A DNA stretch of 64,000 nt, from contig JAYXKI010000018.1 in the NCBI GenBank assembly GCA_037892935.1, positions 124,001 through 188,000 of the forward strand, given 5' to 3'. Below are positions 1-64,000 of the stretch, one piece after another (the stretch's first letter is position 1; every line of letters begins with the position of its first letter). Position numbers and translations under genes: made by a program. The notes below the pieces were generated by a model. It worked only from the letters and a program-made list of their open reading frames with translations. It was not told where the DNA came from and made no database searches. This stretch comes from Phlebopus portentosus (lineage: Eukaryota; Basidiomycota; Agaricomycetes; Boletales; Boletinellaceae).

Positions 1-404
1 TCTGGAGCGCATTTCTTCGCGATATTCTTTTGGTTCACAAATTTGTAGGCCCACTAGAATTGATATGTTACAAATTGACTCTTATGAATCTACGTACAAC
101 ATCGAGTTCTGTTGTATCACGAGCGAATCATAGCAGAAATCTTACCGATGTTAGTCTAAGCAGTTGGACCTGAGACGCAGAAGCAGAACGATCCTTTTCG
201 CCGAGAAAGGGCTTGCAAGTAGGCAAATCATGATAATGCGCAGAATAGCTGTAAGGCATCCCTCTCGTAAGACAATAACGAGATATAGTGTCTACTTCAG
301 CTTGCGCTTACGACAAGCAAGCCCATGGCGCATTAGAGGTATCAAAGTCTACGTGCACTAGTAAGACAATAGTTGGCTAGTTATACCTCTGTCGAATCTT
401 TGAG
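1..404. other. No gene recognised (left edge)
   Basis: Nothing with family resemblance was found on either strand. A short plus-strand open frame at 164-361 is arginine-rich and has no recognisable domain, so it is treated as chance. Confidence 0.4.
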
Positions 405-1669
405 TCAGTTATTAGAACGTATTTCCCGTGCCTTCCTCCGAGAGATTCGGTTTGCCTCCCGCTCTACACGCATCTTTTCTCGTTGTGCCCGCTTCCGCTC
501 CCTTGCATTACGTAATATCATTCTCTTGTAGTTGTCGGAGCAAGGAAATTTTGTCGACCGGTGTACTCGTGGTAACTTAGGCCGGGGAATGTGTTCGCAT
601 TGAGGACATGGGCACTCATTCGTACAGACTGGACAGATGAAGTCGTGTCTTTTCTCTTCATTAAACTCGAATTTCGCGACTCCTTTTGGTTTAGGCCCGC
701 CCTGGAAATTGGTCGTGGTTCTGTAACTGATAAAAAGGAGCATCAGTGAGAACATACTGTATATGATGGCTGATTATACTTGCTATTTAATGAAGTACCC
801 AGCACAAAATACTCGAGCGCATTTGATGCATGGAATCCAGTACCATCCACACGGCGTATCTGCAGTGCTCGCATCGCATCCATGACAAGGCGGATCAGGG
901 TTCTGAGCATCGCGCTTAGCTTCTTCATCATCCTTCTGTTTTTGCTTCTCGTCAGCTCGCCTCTGCTTCGAGTCCTTCATCTCCTCATGAGCGTCTTCCT
1001 CATGTTCCTGATGGTCTGCTTCTTGCTGCCCATCTTCAATCTCGTTTCGCATTATCGCGTCCTGTGAATATCGCAGTATTTAGACACCAGTGACTGCAAG
1101 GAACGGGAGGTCCGTACGTCGCCTCCATATTCAGTGTATAAGGTATTCATACGTGGATTTAGGCATGCACCAGATAATGCTGTTCGACGTCCAGTGAGAT
1201 TGGTGGTCGATGCTTCGAAAGTATCCATTTTGACATATGGTGTCCTCAGATGTAACAGGCTCGGACGGATGGATAGAGAATCGCTCCGTATTGACTGAAC
1301 GTAAAGTAGTAGTCAATTGAAAAGAATCTCCTTGAGAAGCGACTCAGACCCATACGCTTGACAACGTTGATAAAATATACTTGTCCAGGATGTTTGTCCT
1401 ATCACTTTCATTCACTGGAGGGAAGGAGGATGTGTAAGCACCATTGACCTTAAGAGAAGCATGCAGAGAAAACCTTTCAATGTACAACCGGATCCATTGT
1501 CACCCTCGCTAAGAGCCGCTTCAGCAACAATCGACAGCACAGAATCTATAGGAGCATCACAGGATTCTGCGGTTTGCGACGGTACGGAGAAAAAGAGGGG
1601 GTTGAGCCATTCCGAGAGGATCAAATCGACGCTCTGATCCTGAGACAGACGTAGCGCAGGGTGGGTCAT
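405..1669 (-). CDS. CDCA7/R1-type zinc-finger protein, copy A (multi-exon)
   Basis: Minus-strand gene read as about five exons. It starts at ATG 1669, 35-50 bp below a TATA-like box, with exon 1 ending near 1474 at a GT donor. A small exon follows, then an exon reading DTFEASTTNLTGRRT, then an exon from about 1060 to 799 opened by a CACAG acceptor. The last exon runs from about 720 to 405. The fourth exon is an acidic/basic coiled stretch ending in CHGC, then PC, CIKC and FC. After an intron of about 78 nt the last exon begins with a CPVC..CPCPQC cluster and ends in a very basic tail. The CxxC...CxxC...C..C plus CPxCxxxCxCxxC layout resembles the zf-4CXXC_R1 domain of CDCA7-like proteins (inference from motif spacing). 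Copy B at 13562-14967 has the same order of parts and a matching phase-1 intron. Nuclear DNA binding would be expected for the family. Internal exon limits are approximate. Confidence 0.55.
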
Positions 1670-1703
1670 CGTTGTTGACGCAGGTTACTACCGAAATGTG
1701 ATT

Positions 1704-1719
1704 CTTTATTTATATTATA
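1704..1719 (-). promoter_or_regulatory. TATA-like box for copy A of the R1 zinc-finger gene
   Basis: The minus strand carries TATAATATAAATAAAG 35-50 bp before the ATG at 1669, which supports that start. Confidence 0.45.
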
Positions 1720-3660
1720 GGCCGGGTCCGAGGTTTCAGTCATCCATTGCCTTTCGTAGCACCGCAGCAAAGGCTAAGACTGCGAAGCTCGAATTAATGA
1801 CAGCGCAGTCATTCAGAGCAACGTGAACAACCGAAAGATACCTAAATATGGAGACCATGAATGCCGATAAGGACTGATTCCGATTTTTGAGCGACTTCAG
1901 ATCTAACCAAGAATATTCACCAAGACGAGCGTTGAAAGGGAAGATGAAGGCTTCAAGAATCTCGGGAAAGGCTCACGAACAAAATTCAAGAGGCCAGAAC
2001 GCAAGTATCCTGAACGGCGACCGGAAAGAGGCTTGTCAGGATCGGTATGCGGATCGCGCGCGGATATATCTGAACTTCCATTCCGGTTACTGTGAAGTAG
2101 TGCTGCGTAACAAGATGACAGAAAGGACCTATCAACGATGTTAAGATAGGGGAATTCATACTGTCAGAAGTTTTCGAGTCTGCGAAAAACGTAGAGCCCT
2201 TGAGATTTTGGTAACCTTAGAGTAACATTCCCCTCTTCGGAATGTCGATGTTTGGGTGCGTGAAGTGCTTGTCCGGTCCGTGTCAAAAAGGTGATGATTC
2301 GGATCAGAATCACATGACGTCAAGGTGACGGTCACTTTTGATACCCCGGCTGTATGTGACTTTCTGTGACAAGTCACCAGTTTCACGATTTTCATGGAAA
2401 ATCACTGAAAAGTGAGTTGTAAAGATTTATATATTGGTATGGGAAGTAATTAGGGAGGAAAATTACAAAAACCTCGAATGGGTACAGGAAAATGGGAAGC
2501 GAGTCTTCGTTGTGTCTTGTACTAAGCCTTAAACGCAGGAAGTACCAACTACTACTGCTTTCAGTCTCATCCGCTAACGAGTTCCAGTCACCCCCCGTAC
2601 TGTCGTCCACTTCAGTGATTGTCCACACTTGTATTCTCCTTGATCTGATTCTGGACTGTTCTGTGACTTGACTTGGATTCGGATTGCATCGTCCTTTGGA
2701 AAATAGATTGTTGGGAAAAAACGGTGGCTGTTTCCGCCTAAAAAACCCGAACACGTGTGGTAAGTCATTGTATAGTGGAGGTGTATTATCGGTTGAGGTA
2801 ACATTGTCGCTGAGCAACTTGGTACATTCATAGGTGTGAGGGCTCTTGCGAGGCCTCATCCTGTGGTGTGGTAGGATTTGGTATGGGAGGTAACGATTGT
2901 GGTGTTGTAGTTTTGATATCGCAGACTACAAACTGTAGAACTTCCCTCACCCCCAGGGTGTCGGATACAGGTTTTGACCAGCCTGCCTGGTGCTAGGGTT
3001 TATACTCGCCCACTGAGGCGCACATTAGCACGGGCCATCTCACATTTAAGTGAAGGGTAAGTTACCATTTGGTATGGGTAGTGTAGTTGTATGGTGGTGG
3101 TAGAGGGAAAAGTGAGTTGCGCATGCAGGAAGGTTGCGGCTCTTGGCTCAGTAACAGGCAGTCACATAAGGGTGACAAATATGGCACTGACCATTTTTTT
3201 TGCAGAAGATCCGTGCAGCCTCAGAGGCTGTACAACTACTTGACGCGATATTCATCCGCTTCTCTCCCTATCTCATCCTCTCAGGGTCAACCTTCATTGT
3301 ATATATACACCTACCCGACACGAAGCCCTGAACTGCCTCTTCACTTTCATGTTTGTTTTGCGGGTCCTGCCTGTGTGACTTTTTTTTTGTCATTTCATGA
3401 GATTTATCGATTTCATAAACAGCCTAGTATGATCAACACACATTTCCCTACATACATCAGACAATAATCAGCAAGTCCCCCCATACAATGTCCAGACATG
3501 CTAAATGCTGACCGGTGCTGAGAGACATTATGTCAATAGATCATAGCTTTCAGAAGGGCCAGGGCATGTGAGAACAGACGTGCAGAGGCCCCAGTGCAAA
3601 CGATTAGCCGGTGTTCGCATCGCTTAACACGCATCAATCTGGTCAACTGTTTACAGAAGG
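1720..3660. other. No confident gene; weak repeats
   Basis: Open frames at 1887-2144 (+), 2156-2859 (-) and 3087-3467 (+) show no recognisable domain. The core GGTATGGG followed by an AGT/GGTA-like tail occurs near 2437, 2881 and 3072, and an imperfect palindrome around GTGACGGTCAC lies near 2325. This suggests eroded repetitive DNA, but no element ends could be fixed. Confidence 0.35.
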
Positions 3661-3663
3661 TAC

Positions 3664-4302
3664 TAAGGTAGGAAAAGTATAAACTCGACCAACCTGTCAT
3701 ATGTGACTGATGACCCTGACAGACCCTGATTTAACCCGATTTAGAAGGACCCTGCAGCAAAAATCTGAGGTCTGGTTGACCCAACCCAGGACTTTTGTTT
3801 TATTTCCCTTGAGACTCATGAATTTTAAGCTCTGCAAATGTAGATTAGCTTCCTAGAGCTGGTTTGAAGCCTTTGTTTAGCTACTCTATGCTTTTCTGGT
3901 CTTTCAAGTAAAACTACTTGATCTGGATATGACAAAGCTATTACAAATGTATGACAAATGTATGATAAATGCAAGTTTTACATAATAATTTTGCACATAT
4001 AAGCAGCAAAAATCCAAGTCGAAAAATTTCAAGTTGTGCCAAAACGTGCAAAAATGACATTCTGAGTAAATTTATAAAGTCAGGGTTCTTCCTTAAATAG
4101 GAAGCTCAAATAGCCTTATTTTTAGGAAATAAGACCAACAAAATGTAGGTATGGATACCCCCTACAAATGTACGCAGTCAGAATTTTCATTTGAGGTGTT
4201 GTGTTGTGTGTATTTCTGTTGAAGTGTTGTGGGAGGGTAGATGACCAAATGGGGTAAGCGCGTCGCGTCACGGTTGGTCGGGTTTATACTTTCCCTACCT
4301 TA
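3664..4302. mobile_element. Non-autonomous TIR element (MITE-like), TA target duplication
   Basis: A 635-bp AT-rich block (3666-4300) is bounded by 29-bp terminal inverted repeats matching at 27 of 29 positions. The left end is 3666-3694 (AGGTAGGAAAAGTATAAACT...) and the right end is the reverse complement of 4272-4300. TA flanks both ends (3664-3665 and 4301-4302), the target duplication typical of Tc1/mariner. There is no coding capacity inside. Assignment to Tc1/mariner rests only on the TA duplication. Confidence 0.7.
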
Positions 4303-4494
4303 ATAATACTAGTACTTCTAGCCTAATCGGTACATCACTCGCGTGGAAAAAGAGAATCACGTAACAGTAGTAATTTACTTAGGAAGAGACTGCGATCCGG
4401 AGGTTTTCCGGATTGACCGGATCATCGCAAGAAGAGCAAGTCGGCAGCTCGGCGACTGGTTGACCTTAGTCACTCCTTGGTCCTGGTGGACCGA

Positions 4495-5192
4495 GCTGTT
4501 GAAGGACCCCCGGCAATCCCGATAAATGCCTGTGCTCGATCCGGCCATGAGGAGCCGAATTTTGGCCCTTAGGCCTGTGGCGTTCCCGGCCATTTGGGCC
4601 GCAAAAATGGATGTAGGCCTATGCAATTATCCGGCCATCGGACCCGGGTATGCGCGATAATCCGGCCATGGGAGGGTCTGATGGGTGTGGTGATCCGGAG
4701 TTATTGGTCAGCCTAGCCTGCCCAATTCGGGCAGTTATACTATGTGGCCGAACGTGAGGAGTCGCGACATAAACAAGGAGGTGTGGGAGTAGCTGACCAT
4801 ATATAGTTTTTGTATTGGACCATGTAATAGAGAATATAAGTCTTAGTTTTCAAGATTACGAAATCTTGTGTCTCAACTCAAACCAAACCAAATCTTATGC
4901 TTGACTTGAAGAAAAGAGAGTAGATGTAGTTCATTCCGTATAGTACATTTACATTGTCAGTTCTCACCTCTACATGCATAAATTCATGGGAAATCCGAAA
5001 AATATCCAAATCGGGACGCTGATCCCCAGTTTTGGAGGCCTGTGCCGAAAATCCGGCCATAATGGACCCAAATCCACATAGGCTCATGCCAATCCGGCCA
5101 TCACGGGCGCGTTAGCGCCCGGAGCGATCCGGCCATGAGAGCCAATTTTCGCAACAGGCATCTATCGGGATTGCCGGGGGTCCTGCTGTTGA
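4495..5192. mobile_element. hAT-like MITE with 8-bp target duplication
   Basis: The element is 4503-5184 (682 bp). Its left end AGGACCCCCGGCAATCCCGA is repeated inverted at the right end, with about 31 bp of near-perfect match. It is flanked on both sides by GCTGTTGA (4495-4502 and 5185-5192), a perfect 8-bp target duplication as expected for the hAT superfamily. The motif ATCCGGCCAT occurs three times near the left end (about 4539, 4629, 4663) and three times near the right (about 5051, 5092, 5127), like the subterminal repeats bound by hAT transposases. No transposase is present. A 95-bp relative lies at 42749-42843. Confidence 0.88.
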
Positions 5193-5316
5193 CCGCCCTT
5201 CGTAGATCTAGATTCAGAGGTTTAGTCTGGTTTTGTGCACTGATGGATGACCAACTATTCGGCTCGCCCTTAGCCCACAAGGTTGGTGGACCGGAAAAAC
5301 TGAACCACCTTAGTCC

Positions 5317-5336
5317 CTACGGATAAGCATCCACTG
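5317..5336. repeat. Solitary terminus of another MITE family
   Basis: TACGGATAAGCATCCACTG here matches the ends of the TIR element at 37796-38234. No partner end was found upstream, so this is probably a truncated copy. Confidence 0.35.
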
Positions 5337-5427
5337 CTCTCATAAGCAATCAGTCCTTTTACATAAATCTGTCGCTCAGTGCGTACATATTTAAGCCCTC
5401 CGTCCTGTCCTGTTCAAGCGCCATCCC

Positions 5428-6440
5428 ATGGCGGAACTGAAACAGCCTTCCTTTGAGCCCCCGCATTCTTTGCCTGTCCTCGTAACACAAATGTCTCTGT
5501 CTGAGAATGGGACAAGGGATGTACTCCTTGTGAACGAAGAACTTCCACCGGTCCATCTGGCAGCGAAGCTTGTCATCAGGCCCGATACGCCTCCGTCCAT
5601 CGCGTCTATTCCGGAAAGTTCTCCGATTGACGTAGGATTGAATACGCCTCCACCTAGGCCTGTTGCGCCTCTGATCTCTATTCGCCAAAAGTTTCCATTG
5701 GGCAAGGACGAATGCAGTGCGCCCATAAACTTAGCCCGTCGGGATAAAGACATATTTCGTTCCTCGTCGCCCGAAGGCTCTGCAATGTCGGAATTCTCGA
5801 TTCTTAGACAGATTGCGAAGCCTCGTGGAGAGCCTGGGCGTCCTCAGAGCGGCGGGTATAATGTTGAGAGTGCGATGGGCTGGGAAAAATCAGAGTACGA
5901 TGGGTTCAGGGTGCGCAAACTCTGTCAGCGGTCTCACGTCGCCTAACTTATCAAATAGAAAGGAGTCGTGACGCTTGTAAAGGCACTCCTGGACGAAACA
6001 AAAACACTCACTGAACAGGATCCATCACAAATACGTGAGGTCCGTGGAAGGGTGAGACTTCTCAGTTATCCATCAGACCATATGGTGACTCGCTTTAGGC
6101 CTTAAAAATGTTCCCTAGGTTGCTCGCATTCGAGGACGAGTGGCCAGTGATTGACGTGGCCAAAATTCACCTCCAACACTCTGCTGCAAAGCATAGGAAA
6201 GCGGAGGCAATTGATGCGCTTAGCAAAGTCATCGTGACTAGGCGATCAAAGGTCTGTGTGCTATGGGTGCTATATTATAGAACTCACCTTTCCTTCGATA
6301 GAAAAGGGTCCAACTTCCAGGTATTCGAGAGGGATCCTAGTTGTTCCCCGCCATCCTGTTCCGATATACTAAGTATACTAAGCGCTGATACTCCCCACAT
6401 TCCCGGTGTCGTATTGAGTCTACTTAAGAAGAGTGAATAA
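5428..6440 (+). CDS. Hypothetical protein, three exons
   Basis: Exon 1 is 5428-5910, intron 5911-5958 (48 nt, GTGCGC...ATAG), exon 2 is 5959-6051, intron 6052-6098 (47 nt, GTGAGA...TTAG), and exon 3 starts at 6099. All three join in one frame with no stop until 6440; a further intron near 6250 is possible. The N-terminal 125 residues are proline/serine-rich. The rest carries GWEKSEYDGFR, then a helical block with TLTEQDPSQIREV, then FEDEWPVIDVAKIHLQ. I recall similar Trp/Asp-rich segments in Agaricomycete hypothetical proteins, but no function is known to me. The clean splice frames argue that it is a real gene. Confidence 0.6.
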
Positions 6441-7097
6441 ATAGCTGCAGTGAAGGGGCTGGTCGTATGGTATTCCGACGGATACTTCGTTACAGCAGAC
6501 TCGTATGTCACTTCCTGATGCACATAATCAATGTACACTTAGCGTCTATGCACTTTTCCTAAGACGTACCCTTTCCTTTCCTTCTTTTGGAACCTTATCC
6601 TCTCCGTTATCCCTCCCTTGTTCGTTTATTCGTGCATCATCATTCATTCTGTTCTTTCTCGAGGACGTGGACTTCGACAGTCGTGCCGTGTGCTATCAGG
6701 TGATCCCTCTTGGACAAGGATAATGTGTGTGATTGCTTTCATGGGATACCAAGACAAAGTAAAGAAAGCTCGGTATTGGATTACAATACCCCTACCTCCG
6801 AGCCGCCTGTTATGTAATGTCGACACTGTTCTGTCCGTCACGGCCTGCTACACGAATGCTGTAGTTATGTATCTAGTTCGAAATGGTACGTCCTCTAGTC
6901 CTCACAAGGACGACTACTGTATGACACCGAACTCATCTGTCTATTCAAGATCCAGGAAAGAAAGGACCTGGACACATTGGCCCGCCAGCCTTTTGTTGTC
7001 GATGTAGCATCGCCTTCGGGCCTCCTTTGCGGCACATAAACTGAGTGCCTGAATAAAATCTGATCCCGGTCACACGAGTTCCTGGTTAAGTAGAAAT
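6441..7097. other. No gene recognised
   Basis: Several overlapping open frames exist on both strands (for example 6618-7007) but none has a recognisable motif or splice support. The stretch may include the 5' region of the kinase-like gene that follows. Confidence 0.35.
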
Positions 7098-7130
7098 TTG
7101 CCATCATTCAAGTCCGACATGGCCACTTCT

Positions 7131-8264
7131 GAATCATGCGAAAATACAAGTCCTTTGCTCGTCACGGTAGTTGTATGGAAAGACCAATATGCGATGTCTG
7201 AATCTTGTGGATATCGTCTCCGTCAGCCGTACAAACCCAACTGGACACTCTTGATTTTCGATGAAAGGAGCATCGTTTCGCTACGAAGACTACCGCTGGT
7301 GTATTGTGAGTACTATTTTGTATTGGGAAATACTCGCTGACTTCTGCCTCGATAAAAGAATGCCCCATAATGGGTTTCCCCATGATAATTGCGGATGGCC
7401 GAAGGGTCTTCCTTAATCGGGTGCGGTCCGACAGCGATGAAATTGACATTCACTGCTTCTTCTCGCAACCAGACAAACTTAAGGATCCACACAACTATAC
7501 AGAGCCTCTCCTTGATGCAGTAGCTGATGACGAGGATCCAAGCTTCACCTATATGGTTCTTCCTTTGTTGCAAAACTGCTTTGGACCGGAATTTCACTTC
7601 GTTGACGAGGTTGTGGACTTTCTTGGGCAGCTTTTACAAAAATGTCAGTCCAAACCGACGTTTTATCCAACCGCATAACTCTGGCAGCGTTGAATCTGCT
7701 GCTCCGGAACTGACCGAGAGTTTTACAGACTGAATGACATGATGGATGCTTATCCATTGTATCCGAAAGGCTTTCATCCCACATTCGACGCATCTGGCGC
7801 CAAGATCGCACTCCGAAGCGACGCCGGGACGTTGGGACAGGACCAGAGGTACCTGAGATATTGTAAGCGTGTCATACGACCCGTTCTTGACGGTCATCTT
7901 CATCATCGGAAATTTGATCAGAAAAGAGTTTCTGAAGGTGTGTAATCCGTCTTTACATGCAACGGTCACGGAATGAGATCCGAAAATACAGGAAATTGAA
8001 CTTCCTGGAATCTCTACTGGACGACACGCTGGAACCGGATCCCGGATACCGATGCGACTCTATTCTGGCCAAGGCGATGTTCGAGCGTATAATAACCGAG
8101 CAGTCGTGGCTCACTTCGCTGGAGACTCAAAAAGAAGGACTCGGGCCCGGCTATACACTTCTTCCAGGACCTCGGAAGGACTTACGGAGAAATCCTCAAC
8201 GTCTCGAAGGAGCTGCTTGGTGACTCGGAGTTATATGCCTTTCATGCAATTTCTTCGTGACTGA
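7131..8264 (+). pseudogene. Decayed fungal protein kinase-like gene
   Basis: Successive fragments match an Agaricomycete kinase-like family. RLRQPYKPNW occurs near 7220, DGRRVFLNRV near 7390 (N-lobe lysine strand), then a hinge/helix block around VLPLLQN and VDEVVDFLGQLLQ to about 7645. MMDAYPLYPKGFHPTF starts at 7739, then a DPF...IIGNLIRKEFL remnant near 7880 in a shifted frame, then FLESLLDDTLEPDPGYR at about 8000. The catalytic-loop HRD expected before NxMMDA reads DRE here, and an in-frame TGA lies at 7691 just upstream. No catalytic activity is expected. Frame changes and stops support a pseudogene rather than a functional pseudokinase. Confidence 0.55.
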
Positions 8265-8413
8265 CGTTGGGCCTGTAATACATTCACATCGACAGTTTTG
8301 TAGAGCCCTTCTTCACCTTGAAAACCCACTTCGAACCAACGACATTGACTCTCTTAAGTACGTGTCGAACTTCCCACATTTCAGCGGCTTCCAAAGCTCT
8401 CAGCTCCTAGCTC

Positions 8414-9231
8414 CTATTTTATAGCGTTCTCCCATAGGGGCCATTCTGGTAGTTCTCTAACCTCCTGAATCGTCCTCGGTTCAACAGGTTCCTCAAGGTC
8501 CATCATTGCGGCGAGGGCGCATTCCTCATCAAAGTCATCCTCCCTCTCGTCGGTCACTGTAACGGTGTTCGTTCGCATTGCTCTCGGGAGTTCACCACCG
8601 CCAGCCATGACTCGCCTTACTCTTTTCGCGCTGAGCACTGTCGTCTGGCTGAGTTGGGGCCGCTTTGTCTTGGTGAGCATCAATTGGTTCGGAATTTCGC
8701 AATCTGTTTGATGTTATGGCAATTGCTCTTGCTCCTCCTCAAAAAGCTCTAACTCGGCGGCTTCAGGTGAGAAATAGACACTTCTTCCAACAGATACGCT
8801 TTTGCCTTTGGGGCAGTAGAGCCGTTCGTGCTAAGGTCGTAACCAAGCCGTCGACCTTCCCAAGTGCGTTTATCAAGCTTCGAACGGGTATTGTCGTGTA
8901 CCCAGCACTTTGTACCCCATTCTTGCAAGTCTGCAAGATTGGGTTTCTGATTGGTGGGTGCCTCATAAGGAGTTTCGCCGCCTAAATTCTTTGTTGACGG
9001 TCTGCTCTTCAACCAGATAGGATGCTTCACGCATTCGGCCCATAAATTATTCGGAAAGCTGCTTGCGTGTAGCATGGTTCGCGCCTTCTCCCCAGTGGTC
9101 CTGTTCAAACGTTCCGCAACACCGCTGTGTTCGGGCGTGTCATGTTTGGCGAGTTTCTGTTCAGTTCCTTGCGAGTTCAAGAAAAACATTAAACGCATCA
9201 AATATAAATCCGAGACACGTGCCCGAAGCAT
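8414..9231 (-). pseudogene. Ty1/copia pol fragment (integrase end to start of RT)
   Basis: The minus-strand translation contains the copia integrase core tail: HDTPEHSGVAERLNRTTGEK, then ARTMLHAS, LWAECV, and GGETPYEA. The integrase C-terminal domain (WGTKCWVHD, RRLGYD) follows. Downstream, after one stop near 8730, comes RTIQEVRELPEWPLWENAIK, the start of the copia reverse transcriptase region. The catalytic RT, RNase H, gag and protease are missing and no LTRs were seen. The homology stops abruptly near 9200, where an unrelated plus-strand ORF takes over. Confidence 0.8.
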
Positions 9232-10105
9232 CTCTGGGTCGGGATTTCATCGATTTGGATTCCAACAGATCATCCTTCTCATCGTGCAGCTGGTGGCATT
9301 TCTCTCGATCACGTTGTATGACTATGGAATCTGCGAGCGCCGGAATCGAATTTTTGGGTCCGCATCTCAGATGTTTAGGCGAGCGAGGAGGAGAGAGGCT
9401 GGTAATATGGGAATGCGTGATACGGCTCAGCAGAGACTCGCAGACAGGCCTCTCGTAATTCGACAAAGAAGCAGGAACGCTCCGCACGCTGGAGGGCAAG
9501 CCAATAGATCTGAGTGGATCGCGAATATTTCCGCTATAGTCATCGTTTGGTCGATTCTCGTCATGAATACTGAGCTAACTATTACACGGAACTATTCTGT
9601 GGGTATGCGACAGTTCGTTTGGGGCCCAGGACAGATCTCGGCGATGGCCCTTCTGGTTGTTCCTGTAACTAGTCTTGCTAAAGTCATTGCCGTGAGATAC
9701 CGGGTCGACTGGTTATGCTATCTTCTGGTGGCAGAGGAGATACCTCATCCATTGCGTCCTCACGCGAATGGCATGGATGATCGCCAGGAGCAGGGCTTGG
9801 TGTCCCATATCACGGAGCAAGAATCATTTGAAGGCGACGAAGCCAATTTTCAGTCATCAGCTTTTCACTCGGACGCAATGACTGGCCAACAGGCGGAGCG
9901 TAATGGAGAGAAGGCTTTCGAGAGAAATGACGTAATACTTGTCTCTTCGTCTTCGATCAAAAACGCTCGCACTACAAGAACAGGGCTCATCACGTCACCC
10001 ACTCTACGAAATAGTTTGTCCAATAAAAATGAGGGATTGTACAAAGGGGCCCAGGATGGGTTTTCGCGAGTCTCACAGATAGCAAAAAGCGGACAACAAG
10101 AATGA
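9232..10105 (+). CDS. Membrane-protein fragment, 5' end lost next to copia remnant
   Basis: The open frame runs from 9074, but its first ~50 codons are antisense to the copia integrase fragment, so the genuine part begins about 9230. It has a hydrophobic helix (QQIILLIVQLVAFLSITLYD), a basic loop rich in arginine, a second helix (ISAIVIVWSILVMNTELTI) and a third (ISAMALLVVPVTSLAKVIAV). A hydrophilic tail of about 120 residues follows, ending at TGA. The NTELTI(R) motif after a helix is familiar from Agaricomycete multi-pass proteins of unknown function. Upstream exons were not found, so it is probably a truncated gene. Confidence 0.45.
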
Positions 10106-12060
10106 AATAAGGGGAAGTTGGAAATCTAAAGATTTGGAGCGAAGTTGAGGGAGAAATACATAAGGAAATTTAAAGCTGTCGAAAAGGAAAGAAAATGCTT
10201 ACGTTGTTTCATTTTTAATTTTCATTTCGTCTCAAAAAATTCCAGATATCTTCATCGGTGTCAGCGATCCGTTCTGAACGGAACGATGTTCTCATTCCTC
10301 GTAGTCCAGTCCTCGTATTTCCGTCGAGTCGACAAGAATACTCTTCCCTGTCGAAACACATTCACAGGCCAAAGAGACTCTTGTCGTCAACAAGCTGGCC
10401 CCGTGAGCCGCCGGATGAAGCGCCAGGTCTAAAAGCAATGTCGTCAACACCACATCAACATGAGAATCACTCATTTTCTCACTGGGCTTGGACTTGGACC
10501 AGGCCGCTAGGCCTGCAGCTTGCGTTCTTGCTATTCAGACCCCATCGACGATACTTTCAACATCTTTGTGGAAGGCCGACTTTGTCGAGAGCAACACTGC
10601 CAGTTGTACAGGGGGTGGTTCAGATCGGCATGTTTACTTTCCTTAGATGGTGTGCAAATCACTTTCCCAAAATGGGGGTGACGAAGACTTAGAGGAACCA
10701 CCTGTAATAATAGCTTGATTACATGTTCGAAGGCATTAGCTAATTTCAACCTTGGCATCTTGTTGCTTCCTGTCTGTCCCCGATGCACGTGACCCAATCG
10801 TGGCGACGAACTTGGAAAAGTGAAGGTCACGCGACGGATGTCCATCTTCTTCCCGAACACCGGACGTGTTGGGACCACGGACCCAAATTCGAACCGGGAT
10901 GACAGAAGCACGAAACCAGGATGCTTCTTGGACGTTAAAATACCCCACTGCCAATGAAGATGGGGTGAAAGGGTCACATAATCGACACCAAATCCCTTTC
11001 CTCGACATGATCTGTGTTGCGTAGCAAGTGACCATATATGTTCTGATCGACGTTGAGAGCTCAATGAGGAAATCTATCGACTTCATTCCCTTGCTGTGAT
11101 TGCTTAACGTACTGCACTGCACTGTTGCTTTTTCATCTCCCGATCTGCTTCATATTCTTGTATTCTCCCACCGTCAACAACTCGAAGCTCCAAGATACAT
11201 TTCATTTCACCAACGGCGGCATCTGACACGCGCTCTAGTCGTCACGTTGATCCGTTAGTACGGAAGTCCTATGCATTTATTCGTTTCGATTCGTGTTAAC
11301 AGCCACGTTGCACCTATTGTCTCCAGATAAATGGAGTCGGTACATACACCAAACGACAATGACGAAAGCAGCTTCTACGGTTATGGTCGTTTTTGCTCAA
11401 GATTCTTCCAAACCATCGGACACTTTCTTGCATCCGCGTATCCACTCATGAAGAGCTTACTATGTTTGCACCAAGTAGAAGAAAGCAGAGAAATGGTATG
11501 AGGAGACACATTTTCTAAAGGTAATACTTTCGCTGAACTTGCCTGCCAATCCTGACACAAGAGCTTTGCAGTTCACGGACATGCTATGGACATGACGATT
11601 GTTCAGCATACAAAGTTATCCTTAAAGAGCTTGCTTGTATCGATTCTCCCTGCTTTCCACGGTGTATCCTTTTTGCTTGCTGCATGCATCACCAGAGATT
11701 AATCTTGCTTACTTTTATCTCGAATAGTACAAATAGTACTGCCTAGTCCTTCTAGTCCAAATTCATGCACCTTAGTTTATGTAATATCAAAGAATATTTC
11801 GCGATCGAAATACTTCATTTTAGGAAGGTGATCGTCGCGTGCTTCAGCTCGGTTTAGAGTCTTACTGCACTTCTACAGTACAATTCCACGTAGGTTTTGC
11901 CTGTTGTGAAGAATCAAAGATGATTTTATGCATCTTCATGACCTTTTCTTGTTATGCACTGTATTGATGAACATGGGGCAGGCCCAGGAATCTAAATTTC
12001 AAGTAAGAGATCTACCAAATCACCAAAATGGTATGAAATATACTTAATTCTGTGTCACCG
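10106..12060. other. No confident gene
   Basis: Open frames at 10258-10692 (+) and 10531-11122 (-) have no recognisable domain, and 11120-12060 is AT-rich with no useful ORF. A 96-bp MITE-like unit lies within (10609-10704). Confidence 0.4.
10607..10706. repeat. Short MITE-like unit, TA-flanked
   Basis: A 96-bp unit (10609-10704) starts CAGGGGGTGGTTC and ends GGAACCACCTG, imperfect inverted repeats flanked by TA on both sides. Its right half recurs at 38295-38336 with about 90% match. Too small to code. Confidence 0.45.
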
Positions 12061-12074
12061 GGAGGCACGGGCCC

Positions 12075-12245
12075 TTAGCTCCGTATATGGCGTATAAGCC
12101 GTAAACGTCAAAATTTCAGACCTTTGTATACGGATACGGGCGTATATATACGACCCGTATATTTTGCTCTTATTGGATCATACGGATACGGCCCCATCCG
12201 TATACGGACAGCCCGTATACGGATTATACGCATACGGCCAGAGCC
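12075..12245. repeat. CGTATACGG-rich palindromic repeat, copy 1
   Basis: About 165 bp are saturated with CCGTATACGG-like palindromes and end in imperfect inverted repeats beginning TTAG. A second cluster of the same kind lies at 28995-29147 in the opposite orientation. Probably a small TIR element with no coding capacity. Confidence 0.5.
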
Positions 12246-12735
12246 GGCTCCTAATAGTGAGATGATTCTCTTTGCTTGTTTATCAAATCAAGCTCACCAT
12301 CTCAAGCATCAGCATGCGCGACCCAGGAACGATATCAACGCTCATAGAGCATGCCTCGAGATTGCTTCAGACTTCCTCATGCCTTCCCTGGTTGATTGGC
12401 ACCCGAACAATGTCGTTGATCTATGGCGTTGACTGGCCCGTTTGCCTCGCACTAGCAGCAATGCTTCCCGGAAGTTCGCCCCTTTCATCACGATCAGGTG
12501 TATCCATATCTTTGATATAAACCTGGATCGTCAGCTGATGGTTGGCTAGGTGCTCTCGAATGGATCCTGGATCGTCGTGATTGCCTCACGTGCCCCTCGA
12601 ATAGACCCGTTCTGCGTTCGTACCCTGCACTCTCGCTCGGCATTTTCGATACTTGCTGGTATCTCACGGACCGGATCTAATAGAGTCATGTTCTTCTATG
12701 GCTCCGAATTCGACTATAAGAAGATAAGATTGCTT

Positions 12736-13200
12736 ATAATACTGTTGACGTCAGTTGAATGGCCTGTAGATCTTCATCTGGAGGTAGCGCTGTCTCCTGT
12801 AATTGACTCAGTTCAGATACCCTTGATTGCAGGCCGAATACCGCTTTTGTAAGGCGTTCTCTTCCTTCAGGTTCGCTTCGACATTCTTCGTCTTTTTAGG
12901 CTCGACTAGGGGAACGTCACATTTGGTAAGTGATTTGGAAAGCTGAGTTGCGAACTGATCAGTAGGCTTGAACTCGCTCGGTTTGCTTTTTGATGCGCGA
13001 GGGCTGGCGTTCAAATTGGACAACGCCAAAATTATATCTTCAAGTTCAGCAAGAACTCCAGCAAGAGCACAATCAAGATTTCCAATTCACCTTGGGTCCT
13101 GGCGTATTCAGCATAAACTTCGGTGAGATCCTGCCATTCTTCTGCATGCGGTTGATCATTGAAATGCTCGGACTACAGCTGAGCAAGATACCGGAAGGGA
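12736..13200 (-). pseudogene. Frameshifted remnant of a coiled-coil protein
   Basis: The minus strand reads EEWQDLTEVYAEYARTQGEL in one frame, then after a one-base shift near 13075 continues LDCALAGVLAELEDIILALS and a Ser/Lys-rich stretch. After a second shift near 12865 it continues LTKAVFGLQSRVSELSQLQE and stops. The pieces read as one helical protein broken by two frameshifts. I could not assign the family. Confidence 0.4.
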
Positions 13201-13561
13201 TGAAGTAAAGGCCGTATTATAAAGGAACCTGCGGGTGACATGTTAAGTGAACTGTCGCCTCACCTACTGGAGGGCAGGCATAGAGGTAAGAAGCAACGAC
13301 CGCGTTGGCAATGGCGGAAACTGAAAGGAGGCGATATATGAGGAGGGAAGAGAAGAAGAGCAACAGTAGCAACAAATTGCCAAGATGACTACACATAAAC
13401 AATAACAAGAAGACTGGTAATATCGAAGATAAACCAAATAGTAAGCAGGACAAATGTAATCTTACTGTAAAGACTTTGTTTCATCTGTTCGTCGCCATAC
13501 ACAAATTGTGGCGTATTATTTCCAGAATACGCAGTACGTAAAAAGAGACAGCGCGAGATAA

Positions 13562-14967
13562 TCAAAAAAGGAACTTCACTGCGTGGTGGCCGTACACATA
13601 GAAGACGTAGTCGGACATCTCGATCCACTTCGGAGAGCATGGTAAGTCTCTAGGGCCAGCTTTAGTCGATTCTTCCTTTCCAGGGCACTCTCGGCAGGAA
13701 CAACGCTTAGTGTCACACAGACTGCATACGAAGCTTTCTCCATGACGGAATGTGAAGGAAGATCGAGGCGTCGAGTAACGTTTTTTACGAGGTGGTTCCT
13801 TACCGTCGACATCCTTGAATATGACTTTTCTGCACGAGGCGAACTTCCTATCAGAGGCGTGAGAAGGAGAAAAATGACCCGTCAAACAAATAAACGAGAC
13901 GGACATACCAACGGTGGAAATATTCCGCGCAGTAATGTCTCTTGCATGTTTTGCAGGTCATGTATGCCCATCCGCAGGCGACGTCTCTCCCCGTATCAGT
14001 TTTTTTGTGGGCGGTGCAGCAGTGACAGATGGGTTCTTCCTTGGCGATCGCGCTCCATAACGTCATAGTCATTTTACGTCCGGGCATATGAGCGAGACTT
14101 TGTTTGTAGATATCATGTTGATATCTATCCTTCTTAGTAATTTCGGCGATCCGTGACAAGATCTCTTCTTCTCTGTATTTATAGGGTCCCGGAATCGCCA
14201 TCGGTTCTTCGAAAGCAACTGGCGTTCCGTATGCGATGATAAGGATCAGACACATCGTGACAGAAAGTCGATACGAAATACTCACGAGAACGACGTCCTA
14301 CGGTGCTTTCATTTTCAGCAGCGGGATCGGCAGATGCTTCGACCGTGACTTCCTCGTATTCGCGGTATTGACGACTGGTGGCGCCTTTCTCACCAGCAGT
14401 CTCACCAGTTCCTTCGCCAGAGCATCCATTTGATGTATCTAACAACGCCGGAAACGATAAAAGAGGTAATCAGTGTTGCCCAGTGAGGATAATTTCTGTT
14501 GGACGAACCCTGTAGCGTACTTCCATCAAGGTCCACGTATTGGGCAAAGAAATCGACCCCAGAATCGTTTTGCGCAATTGCCTCCTCTAATAGTAGATGA
14601 TGATAAAGAGAGGATTCAAGCAAGCGCGAGCTGTATACGAACGAACCATTCGCAAAACTGAGTCCAAGTGCTGCATGCATAACGCGTTAATGGTCGACTA
14701 ACACCGTATGCCAATGAACATACATTCTGGCAGCGGCGGCAGCCAATCCTTGAAAGGCCTCATACACTGAGCGTTGAGCATAGAATCTTCACTGGCATCT
14801 GACGGAAATCATATACACGGACGGGTGAGTCAGCTCAGGGCAAGTCCGCGTCGCGACGATAGTCAATGCTTACCCACAGCCTGAGGATCGAACGTCTGCC
14901 CTGGCCATTCATCGGCAATCGTTGGCAAGCCCGTGGAGAAGGCGTCTGCGCCTTCATCAAAGTTCAT
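13562..14967 (-). CDS. CDCA7/R1-type zinc-finger protein, copy B (six exons)
   Basis: All joins keep one open frame. Exon 1 runs from ATG 14967 (MNFDEGADAF) to a GTAAGC donor at about 14875. Exon 2 (about 14800-14730) contains CMRPFKDWLPPLPE. Exon 3 (about 14676-14515) contains LGLSFANGSFVYSSRLLE. Exon 4 (about 14430-14288) is acidic. Exon 5 (about 14220-13909) contains RIAEITKK and the cluster CHCC...C...CKTC...YCAEYF. The last exon ends with CSLC...CSCREC. Introns are about 50-80 nt with GT-AG ends. The cysteine spacing matches the zf-4CXXC_R1 layout of CDCA7-like proteins (inference). Copy A at 405-1669 shares domain order, the WL-P motif region and the phase-1 intron after GxTLxG. A TATA box lies 55-62 bp upstream of the start. 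The exact C-terminus is uncertain. Confidence 0.62.
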
Positions 14968-15021
14968 TTGCGATAGATCAAGGGCAAAATAGGAACAGAA
15001 ATGAAAAGACACAGGACCGGG

Positions 15022-15029
15022 TTTATATA
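15022..15029 (-). promoter_or_regulatory. TATA box of R1 zinc-finger copy B
   Basis: TATATAAA on the minus strand, about 55 bp before the ATG at 14967. It favours that ATG over the in-frame upstream start at 15087. Confidence 0.5.
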
Positions 15030-15365
15030 GTAGATCATCACATACCCGTACTGCGCAGCGCAAGAGCTTACATACAATTCGGGCCACCTCTCGTAGACAT
15101 CAGCAAGCCGATCGATACGAGAGCGCTACAAGGTCACCGTAGATGTATCCCGAAAGCCGGCGCGGGGGGACGGCGAGTGATAAGGCGGGTATATTGCTGG
15201 AACAGATTGACTGAGGAACTCTGGAACGCATATTGGTGGTGGTGGTCGGCAATGGTATTGTCACAGCGGGCAAAAACCGGTTTCGGCAGTGCTGCGATAA
15301 CGGTCGAAAGTAGGAATGAAATTAATAATCGCGTCAATGATTGCGTCAGCGTCGTGACTTATTAT

Positions 15366-15815
15366 CACAGCAGGCAAAGGTCGGTTTCGGCAGGGCCGCG
15401 ATAACGAGCGAAAGTAGAAACGAAATTAATAATTGCGTCAATGATTGCGGCAGGGTTGTGACTTATTGATGCAACGTGCCTGTCGGCTTTGTTGAGACAA
15501 TAAATTGCGTAATTGATTGCAAAAGGGGTTTCGACCTATCTGAGATTACAAATTGCAACATGTTTGCCACGGAAAGGGAAATTTGAAGTTGCGTCACGGT
15601 GGCAATTTATTAAGTCACTCGCGATTTCCCCCTTTGTGAGATTTCAAATGTCACACTTGACGCGATTTGTAATTTCGCCACCGGGTGGGCGATCAGTGGG
15701 CGATCAGCGGGTCGTTCCGCGGGCGATCACCGCATCCAGTGGGCGATCAGCGGTCCGTTCAGTGGGTGATCAGCAGGCGATCACCACATTCAGTGGGCGA
15801 TCTGCGGGCGATGGG
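15366..15815. repeat. Left TIR of inner element with GGGCGATCA subrepeats
   Basis: About 450 bp inverted relative to 18425-18888. The distal 330 bp is unique sequence (TTTGTGAGATTTCAAATGTC motif). The proximal 110 bp is a degenerate array of GTGGGCGATCAGC-like units. Confidence 0.9.
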
Positions 15816-15875
15816 ACGCATCAATTTCTTGTCTTCTTGCCACCGTCATCCTCCATCCTGTCTTCCTTCACCGTC

Positions 15876-15912
15876 CCTGCTTACTTTAACGACTCGTAAC
15901 ATTAGGCAACTG
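15876..15912 (+). other. HSP70-derived patch fused upstream of SMC1 cargo
   Basis: Bases 15876-15896 are identical to the reverse complement of 31281-31301, where they encode PAYFNDS of HSP70, and similarity continues for about 15 more bases. The same patch is present, more eroded, in the outer copy near 19310. It sits exactly where the SMC1 homology begins. Confidence 0.5.
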
Positions 15913-18161
15913 CACGACCTTAACAGATCAAGGCCATGAAGTAAAGCAGATGAGAACCTAGTGGTCGAGATCACACGCATAGAATCATCCCTGACTCTAG
16001 TAAAAGATGACTTGGTATGCTTAACGTTGGCTCCTTTGTCAGGGTACTGAGGGGTGACCTCCAATTCCCCAGGCTGCTTTGACCTCAAGTCTTAAAGGCA
16101 AGCAGGATGAGCTGCGACACATCAAGAGCGAAATGAAAAAGAAGACGCCGGAATTGAAGTAGGTTCGCGCCTTGTGACACAATGCCATTTTGAAAGTATT
16201 GAAACAGAATTTACAGGCCAAAGCGAATCACGCTGCTCTGGTCGAAAGGATAGAAGCTTTGTCCACAGTCGTCAACAAAGCGGAGGATGAAATATTCGCA
16301 CGATTCTGCGCACAAATTGGCGTGGAAAACATTCGGGAATACGAATCGCGGCAGCTGAAAGCCGCGAGTGAGGAGGCTGCGGCTCGTAGGCGTTTCGAGA
16401 CACAAACTGCACGTCTTACCCATCAGTAAGTTTCCTTTTTTTTATAGTTTGCCGTGAAGATCGGACGTACTGAGTGACGCCCTCAGGTCGCAATTCGAGG
16501 AACAGCAACTGGCAACGCTGCAAGAGCGCCTTGCAATGCTTGACACCGCTATAAATGCCGAGCGCGCAGCTATTAAGAAGCATGAAGCCGAAAAGCAAGC
16601 AGTCCAGGAAGAAATTGATCAGCTTCAGGAGTCTATCCTCGAGCTTCAAGAGGAGCTCAAGGAACTCAACGAGGTTTTAGAGACTAAGACGAAGGAACTT
16701 GATACCGTCAAGAAGAACACCGCTAGAGCGTCAAAAGTCCTTGACCATGCTCTAAAGGAAATTGCTTCGAAGGTTGGAATAAGCATGCGTTCCCTATAAC
16801 ATCGTCTAATCATATGGATCTAGAATGACGAGATTGAAAAACTTGCTCTGGAGAGATCGTCTATCTCTCGAAAGTGTCGGTTGGAAGAGATTAAACTTCG
16901 TCTCGGATCAGGCAGCTTAAAGAACGTTCCAATTGAAGAGGTGAGTTTTGGCTCGATTTCCCGTCGTACAATCAGTTCTCATTGCTTTCTGTCACTCACT
17001 TCGATGCAGAATCTTCGAGAAGAGGTGACAATGGACATTGATGACGAAGACGGTACACAGAGGCCTCGACGCGTCCCTGATTACGGTATTGAGGTGGAGT
17101 TTGACTTACTGGACGACGAGGAGCGAGAAGTATGTACAGTCAAGTCCTTTTCATGTATGAACAATGTCCGACGAAAGTCGTTCAGGATGGATCAGCAGAG
17201 ATGGGATCAACGTACGATTCGTCTATCACCAAGCTTAATACAGAGATCGAGCGCATGGCACCGAACATGAAGGCAATGGAGAGGTCAGGTAAATCTAGTT
17301 CTTAATTAAGGACATTCACGAACGTCCGGATGTAGACTGGACGATGTTCAAACCAAGCTGCTGGACACGGAGAAAGCGGCTGAGAAAGTCCGCAAAGAGT
17401 CGAAACGCGCTCGGGACGAATTTAATGATATAAGAAAGCGAAGGTAAATATTGTAACGTGGTGAAGCTCAATCTTGTTTATAATGACTTGTCTTCTGCAG
17501 ATGCGATCTTTTCAACAAAGCTTTCACTCATATTTCGGAGCGCATTGATCAAATCTACAAAGACCTTACGAAAGGGAAGGCTGCGCCAATGGGCGGTGTT
17601 GCTTATCTGAGCCTGGAAGACAACGAGGTTAGTCGATGAATTTTGTATCAGAAGAAGTTATTTGCTAAGCTTTGCACGCAGGAACCGTTTGCTGCTGGCA
17701 TTAAGTACCATGCGATGCCTCCGATGAAGCGATTTAGAGATATGGAGCAGCTCTCGGGAGGAGAGAAGACTGTCGCTGCTCTCGCATTGCTTTTCGCTAT
17801 TCACAGGTATCCCTTTCTTCATTGTTCTCACGAACTTTTCCTTACACTCTTTTCACCCGTCACTCTAGTTATCAACCAGTCCCTTTCTTCGTTCTTGATG
17901 AGGTTGATGCAGCACTCGACAATACGAATGTCGCCAAGATCGCTAATTACATCCGTTCCCGGGCGTCTGGCGAGTTCCAGTTTATAGTCATTAGTTTGAA
18001 GAATTCCCTGTACGAACGAGGCAACTCGTTGGTAGGTATCTACCGTGATCAGGAAGTGAACAGTTCCAGCTCCTTAACATTAGACGTAAGTGACTTTTTA
18101 TCATACCACTCGCAAAATTAATGGGGAATTTCTCTTTCAGCTCACACAATATGATGACTGA
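15897..18161 (+). pseudogene. SMC1 3'-half fragment, inner copy
   Basis: This encodes the post-hinge coiled coil and C-terminal ATPase head of the cohesin subunit SMC1 over about ten exons separated by short introns. Blocks in order are ADENLVVEITRIESSL (about 15945), LVERIEALSTVVN (16236), an Ala/Glu-rich coiled coil (16490-16770), and RRVPDYGIEVEFDLLDD (17070). Next come RCDLFNKAFTHISERIDQIY (17500), the signature motif [11 protein letters not shown] (about 17752), and Walker [13 protein letters not shown] (about 17890). It ends LTQYDD-stop at 18159-18161. The N-terminal head with Walker A, the first coil and the hinge are absent. TGA at 15937-15939 and TAG at 16160-16162 interrupt the 5' part, while the head-encoding exons look intact. 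Retained introns show capture from genomic DNA. Confidence 0.9.
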
Positions 18162-18424
18162 TTGCCGTGAACTCTGCTGAATCACCGCACACTCTATTTA
18201 TTCTATCAACCCTTGCTGTCATAATCATAAATGTAATAACAATATGTAGCTTGTACGAATTCCACAACATAAAATGGGCATACGGAGTAAATGTGATGAT
18301 CAATGCAATGCGAACGTGAACAGCAAATAGAAGAGAAGACAGCATAGAACAAAGGAAACAACTAGCACTAAAATTACCAGCAATGAAAGAAGTTGAGATG
18401 AGATTATATGTAATAAATTTCTTT

Positions 18425-18888
18425 CCGCCCGTTCATCGCCCGCCACATTGATCGCCCAGTGATCACCCGCAGATCACCTGCAGATCGCCCACTGAATGTC
18501 CCGCTGATCGCCCACTGAATGCAGTGAACGGCCCGCTGATCACCCGCTGATCGCCCACTGATCGCCCACCCGGTGGCGAAATTACAAATCGCGTCAAGTG
18601 TGACATTTGAAATCTCACAAAGGGGGAAATCGCGAGTGACTTAATAAATTGCCACCGTGACGCAACTTCAAATTTCCCTTTCTGTGGCAAACATGTTGCA
18701 ATTTGTAATCTCAGATAGGTCGAAACCCCTTTTGCAATCAATTATGCAATTTATTGTCTCAACAAAGCCGACAGGCACGTTGCATTAATAAGTCACGACC
18801 CTGCCGCAATCATTGGCGCAATTATTAATTTCGTTTCTACTTTCGCTCGTTATCGCGGCCCTGCCGAAACCGACCTTTGCCTGCTGTG
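18425..18888. repeat. Right TIR of inner element
   Basis: Inverted copy of 15366-15815, with the GATCGCCCAC array proximal and the CACAG-type terminus distal. Near-identical to the left TIR. Confidence 0.9.
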
Positions 18889-18891
18889 TAT

Positions 18892-19245
18892 GGCAACGTG
18901 CCTCTCGACTTTGTTGAGACAATAAATTGCGTAACCAGTTGCGAAAGGGGTTTCGACCCATCTGAGATTACAAATAGTAACGTGTTTGCCACAGAAAGGG
19001 AAATTTGAAATCTCGGCAAGGTCGCGATTTATTATGTCACACACGATTTCCCTCTTTGTGAGATTTCAAATGTCACAACTGACGCAATTAGTAATTTTGC
19101 TACCAGTTGCACTCGGGTGAGCGATCAGTGGCTGCTCAGCGGGCCGTTCAGCGGGCGATCACTGCATTTGGTGGGTGATCTGCGGGCGATCTGTGCAGTG
19201 GGCTGTTCAGTGGGCGATCAGTGTGAGTGAGCGGGCGATGGGTGG
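18892..19245. repeat. Outer element left TIR, part after the inner insertion
   Basis: Continues the outer left TIR begun at 15262-15365. It is inverted relative to 21775-22130 and contains the GGGCGATCA-type array. Confidence 0.85.
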
Positions 19246-19309
19246 GATGCGTCAACTTCTTGTCTTCTTACCACCATCATCCTCCACCCTGTCTTCTTTC
19301 ATTGTCCCT

Positions 19310-21508
19310 GCTTACTTTAATGGTCCGCAACATTAAGCAACTGCGCGACCTGAACAAATCAAGGCCACGAAGTACAGCAGATGAGAATCTAGTGGCCGAG
19401 ATCACACGCATAGAATCGTCCCTGACTCTAGCGAAAGATGACTTGGTATGCTTAAGTCGGCTCTTTTGTCAGGGTACTAAGGAGTGACTATTTATATCAC
19501 AGGCTGCTTTAACCTCAAGTCTTAAAGGCAAGCAGGATGAGCTGCAACACATCAAGAGCGAAATGAAAAAGTAGACGCCAGAATTGAAGCAGGTTCGCGC
19601 CTTGTGACACAATGCCATTTTGGAGGTATTGAAACAGAATTTACAGGCCAAAGCGAATCACGCTGCTCTGGTCGAAAGGATAGAAGTTCTGTCAGCAGTC
19701 GTCAACGAAGAGGAGAATGGAATATTCGCACGATTCTGTGCACAAATCGGCGTGGAAAACATTCGGGAATACGAATTGCGGCAGCTGAAAGCCGCGAGCA
19801 AGGAGGCCGCAGCCCGTAGGCGTTTCGATACACAAATTGCACGTCTTACCCATCAGTAAGTTCCTTTTTTTTACAGTTCGCCGTGAAGATCAGACGCATT
19901 GAGCAACGCCCCCAGATCGCAATTCGAGGAATAGCAACTGGCAACGCTGCAGGAGCGCCTTGCAATGCTTGACACCGCTATAAATACCGAGCGTGCAGCT
20001 ATTAAGAAGCATGAAGCCGAAAAGCAAGCAGACCAGGAAGAAATTGATCAACTTCAAGGGTCTATCCTCGAGCTTCAAGAGGAGCTCAAGGAACTCAACG
20101 AGGTTTTAGAGACTAAGACGAAGGAACTTGATGCCGTCAAGAAGAACACCGCTAGAGCGTCAAAAGTCCTTGACCATGCCCTAAAGGAAATTGAATAAGC
20201 ATCCGTTTCCTATAACATCATCTAATCATGTGGATATAGAATGATGAGATTGAAAAACTTGCTCTGGAAAGATTGTCCATCTATCGAAGGTGTCGGTTGG
20301 AAGGGATCAAACTTCCTCTCAGATCATGCAGCTTAAAGAACGTTCCGATTGAAGAGGTGAGCTTTAGCTCGATTTCCCATCGTACAATCAGTTCTCACTG
20401 CTTTATGTCACTCACTTCAATGCAGAATCTTCGAGAAGAGGTGGCAATGGACATTGACGACGAAGACGGTACACAGAGGCCTCGACGTGTCCCTGATTAC
20501 GGTATTGAGGTCGAGTTTGACTTACTGGACGACGAGAAGCGAGAAGTCAGTACTGTCAAGTCCTTTTCGTGTATGAACAGTGACACTGACGGAAATCGTT
20601 CAGGATGGATCAGCAGAGATGGGATCAACGTATGATTCGTCCATCACCAAGCTTAATACAGAGATTGAGCGCATGGCACCGAACATGAAGGTGATGGAGA
20701 GGTCAGATAAATCTGGTTCTTTATTAAGAACATTCATTAACATCCGGATGTAGACTGGACGATGTTCAAACCAAGCTGCTGGACACGGAGAAAGAGGCTG
20801 AGAAAGCCCGCAAAGAATCGAAACGCGCTCGAGACGAATTTAACGAAATGAGAAAGCGAAGGTAAATATTGTGACGTGGCGAAGCTTAATCTTGCTTATG
20901 ATGACCTGATTCTGCAGATGCGATCTTTTCAACAAAGCTTTCACTCATATTTCGGAGTGCATTGACCAGATCTACAAAGACCTTACGAAAGGGAAGGCTG
21001 CGCCAATGGGTAGTGTTGCGTATCTGAGCCTGGAAGACAGTGGGGTTAGTCGATAAGTTTTGTATCAGAAAGAGATATTTGCTAAGCTTTTCATGCAGGA
21101 ATCATTTGCTGCTGGCATCAAATACCATACGAAGCCTACGATGAAGCGATTTAGAGATATGGAGCAGCTCCCGGGAGGAGAGAAGACCGTCGCTGCTCTC
21201 GCATTGCTTTTCGCTATTCACAGGTATATCTTTCTTTGTTCTTGATGAGGTTGATGCAGCACTCGCCAATATGAATGTCGCCAAGGTCGCTAATTACATC
21301 CGTTCTCGAGCGTCTGGCGAGTTCCAGTTTGTGGTCGTTAGCTTGAAGAATTCTCTGTGCGGAGGAGGTAACTCATTGGTAGGTATCTACCGTGATCAGG
21401 AGGTGAATAACTCTAGCTCCTTAACATTAGACGTAAGTGACTTTCTATCGTACCACTCGCAAAACTAACAAAGAGTTTCTCTCTCAGCTCATGCAATATG
21501 AAGATTGA
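19310..21508 (+). pseudogene. SMC1 3'-half fragment, outer copy (more degraded)
   Basis: Same cargo as 15897-18161, starting at an ATG-like MVRNIKQLRDLNKSR and ending LMQYED-stop. Damage includes TAG at 19572-19574 and a 13-bp deletion after KEIE (about 20192) that removes a splice donor. The signature serine is changed (LPGGEKTV at about 21167). A deletion of about 69 bp between short CCTTTCTT-type repeats near 21230 removes an intron and the residues before FFVLDEVD. It is non-functional as SMC1. The divergence between the two copies gives a relative age: this one is older, which agrees with the nesting. Confidence 0.9.
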
Positions 21509-21774
21509 TTGCCACGAACTCAGCTGTATCACCACGCACTCTATTTATTATATCAACCCTCACTGTCATAATCATAAATGTAATAACAATATGTAGCTTG
21601 TACGAATTCCACAACATAAAATGGGCATACGGAGTGAATGTGATGATCAATGCAATGCGAACGCGAACGGCAAATAGAAGAGAAGACAGCGAAGGGCAAA
21701 GGAAATACCTAGCACAAAAATGACCGTCGATGAAAGAAGTTGAGATGAGATTATATATAATAAAATTCTTTCCA

Positions 21775-22224
21775 CTCATTGCCCGCTCACTCACACTGAT
21801 CGCCCACTGAACAGCCCATGGATCGCCCACAGATCACCCACCAAATGCAGTGATTGCCCGCTGAACGGCCTGCTGAGCAGCCACTGATCGCTCACCTGAG
21901 TGCAACCAGTAGCGAAATTACTAATTACGTCAGTTGTGACATTTGAAATCTCACAAAGAGGGAAATTGTGTGTGACATAACAAATCGTGACCTTGCCGAG
22001 ATTTCAAATTTCCCTTTCTGTGACAAACACATTGCTATTTGTAATCTCAGATGGGTTGAAACCCCTTTCGCAACTGGTTACACAATTTATTGTCTCAACA
22101 AAGTCGAGAGGCACATTGCCATAATAAGTCACAACCCTGACACAATCATTGATGCAATTATTAATTTCATTCCTACTTTCAACCGTTATTGCAGCACTGC
22201 CAAAACTAGTTTTTGCCTGCTGTA
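21775..22224. repeat. Right TIR of outer element (CpG-depleted)
   Basis: Inverted copy of the split left TIR. Differences from the left arm are mostly CG to TG or CA, as expected for deamination of methylated CpG or a RIP-like process. Confidence 0.85.
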
Positions 22225-22227
22225 TGT

Positions 22228-23530
22228 AGTTTGTGATTTGCGTGCGTTCATTCCCACACTCTCAGTTAGCCTCATGAAATGTTGGAGATTGAATGCACTT
22301 TATACCAGTTTCTTTAACCTCTATCCCTGCATTGCACAACTTGATATCAACAAAAGAAACTTGTAAAATAGTATATCTATATTCATTCCTATATGGCTGC
22401 AGATTTATTTTTTCAAACAACTTGAATTTAGAATTTATATAGCTGATTTAAAAGATTACAGTGTGCATATCTTAGGATTGAGTACAAAACTTGAAATTAT
22501 AAATCCAGAGAATGAATCATTTGCATCCAAAACCCTTGCTACTGCAACAAGAATGATAAATTTTTGTGCTGTTGTGGAGTAGATATCTGCCATCTCAGAT
22601 GGCAGAAGACTAGCTTTTCATGGCACTGAGTGTAAAAACAAAGCTTATTATTCAAAAAAGTAATTCTTTTCTGAAGATTATATCAGAATGGACTCAAACA
22701 GATTCAAATTCCTATAAAAACAAGCCTAGAGTTTCATTGAGAGAGCATGCACAAGATTGTAGTTGAGAGTGAAGTAGTGTACATTATTCCTAAGTGACTT
22801 TCTATATATGGGCACATTTTTGATCTCTGGCTGCAAGTCATATGCAGATGTTAACTATAAGGTCTTGCAACATTGGTGGTGCCATCGCATGCATTCCTAC
22901 AAGCCATGCCATGTCATGCCAGTGATTAACGTAGGCTTGAGTCACTTTGAATCCTTTTTAACTGGCTGTCAAGTCACCCACATCACATAAAATATAGTAG
23001 GAAAGTGTTAAGTATATGTAATCTTACTTGTATGAACTTGTTATCTGCTTTTTGAAAATTTCTATAGAAAATCGGTCAAAATATAACAAAATCTTGTTGG
23101 CAATGACCAATAAAAATAGTTTTTAATACAATTGAAGAAATCATGTAAAAATACATATTGTGCACTTTATACAGAAGAAATTTGTAAATGTGGAAGGCCT
23201 GAAGCTTAAGAACTTAAAAAGAGTCTGGGAATGCTCTGTTTCAATATATCTCCCTCAAATGGGCACCAATACCACTGACTTCTCTACAAAGACATCATTT
23301 CTGTCACAGGAAGTCTTCAGACCCATTTGCATGTAATCAACTTTTGGTGTTGAGGATAACTAGTACTGCAATATGCATACTGAAGAGATGTTAGATATAT
23401 GCTATAAAGAATGAAGAAGCACTCAACAAACAATAATAATTCAAGACAGAAAAACTTCATTAAATACATATAGTATGATAATATACAGCCACGCACAACT
23501 ATTATACATGACTATTTGCTTTAAATTTCT
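22228..23530. other. AT-rich intergenic stretch, no gene
   Basis: No convincing ORF. A hairpin with 10-bp arms (TCTGCCATCT / AGATGGCAGA) and a single-base centre lies at 22586-22606. No element boundaries were found. Confidence 0.5.
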
Positions 23531-23720
23531 TTTATTGTGGTAAATTGAGAAGTGACACAGTGAGATCGGCGTGAGTTATCCAAAAAAAGCAACAATTTGA
23601 GCTCCGCCTTTGCCAGTCCCCACACGCACACACACAAGTTCTCGGTCGAGTCCCATGCACTGGCCGTAGTCGCTCAAGTGTCCCTGTTTCTTTGTTACCC
23701 TCAACATCTATGACATCACT

Positions 23721-24110
23721 TTGTTCAAATACAAGCACGTGAGCCTACGAAAACCCGCAGATCAAGCAACCCAAACGAAAACTACTGGCACGGACATCGA
23801 TTCCGAGTCTTCGCTAGTCGACATCATTCCCAGCGTACCTGTCCAGATCATCGACTATGATCGAGTTCGTCCCATGACTCGGTCTCTCGGCAACAAACGT
23901 CCACATTCGCATCCGGAGCGTTATTCAATTGCAATCCTCTTTCTCCGACACTCTTACCAGCGAACCAGATCCTGACAATCGACCCACCCTACCTAAGCGA
24001 GATGACAGCGATTACAGATGCCCATTATGCCTTGACCAGGACGCGGACGGATACCTGAACTGAGCAGTGTCAGGTGTGATCATGTTTTCTTTACGCCGTG
24101 CGTATTTTTT
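23721..24110 (+). pseudogene. RING-finger gene relic
   Basis: The translation reads IDYDRVRPMTRSLG (about 23850), then after a frameshift near 23915 SSFSDTLTSEPDPDNRPTLP and DDSDYRCPLCLDQDADGY. It then shifts again to ELSSVRCDHVFFTPC at about 24055-24095. The CPLC...C.H..F..PC pattern is the first half of a RING domain. Two frameshifts and loss of the second half indicate a pseudogene. The VQxIDYDRVRP context resembles fungal SUMO-targeted-ligase-like RING proteins (weak inference). Confidence 0.5.
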
Positions 24111-24315
24111 TTAATATTTTCATCTGTCGTTCGCTGACAAAGATAAAGCACCTTCGACGTATTTTCCTCAGTTTCTGGCTTGTATTTTATCGTTGTTGGT
24201 GCCATTGCTCTCAAGCAGGTGCGATTAGATAAAGTTCATAAAGCTATCCTGGGTGATGCATCAAGGCTCGTGTCCGTACGCACAAGCAACCAGTGTGTGT
24301 TCTAATATTTTGTGC

Positions 24316-25760
24316 AGACAGCTATCGATATTCTCGGTCCACGTCTACCCAGACGGCTCCCGCATAGCTACATGCGGACTCGACGCGAAGATCTACATAT
24401 GGATCACGAAACCTCTTCTCAACGAGGCAGCCGATGCAGTGAACAGGCCGCCTAAGTCGCTCTGTACGCTCACAGTGCACACTGGCCCCGTTCTTGCTGT
24501 CCATTGGGCATACTCAGAGCGCTGGCTTTCAAGTCGCAGCGACGACGAGATTATCATGATCCGGGATCTCGACCCGTCCGTGGGATATTTTTTTCTGCTT
24601 TCGCATTAGAACGAATTCCGCGCTCATGGATGGTGCCAGAACAGGTTCTAGAAAGGTTTGGAGCTCGGACGGAGTCAACGCTGAAGGATGGAAGCCTCCC
24701 AAGCGTCTCCCAGGCCATGAAAGTGGTATGAATTATAATCATGCTCAACATTATTTTCATTGCCTTTATCGATTTATTAGATGTAACAGATCTCGCTTGG
24801 GCTCCTGAGGACCGTTTCCTTGCCTCGACTGGTCTTTATTCTTAAATCATGATCTGGTGCGGTTACAACTTGGAACAACTCACCAAACTCGACATGCACC
24901 AGGGTTTCGTAAAGGATGTGTGCCGGGACCCTGTGGGCGAATTCCTCCCTAGCCAGTCTGACGACCGCACTGTGCACATGTAGAGGATCACTAACTAGTG
25001 TCTGGAGGCGACAGTCACAGAACCTCTTTAACGTTCGCCCGGTGGCACGTCCTTCCGTCGGCTGAGGTGCGTCTACATTTATCATATTCTCAATTTCCAG
25101 CTCATAGGATTTGCTTCAGCTGGTCCCGATGGTGCGCACATAAAAGCGTCGAACGCAACAAACAACAATGGATACGGGTTCACTGCAGCCGTCAGCTCTC
25201 ACAATACACGGACGCCCGACATTAGTCTTGTCGGTCATGAGAATACTGTCGAGGTCGCTTGCTACAACCCGCACATCTTCCTGCGCGATCCGCAGATGCC
25301 GGTCGTAACATCCAACGTATGCGGCGTCGTCGCTCTGGGCTCAGACGGCCGCTCCATCAACTTCTGGCGGACGAGAAGCACGCGACCGATCAGTGTTGCA
25401 AAGGAGGTCTTTGGGAGACGGATTATGGACCTTAGCTGGTATGCAGACGGTAGTTGTATGGTGTTGAGCGATAGCACCCTGACTACGCTAGCATTCGAAC
25501 TTGAGGCTCAGCGCCAGTATCTCAGCAAACTTGGCTTCTCCATTTGCCAAATAGCTACTTGCATTCTGCTGCTGAGCCGACGCTGTCTGTCATTGGTAAA
25601 CGGACACGCAATGGGACGAGCCGTACCTACCTGACGCCTCCATTTGTGCAACAGCAACATAGATCCGGTCGTGCAGGATCTTCGCGACCGTGTGAACAAG
25701 TCACCTAGTTCGTCGCCCGGCGCGTTCCCAAGATTTGTGATCGTGATCGCGGGCAACGAC
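24316..25760 (+). pseudogene. HIR1: HIR1/HIRA histone-chaperone WD40 pseudogene
   Basis: WD40 blocks of the HIR1 subunit appear in order. The first exon reads IFSVHVYPDGSRIATCGLDA from 24326, then NRPPKSLCTLTVHTGPVLAV and SDDEIIMIRDLDPS to 24580. Later blocks are GWKPPKRLPGHESG (24690), TKLDMHQGFVKDV (24880), and ISLVGHENTVEVACYNPHIF (25220). PVVTSNVCGVVALGSDGRS (25300) and VAKEVFGRRIMDLSWYADGS (25400) follow. Stops (for example TAA at 24842-24844), several frameshifts and a missing first exon show that it is dead. HIR1 acts in replication-independent H3-H4 deposition; this copy cannot. Introns appear retained, so it is a duplicated or captured genomic copy. Confidence 0.85.
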
Positions 25761-26119
25761 GCGTGAAGCCTACAGTTGCAGGTTCACTTGGAACCGCAGC
25801 AAGTGTCCATTTGGCGTCGATCTCTTCAGCATCAATTTCTATTCCCACACAGCTACCTCTGCCATTGCTGCCCGTGCATTGTTTTGTGATGTTTTTCATA
25901 GCTATATAATATAAAGTGATCTTGGAACTGATATGCATGGGTCATTGCAAGTGTATATACTTGTGCAAAGTAAAAGCCTAAAATGAAGGTATTGAATGCG
26001 GTCAAATCTCTCTCTGAATCCTCTTGTAATTTCCCAAATCCCTTCAAACTGCGAACCGGTCATAATGAATCTAGTTGTAATGGAAGATCCCTGGAAACTT
26101 CTGAATTCTGTCAAATTAC

Positions 26120-26280
26120 AGTGGAACTACATGTAATTCAATGTATTCTGGCCTTCCATTTTTTTCTGATGGCTGCACAGCCGCAGGCAGTCAACTGAGC
26201 GCACTGTTGATTGCATGTGACTGTGACTATCCCACATGATCCTCAGTCGGAAATACAGTCGGATATAAAGTGTTCCACAC
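26120..26280. repeat. Palindrome-bearing repeat, copy 1
   Basis: AGTCAACTGAGCGCACTGTTG and flanks resemble the perfect palindrome repeat at 38540-38650, with the same downstream GCATGTGACTGTG/TATGTGGCTGTG context. Confidence 0.4.
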
Positions 26281-26661
26281 CCGAATTTGGAAGATGGATT
26301 GCATGTCTTTTCTTGGGAAACAACTTGAATCAAGGGCATCTCCCGTCTTTGCCGACATGAGCAAGTTGGCGAAGTTGTATCCAATCCTTATAAAGCATGA
26401 AAATAGTAGGGGGGGGGGGGGTGAATACTTTTTGTACCCACGTAATAGTATGTACTTAATTTAGTAGATAGATTTGGAACGTTGGCAAGGATTTCTAGGT
26501 CTAGCTCGAGAACATTGCGTCTGCGTCTTCAGGCTCACTTTGTTGTGAGTGTTTGTGATTAACACGCGAGATATGAGCACGCTCAATGTTTACAGTATAT
26601 AGCGCCAGTCTTCTCTATGTATTGGCATTGCGTGATTGGGTTGTTTTAGCCACCTGAAGCA

Positions 26662-26750
26662 CCTCAGAACGCAAAATAAATCATCTCTCAAAGAATACTC
26701 GCCCGTTCTGCGTGGTCATAGTGTTAAAATCATGCTTTGATCATATTTCA
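26662..26750 (+). repeat. Dispersed AT-rich repeat, copy 1
   Basis: The block starting CTCAGAACGCAAAATAAATC is shared with 33508-33596 and 46690-46770 over about 85 bp in the same orientation. A 13-G homopolymer lies about 250 bp upstream (26409-26421). Confidence 0.5.
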
Positions 26751-26889
26751 GCTTGAATAAGAGTAAATGGCGCGCTGGACCGGGAATAATATTGCAAAAA
26801 AAAACGTGACTCGGACGGCGAGTTGCGACCAGGTGAGACTGACGGAGAAGCTACTACTGTTCATCTGTTTCAAACTAACAACTATAACG

Positions 26890-27815
26890 TACAGTGCTTC
26901 AAATTTTCGCTCTGGACAAGAGCTCCGGACAGCTTCCATGCTAATTGCCGACCTCCCGTGGAAGTCCAGAAGGACACGCAATATCCGATATGTCGGAACA
27001 TCAGGGTGGTATCTGGCTGTCGGTACCCTATGGAGCGGTGTTTGCCAAATGGCGCGCATTTTCAATTTGTCGTGGGCTCCTACGAGTTTCTAATTGTTCT
27101 CTCGACTTGCAACAGGCTATGGCAGTTTGTAACTGATTGTCCGACATCAAGGAGAAGTCTCTTCGTGTACCTTCTCCGAGGAGAAAGATGGGCAGACTAG
27201 CATTACGCAATGATTATTTGGAGGATTAATCTTCACCCGCAGAAACATCGGGCAGGCGAGATCTTCCGTGTAGGGTCCCGCAATGCATTAAGCCACGGTC
27301 ATGGACCATTCGTATGTGGATACGCGCCGCTTTCGCATCAAGTTTTTGCAAAAAGAAACACAGCTTCTCAAAGCACGGGCCGTCTCCGCAACTGAATGGG
27401 GCAAATATGACCATACCCACCTGGCCGTGTGGAAGAGATCAGCACACTTCACAATGTGCTTGTCCTCACCTGATATCTCAAATTCGGTTCTGGTGGACAC
27501 AACATGTACAGAGTCATCAGTACCATAAACTTACAGTCCAAAAATGCAAGAAATTATACGAACAGGAATATGGGCTCAAAAAAGTGCGCTCCATCAGCAT
27601 AGTCGAAGCATAAATTTCACTCGTGATCATTCAAGTTTACGTATGTTCCAGAATCTTACTTCAATGTTAAACAGAATTCAAGGGGATAATGGGAAGCGGA
27701 CCCTGCAGACTACTCGAACTGCCGTAAATCTCTGAAACAGTGGATTTTCACTCCACTATCTAGCGATGCTTGCTTGTTGCATTTGTACGGCGTTCTAAAA
27801 GCACAGCTGACGTGG
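26890..27815 (+). repeat. Dispersed modular repeat family, copy 1
   Basis: Module A (about 26890-27190) contains CCCGTGGAAGTCCAGAAGG and CGGAACATCAGGGTGGTATC. Module B (about 27300-27530) contains CCGTCTCCGCAACTGAATGG. A tail follows with TCACTCCACTATCTAGCGA. Copies of these modules occur at 36287-37665 and 42850-43440 in different order and orientation. Short open frames in it are not conserved in frame, so it is probably non-coding. Confidence 0.6.
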
Positions 27816-27871
27816 CCCGCATCGTCTATATGGCATAAAAGTAGTTCAAAAGTGTCCTTCCCTCCCCCAAG

Positions 27872-28874
27872 ATGGACTCAGCCACGTCAAGCACACCGCC
27901 TCATCCTTATGGTTACAAGTCCTTCCCGCATGCAGTGGACATGATCGAAGACTTGGGCTATGACCACAGGGTAGTCCATGCACCACGCATGCCGCCTCTC
28001 AATCCTGAGGAAGACCATGGTTTCCTTGGCTATCTACTATGTGCCTTCAATCGAGCAAAAGCTCTCTCATCGAGCGTGGTAGGATCGCGACTCACATTGA
28101 GCGAGATCTTCAACTCGAGCCGAGTCACTCTCCTCAAGGCTCTCATCGGTCTCGTAAGTCATAATTTAATACTGTCTTCCGCTTCGTGCCAACACATTCA
28201 TCATTCTCAGGCCGAGACGCTCAAAAATCGAGAAGCAGTGCAGGTCATCATCCTCGCTTTCGACGCAACTGAAGTCGAGGATCCGAGAAGCGTGGCCTGG
28301 TATGCGCCGGGCGTGGCTCCAGCAAGATTAGCTTGCTTACTTGAGCAATTTTCTCGGTCGACAGGTGAAGCGGCGCAGCCTCACCGGGAGGTGAGTAGCA
28401 TTTCCACAGTAGTATTCATAAGTTCACAGATTATTGTCAAAGATCTACAATCCTTCGCCTGTCGTGGATTCAAGAAGGTCAGACCAGCGGTTGAGCCTTC
28501 AGCTTCAGACGGAGCCACCTCCTTCATACACCGCAATGGCCTCCATCGCCTCGGACGTGCGCAACGGACTACCCGTTCTGCCCCTTAGGCAGCGAAACCG
28601 CGAGTCGCAGGCTTTATCGACGGCTAGCGCAGTGCAACTCATCCCTCTTACACATGACCATGAAGTAAACTGGCCCGACGAGCGGCCTGAACAAGTTATT
28701 TCTGTCAGACGCACGTCGTCCTTCCTTCTGGACGAGTCTGACCGCTTGGAACAGTCTGCGCCTAGGATGGAGAACGGTGGAGAGTCCCTTGGTCTATGGA
28801 ACTTTCTCCGGTCCTTTTTTGCTCCTCTAGTACAGTCATGGACCGGTCCTTGCGCCACCCCACCAAATATGTAG
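27872..28874 (+). CDS. Hypothetical protein with PPPSY motif, three exons
   Basis: Exon 1 is 27872-28153, intron 28154-28210 (GTAAGT...CAG), exon 2 is 28211-28390, intron 28391-28442 (GTGAGT...AAAG), and exon 3 is 28443-28874. All junctions are phase 0 and give 297 residues. The N-terminal half contains GYKSFPHAVDMIEDLGYDHR and a helical LTLSEIFNSSRVTLLKAL. The C-terminal half is Arg/Ser-rich with TEPPPSYTAM, a PPxY motif of the kind bound by WW domains of Nedd4/Rsp5 ligases, and a hydrophobic end (LWNFLRSFFAPLVQSW). No known family. Clean splice sites and frame make it one of the few intact host genes here. Confidence 0.65.
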
Positions 28875-28994
28875 CACATTTACATTTTCAATGCGAAAAA
28901 CACATTAGACACGTACCTATCATCATGATGTTACAGCAGAAAAAAAATCAAATGAATTGATGGAGGTTACAGCATAAATTGTCTAAAATGTGTA

Positions 28995-29147
28995 CTTTTC
29001 AGTCTAGGTACCGACCGTATCGTATACGGATCCGGCCGTATAACTCGAGCTTTACACGGATACGACCGTATATGGTGGTCAAGGTCTCATACGGATACGG
29101 AACACCCGTTTACGGGAATACGGCGTATACGAAGGTTCCGTAACTCT
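28995..29147. repeat. CGTATACGG-rich palindromic repeat, copy 2
   Basis: Inverted relative to 12075-12245, rich in CGTATACGG. The ends are imperfect inverted repeats beginning GGTA. Confidence 0.5.
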
Positions 29148-29204
29148 ACCAAATCAGGGTATACTACAATAACACGGACCGTTATAGCTCTACTAAAAAG
29201 ACCA

Positions 29205-29260
29205 TCTGTGTAGTTTCGTGTACATCACTGTGTAGTTCTGCGTAGTTTGTCTTATATTTC
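29205..29260. repeat. TGTGTAG subterminal-like repeats, left of HSP70/RPB1 chimera
   Basis: CTGTGTAGTTTCGTGTAC followed by further TGTGTAG/GCGTAG units. An inverted CTACACAG lies at about 31745-31752. Confidence 0.35.
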
Positions 29261-29414
29261 CTGTGTATTCATGCTCTAGCACAGTATTCAAAAATCCGAT
29301 TTCTATTTGTGCAAATTTATAGCTTTATTAGGCAATTATCGAAAACATTCTTTGAAGGCCATCTTGTCATTGTACAGACAACGCAACACTTAGATCGTGG
29401 CGAGAGACCGATGA

Positions 29415-31340
<1,926 letters not shown>

Positions 31341-31499
31341 TCATGAATGAGGTGGATGAAGCAGGGACGGAGATGATTTGTAGGTGCTGGGGGTGGATAG
31401 AGTGGCATGACAGTACTAGTGGTGGCAAGAGACAAAGAGGACGACACGTCAAAATGCATCTAAGTTCGTCTGACACTCGTCACTCGCACGCGTAGAGAT

Positions 31500-31760
31500 C
31501 TGTGTAGATTCTGTGTAGATTTACATAGTTCGATTATACAAATCTAGTCTAGTTCTTATATATCAACTCTCAAAATCTAATCAAGCACCACGTCAGCTAG
31601 ACAAAACTATACAGACTTTTGTGTTGCGTGATCTACACAGAAATGCGTATATCTGTGTTCCTAATGTATCTTGTTCTACACAAATTTTCTGTGTGATGTG
31701 AGACAGATTTTTGCGTAGATTTTTTTATCTTAGGTACGTACGGCTACACAGGTATGTGTT
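31500..31760. repeat. TGTGTAGAT repeats, right of HSP70/RPB1 chimera
   Basis: Multiple direct and inverted units of CTGTGTAGAT / ATCTACACAG. The outermost CTACACAG is a weak inverse of the block at 29205-29260. Could be subterminal repeats of a carrier element, but no target duplication was found. Confidence 0.35.
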
Positions 31761-32560
31761 ACGGACTGGCAATCCCGAAGGTTGCCGCGTACACGTTTTT
31801 TTTTCTGTCGGAGTTCAAATACCTGCCTGTTGTAGTAGTTAGCGTCGATCACAATGTCTCACTTTTACTTCACACACACTTACACGTTGCTTCTGGAATC
31901 TATCTGCTAGATCTTGTTCGGTCGGCCTCGGATACTTGTGGAGTGCCTCGCAACACACGCAAATCTTATGTTTGACCTTCTAAGTTCTAAGATGATCATC
32001 CAACCTTGAACAGGAAAGTTTATTGCATCAAAAAATTACCGAGGCCCGCCAAATGATACAGCAGTCCACTGCAATGTCCACTCTCTGAAAACGAATGCAG
32101 ACAAATTACTACAAAGATCCTAAGACAAATGGAATCCTCTTCCTCTTATCATCTGAATCAAGGCTGTGGCATGTAGATACCTTAGACGCTACTCTCCCAA
32201 AGTACGTACGCCACTTAATTTGAACTGCGGACAAGAATAAATTTATCACATTAGCTCTATATGCATACATGCAAGCCCAAAAGACAACAGCTCCAAGCCT
32301 CTCTGAACATGGAAAGTGACATGAAGCAGCCCAGTTCATTGTGCATATATTATCCTTTGATTTTGTCCTTTTTGTCTGCGACAGATGCAAGCTTCACCAG
32401 TTTCATACTGCTGCAGATCAAGGTGAGTGCATAGTCTTGTAGCTTCAGGTTTGGTGTTTGTACAGAGATATGGACACATTTGATGTTCACTGGAATGAGA
32501 CAAACAAGATCATCATCCGCTAGCAAATTTGTATGGAGTACAAAAATATACAATGAATCG
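31761..32560. other. No gene recognised
   Basis: Short open frames on both strands without family signals. The minus strand from about 32595 downward may be the 3' flank of the decayed gene at 32561-33200. Confidence 0.35.
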
Positions 32561-33200
32561 TTATTCTTCTTGATGTTCCACATTGTACCTGGCAACTAAA
32601 GCAAGCAAAATTGCTTGCTTTTCAGCTTTCTTTGACATTGTCTTCTCAGCAGGCACGTCAGCTGGATAAATTTTTTTTAATTTCACAAGCTGAATTTTCA
32701 TTATAGGGATGGTCATTCGCTCGACAGTGGAACTGTCCTGCTCCATAGAGACCAATTCAATGTGTTCATCTCAGTCCTTCTTCTTCTGCATAAGTAGGTC
32801 GGTCTTCAGTTTTTTTGCAGCATGTTCCTGATCCTTTTTTGCAGTAACTTCATGCTGCCATTTCCTCTCCAGGCCGCTTGAATCCTCGGCACGTGCCTGC
32901 ACACGCAAAAACTTTTGGTCTTCTTCACTGGTGAGTACAGTTTCAATAAATTCTTCTATGTCGTTGTGTCGATATCTAAATACTGAATTGAATAGTCACA
33001 AAGATCTGCTTGGATTTTTGCAGGCAAAAAGCCTGAGGGAGCCAAGTGCTCCCTCATTTGCATCATTTGTTGCAGGCATCCAAGCCTGCTCCTTCTCTGC
33101 TTCAGTAAGTGCTACAATTGCTTCATCATCATTAAATTCTGATGAAAAGCACTCCCAGGTAGATAGTGCACAGTCAAGAAGGCCCTGAAAAGGGCCTCTA
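32561..33200 (-). pseudogene. Decayed hypothetical gene, charged coiled-coil
   Basis: The minus strand reads FSSEFNDDEAIVALTEAEKE (about 33150), then after a stop near 33005 SVFRYRHNDIEEFIETVLTS, EEDQKFLRVQARAEDSSGLE, and RKWQHEVTAKKDQEHAAKKL to LLMQKKKD. A TGA at about 32775 follows, then EQDSSTVERMTIPIMKIQLV and a helical end at 32561. The frame is continuous apart from the two stops. The helical, charged composition suggests an Agaricomycete hypothetical family, not identified. Confidence 0.45.
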
Positions 33201-33459
33201 GTTCTAGCAGCCTCTTTTCAGTAATAAGGGTTTAAATAGCTTCAATTGCATTGGGGCAATTCCAATTCTTATTTCCATCCAGGGTGGCCTCATGAGGCTT
33301 TGCCTGTGATGAAATGATGAGCTGTGATGAGCAGATCAATTTCTGCAAGTGTTGCTTGACCTGTGTAGATGTTCGAGACTCAAGTAAGTACCTTTGATAG
33401 ATCCTAGCTGAGTATAGTCTCACCTGCTCTAAGCGTGGCCTGATTTCTAGGGCATTCCA

Positions 33460-34090
33460 TAATACACTAGTAATTTAGACATGTGACATATTTTGGCCCT
33501 CCTACACCTCAAAACACAAAATAAATCATATCTCACCCAACACTTAACCGTTTTGCATGATCTAAGTTTTTAAATTCATCATTGATTGTGGGTTTCATAT
33601 TAAAACTTGAGCAAGGGAAATTGGTGCAAAATTGACCCCAAAACGTTGCAAACTGTCAATTTTGCATACAACCCTGACTTTCTCAAAATTTCCTGACCTC
33701 AAACCTGGCTGTACAGCTCCCCAGACCAGTCCTAAATGATAATATGACTTTATTATGAGTTTAAATATTGAGTTTGAGCTGAAATGTGTACTGGAATTGT
33801 CAGCCTGTGGCATGCCTGAGTTGCTGAAAACTGCACATCTCCCCCTAAGCTCCCTGGACCAAGAGAAGCAGTTTCCTGGCCAGATTCATACACATAAAAT
33901 CATGATAATTGCACTAGATTATATATGAGCATCGTTCAGGGCTCCAGACTCAGCTGGTGAGCTGGGAAGATGCTGACTGGGATGCTGCTATATGCCTCAG
34001 ATGTTGAAGTCCGCATTGCTTTTATAGAGTCAAATGATTGAAGACTACACAGGTTGTGACTCTGGCTTGGCCAGATCTAGAGGCGGCGAG
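33460..34090. other. AT-rich repeat-containing gap
   Basis: No gene. It holds copy 2 of the dispersed AT-rich repeat (33508-33596). Confidence 0.5.
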
Positions 34091-34551
34091 GGCTTCAGTG
34101 ATGACACAAATAAAAGGCGCCAAATGATGGAATGATAGTGATCACAAGACGGAATGAAAGGAAAAAAGCAGGGTGCGGAAAGGTGACATGAAAATATGCA
34201 ACATTGGGAAAAAGATGGGACGAAAGGAGAGAGGGAACTAAGGAGCTTACTTTGAATACGTTCCTGCGTATTCGACGAGATTTAAAACCTCCATGGATTT
34301 CGAGAGTTATCTTGCGGCCGACGATTGCTCCTTGTGAGTTGTGCCACGGATTTGGGCAAAATGTCATGCGTCGCAGGACTCATGAAGAGAAGGCTAGATC
34401 ACACAAAACGGGCAAGTGCACTGTTCATCGGGATATGACTTATATTTCGTGATTTGAGGCACAGGGGCCGAAATTGGGAATGTATCGTGTCTCAAGACTT
34501 CTGAAGAAAACCGAAGCTATCACGGTAATATGCTTCATCCGAGCCTCCTTC
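34091..34551. other. Possible single exon on the minus strand
   Basis: The minus frame starting MTFCPNPWHNSQGAIVGRKI (34367) runs to a GTAAGC donor at about 34250. It looks exon-like but no partner exon or family was found. Confidence 0.25.
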
Positions 34552-36138
34552 CTATCTACCGCCCCTGGGCATGCCGTCTACTAAATGTCTCATTTGCTCG
34601 AGTTCCGCACGTACCGCACGAAGCTCGTGTTGAGCATTTGGAGTAGAGTCGCCAGAATCGTCGATATTCGTAAGACTACTCGAAAGCAATAAGCCTAAGC
34701 GCTACAGGTGTATCGTCAGTCATCCTGCAAGGCGCTTAGAATTAAAACGCGACAAGTGGTTCTTACTCGAGAGACATGAGGCTGTAACAATGCCACTAAG
34801 AATGCGAGGACGAATGCTGCATGCGCAAGAGTAAGGATATCAAGCCAACCCCAAGAGGTTCGCGGATACTTTCTCGAGTGTGTCATCCGCCAGAATGAAA
34901 TGTACGGTTTTGAAGACCCGTAGTTCGTTGATGAACCACCCATGACGAGCGTTTCTGTCGACCCGTCGAAACTCTGAAGAAGAATATTTCAGCTTTGATA
35001 GTTTTGAGCATATTGATGCGCACGGCCACCGTCTGGACGAAACCAGAACTCTCATGCTGCAGCTTCTGAGTGACTTGCCCCGTCTCCGCATTGTAGACGT
35101 AAAGCATTCCATGATCGGACCCTCCAATTATTAGCTTCTGGTGGTGAGCCCAAGCTACTTGCTTGGGCACGGTCTTATTTACAGGACAAGGCAGAGCGCG
35201 GACCAAGCTACCCGTAGCGACATCGATGACGCTAAAGCCATCCTCGGAATTATCAATGACCGCTAACCTGCGACCAGGACAAAATGCTGCGTAGCCACTG
35301 CATCGCCATTGAGTCAATGAAACAGTCGCAGACTATGCCGAAGGTCTCACCAAATTTGCGAGAAGGCATTTGTTGACCTTAGAATGTTACCCCTCTGCCC
35401 GTGAACAGTAAGGCTGGGTAATTCTGGTCATTACTTAAAGAAAGTTTAAGAAGCGCGGAACTGTTACATTCGCCCGTCCATCATCCCAAATATAATGAGG
35501 TCGGCTCTCACGTTATCGGCAAAGGCAATGGACTTCGGAATCGTTCCAGCGAGCTGTACCGAAAAGACAGCTGTGGGAGTCCCAGGAATTTCGTCATCGT
35601 ACATAAAGACGCGGACCCAGCGTTCGTACGTGCCGAGCGCAACACGGAAGGACTTGGTGTCCGGTTTCGAGACGGAGAGGCTGATCACTTGCTCGGGGGT
35701 TCCAACGCGGTGTGCGGACAGCTCCTTAAAAGCTCCCTGGCAGTAGGTCAGCGCAAGCTAAGGAAATACGAGGGATATCTCACCGACTCGGATTCTTTCC
35801 AAACGATTAGGTAGCCAACGGAGGTCGCAAAAATCAGGGTTTTTCTCCAGTCACTGGTGGGTAGCCACGAGGTGCAAGTGACTTGGCCACGGACATTAAC
35901 CCTGTGGTCCGGACGAAATGGTGGTCGCAGTTCTTTACAGGCTACTATGTCCCACAGACGCAGTGTATCCGAGCCTATAAAAACTGTTCTCAGTGGACTC
36001 AGTTCCAGACGGAGGAAACGTACCCCCGCTAGCGAGGACTGTGCCGTCGTTTGATATAGAGAGGGAATTAATTCCCTCTGAGTGTCCGTAAAGGCGGCCA
36101 ACGAGAACAAAGTGCGGTCTGCTCCAGAAGAACACCAT
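34552..36138 (-). CDS. WD40-repeat protein with C-terminal membrane helix
   Basis: Multi-exon gene from about 36138 to TAG 34554-34552. Exon 1 has LVGRLYGHSEGINSLSISND. After a GTACGT...TATAG intron, SDTLRLWDIVACKELRPPF follows. The next exon starts GAFKELSAHRVGTPEQVISL and ends near 35464. A later exon reads GYAAFCPGRRLAVIDNSEDG, then VNKTVPKQVAWAHHQKLIIG and LYVYNAETGQVTQKLQHESS. After another intron come SFDGSTETLVMGGSSTN and a hydrophobic helix (AAFVLAFLVALLQPHV). The last exon is a coiled tail (ELRAVRAELEQMRHLVDGMP). Frames are continuous across the joins I checked. The family is a beta-propeller anchored by one helix, common in Agaricomycetes and of unknown function. A very small exon near 35350 is uncertain. 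Confidence 0.7.
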
Positions 36139-36286
36139 ACTGCACTGGATGAGTACGACGAATTTTAGGAATCCAACAAAGCGATACAGATCTATTTAAC
36201 TAATCGGATATATCGATCAATTAGAAACAAACCAGAAACGTCGGAGGCTACGGAAAGTAGCGTTCTAAGCAAAGTACGGTTACGGG

Positions 36287-37665
36287 TTGTCTGTACACGT
36301 GTACACGCCACTTTCGTTTCAAGTTCTTTGCAATGAGAAACACAGCTTCCTAATGCACGGGCCGTCTCCGCAACTGAATGGGGCAAATATGACCATACCC
36401 ACCCGGCCGTGTGGAAGAGATCAGCACACTTCACAATGTGCTTGTCCTCACCTGATATCTCAAATTCGGTTCTGGTGGACAAATATGCACAGAGTCATCC
36501 AATACAAAGCTGAAAGATAATACCGATACTGGTAGATGTCAGTCACATGATCGTCTTACAATATCATCCGTCGACGGATTCCTTTCCTTTGATTTCCATT
36601 TCCCGTTTTCTTCTCGTCCCCTCAAGGTCAAGCCTTCATCGCGTACGACTACCCGACACGATTCCTTGGATTTGATGTCCGTTTCTCCCCACCTTCTCGC
36701 CAAGTCCGTTCGCAACATCGCGTACACCTACCTGACACGATGCTCTGACACCCTTAATTTGATGTCCCTTCGGCTACTTCTCGTTCTCTTTAATACAGCC
36801 GGCGTGTTAGCGACGGATGTTTCTGTCTGAGCCGGTTAATGCGGAGTCAGATCATTGACGCAGATCCGATTTCAGCAGGATTAGTTCCTTCGTACAGCGC
36901 GGAGCCGTTGAATTTGAAGACGTTCATGGGATGCGTAAAGTGCGCTCAGGGTTGCTCACACTCTCCCTAAGGGTTGTGCGGCGTAGTGTAAATGGTTGCG
37001 AGTCAAATCTATGCTTTTTTTTCTGACGGATCGTATGTTATGCCAGCCCATTCCTGTTTGTAAAGTTTCTTGCATTCACGGACTATAACATACAACACTA
37101 AATTCACTCCAGACGAGAGCTTCGAATAGCTTCAGTGCTGAGATGGTCAATACACTAGGAAACTGAACCTGGGCGATGACCAGCATTCTCAACCGGGGAG
37201 AACTTGCTGATCTCCCGTGGAAGTCCAGAAGGACACGCCAATATCCGATATATCGGAACATCAGGGTGGTGTCTGGCTGTCGGTACCCTACAGTGCGGTA
37301 TTTGCCAAATGGCGTGCATTTTCAATTTGTCGTGGGCTCCTGCGAGTTTCTAATTGTTCTCTCGACTTGCAAACAGGCAACGGCAGTTTACTGACTGTCA
37401 GACATCAAGAAGAAGTCTCTTCGTGTATCCCGCCAAGGAGAAAGTTGGCAGACTAGCCTTATGCAGCATCGGGTGGGAGAGTAGTGCTCTTACCCGGTAC
37501 CAGACGGACTCATCTTCCGTGTTCGACAGAATTCAAGGGGATAGTGCGAAGAATCCTGCAGATTGGCCAGCCCGTCGTTAATCTCTGAGACAGTAAAATT
37601 TCACTTCTCTATCTAGCGACGCTTGCCTATTACTTTTACACTACGTTCTGAAAAGCACAGGAATC
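36287..37665 (+). repeat. Dispersed modular repeat family, copy 2 (split)
   Basis: Module B is at 36287-36490, followed by about 570 bp of other sequence and then module A plus tail at 37060-37665. Identity to copy 1 at 26890-27815 is high, but the modules are in the opposite order. No coding potential is conserved. Confidence 0.6.
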
Positions 37666-37791
37666 AAGCCAAATACGCACATACTGTACTATGTGATAGA
37701 GTGCATCGCATACAGCCGACATTTACACAAGGGACTGAAAATGTAAGAGTCATCTGGCTCTGAATGAGCATACGATCAACCTCAAATCCGA

Positions 37792-38238
37792 TACACTGGA
37801 CGCTTATCCGTAAGGGATCTGGCGACGGTGCCAAACCTAAACCACCGGTCCGACGCTGCCCGAGAGGTCGAGCCGAATTTTCGGTAGCCTCAGACGGCGC
37901 CAGACTGGAGTGATCTGGGTAGGACCAGTGAGGAACCCCCTTGCCAGACTCAGAGCGAGCGCCAGGCAACAGGGTCCTCCTTCCTTAAATGGGCTATTAT
38001 GTCCGAAAAATGAGATCACACGATCGATTGTTCACATCGATCAATGCTTCTACATAGAGAAATTTGGTAATCAATATCACATTAGGTCAGAAAATCTAGG
38101 ACTGGTCCGGGTTCTGTCCCTAGTAGTTGCTGCAACAGCTAGGTCCTGTCCCAGATGCAAATTCAGCGGAGTTTCAACCCATCGCTGGCACCAGATCCCT
38201 TATAATTATATATATATTACGGATAAGCATCCAATACA
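37792..38238. mobile_element. TIR element (MITE-like) with 4-bp flanks
   Basis: The 439-bp unit 37796-38234 begins CTGGACGCTTATCCGTAA and ends with the inverse (TTACGGATAAGCATCCAA). A second shared TIR block (GGGATCTGG..GTGCC) is offset by an AT-rich insertion in the right arm. TACA occurs on both sides (37792-37795 and 38235-38238). No ORF of note. A solitary end of this family is at 5317-5336. Confidence 0.55.
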
Positions 38239-38294
38239 TAACGAACAGAAAATGCCAAAGCGCGCGCTGTAAGAGTTGGGTGCGGCATGTGCCG

Positions 38295-38340
38295 ATCACC
38301 TTCCACAAACGGGGGTGACGAAGACTTAGGGGAACCACCT
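38295..38340. repeat. Partial copy of the 10609-10704 MITE
   Basis: GGGGGTGACGAAGACTTA and GGAACCACCTG match the right half of the unit at 10609-10704. Confidence 0.45.
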
Positions 38341-39233
38341 GTTAGCCACTGTAAGGTCATATCTCACATTTGAATTACTGTAGGAACACTGTAGGAACAA
38401 TCACACAGTCCATTCATGCCCGCTTTCTACAACAAAATGTGGCGGAAGACATATACACGATGTTCTTGAGTTCGACCCAGAAATCCGATATTCACAATAT
38501 TAATAAATAGATTCAATTACATAGTCCAGTTGATCATGGGAATGACGGCCTTGTAGGCAAGCAATCAACTGCGCGCGCAGTTGATTGTATGTGGCTGTGC
38601 AACCATATTCCCACCTAATATCCTCTTAAATTTCCCAGAGATTGCGAGTCAAAGGAACCTGCATTGCTGAAGTGTGGATGTTTTAAGAAAGATGAAATAA
38701 GAACTAAAAAGCTCTGCCTCGCGGTAATTGCAAAAGAGACACCCCCAACTTAGTAACTTCTCCGCTGAAATACTTTGATCCTCATAGAGCTCTCTGCATA
38801 GTTGTAGGTATTGCGCAGTAATGCGCTTCTCTGAGTTTGTAAGAACAATTTTACCGGCAGAACGCAAGGCTTAAGTGATAAGTGAAATCGACCGTGTCAT
38901 GAAAGAAGGTAGATCCTATCATGGACTTGCACCCAGTCATCGGGTCGTCCACTTAGATGACATTTTCTTGGATCTATTCAAGAAGGATTTGTTTATTAAC
39001 AATATCCAGTGCCATCCCAATACCGTCAATTGCGATGTCACCATCTTGCATAAGAACAAGTCGTGGGCTGTTGCAGACTATATGAGGGGTTAATCGCATA
39101 CGGACGTTGTTGCTTTCCCATCAAGAACAACCAGACAACAAAACAATATGGCGGTACTGAGATGACACCGCCATTAAGTTTGATGGAGATATCGCGCAAA
39201 GCTCATACTTCTATTGATAAGACCCGGTCATTT
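38341..39233. other. No gene recognised
   Basis: Contains the palindromic repeat at 38540-38650. The open frame 38875-39093 (+) has no family signal. Confidence 0.4.
38540..38650. repeat. Palindrome-bearing repeat, copy 2
   Basis: Bases 38562-38587 form a perfect 26-bp palindrome around a CGCGCGCG core (left arm CAATCAACTGCGC). Related to the imperfect copy at 26120-26280. Confidence 0.5.
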
Positions 39234-41529
39234 CTATTGTATCCACATATTTATGCATGACCAATCAAAATCTTCCTCAGCGAGGTGAAAAAGAACTGTC
39301 CTCTGAGCAGGACCCTGGACACTGAGCCAATTGTCGTTATAAAAGGAGAGCGGAAGATTCAGGACCGGCTCGCGAGAAGTCTCTTTGTAGCCTCGCCTTT
39401 CCCTTAATACAGGCTTCGCTCCCCGTCTGGAGTAGATGGTACGGTCAGACCTATGGGAGTCAATGTGAACCAAGAGAGTGCGAATGTTTCTCCGCCAGGG
39501 CATCGCCTTGACTCGTGTACCGGAAAATCCGTCGTCAGGGTCACTTTCGTCAGAACTCATACCCGCCGGCCCCAATTTCTCGAGCACGTCCTGCGTTTTC
39601 TTCCACCTCCTGCTCTCTTCCTCATCGTTCAACCTTTCACATTGCCTGACTTTTGCCTCGACGATGCGCAGTCGTGACCTATATTTCTGTAGGGTGATTA
39701 ACACATAATCGGAATAACCAGAAAATCAGTACTCACATTGTGTCGTCTGGAGTTCCGCCTAGCTCTCGTCAATCCTTCGGTATAGTGCTTTGTCACCCTG
39801 TCGTCCACCTCCTTCGACGTTTCAAATGACTCGCCGTCGGATTTAGGCTGAGCTTGTCCGTTCTTCCATTGGGCACGGATATTCCTGAGCCTATTCTTGA
39901 TAGACCGAACCCAATCGGACTTCGTAACCCCTAGCTTTATCGCTTTCTCCCTCCTCATGACTTTGTCAACCAGAATTCGGATGACCTCTTTGTTCCATTC
40001 CGAGGCAAGGGTGTCGCGCATGTCGACAAGGGGTCGGGCCTCGTCTGGACCACCTGCACCGGTACGATTGAAGGTTTCAACTAGAATGGGGTCGGCAGTG
40101 GCACAGAAAAGAAAATCCAGGACCGTCGTCACATTATAAGTTTCCCTTATGACCTTTCTGATGATACGCTGAGGGATCATCAGCCAAAAAAAAAAAAATG
40201 GTTCAACTTTTATGCGCTGACATTTTTCTTGTCTTTGATTCGCTTTCCGGACCAACGACTCTGTGCTTTTGTCTTCGGGACATTTTCTTCGTCTGTTTCG
40301 TCTTTGTCGGTCTGATCGAGGTCGAAGTGGTCTTCATCGCCAAGCTCCGCCCCGTGCTGCTCTATTTGATCGTCAGCATCGTAGCCATCATCGTTGCTAT
40401 TGTCAACCATTGAAGTCCTCCTCTTCCTCAGCTGTCCATCTCTGATTCTAAAACGTTTGTGAATGAAGCTCAACACTTATATGTCAAAGAATAGTCCTCT
40501 CACCGACGTTTCGTGTCTCGGACTCATCACAACCCCCGAGCACTTCGCAGTTCTCCGGCTTGATGCCTTGTTTTTAAGACCGCTCTCGCCTTGTTTCTCC
40601 TGCGTTGGTGTCTGCACCGTTCGCCCCGCTGCATTTCCCCTCTGCGACCGTACGTCAATTCTATCTTTTGATGTCGTGATTTCTGATGAGTTAGCAAGTA
40701 GAGTCTGCGGAGATGATTCGGAAGCGAGCAGTATCTGACGAACTGGGAGAGTCAACAACTGGCGCTTGTCAACCTCAAGCGACGTGGGGAGACTTTGAAG
40801 AAGCAGGTCGTCACCGCGCTGTCGCCACGAAGCCTCTGTTCGCATTGTCTCACCGTCGAGACGCTAGAAAAAAAGAAGTAAAGCGTACCAAATTCATCAG
40901 CTCAACTTCGAGGCCATTGATTCGGACATCCTTCTGTCGGAGGATTTCCATCAGCTGTGCTTGACTGGTACTAAGTTGTTCTAACTGCATCGCCAGTTGC
41001 GAGACACGGCTGATTATGGCCTGCGATGACTCAGACGGACTACTCGATGTTGATCGCTATTCTCATAAATCCAGGCTTGAAACGAGAGATGATGGAAATC
41101 TCACCTTCGAAACTGTACTCGCGTCCCGTAAATTCGACTGTATACGCTTACTTTCGCCCGCCCCAGGAGACATCTAAGTGTAAAGCCCATCAGTCGCACA
41201 TGTGGGAACTTATCGAATGACAGCGAGGTCTAACAGATGACACAGGGACTATCATTTCGAGGTCTTGCTCCTTTTAAGTTTTGGGTCTGTCAGTCCGTCT
41301 GGTCCGCTGACCATAGCCAATCAGGTCAACTCACCGTCAAGGCCATATCCACATCCTCGTCGGGGTATGCCACGACGCTTGCCAGACTAGCAGCTCTGAA
41401 TGCACCCGGTACAGGTTCTGCGCAATCGTGTGATCTTGTCGAGTTGACGGGAAAGAGAGGTGAGGATTCATTGCCGGATTTAATTGGGACTGTGGAAGTG
41501 TGGTCCGGGGTGAAAAATCGAGGAAGCAT
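39234..41529 (-). CDS. Multi-exon hypothetical protein
   Basis: Starts at ATG 41529 (MLPRFFTPDHTSTVP), 32 bp below a TATA box. Supported exons include DEDVDMAL up to a GTGAGT donor (about 41340) and a coiled-coil exon (QLAMQLEQLSTSQAQLMEIL, about 41010-40889). One exon from 40865 to 40491 follows (RLDGETMRTEASWRQRGDD start). Next is an acidic exon with DDGYDADDQIEQHGAELGDE, then RIIRKVIRETYNVTTVLDFL to RRNSRRHN. The last exon, YRSRLRIVEAKVRQCERLND, contains GPAGMSSDESDPDDG and VKAMPWRRNIRTLLVHID and stops at 39234. The 53-nt intron before RIIRK and the one before KYRSR are clean phase-0 joins. The MSSDES...MPWR motif recurs in Agaricomycete proteins of unknown function. The exons between 41340 and 41010 are not settled. 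Confidence 0.6.
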
Positions 41530-41560
41530 TGAGGGAATTGAGTGGCATGTACGTTGACAT

Positions 41561-41567
41561 TTTTATA
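41561..41567 (-). promoter_or_regulatory. TATA box of the 39234-41529 gene
   Basis: TATAAAA on the minus strand, 32 bp before the ATG at 41529. Confidence 0.5.
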
Positions 41568-41599
41568 GCCTTCTGTATATACTGTATATAGCACAATCG

Positions 41600-42735
41600 G
41601 ACGGACGAGAGACAGACAGGTGTCGAAACTCCACGAGCAAGGGCTCTGTCACAGAAGTCACATCGTCTAGTTTTGGGAATGCCGATCAACTGGTCTAACT
41701 CTTCCTCGTTCAAGGAGTAGGAGATGAGAATAATCTGACAAATTCATGCTATTGTATTCACATCGAGTATGTGCTCTTGTAGTATATATTTCCTCGAACC
41801 AGAGCTTTAATCACGAAAAGAATTTTATTTTGACTTGAAGGTTGTGGAGACAAAAGAATTACCAATCAGGTCAGAACCGCGTTACGGCAAGGTGTCGCTT
41901 AAGTCTTTGACATGATCTCTCGCGTGCGTTGTTCAAACGGTGTGCCCGGAATTTCAAAACGGTCGCTATCAGACACCGCTTAATAGCAAAAGACCTCTAG
42001 TGGGCGGTTTTGCCCGATCCTGAGTGGATACTGGTCTTCAATCACATCACCCGCTAGACTTACGCGTCCGCCTAACACAGAGGGCAGAATTATGTTTCTG
42101 AGCCTGCTTAAAAAATTGCAATCACGGATCAAAATTTCAGGTTCGGAAATAGGGGTTTGGTCCCTGTGAGCTTCTTTCAAGAAAATAGTCCCGCTGCGCA
42201 ATTAGCGAAATGCATCAGAATTCATGATGAAATACAGTACTAGTGTTTCACCGGTGTGTTGAACACCTAATTGAAGTTTACATATGCATAAATTAAATTA
42301 TGCATGATACGAAAAGTTTGGACTGATTTCGACGAGCTGGGAGGCAACTAGTAACGTTTACTGCATTGAAAACTACAGTATATAATCGAGTTGCTCGAGA
42401 TGAAAACATGCAGAATTGAGTGAGAAAATGCGGGTGTTTAATACATATGCGGTTTTGACACGCCGGTGAAAAAGTGTAGGACGTGAAATAATTAGACAAG
42501 ACAGGGCCGCGCGTCGGGTAGGTGCGCGAGATGTAGACTTGGCCCTGAGGGGAGAGAAGAAAGCGAAGCGAGAAATGGAAATCAAAGCAAAGGAGCCCGG
42601 GGATGACTGACATATACTTCGTAAGTATGACGGTAATGTAAGACTGCTGACTGCTGGAGAATTGTGAGAACGACTGACGACTATAAGTATAACGTAATAC
42701 TATATTATAGTATATACGTATGTACAACACCTCCA
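41600..42735. other. No confident gene
   Basis: A minus frame starting MNEEELDQLIGIPKTRRCDF (41713) has a CDFC pair but no supported partner exon. The frames at 41980-42201 and 42293-42775 have no recognisable domain. Confidence 0.35.
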
Positions 42736-42740
42736 GACGA

Positions 42741-42851
42741 GTTACGGAAGGAGCCCCGGCAATCCCAACGCCCAACAGATGGCTGTTCTCAGATAAAATG
42801 GTCGATTTCCAAAACAGACATCTGGTGAGATTGCCGGGGTCCTGTTCCAGA
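42741..42851. mobile_element. 95-bp relative of the hAT-like MITE
   Basis: 42749-42843 begins AGGAGCCCCGGCAATCCCAA and ends TGAGATTGCCGGGGTCCT, the same termini as 4503-5184 with a shortened interior. Flanking octamers GTTACGGA and GTTCCAGA match at six of eight positions, a decayed 8-bp duplication. Confidence 0.65.
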
Positions 42852-43440
42852 CGAGTTCCAGACGAGACCTTCGAACAGCTTCCGTGACTTCCGTGCTAAG
42901 GTAGTCAATACACTAGGGAGCTGGCCCTGGGCGATGATCGGCATTCTCAGCCAGAGAGTGACCTCCCGTGGAAGCCCAGATGGACACTTCGATATCCGAT
43001 ATGTCGGAACATCAGGGTGGTATCTAGCTGCCGGTACCAAATCCTGCTTGTCTCTCGTAGCGTACGTATCTTCTGGAGCTGCTCATCTCAGGGTCGCTTC
43101 TGTGAATTCTAACTACTAGCTATAGGGTTCCGCAGCGTACGTAAATGGTCACGGTTGCTTTGATTATGCCGACGGATGGTATTTCTTGAGTCTATATACC
43201 TCTTTGTATAATTTCTTGCATTTACGGACTTTAAACTTGTGGTATTGATGACTCCGTGCATATTATGTCCACCGAAGCCGAATTTGTGTGCTGATCTCTT
43301 CCACAGGGCCGGGTGGGAATCTTCAGTTGCGGAGACGGCCTGTACATTAGGAAGCTGTGTTTCTCATTACAAAAAATTGATGAGAGCGGCGCGTACCCAC
43401 ATATGATCAGACTGTAACCGTAAATATGCGCTGCCAAACC
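42850..43440. repeat. Dispersed modular repeat family, copy 3 (module B inverted)
   Basis: Module A is at about 42850-43045 (CCCGTGGAAGCCCAGATGG). Module B is present as its reverse complement at about 43200-43440. Compare 26890-27815 and 36287-37665. Confidence 0.6.
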
Positions 43441-43461
43441 CTAATCCTGACCTTTGGCGAG

Positions 43462-43469
43462 TATAAATA
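43462..43469 (+). promoter_or_regulatory. TATA box of the F-box gene
   Basis: TATAAATA about 155 bp before the ATG at 43623. A 5'-UTR intron (GTAAGTCTC near 43549 to AAG near 43620) would bring the start within a usual distance. Confidence 0.4.
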
Positions 43470-43622
43470 TATTTAATTGTTTAACTTTGCATCATTCTCT
43501 GGACTGGCAGTAGCTGGAACGATCAGTTATCATTTACACTGCTTCAAGTAAGTCTCTATTCATGAATCAGATTTCTTTAGATTCTACTCTCGTCGTACTC
43601 GCTCTGATTTGATTGCAAGGAG

Positions 43623-45097
43623 ATGAACTGCCCTAATGAGATCCTGCTGGACATTATTGATGGGGTTGTTAACCTCGAGGACATACGTTCTCTGGTACAG
43701 AGCGGAGGACGTTTAGGTGGCCTGGCTACTCAACACTATCTAAAAAAGGCAGGACTTCGCGTCGAGCGAGATCCGGTTTCGTTGATGACGTCCGTGAGGC
43801 TCGAAACTACTGCCAGCGTGAAGGCCTTGCCAGTTTGGTACGAAGCGTGTATGCAGCCCATTAATTTGCTGGCAATCAAATTTGTTGACCACCGGGACGA
43901 GGCGACCTTGGAGACGAGGATAATGACATCGTTCCTATTCGCCATCCATCCCTCAAAGAGGTTTTTTGATGAACTGCACATCGAATACGATCACGAGTGT
44001 CCGGATTCTAAAATTGTTTCAGATTTGCTCCATGCTATAATCAAAACCGGCTGTAGGAGGATATTAATCAAAGGCACGGTTTCGTTCCAGCCTGATGAGC
44101 CGAGGCAAACAGTAGGTGCCACTCATGCCGCGACTCTTCTTTCTGATCATGATCGCTCTCTGCAGGATATTGACGAATGGAAAATAAGCCATTCTGACGT
44201 GGCGATAGAGACGCTATGTTTACTCGGAACTTCTAGGCTACTGAGAAGCACCTGTCAAGCATGGAGTATTTCTGCACTCACGAGTCCATTCCTTCAATGC
44301 GTGAAGCTGTCCAATTCCGGCCTTCACCAAGACGCTCTGACCATGATATTCAGTACTCTTGTTCTTCCCAACCTACAGCACTTCGAAGTCGACGATCATT
44401 TTTATCTCGACTCGGCAGTGTCTTTTCTTGTCAGACACTCGGGCATTTTGAAGTCAGTTGCCATCGCGAAATTGTACGGATCGCCAGAAGGAACAATGAG
44501 GTCTCATATCGAATTTGTATATTTGAGAAGCCTGGCGGCTCCGATGGCGCTACTTCATGTTCTGTTTTCTGCCGAGGCCGAGATGCCTGCACTCAGTCGC
44601 ATGTGCATACGAAATGATACATGTCTTTTAGGGGGGACGGACGTACAGAACATAGTCACCGTGGCATCTTCCTTTGGGATACGAGAACTCGAAATACCGT
44701 TAGAGATCGGCCTGAGGCTACTTCGCGGGGCTCGAGAAACAAAATGGGCGGGATCCCGATGCATAGAGTCATTAACTATACGCCTTGAAGAAGGCAGCTC
44801 GATTGAATTTCAACAGAGACTCCAAACGGTCAGTTCGCCCCGTTATGGCTTTATTGGATTCAATTTTAATTTGCTTTGAGCCAGGCGGCTTGTGCATTTT
44901 GGATGCGATACCTTCCGAAGTTAGATTCTTTGTTTGTGACAGGGGATGAATGGTTGTGTAGGCTGGATGTCAATTTTGATGGAATTCCTGATCTTGGGAC
45001 CGCTGGAACAATAGTTCGCGAAACCTTTAGGATTGTGGACGATGTGTATGTCGAGATCCTACCGCATGGCTACCCTTGGGTGAAAGACTTGTACTAG
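43623..45097 (+). CDS. F-box-like protein, two exons
   Basis: Exon 1 is 43623-44828, intron 44829-44884 (56 nt, GTCAGT...CCAG), exon 2 is 44885-45097, phase 0, giving 472 residues. The N-terminus (CPNEILLDIIDGVVNLEDIR SLV, about residues 3-25) fits a short F-box that would bind Skp1 in an SCF ubiquitin ligase. The rest has leucine-rich segments such as LVLPNLQHFEVDDHFYLDSA, as in Agaricomycete F-box/LRR-like proteins used for substrate recognition. Without splicing the frame would stop at 44877, so the intron is needed to join the conserved-looking tail (RYLPKLDSLFVTGDEWLCRL). No damage was seen. The substrate is unknown. Confidence 0.68.
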
Positions 45098-45284
45098 TAG
45101 TTCTATGGCTGTACTGCAGTTCACCGTATACCGTGAGATCAGCCATGATTCGAATAAAGCTACAAGTAAAACTCCGACATCACTGCGCATGCACTGCATA
45201 TCTTCTGCTCATCACCACTCGATGTTGTCACACAACCATCATGTCGCTGGCAACACGACCGAGTAGAGATCATCGCAAAAAGCC

Positions 45285-45775
45285 CGTACAGTCTCGAGCT
45301 TCTTTCTGCATCCGTACCTTCCACATTGACCGCCTCATAGGCGATGCTGCGTTGATGTAGATCCCGATAAGGGAGACGACTCTCTTCTGGTGACCGTCTC
45401 GTAGAACCAGTTCGCTCAGGAGATCAAGCGCAAGAACAAGAAGGTATATACATCGTTTATGACATTATGCGGATTTAATTACGATGCCTATGCCACACAG
45501 ACTCAAACCCAAACATCGGCGTCAACACGTACATAATCTTTCGGGCGACCCACAAAGCCGAGATCTTCTACCCTCAAAGGGTGCCTACGTACTTCAGATA
45601 TGGCGGAGACTACTTCAACATCGCTATCCCAATTTCAATGCCGCGGATAGCGCAACTGTGTGGGGATGATGTGTCAGGGATTCACAACGCACGCGATGAA
45701 CGTGGGCAAATGCTCTCTAACGCAGAGTATACAACCGTCCGGACGAAGAAGTCCGAGATCTTCTCGTGGCATTCA
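45285..45775 (+). pseudogene. Second HSP70 relic
   Basis: Three HSP70 scraps lie in order on the plus strand: IDRLIGDAA (about 45328-45356, the N-terminal ERLIGDAA motif), NQFAQEIKRKNKK up to a GT donor (about 45405-45444), and TTVRTKKSEIFS (about 45733-45768). Large parts between them are missing and stops are frequent. It is a different copy from the one at 29415-31330, whose equivalent motif reads [13 protein letters not shown]. Confidence 0.6.
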
Positions 45776-45884
45776 TAACGTGTGCTCAGAAGGCAGGTGG
45801 ATAGATGGCAGTAAACGAAGGAATTTGAGTTACAGAGTAGTACATGGCGCAGCATCCCCACGTATAGTTGCGTACATCTGTTGT

Positions 45885-46579
45885 TGCTGTTGTGGTGCTT
45901 GTAGGGGCGGCGGCGGTTGTAGCTGTTGTGATTGTTGTGGTTGCTGTGATTGTTGCTGCTGGTGTTGGAGAGCAGGTGCGTTTGGAGTGGTCATTGGTGT
46001 AGTCTTTAATTCGTTTGGTGGGTTCTACTTTTGTTCCTTAGTGAGGTAGTTCAAGTGCGACAGAAAGATCTTCAAGCTGATCTTTGGATGTTGAAGATAG
46101 TGCACCGATGAAAATACCGATCGCTGCTGTTGCGGCTCGCTCTTCGTCCCTCTGTTTTGCCTTCATATCGTATGCCTCTTTTTCGGCCGCCTCCTTTGCC
46201 TTCTTTTCCTCCCTTTTTCTTCACGTTCCTTGAGACCATCCTCCGAGGTAAGCACACTGGCTTTAGATACGAATCAATGGCTTTTCTTCTTTTGCGACTT
46301 ATTCTTCTTCATTTGTAGCCTTTTACGTTCGCGCCGCATGAGAACCTCATGGACTTGAGCCGCCTCTGCTGCAGCTCGAGAAGTTTGGAGCTCTGTTTCA
46401 AGCTCTCGAACTCTGGGTCGGAGTCTCTTGATCTCCTTGTCGGTATCTTCCTGTGAGTCGTATCTTTGTTTCCTTCTTGTGATGCTCTGAGGTGCATCAG
46501 TGGTCGCACTCTCTCCATTTTGGCCAGAGGAAGCCTTCTGTGCGATTGCAGTGTGGACAATTTCATTTCTGACTGTCAA
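45885..46579 (-). CDS. Coiled-coil protein with poly-Gln-like tract (uncertain model)
   Basis: The minus-strand exon from about 46579 contains RKQRYDSQEDTDKEIKRLRP and RVRELETELQTSRAAAEAAQ, a coiled coil. A later exon (about 46215-46035) reads KEAAEKEAYDMKAKQRDEER, then IGIFIGALSSTSKDQLEDLS, and stops near 46035. Just downstream, 45975-45885 encodes QHQQQQSQQPQQSQQ-like glutamine-rich sequence in another frame, which may belong to the same locus or be a CAA/CAG repeat. The joins between the pieces were not resolved. Acceptor TTGACAG lies just before the first exon, so an upstream exon probably exists in repeat-rich DNA. Confidence 0.4.
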
Positions 46580-46619
46580 CGCAAATCAGATCAAGGATCA
46601 GCGAACTACAGGCATTTAC

Positions 46620-47080
46620 CAGTTATTTACAGCTAATTGCAAAATTATTGGGAATCATGTGATTTCGTCACTTCTTCTGTCACAAGAGCCTCAAAACACA
46701 AATAAAATCATATCTCACCCAAAACTCAACGGTTTCACATCATCTAAGTTGCTAAATTCATCTCTTTGAAAGGGCTTTTATTATAGCCATTTGCAAAAGT
46801 AATGAGAAAAGCCAAAATCACATGATTTTTCACTTGTGTCATGCTCTCGAAAGGCAAAAATGAACAAAATGGCCAATTGCTCACTCAATATTGCACATTA
46901 CAGCTAATTGCAAAATTGTTGGCAATTTGGAAAATCACGTGTATTTTTGACGCATAGTGCATCCTGGATGAGCAAAAAAAAACAAAATAGCAAATATCTC
47001 AGTCAATACAGCACATAAAAATCTGATATAACCATGTAAAAAACCTGCTCGAAAATGCGCTCCAGTACATATAAAAATGT
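46620..47080. repeat. Degenerate tandem AT-rich units; includes dispersed repeat copy 3
   Basis: TTACAGCTAATTGCAAAATT occurs near 46627 and 46908 with a weaker unit between, suggesting an eroded tandem array of about 140-bp units. The first unit includes the block also found at 26662 and 33508. Confidence 0.45.
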
Positions 47081-47936
47081 CTGGGTTTTGTTGAGTATGT
47101 ACTTCGCTACTAAAAAGATAGCATCATTGTGCTAAATCCTTGTCATGCCCTCCGTTCAGTGTAAAAATCATAGCTTGCCCAACGTCATCCGGAAAAATCT
47201 GATTCAAGTTTGATAAATCAGGCCAGCCCAGTGGGCACCTGTACGCAACTCCTCAAGGCTCCCTGACATGATTGTGGTAGTGAAACTGGGTGGTTTGTTG
47301 TCACTCCTGCTCGCAGAAATCTCCCCTACTTCATTACATCTGTCATAACTCACGCATTCGGACACCAAAAAATCTGATTGTTTCTGCTAAAAAGACAGCA
47401 GCATAGGCGCTTTCAGCCAAGACAGTAGCTGAGCTGAGTTAGGCTTGGGTGTAGCTACATTACATGTACTATCTACCAATCAGACTTGAAACCACCTCGG
47501 TGACCATCCTCTGCTGAAATGTCACCCAAAATCATATCTGGGCAAGGGCGAACAAGGTCAGCTCAGCCATCATGCACTCCTGCTACAACCAAACCGAGTG
47601 TGTCTGCCAGGGCCGCAGAAACATCTCTCAGAGAAACATGAGTGTACACACACGACGGTAGTCTTTCGTATGCAGTATCTCCCTGCACAGCAGCTCTCAT
47701 CACTTGTCCACAGTTCCCTCCTCATCCTCACCAATCCCTCATCACCTACAGGCATGAGGGAACCCCCAGTTGCTGGGGACGGACCATCATGAGAGATGAG
47801 GCACCACGGCAAAGAGATAGGAGCAGCGACGCATGTGAGGATGAAGGGTTAACTCACGTGTCGAGTCGCCACTTGATCTCGAGCCATCACCATCTTCACA
47901 GTCACCATCTCTACAGCTTATGTTGAGCATTCATTC
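47081..47936. other. No gene; region upstream of Tc1-like transposase
   Basis: AT-rich then neutral sequence. The frames at 47570-47926 have no domain. I looked for TIRs of the downstream transposon here and did not find any. Confidence 0.4.
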
Positions 47937-49128
47937 ATGCAACCCCGGCGACATGGCAGACAGCTGTCCAACGATTTACGGGAATGCATCATCACTATGA
48001 ACAAGAAACTCAGCGCCTCTCAGATCGCAGCCTTGACCTACATACCCAAGACAACAGTTTTCTGGATAATACGAGAGTTCAAGCGCAATGGGACTGTTGC
48101 TGCGCATGAACTTGGTTTTCGTGGAAGGCCTCGAGTGCTTGATTATATCCACACTGAGGTATGCACATGTTGAAACCTGTCCTGGTAGCTGTTGGTTCAC
48201 ACCACGTAGTTGCTTTTCGGGTCACTAAGCAATCTCAATGACTGTTACATTGACGAGTTGAGGCTACTGCTCCAGGAAAGATGGGAGAAGGAGGCTTCGG
48301 ATGTGACTATATGCAGGTCCTTGCTGTGTGCTGGTTTCACACTTAAGAAGATGGCTGTCTCTGTCGCTTTGCTTCCCCACGCAGTCCACGCGAACTGAAA
48401 TCGTTGTGGTCTAGTTATCGAAAAGGGCTCTCGAGCGGAATGAAACTCTGCGTATGCAGTACGTCGCACGTATTACCTCTCAGTACACAGCGGAATAGCT
48501 ATTTATCGATGAGAGTGCTTGCGATCGGCAGGCTTTTCTTCGCAACACTGCTTGGGCCCTTGAGGGTCGCCGTGCGTGTCGCAAGCAGTTTTTCAATAGG
48601 GGGAAATGGTGATTCTGCCTCTTGTGGCACGTCACAAGCTTCTGATTCACTCCGTTAGCTTCTCCGTCTTGCCAGCTATCAGCCTCAATGGGACAATCGA
48701 CTGCACTATCGTACAGGGCGCATTCAATATCAAATTGTTCACAGAATTCATCGCCAGCCTGTTGGACAAAATGCATCCCTTCCCCAGTAATCAATCAGTC
48801 ATTGTAATGGACAACTGCCCAATACACAAGGCTCCCAAGATTTGGGAGCTTATCGAATCTCGGTCTGTCTCACTAGCAATGCAAGTTGCAGCATGTACTG
48901 ACCCCTTTGCTTAGGGGTGTCAGGCTTGAATTTCTTCCTCCTTACTCACCAGACTACAATCCTATTGAACTTGCATTCTCCGTAATCAAGTCCAGGTTAA
49001 AACGGCAGGGTCCCGGTCCTCAGGATGACACTTCAGTTGTTGAGCAACTCTGCAGGCAGGTGTATTCCATTAATTCTTTGGATAGTTATTCCTTCTTTCG
49101 CCACTGTCGCTATGATGTGCTTGTATAG
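47937..49128 (+). pseudogene. Tc1-like DD34E transposase with introns, one stop
   Basis: Exon 1 (47937-48159) encodes the HTH DNA-binding region (LSASQIAALTYIPKTTVFWI, RGRPRVLDYIHTE). After a GTATGC...CGTAG intron comes LLFGSLSNLNDCYIDELRLL to FTLKKM, then an intron to LSKRALERNETLRMQYVARI. An in-frame TAG (about 48495) precedes LFIDESACDRQAFLRNTAWA (first catalytic D). A 50-nt intron leads to FSVLPAISLNGTIDC and VIVMDNCPIHK (second D). A 52-nt intron leads to GVRLEFLPPYSPDYNPIELA (catalytic E). With that intron removed, 34 residues separate the last D and E, the Tc1 spacing. Each join is in frame. Only the single stop prevents a full product. No TIRs or TA-flanked ends were found. Confidence 0.75.
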
Positions 49129-49211
49129 GCTGTTGAATCTGAAGATAGTGTATATTTGCGGACTTTGGATCGTCAATCTCCGGAGGGCTAGTAAGCGAGC
49201 TGGGAACACGT

Positions 49212-49218
49212 TTATAAG
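49212..49218 (+). promoter_or_regulatory. TATA-like box of the AT-hook gene
   Basis: TTTATAAG about 50 bp before the ATG at 49264. Confidence 0.4.
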
Positions 49219-49263
49219 CAGCTACCTTCATTGCCACATCACTTTTTTTTTATCTCTTACCAT

Positions 49264-50130
49264 CATGAGTCCCACCCCTAGAAAACTCGCAGCTCGCAAG
49301 ACTGCAGCTCGTAAGACTGCCGGGACGAAGCAGGCATCTGCCGTCACAAGAAACTCCTCTCCCAAAAAAGCAGCAACGGCCCTGGAGCCCCAGCGAGCAA
49401 ATGGCCCTCATTCGAACTCTCAAAATGCAGATGTCATTGCTGAAGGACCATGGAAACGAGGCCGGCCAAGGAAGGCAGAGCAGCCTGCTGTCAACAAGAA
49501 CGGTGTTAAAGAGATGGTAGTACTGATAGTCTTGTCTTCTGGTATTGCAGTCATACTTCATAACAGAAAAACATGGAAGTGGAGCCCGCCATGACAAAAG
49601 CAAGGGGCCGGAGAGCTGCTGACGAGGACCTGACGTATCAATATGAAGAGCCCTATGATGAAGAACCATCACAACTTGATATTGCCCGAATGGCTAATGA
49701 CGATCCGGGTCAAGAGTCAGATACCAACAGAGTCGGTACTGGTGATCCTTGGGACTTTGATAATCTATTGCTTGCAGCCAGTGCATAGACCATTATAGGA
49801 GTTTGTCAGTCTCTAATGATTTAATAGACTACGCTGACAATTCGGACCAAGAGTATAGATGCAACTCGTCAGTTGTATCTTACGTGCATTTCATGGAAAA
49901 TCTCAAATGTGAAAAAGAGGAGCAGCAAGCTCCTAAAGAAATGCGATCAACACTTGTCGTTCTGGTTGACGATGGGCGGGCTTTGCGCAAAATGAACGTT
50001 GAACCTCAACACAGCATAATTGATGTGCGTCAGAACGTGGCAAGTATTCTTCAGTGCTATCCCACCTCGGTTACACTAGGCTACACCGGTCCGTGGTTTA
50101 AGAAGATTGGGACGAAGATTCAACCCCTGT
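49264..50130 (+). CDS. AT-hook protein, probably 3'-truncated
   Basis: Exon 1 (49264-49516) is Lys/Ala/Arg-rich with repeated RKTAARKTA units and an AT-hook core KRGRPRK, which binds the minor groove of AT-rich DNA. A 50-nt intron leads to exon 2 at 49567 (KNMEVEPAMTKARGRR), acidic to DPWDFDNLLLAAS. A GTGCAT...AATAG intron leads to exon 3 (about 49829), YADNSDQEYRCNSSVVSYVH, then VVLVDDGRALRKMNVEPQHS, IIDVRQNVASILQCYPTSVT and LGYTGPWFKKIGTKIQPLL. After about 50130 the frame changes character and stops, so the true 3' end seems lost or displaced. I recall similar LVDDG..LRKMNV domains in Agaricomycete proteins of unknown role. Just downstream of the transposase, so it may be transposon-associated (inference). 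Confidence 0.5.
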
Positions 50131-50190
50131 TACAAAAATTGTGGATATACAATGCGGCGTGGAATCAGACACTTTACACACCGAATCATG

Positions 50191-51135
50191 CAGCCTAATC
50201 AGGAACACTTCGAAAGGCTTCAAGGACAGAATAGTGGAGGCGATTCTTGCCCACTAGCACAGCAAGGACCTGGGGAGGTCGCTGTGGAAGATATGCAAGA
50301 GGAACCCGATCGACGATATTACGAAGACGAATGTGACGAGAGGGAGGACCCATACGATTTGCAGGAAGGACTAGCTAGAATGCATATCGGGCACACTCCT
50401 CCACCCGAGAGAAGCTACGTGGACATGGAAGAACGGAACATCGCAAGATACGTAGAACTCCTGCAGAAGAGGCGATATCGACGAGGAGCAACCAGACGCT
50501 TTGTTCACAAAGGCCTGGTCTGTGCAAACTGCTATTTGGCATACCAAAGGAGTTGGGTTCTTTCGGAGTGGCTCCTCAAGAACTTTGTGGAGCGCTTAGT
50601 AACCAGGGAGGCAGCCGATGTCAAGATTCGACATAAGCCTGGACCCTCAGAACGAATGTTTGACCAACCAATGCCGAACCGCGGAATGAGCGCATACGAT
50701 CATGAGGTATCAGTATGGCTCACCGATAGAGACATCTATGCACTGAAGGTCTGCGTGAGAGCTTGGATCAATCAGCATCGTCACCAGACACTCTGTCGAA
50801 ACACTGCAGTGGAAGTCGATTGGCCAATATATTGGTCGGCACCATCGGACGTCGAAAGTCTTATCGATGAAGCAACGGATCGAATGCTAGAAGCATGGGA
50901 ACGATCGGAAGAAGGGGTTATTACAGTCGACGAATGGCATGAGACAAATCACCTGGGAAGAAGATACAGGTTAACGTCGGGAACTGGACTACAATTCTCC
51001 GACATCGATATAGCGGCAAGGCATAGAAGGGTATCTGCCAAGTTTACACAGCCGCCAAGGTTAATCTCCAAAGATCGGCAGGGGTTGCCGATCCCGAATC
51101 CCGAAATAACGGTCAGCCCCATGATGGAAGACTAA
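50191..51135 (+). CDS. Unrecognised 314-residue ORF
   Basis: An open frame, entered upstream without a clear start, runs uninterrupted from ATG 50191 to the stop at 51133-51135. It begins MQPNQEHFERLQGQNSGGD and is acidic to about residue 70. The middle is basic with RRYRRGATRRFVHKGLVCAN and CANCYLAYQRSW. It then contains AYDHEVSVWLTDRDIYALKV and VDWPIYWSAPSDVESLIDEA, and ends NPEITVSPMMED. The size and charge pattern could suit a retroelement gag-like protein, but no zinc knuckle, protease or RT follows. It abuts the truncated AT-hook gene, suggesting that it or its carrier interrupts that gene. Confidence 0.4.
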   Translation, partial: QPNQEHFERLQGQNSGGDSCPLAQQGPGEVAVEDMQEEPDRRYYEDECDEREDPYDLQEGLARMHIGHTPPPERSYVDMEERNIARYVELLQKRRYRRGATRRFVHKGLVCANCYLAYQRSWVLSEWLLKNFVERLVTREAADVKIRHKPGPSERMFDQPMPNRGMSAYDHEVSVWLTDRDIYALKVCVRAWINQHRHQTLCRNTAVEVDWPIYWSAPSDVESLIDEATDRMLEAWERSEEGVITVDEWHETNHLGRRYRLTSGTGLQFSDIDIAARHRRVSAKFTQPPRLISKDRQGLPIPNPEITVSPMMED

Positions 51136-51629
51136 CAGCAGAAGCTCGGCCGGAGTAACGAAGCGCCGGCGAAGCAAGATCGCGGCACAGGAAAGAAGTC
51201 TCTCGTGGGAGGATTGGCGTTAAGGATTAACATGTGATAGGAATGGAGATTGATAGAAGTATGGGGAAGCTTCTTCGGAACGGAGGAAGAATAGGGCCTG
51301 CCTAATTGGGAAGGGAGTAGGCGGTGGTGCTACCAGGAGTTTTGGTAGCACCACCAGAGTTGTCAGTAGTACCACCGACGCAAGAAAGTGGTGGTGAAAC
51401 CAGCTGAAACATATTGTCCTAACCAATGGCGAGGCAGGGTCGGTAGTATTTGGTAGTCGGTAGTATTCAGTAGAAACTTTATTTAAGGCGCCAGCTGAGC
51501 GGGGTGTTGTCCCTCAGCAAAATTATTTTGTACCTTCAATCATAACTGTACCCCTTTAATTGAACCTCTGCTCTACTGCTAAGTTAAGCTTGAGCCTATA
51601 GCTCGCTTCTTAAGTAGTACATCTAACCT
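51136..51629. other. Non-coding; LTR-like or UTR sequence
   Basis: Contains repeated GGTGGTGCTACC/GGTAGCACCACC inverted motifs (about 51331-51358) and GGTAGTATT repeats (about 51441-51470), then TTTATTTAAGGCGCC. This looks regulatory or LTR-like, but no duplicate was found in the window. Confidence 0.35.
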
Positions 51630-51893
51630 TTGCTACTATACTCTCCAATCACACATTGTCAGAAGGAGGAAGCAGGGACTTGTTCCGGTACGCTCGGACT
51701 AGCCACCTCGTCTGAAAACGCTGGTCCTAACAACCCCGATGTTTTGAAATGTAATGGATATCCGCGCATCAACCTAATTCTACTTGGGTTGACAACCGAC
51801 GAATTGATTTCAATGGCGTCACAGTCGGGTGTTCATATCACGCACGGGCTTGCATCCGCCATGCTTTTCTATGCCCAGGAGGACATTGGCTGA
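51630..51893 (+). other. Possible 3'-terminal exon
   Basis: The plus-strand frame ends with CNGYPRINLILLGLTTDELI, SMASQSGVHITHG and AMLFYAQEDIG-stop. It reads like a genuine C-terminus and could be the displaced end of the AT-hook gene. Not recognised. Confidence 0.3.
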
Positions 51894-52200
51894 ACGACAA
51901 AGACAATCACATTCAATAGTAAACATGATATGTGTTACATACAGTCATGCGCACAATAAATAAGGGTACAGAAAGGAAGCGGGAACAAACTCCTGGCTGA
52001 AGACGATCCGAAATCAATAATGTTCCCGGAAATTCCTATTGAAAAACTGGTATGCAAATCAAACGAACCGCCATAACAAAACGAGAACAAGTCAATTTCT
52101 AAAAATTACACGAACTCAAGGCCCAAACGCAAGGAGTGAACCTAGATCATGTCAGTTACGACTATGAAAAATGGTGTGGAGGCCCAAATACCTTAAGAAT
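51894..52200. other. No gene recognised
   Basis: AT-rich spacer between convergent genes. Confidence 0.4.
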
Positions 52201-52920
52201 TTATACAAAGCTCGCCTCCGGTGAAGAACCGTGCGACGTTGAGGATTCACTCTCGTCGCTCATATACATGTCAGAAGTCTTGGCATCAGAACCATCAGAA
52301 CCATCAGAACCATCATCCGAATCACCATCCATGTTCGCTTGAGTGAGAATGAGAGAACTACGATTCCGGTCGTCCAATATCTGGTCGTCGGATTCGGCCC
52401 GCCTGACCCGATCCTGCAGAATTGCGAACGCTGAAGATTGACCAAAAGACTGAAAACGCATCTTCACTTCAATCAGTTCATTGCCATGCTCGTCATCGTG
52501 CCTCACCTTAAAGTCGTGCGCATCTCCTCGGTACCGATGGGAATCATGTGGATCCTTCATCGCAACCACTTTATGTTCAGTCTCACTACCAGAGGTCTCC
52601 GGCACAAAAACCAGAAAGGATAGGATCTTAATTGAGCCATTATCGTTCGGAAAGCATTGAAGCGCCCGCTTTAGGTGACAAAATCGATCCTCTGCCAGAT
52701 CTATATCCAGCTTGAAGGCGCCACACTCCTTGGTACTTTTGAGCTGATCTTCTGCAAGTTTAGCCCAATCAACCAGCTTTCGGCAGAAACACTGTGATAA
52801 CCATGCCAATTCTGTTCTCTGAATGGGATCGTGCTCGAGTTTGAGGAATTCCCGGAGCTTCTGCGTGAGAATCTCGGCATTAATACGTCCGTCGGAAGTC
52901 TTTGCTTCCTCCAGTCTCCA

Positions 52921-53378
52921 TGTTAGGCGGACGGCTCAAGGACTGAGTCGAGGCAGGCCAACACAATAACAAACAAGCGCGAATGAGATAATCCCAAATA
53001 CGTCGCTCAGGTCAAGACAGCTAAGACAAGGCTTAAGTCCAGACCGTCGAACGCTATGTCAAAGTGAAGGTAAGTAGAATTCAGTAAACTATTAATACAA
53101 GAGTAGATACCTATGTCAAAGTGAAGGTAAGTAGAATAGAAAGACAAGGAACGAAAGAGTCAAACTATCTACTTATATAGACTTTGAGCGTGGGAAAGGT
53201 CTACCCTAATGGGAAGTCACATGACAAGGAATGGGATGATTAGTGAGCGTGATAGAACATTGTGGAATGTTCCGGCAAAAGGATGAATAAGCACATAAGA
53301 AAAATAAAAGAAAAGAAAAATAATATTAAAATAAATGATGACGTCAGAAAAGAAAAGGAAAATGTTCGAGTCCTTACA
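52921..53378 (-). repeat. 3' LTR of the gypsy element
   Basis: 458 bp. On the minus strand it begins TGTAAGGACTCG and ends GTCCGCCTAACA (TG...CA). A duplicated 30-bp motif ending AAGTAGAAT lies inside. Confidence 0.95.
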
Positions 53379-56300
53379 TCACCCCCCTTCAAGGTTGGGC
53401 GTCCCGACCAACCACATAAGCCTTCTGAGGACGTGAACTTGTACAGCGCTCGCAGGCTTTGTCGAGGTATCGTTAACTTCCTTGGAGCTCCAGGATGTTT
53501 GCGGTAGAATTCTTGAATTGACTCCTGCGCATTATCCTTGACGTCGGATTCTGGCTGCCAAGTCGCTTCCTCATATCCAACCCACTTGACCAGGAATTGG
53601 AGTTTGCCTCGATGCAGACGCGAGTCGAGTATTTCTTCAACCTCGTACTCTTTCTGCTCATCAATGATCACTGGCGGTGGTGGAGGTGGTTTCTTCTGCG
53701 ATTCGAAGGACGGTTGGACGGCTGGTTTGAGCAAGATCTCGTTGAAAACTGGATGGACCTTCTTCCAGGTCTTCGGTAGTTTGAGTCTGTATGCGCTTGC
53801 GCCAACCTTTTCCACTACCTCGAAGGGACCGAACCATTTATCATCCATCTTCTTCATCGGTCGGATCGTCTTGATATTTCGTCCATCTAAGAAGACTTTC
53901 TGTCCTGCCTCATAGGTAATGGACTTCCCAGCATGGTGGTCGTAGAAACGCTTCATGTCTTCGTTTGCTTGGGTTAGGTTACCTTGAGCGAGTTTGTGCA
54001 CCTCCTTGACATGTTTGGCAAATTCTTCTGCTGACAGGTTCGATGATGCCGTTCCAACCCCCGTGAAGTCTAAGGGGTGCATTCCTGTATTGACGAAGAA
54101 GGGAGATAGCTTCGTCGCTGAATGTTCACGATTGTTGTATGCGAATTCTGCGAGAGCTAGCCAGTCCGCCCAGTCCGACTGCCGATGGTTGACGTATAGC
54201 CGCAGGTATTGTTCTAGTTCCTGATTAACCCACTCTGTCTGTCCGTCAGTTTGTGGGTGATACGCTGTCGATGGGTTGCCTTCAATGTGGAGGAGCTTGT
54301 ACAACTCCTTCATCATCTTTGCGTCGAATTGCACCCCTCGGTCATGAATGATCTTCCGTGGTAGTCCATGTAATCGGAAGACGTGGTCTCTGTAGATCCT
54401 AGCCATGCCTTCCGCCGTTAACTTTGTCGTTGTTGGAATTGCATGGATCTGTTTGCTAAAGCGGTCGACCACTACGCAAATCGCATTGAACCCATTCGAT
54501 TCTGGCAACTCTCCGATTAGGTCGACCGTGACAATCTGCCATGGCGCCTCCGGCACCTCATTAGGGTGCAAAACCTTTGCTCTCGTTGTCCTTAGAGCCT
54601 TCGTCCGCTGACAACGATCACACCCCCGCACGTACACCTGCACATCTGCACTCATCCTCGGCCACCAGTACCTGCGTGCTATCAGCTGGATCGTCTTTGT
54701 TGCTCCCGGATGTCCTGCCAGGGTCGAGTCATGGTGTTCCTTCATGACGTCCTCTCTGATGCTCGCTGGTACATATAGTCGGTGGCCCTTTCTCCACATG
54801 TCACCTCTCTTCTCGACGTCCTTCGGCCTCACTCCCTCATCCTCTTGTTTCTGCGCTTCCACGACCTTTTCAACGAGTACTTCTCTTGACGTCTGAACCA
54901 TTCCTCTAACCAGCCATTCCTTCTTGATGAAAATCACATTTTCATTATCGCGCTCGCCCTTGTCATAATCCGCCCGGCGTGACAACAGATCAGCTTTTCC
55001 CAACGTCTTTCCGGGTTTATGGACTAGCGTGAAATCGAACTCGGCTAAATCGAGTCGCCAACGAGCTTGTCGACGATTTAACTTCTGCGGCGATCGGAAG
55101 TACGTTAGATTTGCATGGTCTGTCCATACCTCAAAAGGTTGGTTAGCTCCCTGGAGATATTGTCGCCATTCCTTTAGGGCTTGAACGATGGCGAGCATTT
55201 CCTTGTCGTAAATCTCATAGTTTCGCTCTGCCTCTAGGAATGTTGACGACCGATAAGCGATCACCTTCCATTTACCGTCTTGTTTCTGGAGAAGGACTCC
55301 ACCAGTCGCAAAGTCCGACGCATCTGCTTCTACACGGAAAGGGTCCTCATTGTTGGGTATCGCTAACACGGGAGGACTACTCAAACGACGCTTCAATTCC
55401 TCGAACGCTGCCTGCTCATCTTCGCCCCATTTCCATTCCACCTTACCCGTTAGGGTAGTCAAGGGTTTGACGACCGAACTGTAATCCTTAACAAAACGTT
55501 GCAACCAATTTCCTAATCCCAGGAATTGTTGCAGTTCGTGGACGTTCCTTGGAACTGGCCAGTCCTGTACTGCCGCCGTCTTCTTGGGATCCATTCGAAC
55601 TTCGCCATTGCCAATAATGTGCCCGAGGTACTTGACTGTATCAACTTCGAACTCGCACTTCTGCGGCTTTAGGAAAAGTCTGTTTTGGCGAAGGATCTCA
55701 AAGACTCGTTTGGTGCGTCTGCGGTGTTCTTCTAGGTCATTCGAGAAGATGAGAATGTCATCAAGGTAAATGATGACGATACCCTCATGAATTAGCTCCC
55801 GAAAGATGTCATTCATAAAGCCTTGGAACGTCGCTGGCGCATTACACAAGCCGAAGAACATGACTGTGGGTTCAAATAAGCCTAGATTTGTCCGGAACGC
55901 TGCCTTCCACTCGTCTCCCTCGCGAATCCGGATGTTGTAGTATCCCCAACGAACGTCGAGCTTCGTGATGTACCTTGCATCCTTAACCTTGTCGATGAGC
56001 TCATTTATCAGTGGCAACGGGTATTTGTTCTTGACCGTTCCTTCATTGAGCTTTCGATAGTCTTGGATTGCTCGTAAGCTCCCATCCTCTTTCTTGATAA
56101 AGAAGAATGGTGACGCCATTGGAGACTTCGACTGTCGGATACGTCCTGATGCTAGGTTTTCCTCAATGAACTCCCTCATCGCTTCTTGTTCTTTTGGCGA
56201 TAACGGGTAAACCTTGTAGTCGCTGGGTTTGAAATCCGGTTTCAGGTCAATAGCGTGGTCCCACGTTCGGTGGTTTGGTAAGCATTCGAACGATTCCTCA

Positions 56301-57268
56301 CTAAAGACGTCGGCGTATTCCTCCAGGTAAGGTGGCCATCTTGCCGCTTCCTTCATCTGCACATTCCTCACAAACTCTTCATCTATCTCCTCGCTCGACA
56401 GTGGCGACTCACATTCATCAGGGCAACGGGTGAACTTAACTGTTCCTAACCTCCAATCAATCTCAGGATTATGCTTCGTCAACCAGTCATGTCCGAGGAA
56501 GATGTTGCTTGACGCTAAGGATGTCACTGCCAGTCGAATCTCTTCCTCGTGTTTCCCAAAGAACATTCGTACGACTACATATTCCTTGATCAATCCAGCC
56601 TCGTTGCTTGTCCCGTCAGCATTGAAGACTGGTCTAGGCCGAATGTACCTTTGGGTGGGGAAACCATACCGTTTGACAAAACCTTCGTCGATGCATAAGC
56701 CCGTGCACCCTGAGTCGATCAGTGCATGAGCATCAATGAAGTTTTCCTCTTCGAGTAGGGGGTTCGACAAGTCTACTTCGTCATCACCTGCTACCTTTGG
56801 GTGTACGATGCTAACAAAGGCGTCTAACTCCTTTCCTCCCGCCCGTCGCACGAACTGATCTGCGTCCGCAATGCCCTCGCGCCATACCTCAGCTGCGCGT
56901 CTGCCTACTACATCCCACACTGCTTCAGTGACGTTCGCCTGAGCAACAACGTTCTCGCGGTAAGGTGCTTCCGCCACAACCTCATTTTTTATAGCGGTTT
57001 GATTCCGCTCTTCCTCTCTCAATTCGCCTGCTTGCGCATCTGTTCTTCTGACAAATAAATCTTCATAGACTTCGAAGTCATTGTTGTCATCTTCAGATTC
57101 ATCTGGCAGTACGTCGGTAAGGATCTTTCGAAGGATGAAACCGTCACTGGTATTCGCATCTTGATATTGTACAACAGGACGATTATATTTTAACGAGTCC
57201 AACGAAAAGAGTCCTTTAGAAGACCGACCAGTCGTTCCGACGTCTACGCCTGGTCTGCTGGAAAACCC
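53240..57268 (-). CDS. pol: Gypsy pol polyprotein (PR-RT-RH-IN-chromodomain)
   Basis: Open from the frameshift site (about 57268) to 53240, about 1340 residues. In order it shows aspartic protease ALIDSGCTGLCIDEGF, then RT with LPLINELIDKVKDARYITKL and catalytic YLDDILIFSND. RNase H (EADASDFATGGVLLQK, YEIYDKEMLAIV) follows. Integrase has an HHCC finger (HDSTLAGHPGATKTI...CDRCQRTK) and a DDE core (VTVDLIGEL, IHDRGVQFDAKM, TAYHPQTDGQTEWVNQELEQ). The C-terminal chromodomain is YEVEEILDSRLHRGKLQFLV / KWVGYEEATWQPESD. The hydrophobic last ~45 residues are encoded within the 3' LTR. Catalytic residues are present throughout. The frame lies -1 relative to gag. The chromodomain is expected to direct integration to heterochromatin (family knowledge). 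Confidence 0.96.
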   Translation of the reverse strand, partial: GFSSRPGVDVGTTGRSSKGLFSLDSLKYNRPVVQYQDANTSDGFILRKILTDVLPDESEDDNNDFEVYEDLFVRRTDAQAGELREEERNQTAIKNEVVAEAPYRENVVAQANVTEAVWDVVGRRAAEVWREGIADADQFVRRAGGKELDAFVSIVHPKVAGDDEVDLSNPLLEEENFIDAHALIDSGCTGLCIDEGFVKRYGFPTQRYIRPRPVFNADGTSNEAGLIKEYVVVRMFFGKHEEEIRLAVTSLASSNIFLGHDWLTKHNPEIDWRLGTVKFTRCPDECESPLSSEEIDEEFVRNVQMKEAARWPPYLEEYADVFSEESFECLPNHRTWDHAIDLKPDFKPSDYKVYPLSPKEQEAMREFIEENLASGRIRQSKSPMASPFFFIKKEDGSLRAIQDYRKLNEGTVKNKYPLPLINELIDKVKDARYITKLDVRWGYYNIRIREGDEWKAAFRTNLGLFEPTVMFFGLCNAPATFQGFMNDIFRELIHEGIVIIYLDDILIFSNDLEEHRRRTKRVFEILRQNRLFLKPQKCEFEVDTVKYLGHIIGNGEVRMDPKKTAAVQDWPVPRNVHELQQFLGLGNWLQRFVKDYSSVVKPLTTLTGKVEWKWGEDEQAAFEELKRRLSSPPVLAIPNNEDPFRVEADASDFATGGVLLQKQDGKWKVIAYRSSTFLEAERNYEIYDKEMLAIVQALKEWRQYLQGANQPFEVWTDHANLTYFRSPQKLNRRQARWRLDLAEFDFTLVHKPGKTLGKADLLSRRADYDKGERDNENVIFIKKEWLVRGMVQTSREVLVEKVVEAQKQEDEGVRPKDVEKRGDMWRKGHRLYVPASIREDVMKEHHDSTLAGHPGATKTIQLIARRYWWPRMSADVQVYVRGCDRCQRTKALRTTRAKVLHPNEVPEAPWQIVTVDLIGELPESNGFNAICVVVDRFSKQIHAIPTTTKLTAEGMARIYRDHVFRLHGLPRKIIHDRGVQFDAKMMKELYKLLHIEGNPSTAYHPQTDGQTEWVNQELEQYLRLYVNHRQSDWADWLALAEFAYNNREHSATKLSPFFVNTGMHPLDFTGVGTASSNLSAEEFAKHVKEVHKLAQGNLTQANEDMKRFYDHHAGKSITYEAGQKVFLDGRNIKTIRPMKKMDDKWFGPFEVVEKVGASAYRLKLPKTWKKVHPVFNEILLKPAVQPSFESQKKPPPPPPVIIDEQKEYEVEEILDSRLHRGKLQFLVKWVGYEEATWQPESDVKDNAQESIQEFYRKHPGAPRKLTIPRQSLRALYKFTSSEGLCGWSGRPTLKGGDVRTRTFSFSFLTSSFILILFFFSFIFLMCLFILLPEHSTMFYHAH
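53379..53391 (-). promoter_or_regulatory. Polypurine tract
   Basis: GAAGGGGGGTGA directly upstream of the 3' LTR on the minus strand, the usual primer site for plus-strand DNA synthesis. Confidence 0.75.
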
Positions 57269-58689
57269 TCACCATCCACTAACTCTTCCAGCTCAGTGGG
57301 CACTGCCCGGACCTCAACCTCTTCGAAGGAGGATTCCTTCGCTTGACCGAGTTCTTCGAGGAGCGCTTCTCTGTCTTCTGGAACAAAGGCTGCGATGATG
57401 GCACGTATCGCTTCACGGCCTCGCGGGCATTCCCTGATGTAGTGGCCCACCTGACCACACTTGTAACAAGCACGTGTACGACGCGCCTGGTTCATCATTA
57501 CGTCCATTGGCTGTCCTAAGCCTCCATATGTCACTCCCGTTGCATCACGACGATCTTGGGCGGGGGGCACAAAGGGACGAGCTGCTTGTTGAGGCGGCAC
57601 TGGGCGTCGCAGTGGTGGTACTGGAGCCGGCTTCGTCATAGTCGAGTTTGTCGCCTTCCGCCGACGTTCGGCCATCAGATCCCTGATTTGGCGTTCGACC
57701 CTGTCGACCTTGACGGCGGCTTTCTTGAACTCTTCATACGACGTCGGTTCATTGGGCAATCTCATGACCCCTTCCACAACCTTCGGGTTTAGCGCCCTCT
57801 TCAGGCGACTCATCAACCATTCGTCGTGTGCCTCTGTTGCTAGGCCAGCATCCACTCGACAAATGTCAAACTTGTTGAAAAACTCGTCGGCGTTGAGGTC
57901 TCCTTGGTACATTGCATCTAGTCGTTCGAAAGCTTTCTGAGACCTGGCGGGGTCGTCGAACGAAGTGTCCAGCTTCTTTAAGAAGGCATCCCAGGCGTCC
58001 GTGAACGTCAGGTTGCCATCTGCATCGACTGCTCCACTGGTGTAACTCTCTGCCCAGCGAGCCGCCGCACCACTCTTCATGTACGACAGGGCGAACATAA
58101 TCTTACTCTTGTTCGTCCTGAACTCTGACTCGGATGCGTAGATGTAGAGGCGCAGCTCTCGCTTGAAGTCCACATAATCGTGTTCACCATCGAAGTCTCT
58201 TGGTTTGGTGACGTGGACCTTCTTCGACACCTTTGATCCTTGGTTCGCACCTTCGCCTGCAGCTTGGAGCGCTAGTGCGACCGCCGTTGCGAGATCAGTC
58301 ATCGCTTCCTTTGACAATGACATCTCGTGTTCTTCTTCTTCTTCTTCGTCTTCTTCGCTCGGTATAAGCGGCGCTGGTTCTCGGAACTTTCCAAATGCCG
58401 GAGAAGGCTCGACAGTGGGGGCCAACGCTTGAGTGGTCGAACCCGATGGTTCTGGTAAGGGGGCCGTTGGTTGCGTCGGAGTAGGAGGTGAGGGCTCGTC
58501 TACATCGTCTTCTTGTTTCACTCTCCAGTGGATGGACCTTTCTTCCCTCTGGGAGTACCACCTCTTGGCAGTCTCGTCCCACCAGGCGCCGAAGACTTGA
58601 TTTCCTGCTCTGACGATATAATGTCCTCGCGAGGCGCTCCACCTAGAGTTCGCAGGGAGGGCCGCTCGTTGCTCGTCAGTTAGCTCCAC
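57244..58689 (-). CDS. gag: Gypsy Gag protein
   Basis: 481 residues from ATG 58689. An acidic, proline-rich N-terminal region precedes a capsid-like domain (DFKRELRLYIYASESEFRTN; KIMFALSYMKSGAAARWAES). One zinc knuckle, CYKCGQVGHYIREC (C-x2-C-x4-H-x4-C), lies near residue 410, with an acidic tail DGEGFPADQA at the stop. It forms the virus-like particle and binds genomic RNA. The frame is undamaged. Confidence 0.94.
   Translation of the reverse strand: MELTDEQRAALPANSRWSASRGHYIVRAGNQVFGAWWDETAKRWYSQREERSIHWRVKQEDDVDEPSPPTPTQPTAPLPEPSGSTTQALAPTVEPSPAFGKFREPAPLIPSEEDEEEEEEHEMSLSKEAMTDLATAVALALQAAGEGANQGSKVSKKVHVTKPRDFDGEHDYVDFKRELRLYIYASESEFRTNKSKIMFALSYMKSGAAARWAESYTSGAVDADGNLTFTDAWDAFLKKLDTSFDDPARSQKAFERLDAMYQGDLNADEFFNKFDICRVDAGLATEAHDEWLMSRLKRALNPKVVEGVMRLPNEPTSYEEFKKAAVKVDRVERQIRDLMAERRRKATNSTMTKPAPVPPLRRPVPPQQAARPFVPPAQDRRDATGVTYGGLGQPMDVMMNQARRTRACYKCGQVGHYIRECPRGREAIRAIIAAFVPEDREALLEELGQAKESSFEEVEVRAVPTELEELVDGEGFPADQA
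57262..57268 (-). promoter_or_regulatory. Likely -1 ribosomal frameshift site (GGGTTTT)
   Basis: In the gag frame the codons are GAG GGT TTT CCA, giving G_GGT_TTT, which fits the X_XXY_YYZ slippery heptamer. Slipping back one base enters the pol frame, which is open through the gag stop into the pol ORF. Confidence 0.65.
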
Positions 58690-59105
58690 CTTGATAGGCT
58701 GGGGGTGGAACGGGGATCGGGATGCTGTTCGGGCGGGACCGACTTCGGATAACCGGCTCGTCTTTGAAATTGATGACTAAACGAAAGGCTCCAAGGTAGA
58801 TAATGAAGGAGATACTTGTCGACGACTGGACTCTATGCGTTACCCATGAGAAGGTTTGATGGGAGTTCCAGAGAAGGGTGATTTGGAGCGCCACGGTGAT
58901 GTGATTGGTTGATACTTCGGGTACTATCGGGTCACGTCGGAGTCAATCAGACTTCGACGGGCAAGATAGGGGTTTGTTGTCTGCACGGTAGGAACCAGGT
59001 TTCGTTCGATGTCGTCCTTCGAAGATATACTTCAGGGGACACGTCACAGGCAAGCGCTCGACGACAACGGAATCGGGTGTGAGCCAGAGGTAGGTCTTTC
59101 TATTA
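58690..59105 (-). other. Gypsy 5' leader with candidate primer-binding site
   Basis: Untranslated leader between the 5' LTR and gag. TGGCTCACACCCGATTCC (59069-59086) starts with TGG as a tRNA 3'-CCA complement should and lies 19 nt inside the LTR. The tRNA is not identified. Confidence 0.5.
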
Positions 59106-59563
59106 TGTTAGGCGGACGGCTCAAGGACTGAGTCGAGGCAGGCCAACACAATAACAAACAAGCGCGAATGAGATAATCCCAAACACGTCGCTCAGGTCAA
59201 GACAGCTAAGACAAGGCTTAAGTCCAGACCGTCGAACGCTATGTCAAAGTGAAGGTAAGTAGAATTCAGTAAACTATTAATACAAGAGTAGATACCTATG
59301 TCAAAGTGAAGGTAAGTAGAATAGAAAGACAAGGAACGAAAGAGTCAAACTATCTACTTATATAGACTTTGAGTGTGGGAAAGGTCTACCCTAATGGGAA
59401 GTCACATGACAAGGAATGGGATGATTAGTGAGCGTGATAGAACATTGTGGAATGTTCCGGCAAAAGGATGAATAAGCACATAAGAAAAATAAAAGAAAAG
59501 AAAAAGAATATTAAAATAAATGATGACGTCAGAAAAGAAAAGGAAAATGTTCGAGTCCTTACA
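59106..59563 (-). repeat. 5' LTR of the gypsy element
   Basis: 458 bp, nearly identical to 52921-53378. Differences seen are near 59185, 59374 and 59507. Confidence 0.95.
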
Positions 59564-60107
59564 CTCCAGTCGACACCCCCAGGAACCTGCTGGTTCGCGA
59601 ATTGTAGACTATCTACATAAGCGGCAACTGCATCATACACAATGGTCAACGCTCTCTTGAGAAGTTCTAGATTTGCCTCGTCTGCTTTTGTCCGGAGTAC
59701 CTATTAAACATAACATATCAAACCTCCCATTATACCGAAAAAAAGGGGAATCCTATGGAATTGAGGTAGCTCTCATCTTTCTTCAAACGCTCTCTCTGTT
59801 TTTGCAATTCCTCACATAAGGCGGCAAATTTTTCTTCGGTATCCTTAACTCCAGATCCAATTCGCTTGTGCATAGACATAAAACATTTGCACATGCCATC
59901 TGCAAACGCCTTCTCCTCCTCCTCCTCCTGCTTCTTCTTCACTGCTTCTGCATCTGGAGATATATACTTTGCAGAAGTTACTATCTTAGATGCTGATCGA
60001 AAGAGTTCGAGAGTGTGCATACTACAGCATTCAACCGAGGAAACGTACCTAGGCTGACTTTCTCCAGCTGGGGAATTCTTCTGGAACTCAGGGCTAGGTG
60101 GAGGCAT

Positions 60108-60543
60108 TTAGTTATTTTCAGTGCTTTGAACAATAACAGCTGATACTCACAGCCCCTAACGGTAGCTCGAGAGGAGTGCATGACACTGCTCAGACAGAGT
60201 TTAAGTGGGGGGAGATCTGTGCAGGAAAGGGGAGGAGTTACCAATGATGGTGGGAAGAGGCAAAGTGGGTACTAGGGATCATTCATCCCTGGCTCCCTTA
60301 TATACGGAGACGAGCTGAATCTTACAAAGACTCAGCTGACTAACATCTAGGTCGCCTGACCTAGTCTCTATTATATAGTGTGGCCTAGTACCGTGCGCTT
60401 TCTTTGAATCTTTTTGGAGCAGAGAACACAGAGCTTGGACTAAAGTAAAGTACACAATCATCTCCTCTTCTTCACTTCCCTCTCTTCCTCTACACTTGAC
60501 ACCTTTGTACTCGGCCTCGCCTTCTCTTTGTCTTTCCCCTCTA
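60108..60543 (-). other. Upstream region of the disrupted gene
   Basis: Likely promoter and 5' UTR. TATATAAG on the minus strand near 60297-60304 is a candidate TATA box. A T/C-rich tract at 60465-60545 is present. Confidence 0.35.
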
Positions 60544-61773
60544 CTACACTTTGTCACTCCCTCCTATGTTCCATTCGATCAGTGGCACTTCAAGCTCGCT
60601 TGGTCGAGGTACTCGGCGGACCAGCCTCTTTGATACAAACGTATTGCTAGTCCACGTCGGGATTATGGGTGAGCATTTTTTCGAGTCACCGAGTAGGCTG
60701 AAAATGACATCGCCCTTCTCCTTCCCCTTCTCCTTCTCCTTCTCCTTCTCCTTCTCCTTCTCCTTCTCCTTCTCCTTCTCTTTCTTCGGCTCCTTCAACC
60801 CATACCCGAACTTGAGACCTTTGAACTCATCCTGAATCTTCTCTATATTGTGAGAGATTTGGTGCAAAACTTCCTTATCCTCCGCGTTTATGTCAACCTG
60901 CTCCACCAAAAATTCCATAGAAGAGTAAGACATCCCGATCTCCAAGGGATGCGCTGCATCGTTACCGAATTGTCGAATCAGATTCTTTTTAATGAAAAAG
61001 TAAAGGACCGCAATTCGTGTGGACCCTTCTACAGGCGGGAAGGCCTGCAGGAAGCACTCTAGTGCCCATACCTGGTCTTCGCGCTATGACCGTAGGCTCA
61101 TTGCCACAGTTTCGAGGGAGTCCTTCAAAGGACTGGTTCGCGTTGATACGGCATTCAAAAGTGCCATCATTATAAGGATTGCTTCTGGTTCCTTCCCCTC
61201 CTCCACTGTAAGATCCCTGAGTCCGATTAATAAGGAAGCCAAATGTGAAAGGAAAGTAGATGGCTTGAGTTTGCCGTAATGGTCAAAACAAGTCACAAAG
61301 GCCCTAAGCCTCACATCATTGCCACTGTCGTTGAGGATGCCTTCATCCTTTCTACCGATCTCTGCAAGTATTGAGCCAATTTGGCCAAACATCTCTAAGC
61401 TGATATCAAAAGAAAGCCTTCCTCCGATGGCCAGAACTGCTGTCATCTCCTAAGAGAATATAAGCAACTATAAGTCCTTGAAAGAAAGTGCTAAAACTCA
61501 CCTCCGTCATCCTGACAGACAAGTCATTCGACGAATCTCTGGTCTCCTTCACCTCGTCGAACAGGGTATCCGCGAGCTGCGAGGCATGCACGCTTGCCTC
61601 AAAAGTGCATGGATGCAGGGCGCTACATGCTCAACTGCATCCCGATAGCCCCGGATGTAACCGACATTGCTGTCCTGGGCTTCCTCAACTTTCAGTACAG
61701 CCTTGTTCCACTCGTATATTACGCCTTTTAAATCATCCGCTGTAGTGCCCTGGCCAGTCCTGTGCCAGGACAC
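60544..61773 (-). CDS. Hypothetical helical protein with KE repeat
   Basis: Minus-strand exons. The upstream part reads GVIYEWNKAVLKVEEAQDSN and YRDAVEHVAPCIHALL, then in a shifted frame QLADTLFDEVKETRDSSNDL. After an intron it reads MTAVLAIGGRLSFDISLEMF, FVTCFDHYGKLKPSTFLSHL and SPLKDSLETVAMSLRS. The next exon has KNLIRQFGND, MSYSSMEFLVEQVDINAEDK and a (KE)n tract, ending IEWNIGGSDKV at 60544. Amphipathic helices dominate and no catalytic motif was seen. The frame change near 61600 means either an unrecognised intron or a frameshift. The neighbouring disrupted gene is also helical and charged, but no homology between them was evident. Confidence 0.45.
60713..60785. repeat. (CCTTCT)n microsatellite inside coding sequence
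   Basis: About twelve CCTTCT/CTCCTT units. On the minus strand they encode the Lys-Glu repeat of the hypothetical protein, so length changes would stay in frame. Confidence 0.8.
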
Positions 61774-63420
61774 TCATACTATGGCTCTCCCCTACTTCAG
61801 ATACCATATCCCTTCGCCGCCTACACCTCAGAGGACCAAGGCATACTCATACCACACTCTAGAGGCCATACGAGCACATATCTATGGATTCTAGCCTACG
61901 CTTCCCCTGCGGTGCCCTCCGAGAGCCCAGACGAGTCCGCCGCTGGCTCCCTGGCACCCATACACATCCGCCGAAGGCTCCTACCCAGCACCAGACACCA
62001 TAGGAGATGTCCCCCAATCATTATAGGCCTTCGTTATTACGATTCCTCATACGTACAGCCTTGAGGCGGATTTGGACACCCCTGCGGCGGCCCCCCAAGC
62101 CTCAGATTGGTCCGGCGGCCACTCAGGCGTCCTCAGGTGCCCTCGCCGAGGCCTCCCACAACTTACCAGGCAGTCCCCCAAGGCCTATAGATTTATCTAG
62201 TATCATCCCTGCTCATATGCCACTAAAGGCCACAGTTTTACGAATCCACCGCCGATCGAGCGGCGAGTTGCAGATCCGCCGCTCCGGCGCCCTCCTTAGT
62301 TACCATGGATCGCCTACACTATATATTGAGTGCGGCGGCGGCCTTGGGCGGCCCAGAGACCCTGACTGATGTGCCCTCTATCTCATATATGCGATATGAG
62401 CCTCCGAACATCGGCCCTGATGTTTCCCGACTTCCCCCAAGCGGCGGGCGACTCTAGACCATATATGGCAGTCAGGCATGTGGTACAGTGGCGTGCCAAG
62501 CCACCGACCGCCGCCGCCAAGCCAGACTCCGCCGATGCCCGTTTTATTGCAGATACACAATATATCATACTATTGGACAGCCCCCTCACGTTGGCGCTGC
62601 CGTACGCCTCCTAGAAGCTCCGGCGGCGGCCCTTGGCGAGCCCAGTGACTCAGGAGATGTTGTCAGACAGTAGGACTCATCGGCGAGAGCAGTAGAGTAT
62701 ATATAGAGTGTATATTCATCAGTAGACAAGAGAGATAGATGGGATAGAGAGCTTATACAGCACCCAAGGGCCAGGGTTCGAGATTCCCTCACTCTGAGCT
62801 CCCCCTCATGTACTGAGCTCCCCCATTGACTATATACTACCCTTGACTCGTCGTTCTATTCTCCTTCGGCGCCTCTGACATTTAGTGTGTGAGTTAGGAC
62901 TGGGAACCTACCCCCAAACGTCCGCCGCACTACATCGTACCTGTCGGGCGGCCTCTATTCGACCTCGGCAGCCCTCCGGCGACCCAGGCCTCCTTTCCTA
63001 TTCCCCTTCGGCGTCCTGTTCATCTGTTGGCCGCACGTTGCCCCTTATATTCATCGTATACGGTCCCTCCCTTTTGTTTATCCAGTTTACACTACCGCGG
63101 CGGATTTGCACAAGCTCCCTCATCCCCGGCAGCCCCCTATTCGACCTCGGCGGCCCTCCGGCGACACAGGCCTTCCATTGTATTCCCCCTCGGCGTCTTT
63201 TTCACCTACTCGCCGCACATTACGCCTCATATTCGTCATATACAGTTCCTAGCTTCGCCCTACTGAGATTGCGCTACTCCAGCGGACTCCTGTGACCTCC
63301 CCTTCTGTCCAGCGGACCTACTACTCCATTCCTTTCATACCTCGGCATCCCTAGGGCACTCCCCGACGTCTCTGATGGTTTTTGGCACCTGCCAGGTGGT
63401 TAGTGGTTAGAGTCTGATAG
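61774..63420. other. GC-rich region without a recognised gene
   Basis: Rich in CGGCGG/CCGCCG blocks between AT-rich TATATA stretches. Long frames (62007-62369, 62885-63295) look composition-driven. Similar CGGCGGC...CTTGGGCGGCCC motifs recur near 62330 and 62620. Confidence 0.45.
62941..63306. repeat. Tandem duplication, 183-bp period
   Basis: TATTCGACCTCGGC starts at 62956 and again at 63139. Similarity continues through CCCTCCGGCGAC, CCTTCGGCGTC/CCTCGGCGTC and TATACGGTCCCT/TATACAGTTCCT. Confidence 0.65.
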
Positions 63421-63839
63421 CTTGAGGCTTCATTTCTGGAGGTTTCTTCACACATTCAGCTCCCTTAGTAGGACGGACATCTGTAGTGCCTTCAGATAGA
63501 GAGACCCACCAAAAATACCACACCGCGATCACTTATACCCAATATTACAATGAGAATGAACTCTATATAAGAGAAGATACTTACGATCATTGTCGGGCAC
63601 GGATAAGTCTAAGACAATTTTAGAACATGTCAAGGAGAGTGGAGGATGAGAACCCACATAAATCTCTGTCCTGGCGTTCGACAGACATGTCGGTCATGGT
63701 CAGAGGGGAACAGACATCGATATCGATCAATCGACTCGATCTCATGGGAAAGCAAAGTCATGCCGTGAGACCAAATAGATATTTACGGATGCTTCATCAA
63801 AAAGAAGCATACTCTTCAAAAGAACTCACCAAAAGTGAC

Positions 63840-64000
63840 TGCTGCTTCATAAATAAGAATCAGAGCTTCTTTGATTGTTTCTGGCTCTGCAGGCAACGAT
63901 CTCTATTTATACTCACACATATAAAATGCGAGCATTGCATTGAGGTTCCCTGGAGCTACATGGGCCGCACTGGTGAAAGCGTCTCCTGAGCGTTTGGAAC
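63840..64000 (-). CDS. Possible exons of a gene continuing past the window edge
   Basis: The minus strand from 64000 reads SGDAFTSAAHVAPGNLNAML to a GTGAGT donor at about 63922. After a short intron it reads EALILIYEAAVTFG to another GTGAGT donor at about 63834. Two donors in consistent positions suggest real exons. No family is known to me. Confidence 0.3.

Follow-up and report, generated by a model that had tools for sequence, protein, structure and literature searches.

Two nested copies of an SMC1-carrying, non-autonomous CACTA/EnSpm-type element with a cargo probably re-templated in part from living SMC1

The window, i.e. the whole analysed stretch of 64,000 nucleotides, contains two nested copies of what is most probably (about 0.8) one SMC1-capturing, non-autonomous CACTA/EnSpm-type element, whose cargo was later partly re-templated from living SMC1. 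The genome that holds this nested pair is Sanghuangporus-like, and the host is a bracket fungus. We propose that a single element captured the 3' half of SMC1, an essential cohesin gene, at the DNA level and that the transposase of larger TIR-matched relatives would move it by cut and paste, with target duplications of 3 bp. The cargo was then probably in part overwritten from living SMC1 genes through ectopic gene conversion, and the present copies seem to decay without selection on the SMC1 frame.

Structure of the nested elements

The features of the nested pair are compiled in Table 1. Two nested elements with TIRs, CACAG ends and TGT and TAT duplications had been described in the initial annotation, and this description is correct to the base. 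The arms of the inner element pair over 417 nt at 95% (15366-15782 with 18472-18888), those of the outer element at 94% (18889-19191 with 21821-22123) and 89% (15263-15365 with 22121-22223). TAT flanks the inner element on both sides. At the terminal base of the outer element (22224), the window copy and its four nested counterparts have A; four of the five uninterrupted copies described below have G. With up to 3 mismatches, the 25-bp terminus has 31 matches in 38.4 Mb, compared with none for the reversed control. The 83-aa frame in the left TIR is open in the window inner element only; among the other inner-type copies it is interrupted by stops in C6, C8s, C15 and C8_1506 and by a frameshift in C4. 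Because it is open in one of six inner-type copies, it was not counted as a gene.

Table 1. Features of the nested pair in window coordinates
Feature	Position	Strand	Remarks
Outer element	15262..22224	+	TIRs, TSD; contains the nested inner element
TGT target-site duplication of outer element	left 15259..15261, right 22225..22227	.	flank reading
Outer left TIR, first part	15262..15365	+	last 3 bases TAT = target-site duplication of inner element
Outer left TIR, second part	18889..19260	+	TIR pairing
Outer right TIR	21771..22224	-	TIR pairing
Inner element	15366..18888	+	3523 bp, ends CACAG...CTGTG
Inner left TIR	15366..15815	+	subterminal GGGCGATCAG-type repeats
83-aa open frame inside left TIR	15648..15899	+	homologous to N-terminus of S. 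sanghuang gene model P0122
Non-captured element sequence, ~90 bp	15816..15905	+	also in elements without SMC1
Inner SMC1 cargo	15906..18416 (limits approximate)	+	exons and introns from post-hinge to stop codon, plus 3' flank
Filler at inner cargo/right TIR junction	short, adjoins 18421..18888		common to outer element
Inner right TIR	18421..18888	-	TIR pairing
TAT target-site duplication, right side of inner element	18889..18891	.	3-bp overlap in uninterrupted outer copies
Outer SMC1 cargo	19338..21762 (limits approximate)	+	stops, two splice-site deletions
Putative gene-conversion tract in outer cargo	19419..21016 (limits approximate)	+	from donor-locus coordinates 3891-5501

Both elements carry SMC1 from the post-hinge region to the stop codon together with 3' flank and introns, as had been reported; the cargo begins just past the hinge, at about residue 698 of the resident protein. 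In the inner cargo, stops are found at cargo-frame codons 10 and 65, with no exon indels and no lost splice sites. The outer cargo has a stop at codon 59 (in the window copy also at codon 141) and deletions of 13 bp across the exon-4 donor site and of 71 bp across the exon-11 acceptor. In agreement with the different lesions noted before, the inner and outer cargo have no inactivating lesion in common. The exons of the signature motif (LSGGEKT) and of Walker B are open in the inner copy, again as initially read.

Copies and insertion sites

That the TIRs might be confined to the window, a doubt raised in the initial annotation, is contradicted by at least 50 TIR matches in the genome (40 of 56 candidates scored); a second TIR query, likewise with 40 of 56 candidates scored, recovered identical places. 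End-by-end reading covered the TIR ends outside C1, C3, C5, C11 and the C12/C15/C18/C20 set. A search with the cargo yielded 33 matches at 21 places, namely ten inner-type copies, ten outer-type copies and the resident gene. Since the window block is a segmental duplication with about ten copies, these places reduce to seven insertion sites. The resident SMC1 (C7:314415-316572) is intact to its stop codon and is the only cargo match without TIRs.

Five outer copies of about 3.44 kb are uninterrupted (C12:801384-804820, C7:28240-31676, C16:47705-51140, C15:84843-88279 and C13:1439275-1442711) and constitute the empty site of the inner element. In those on C12, C7 and C16 the two left-TIR halves of the window abut with a 3-bp overlap. 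Removal of the inner element with one TAT had been noted to restore the outer left TIR, and the uninterrupted copies show exactly this state.

Target-site duplications of 3 bp are present at six of the seven SMC1-carrying sites. They read TGT/TGT for the outer element, TAT/TAT for the window inner element and for the C4 copy, CAA/CAA for C8:1506735 (C8_1506) and CAT/CAT for the other C8 copy (C8s, C8:1556614-1578220), which is split by ~18 kb. The C6 copy has CAA/CAA despite loss of its first 84 bp. The exception is C15:654930-660214, where matching 3-bp flanks were looked for and are absent (ATG/AAT). Both termini together with matching triplets are found at five of the seven sites. Given seven insertion sites with differing duplications, the SMC1-loaded element has indeed transposed more than once. 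The inner and outer elements have an identical left breakpoint and identical right-junction filler, and five other inner-type insertions match the inner element at both capture junctions with 0-3 mismatches. Since the capture junctions are common to every copy checked, a single capture at the DNA level is indicated.

Transposase partner and element class

An element of 29.7 kb at C2:2575957-2605672 has ends that are 89 and 91% like the inner TIR and AAG/AAG duplications. It encodes a Transposase_21 domain (PF02992, E=1.2e-10; DUF4218 was found at E=0.0087, below its cut-off). The closest relative of this transposase (88%) is located on C11, 38-39 kb from another such end, and like the C2 protein it has one in-frame stop. 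Thus, the autonomous partner sought by the initial annotation was found as far as a TIR-matched Transposase_21 element is concerned, but the transposase of this element is interrupted. Larger relatives of the C2/C11 type are candidate sources of a transposase acting in trans on these TIRs. Eight ORFs in the vicinity of further TIR ends were scanned against Pfam, and no family was found in any of them. Plavaka was rejected as partner, as none of the 36 PF18759 matches in the genome lies between a pair of these ends; PF02992, by contrast, sits inside the C2 element. The nearest Plavaka-type PF18759 match (C16:9240-10245) is ~37 kb from an outer copy.

The textbook terminal pentamer of CACTA elements is CACTA or CACTG; the elements described here end in CACAG...CTGTG. 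Short subterminal repeats near both ends are a hallmark of CACTA/EnSpm elements, and such GGGCGATCAG-type repeats (families D8, D11 and D12) are present. Pack-MULEs were rejected, since their target-site duplications comprise 8-9 bp and those found here 3 bp. Helitrons, which have neither TIRs nor target-site duplications, were rejected in view of the long TIRs and the 3-bp duplications. As in Pack-TYPE elements, a host gene fragment is enclosed by TIRs, the parental SMC1 locus lacks TIRs, and several copies exist through transposition beyond duplication, as seen from the seven insertion sites and the uninterrupted copies. The 5'-CAC..GTG-3' termini given for fungal EnSpm in the accessible part of PMC12730594 are also those of the window elements. 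The proposed Pack-CACTA-like family is supported by further copies with different target-site duplications, by a resident gene that is intact and lacks TIRs, and by a relative that carries a transposase.

Mosaic composition of the cargo

The outer cargo is a mosaic, a point that the initial annotation had not described: a stretch of ~1.6 kb almost matches the resident SMC1, and the 3' part has decayed neutrally. Changes private to the outer copy, here represented by C12:801384-804820, number 12/1615 sites in donor 3891-5520 and 36/473 in donor 5521-6064 (Fisher 9e-15); when the window copy is used instead, the two stretches give 27/1615 and 40/473 (3e-11). The mosaic breakpoint has a chi2 of 67.5, which was equalled in none of 2000 permutations. 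The outer cargo switches character at donor ~5500, inside the SMC1 sequence and away from the junctions. Site counts in donor 3891-5520 are 6:0:0 for residues common to outer and resident against S. vaninii and S. baumii. In donor 5521-6064 the outer cargo has decayed neutrally (17N:10S), with changes at 27/359 exon and 9/114 non-exon sites. CpG decay was rejected as the cause of the diverged 3' part, because 4 of 36 changes are CpG. Damage to the resident SMC1 by conversion from the element was also rejected, since the stretch is not unusually diverged (resident versus S. vaninii 18/386 differences, S. baumii versus S. vaninii 29/386). Re-templating of ~1.6 kb of the outer cargo from the resident SMC1 lineage by ectopic gene conversion is strongly supported. 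The left edge of this tract is weakly placed, as no more than two sites to its left distinguish the resident from both elements.

Moderate support exists for a corresponding process in the inner subfamily, the cargo of which may have been re-templated from an S. vaninii-like SMC1 lineage. At the protein level, the translated inner cargo is closer to S. vaninii SMC1 (13 differences in 518 sites) than to the resident of its own genome (27 in 538). The sites that bear on this are few (0N:7S in region B; quartets of 4:0:1 when S. baumii is the fourth sequence and of 3:1:0 when it is Fomitiporia). Relationships were taken from FastTree and site counts, in which this genome was represented by a single SMC1 allele and each relative by a single sequence. 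Given such sampling and such quartet signals, the likeness to S. vaninii might reflect an old SMC1 polymorphism or an unsampled allele, possibly of the dikaryotic partner, rather than movement of elements between species, and we give this explanation a nearly even chance. The protein distances speak against it, and so does the occurrence of the same subfamily in S. sanghuang, although common descent also fits the latter.

Repeated capture of SMC1 from different lineages, at least twice and without any gene conversion, would account for a resident-like region A in the outer and an S. vaninii-like inner cargo as well as for the lack of a shared inactivating lesion. However, the common left breakpoint and right filler and the change of character within SMC1 instead of at a junction make this improbable. 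One capture followed by partial re-templating is thus preferred.

Selection on the cargo

Compared with the resident gene, the inner cargo looks selected (29N:54S against 56 N expected). Among inner-type copies, changes relative to the inner element mostly agree with neutrality: C6 8N:9S (10.8 N expected), C4 9N:5S (9.5), C8s 17N:6S (15.1) and C8_1506 63N:36S (63.3); C15, with 15N:15S (20.0 expected, P=0.03), is the one of five comparisons below neutral. As they stand today, the copies appear to decay with no selection acting on the SMC1 frame.

The same subfamily is annotated as SMC1 genes in S. sanghuang, which extends the family beyond the initial annotation to at least one other named species. 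The gene models there comprise 513 and 600 aa, and one begins inside the TIR. These models, the selected-looking ratio, and the fact that the inner and C6 cargo retain every splice site and an open frame between cargo codon 66 and the stop would agree with a functional product under selection, either a truncated ATPase-head protein or a TIR-SMC1 fusion. Against such a product, which we regard as very improbable, stand the near-neutral changes among inner-type copies and the rarely open TIR frame, and a divergence that took place in living SMC1 genes would account for the ratio. Camouflage of an element by essential-gene cargo, an idea found in the accessible part of PMC13317346, is not supported either, since CpG transitions per CpG are equal in cargo and TIR (C8_1506: 100/272 versus 50/142; C6, C4, C8s and C15 pooled: 68/1088 versus 39/546). 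Near-neutral divergence and equal CpG decay leave protein function and camouflage without support. The earlier suggestion of a truncated head fragment or a small-RNA source acting on SMC1 has so far no support either, given the near-neutral divergence of inner-type copies.

Segmental duplication of the window

Beyond what the initial annotation described, the nested pair occurs in five copies through segmental duplication, the window copy included. Window 11801-12800 is matched at 10 places including the window (100% after rounding) and 40001-41200 at 9 places (96-100%). Between the window and the C4, C6, C8 (two) and C15 copies, and among these copies themselves, common flanks longer than 3 kb were not seen. 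That both blocks are themselves products of segmental duplication with the flanking triplets due to chance, as the initial annotation had considered, can be dismissed in spite of the shared flanks at five loci, since the five outer copies without inner element refute it for the inner/outer relation and dispersed copies with their own termini and triplets exist.

Relation to known systems

Templating from living genes would explain a selected-looking stem with neutral copies as well as a resident-like stretch adjoining a decayed one. Genes captured by transposons have been regarded as functional on the grounds that, compared with their parents, they look selected, reportedly by Hanada in 2009 for Pack-MULEs. 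Conversion may explain why captured gene pieces look better preserved than expected, and any Pack family can be examined for templating of this kind. A further-reaching idea, which we consider unlikely, is that the family keeps its SMC1 fragment fresh by repeated re-templating from the living SMC1 of the respective nucleus and by passage of elements between species. If true, the cargo would be a record of former hosts, and signs of purifying selection in other captured genes could partly reflect conversion from the living gene. With S. sanghuang included, a system spanning several species is available in which a housekeeping gene serves as tracer, and some 'SMC1' genes in public Sanghuangporus annotations are transposon cargo.

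The following comparisons refer to the accessible parts of the cited papers. Among the titles listed, with most subscription papers outside the search, none dealt with a fungal Pack-CACTA or with gene conversion between a captured fragment and its parent. Like the Pack-CACTA elements of plants (PMC8903248), the present one is a non-autonomous CACTA-type TIR element with host coding DNA inside, multiplied by transposition. In contrast to these, for which 5-nt duplications are given in rice and maize, the host is a fungus, the ends are CACAG, the duplications 3 bp and the cargo mosaic, and one gene fragment occupies seven insertion sites. The transduplication of histone H3 by hAT elements in the ascomycetes Pseudocercospora fijiensis (PMC6710886) and Pyrenophora tritici-repentis (PMC3538342) likewise amplified a housekeeping gene by a fungal DNA transposon, there with hAT and H3, here with CACTA and SMC1. 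In P. fijiensis, too, the original gene is intact and the copies are inactivated, in that case through RIP. Conversion from the living gene is not reported in those parts of the two papers, and 'gene conversion' occurs 0 times in that of PMC3538342. Fungal EnSpm families (PMC12730594) resemble our elements in their termini and 3-bp duplications, and the partner found here has a Transposase_21 domain; those families encode a TET/JBP dioxygenase, whereas the present elements are non-autonomous with a 3' gene fragment. Animal Pack-TIRs (PMC8277862) also combine captured sequence in a TIR element with a transposon-free parental copy, and some form multicopy families with distinct duplications. Multicopy cases are few there, and for more than half the distance to the parental copy is no more than 15 kb, in contrast to seven insertion sites on several contigs here. 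What is new in the SMC1-carrying element, a Pack-type capture, is a mosaic cargo that fits gene conversion from the living gene.

Nested elements and their insertion sites

The initial annotation had placed an element with terminal inverted repeats (TIRs) at 15259-22227 of the window and a second element inside its left TIR, and both are borne out. We call them the outer and the inner element. Each carries a captured 3' half of the cohesin gene SMC1 (the cargo). The genome that was searched comprises 38.4 Mb in 23 contigs (C1, C2 and so on; the window is C18:124001-188000).

Location of the elements, the cargo copies elsewhere and further features. Plain positions count within the window.
Feature	Location	Strand	Flanking triplets	Remark
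Outer element	15262-22224		TGT/TGT	
Inner element	15366-18888		TAT/TAT	nested in outer
Cargo copy	C4		TAT/TAT	
Cargo copy	C6		CAA/CAA	first 84 bp gone
Cargo copy	C8:1506735		CAA/CAA	
Cargo copy	C8:1556614-1578220		CAT/CAT	split by ~18 kb
Cargo copy	C15:654930-660214		ATG/AAT	triplets differ
Resident SMC1	C7:314415-316572			TIR-free
Transposase-bearing element	C2:2575957-2605672		AAG/AAG	ends like these TIRs
Long open frames	53240-58776	-		resemble Ty3/gypsy-type gag and pol (LTR element)
Open reading frame	8749-9246	-		resembles a Ty1/copia integrase fragment
Open reading frame	30941-31459	-		resembles an Hsp70 fragment

The block in the window is part of a segmental duplication, which was probed with window positions 11801-12800, 15259-22227 and 40001-41200. 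The first probe is matched at 100% (after rounding) by 10 places including the window itself, the last by 9 places with 96-100% identity. About ten near-identical copies lie on C7, C12 (three), C13, C15, C16, C18, C20 and C21; several of them are near contig ends and the duplication looks subtelomeric, and these copies may also be an artefact of the assembly. The nested pair is found at five loci with shared flanks and was therefore tallied as a single insertion of each element. At five more loci the genome search found the outer element uninterrupted. In three of these the two window halves of the outer left TIR abut with a 3-bp overlap, and the uninterrupted copies represent the empty site of the inner element. 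Together with the two in the window, seven insertion sites are known, and the flanking triplets match at six. The elements have spread by transposition, and segmental duplication is not the sole process. All copy numbers are lower bounds, as the TIR searches scored the best 40/56 candidates (two queries).

Two SMC1-carrying elements are themselves split by inserts, one of ~18 kb at C8:1557428-1575581 and one of ~1.8 kb at 3724-5549 of the extracted stretch L030. The cargo halves around them overlap by 5 and 9 bp.

Resident gene and capture

At least 33 cargo matches group into 21 places, and a single one of these is free of TIRs, namely the resident SMC1. In the stretch examined it is open to the stop codon and keeps all splice sites. 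Its identity is 94% to the SMC1 proteins of both Sanghuangporus baumii and S. vaninii, and 85% to the one from Fomitiporia mediterranea, although the query contained some mis-spliced residues. These identities suggest that the genome is that of a Sanghuangporus-like bracket fungus.

The captured stretch reaches from residue ~698 past the stop codon and retains its introns, which indicates capture from DNA. Inner and outer have an identical left breakpoint and an identical right filler, and five other inner-type insertions agree with inner at both junctions (0-3 mismatches). Hence, the common junctions point to one capture. About 90 bp internal to the left TIR are also common to elements lacking SMC1.

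Mosaic cargo of the outer element

Inner, outer (C12:801384-804820) and resident cargo were compared in a three-way alignment with the coordinates of the reversed stretch L031. Private changes of inner, outer and resident number 99, 12 and 11 at 3891-5520 (1615 sites), 13, 36 and 11 at 5521-6064 (473 sites), and 11, 9 and 16 at 6065-6301 (237 sites). The window outer copy is more decayed and, if substituted, gives outer counts of 27, 40 and 12. The outer counts differ between the first two stretches (Fisher 9e-15; 3e-11 with the window copy), and a change-point lies near 5500 (chi2 67.5; none of 2000 permutations gave so high a value). Most of the outer coding cargo thus differs little from the resident gene, and the remainder is older. 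In this older remainder the outer changes are neutral, with a nonsynonymous:synonymous (N:S) count of 17:10 and 27/359 exon against 9/114 non-exon sites changed; CpG transitions account for 4 of the 36.

At six sites of the near-resident stretch, outer and resident agree with each other and differ from S. vaninii and S. baumii, and neither alternative grouping has any such site. The simplest reading of these sequences is gene conversion from the resident SMC1 to the outer element. Conversion in the reverse direction is unlikely since the resident gene is not unusually diverged in that stretch. The left edge of the presumed conversion tract is poorly defined: of 82 sites there, two set the resident apart.

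Inner subfamily and coding capacity

Compared with S. vaninii SMC1, the inner protein has 13 differences in 518 residues; the counts are 27/538 against the resident and 35/538 against S. baumii. Between inner and resident, exons have changed at about half the rate of introns (5.05% vs 11.6%), with 29N:54S and 56 N expected. Such a pattern is as expected if the divergence mostly arose in living genes. Taken together, these patterns suggest that the inner cargo derives from an S. vaninii-like SMC1 lineage, with modest quartet support (4:0:1 if S. baumii is the fourth sequence, 3:1:0 if it is Fomitiporia). It may have been acquired via another species, from an old allele or by repeated conversion.

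Inner-type copies diverge from each other about neutrally; this holds for four of five comparisons, while C15 versus inner is low (15N:15S, P=0.03). The SMC1 frame is open from codon 66 onward in inner and the C6 copy. Against a function stand this neutral divergence, a TIR frame that is open in only one of six inner-type copies, and CpG decay rates that are similar in cargo and TIR. A further observation concerns the SMC1-carrying copy at 3736-8345 of L028 (C8:1503000-1512999). Transitions at 105/282 CpG bases versus 27/852 other C/G demonstrate strong CpG-directed decay, and its right TIR is interrupted by ~1.1 kb.

Two S. sanghuang proteins, P0121 and P0122, are annotated as SMC1_1 and SMC1_3. 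Both contain S942, R953 and V1057, residues otherwise confined to the inner subfamily in the set of sequences that was compared. The P0122 N-terminus corresponds to a translation of the left TIR. These public-annotation "SMC1" proteins are judged from sequence to be transposon cargo. P0128 of S. vaninii (named SMC1_3, 365 aa) represents a fragment of SMC1 and lacks the three residues. All three are gene models; BRAKER3 and Funannotate were used in a genome paper of these species (PMC12001456), and the proteins are not tied to that paper.

A transposase-bearing relative

The protein encoded by the C2 element matches Transposase_21 (PF02992, E=1.2e-10), is followed downstream by a weak DUF4218 match and has one in-frame stop. 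Its nearest relative in the genome, on C11, is 88% identical, has its own single stop and lies 38-39 kb from another TIR-like end. Identity is 51-59% for the remaining matches that span most of the protein and 61% for a 36-residue match on C15. Further such ends occur on C1, C3, C5, C11 and in a C12/C15/C18/C20 set. A transposase of the C2 type might act in trans on the SMC1-carrying elements. Directly left of the window, C18:121529-121927 also matches Transposase_21 within a 565-aa open frame, and equal-scoring matches are present on C12, C15 and C20.

Comparison with known systems

The evidence that cargo was re-templated from a living SMC1 gene is new here. Capture of host genes by CACTA elements is described for plants in the portions consulted of PMC8903248, whereas the host here is an agaricomycete and the cargo a cohesin gene. 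For ascomycetes, the consulted parts of PMC6710886 and PMC3538342 describe transduplication of a housekeeping gene by hAT elements; in contrast, the present element is of the CACTA type and resides in an agaricomycete.
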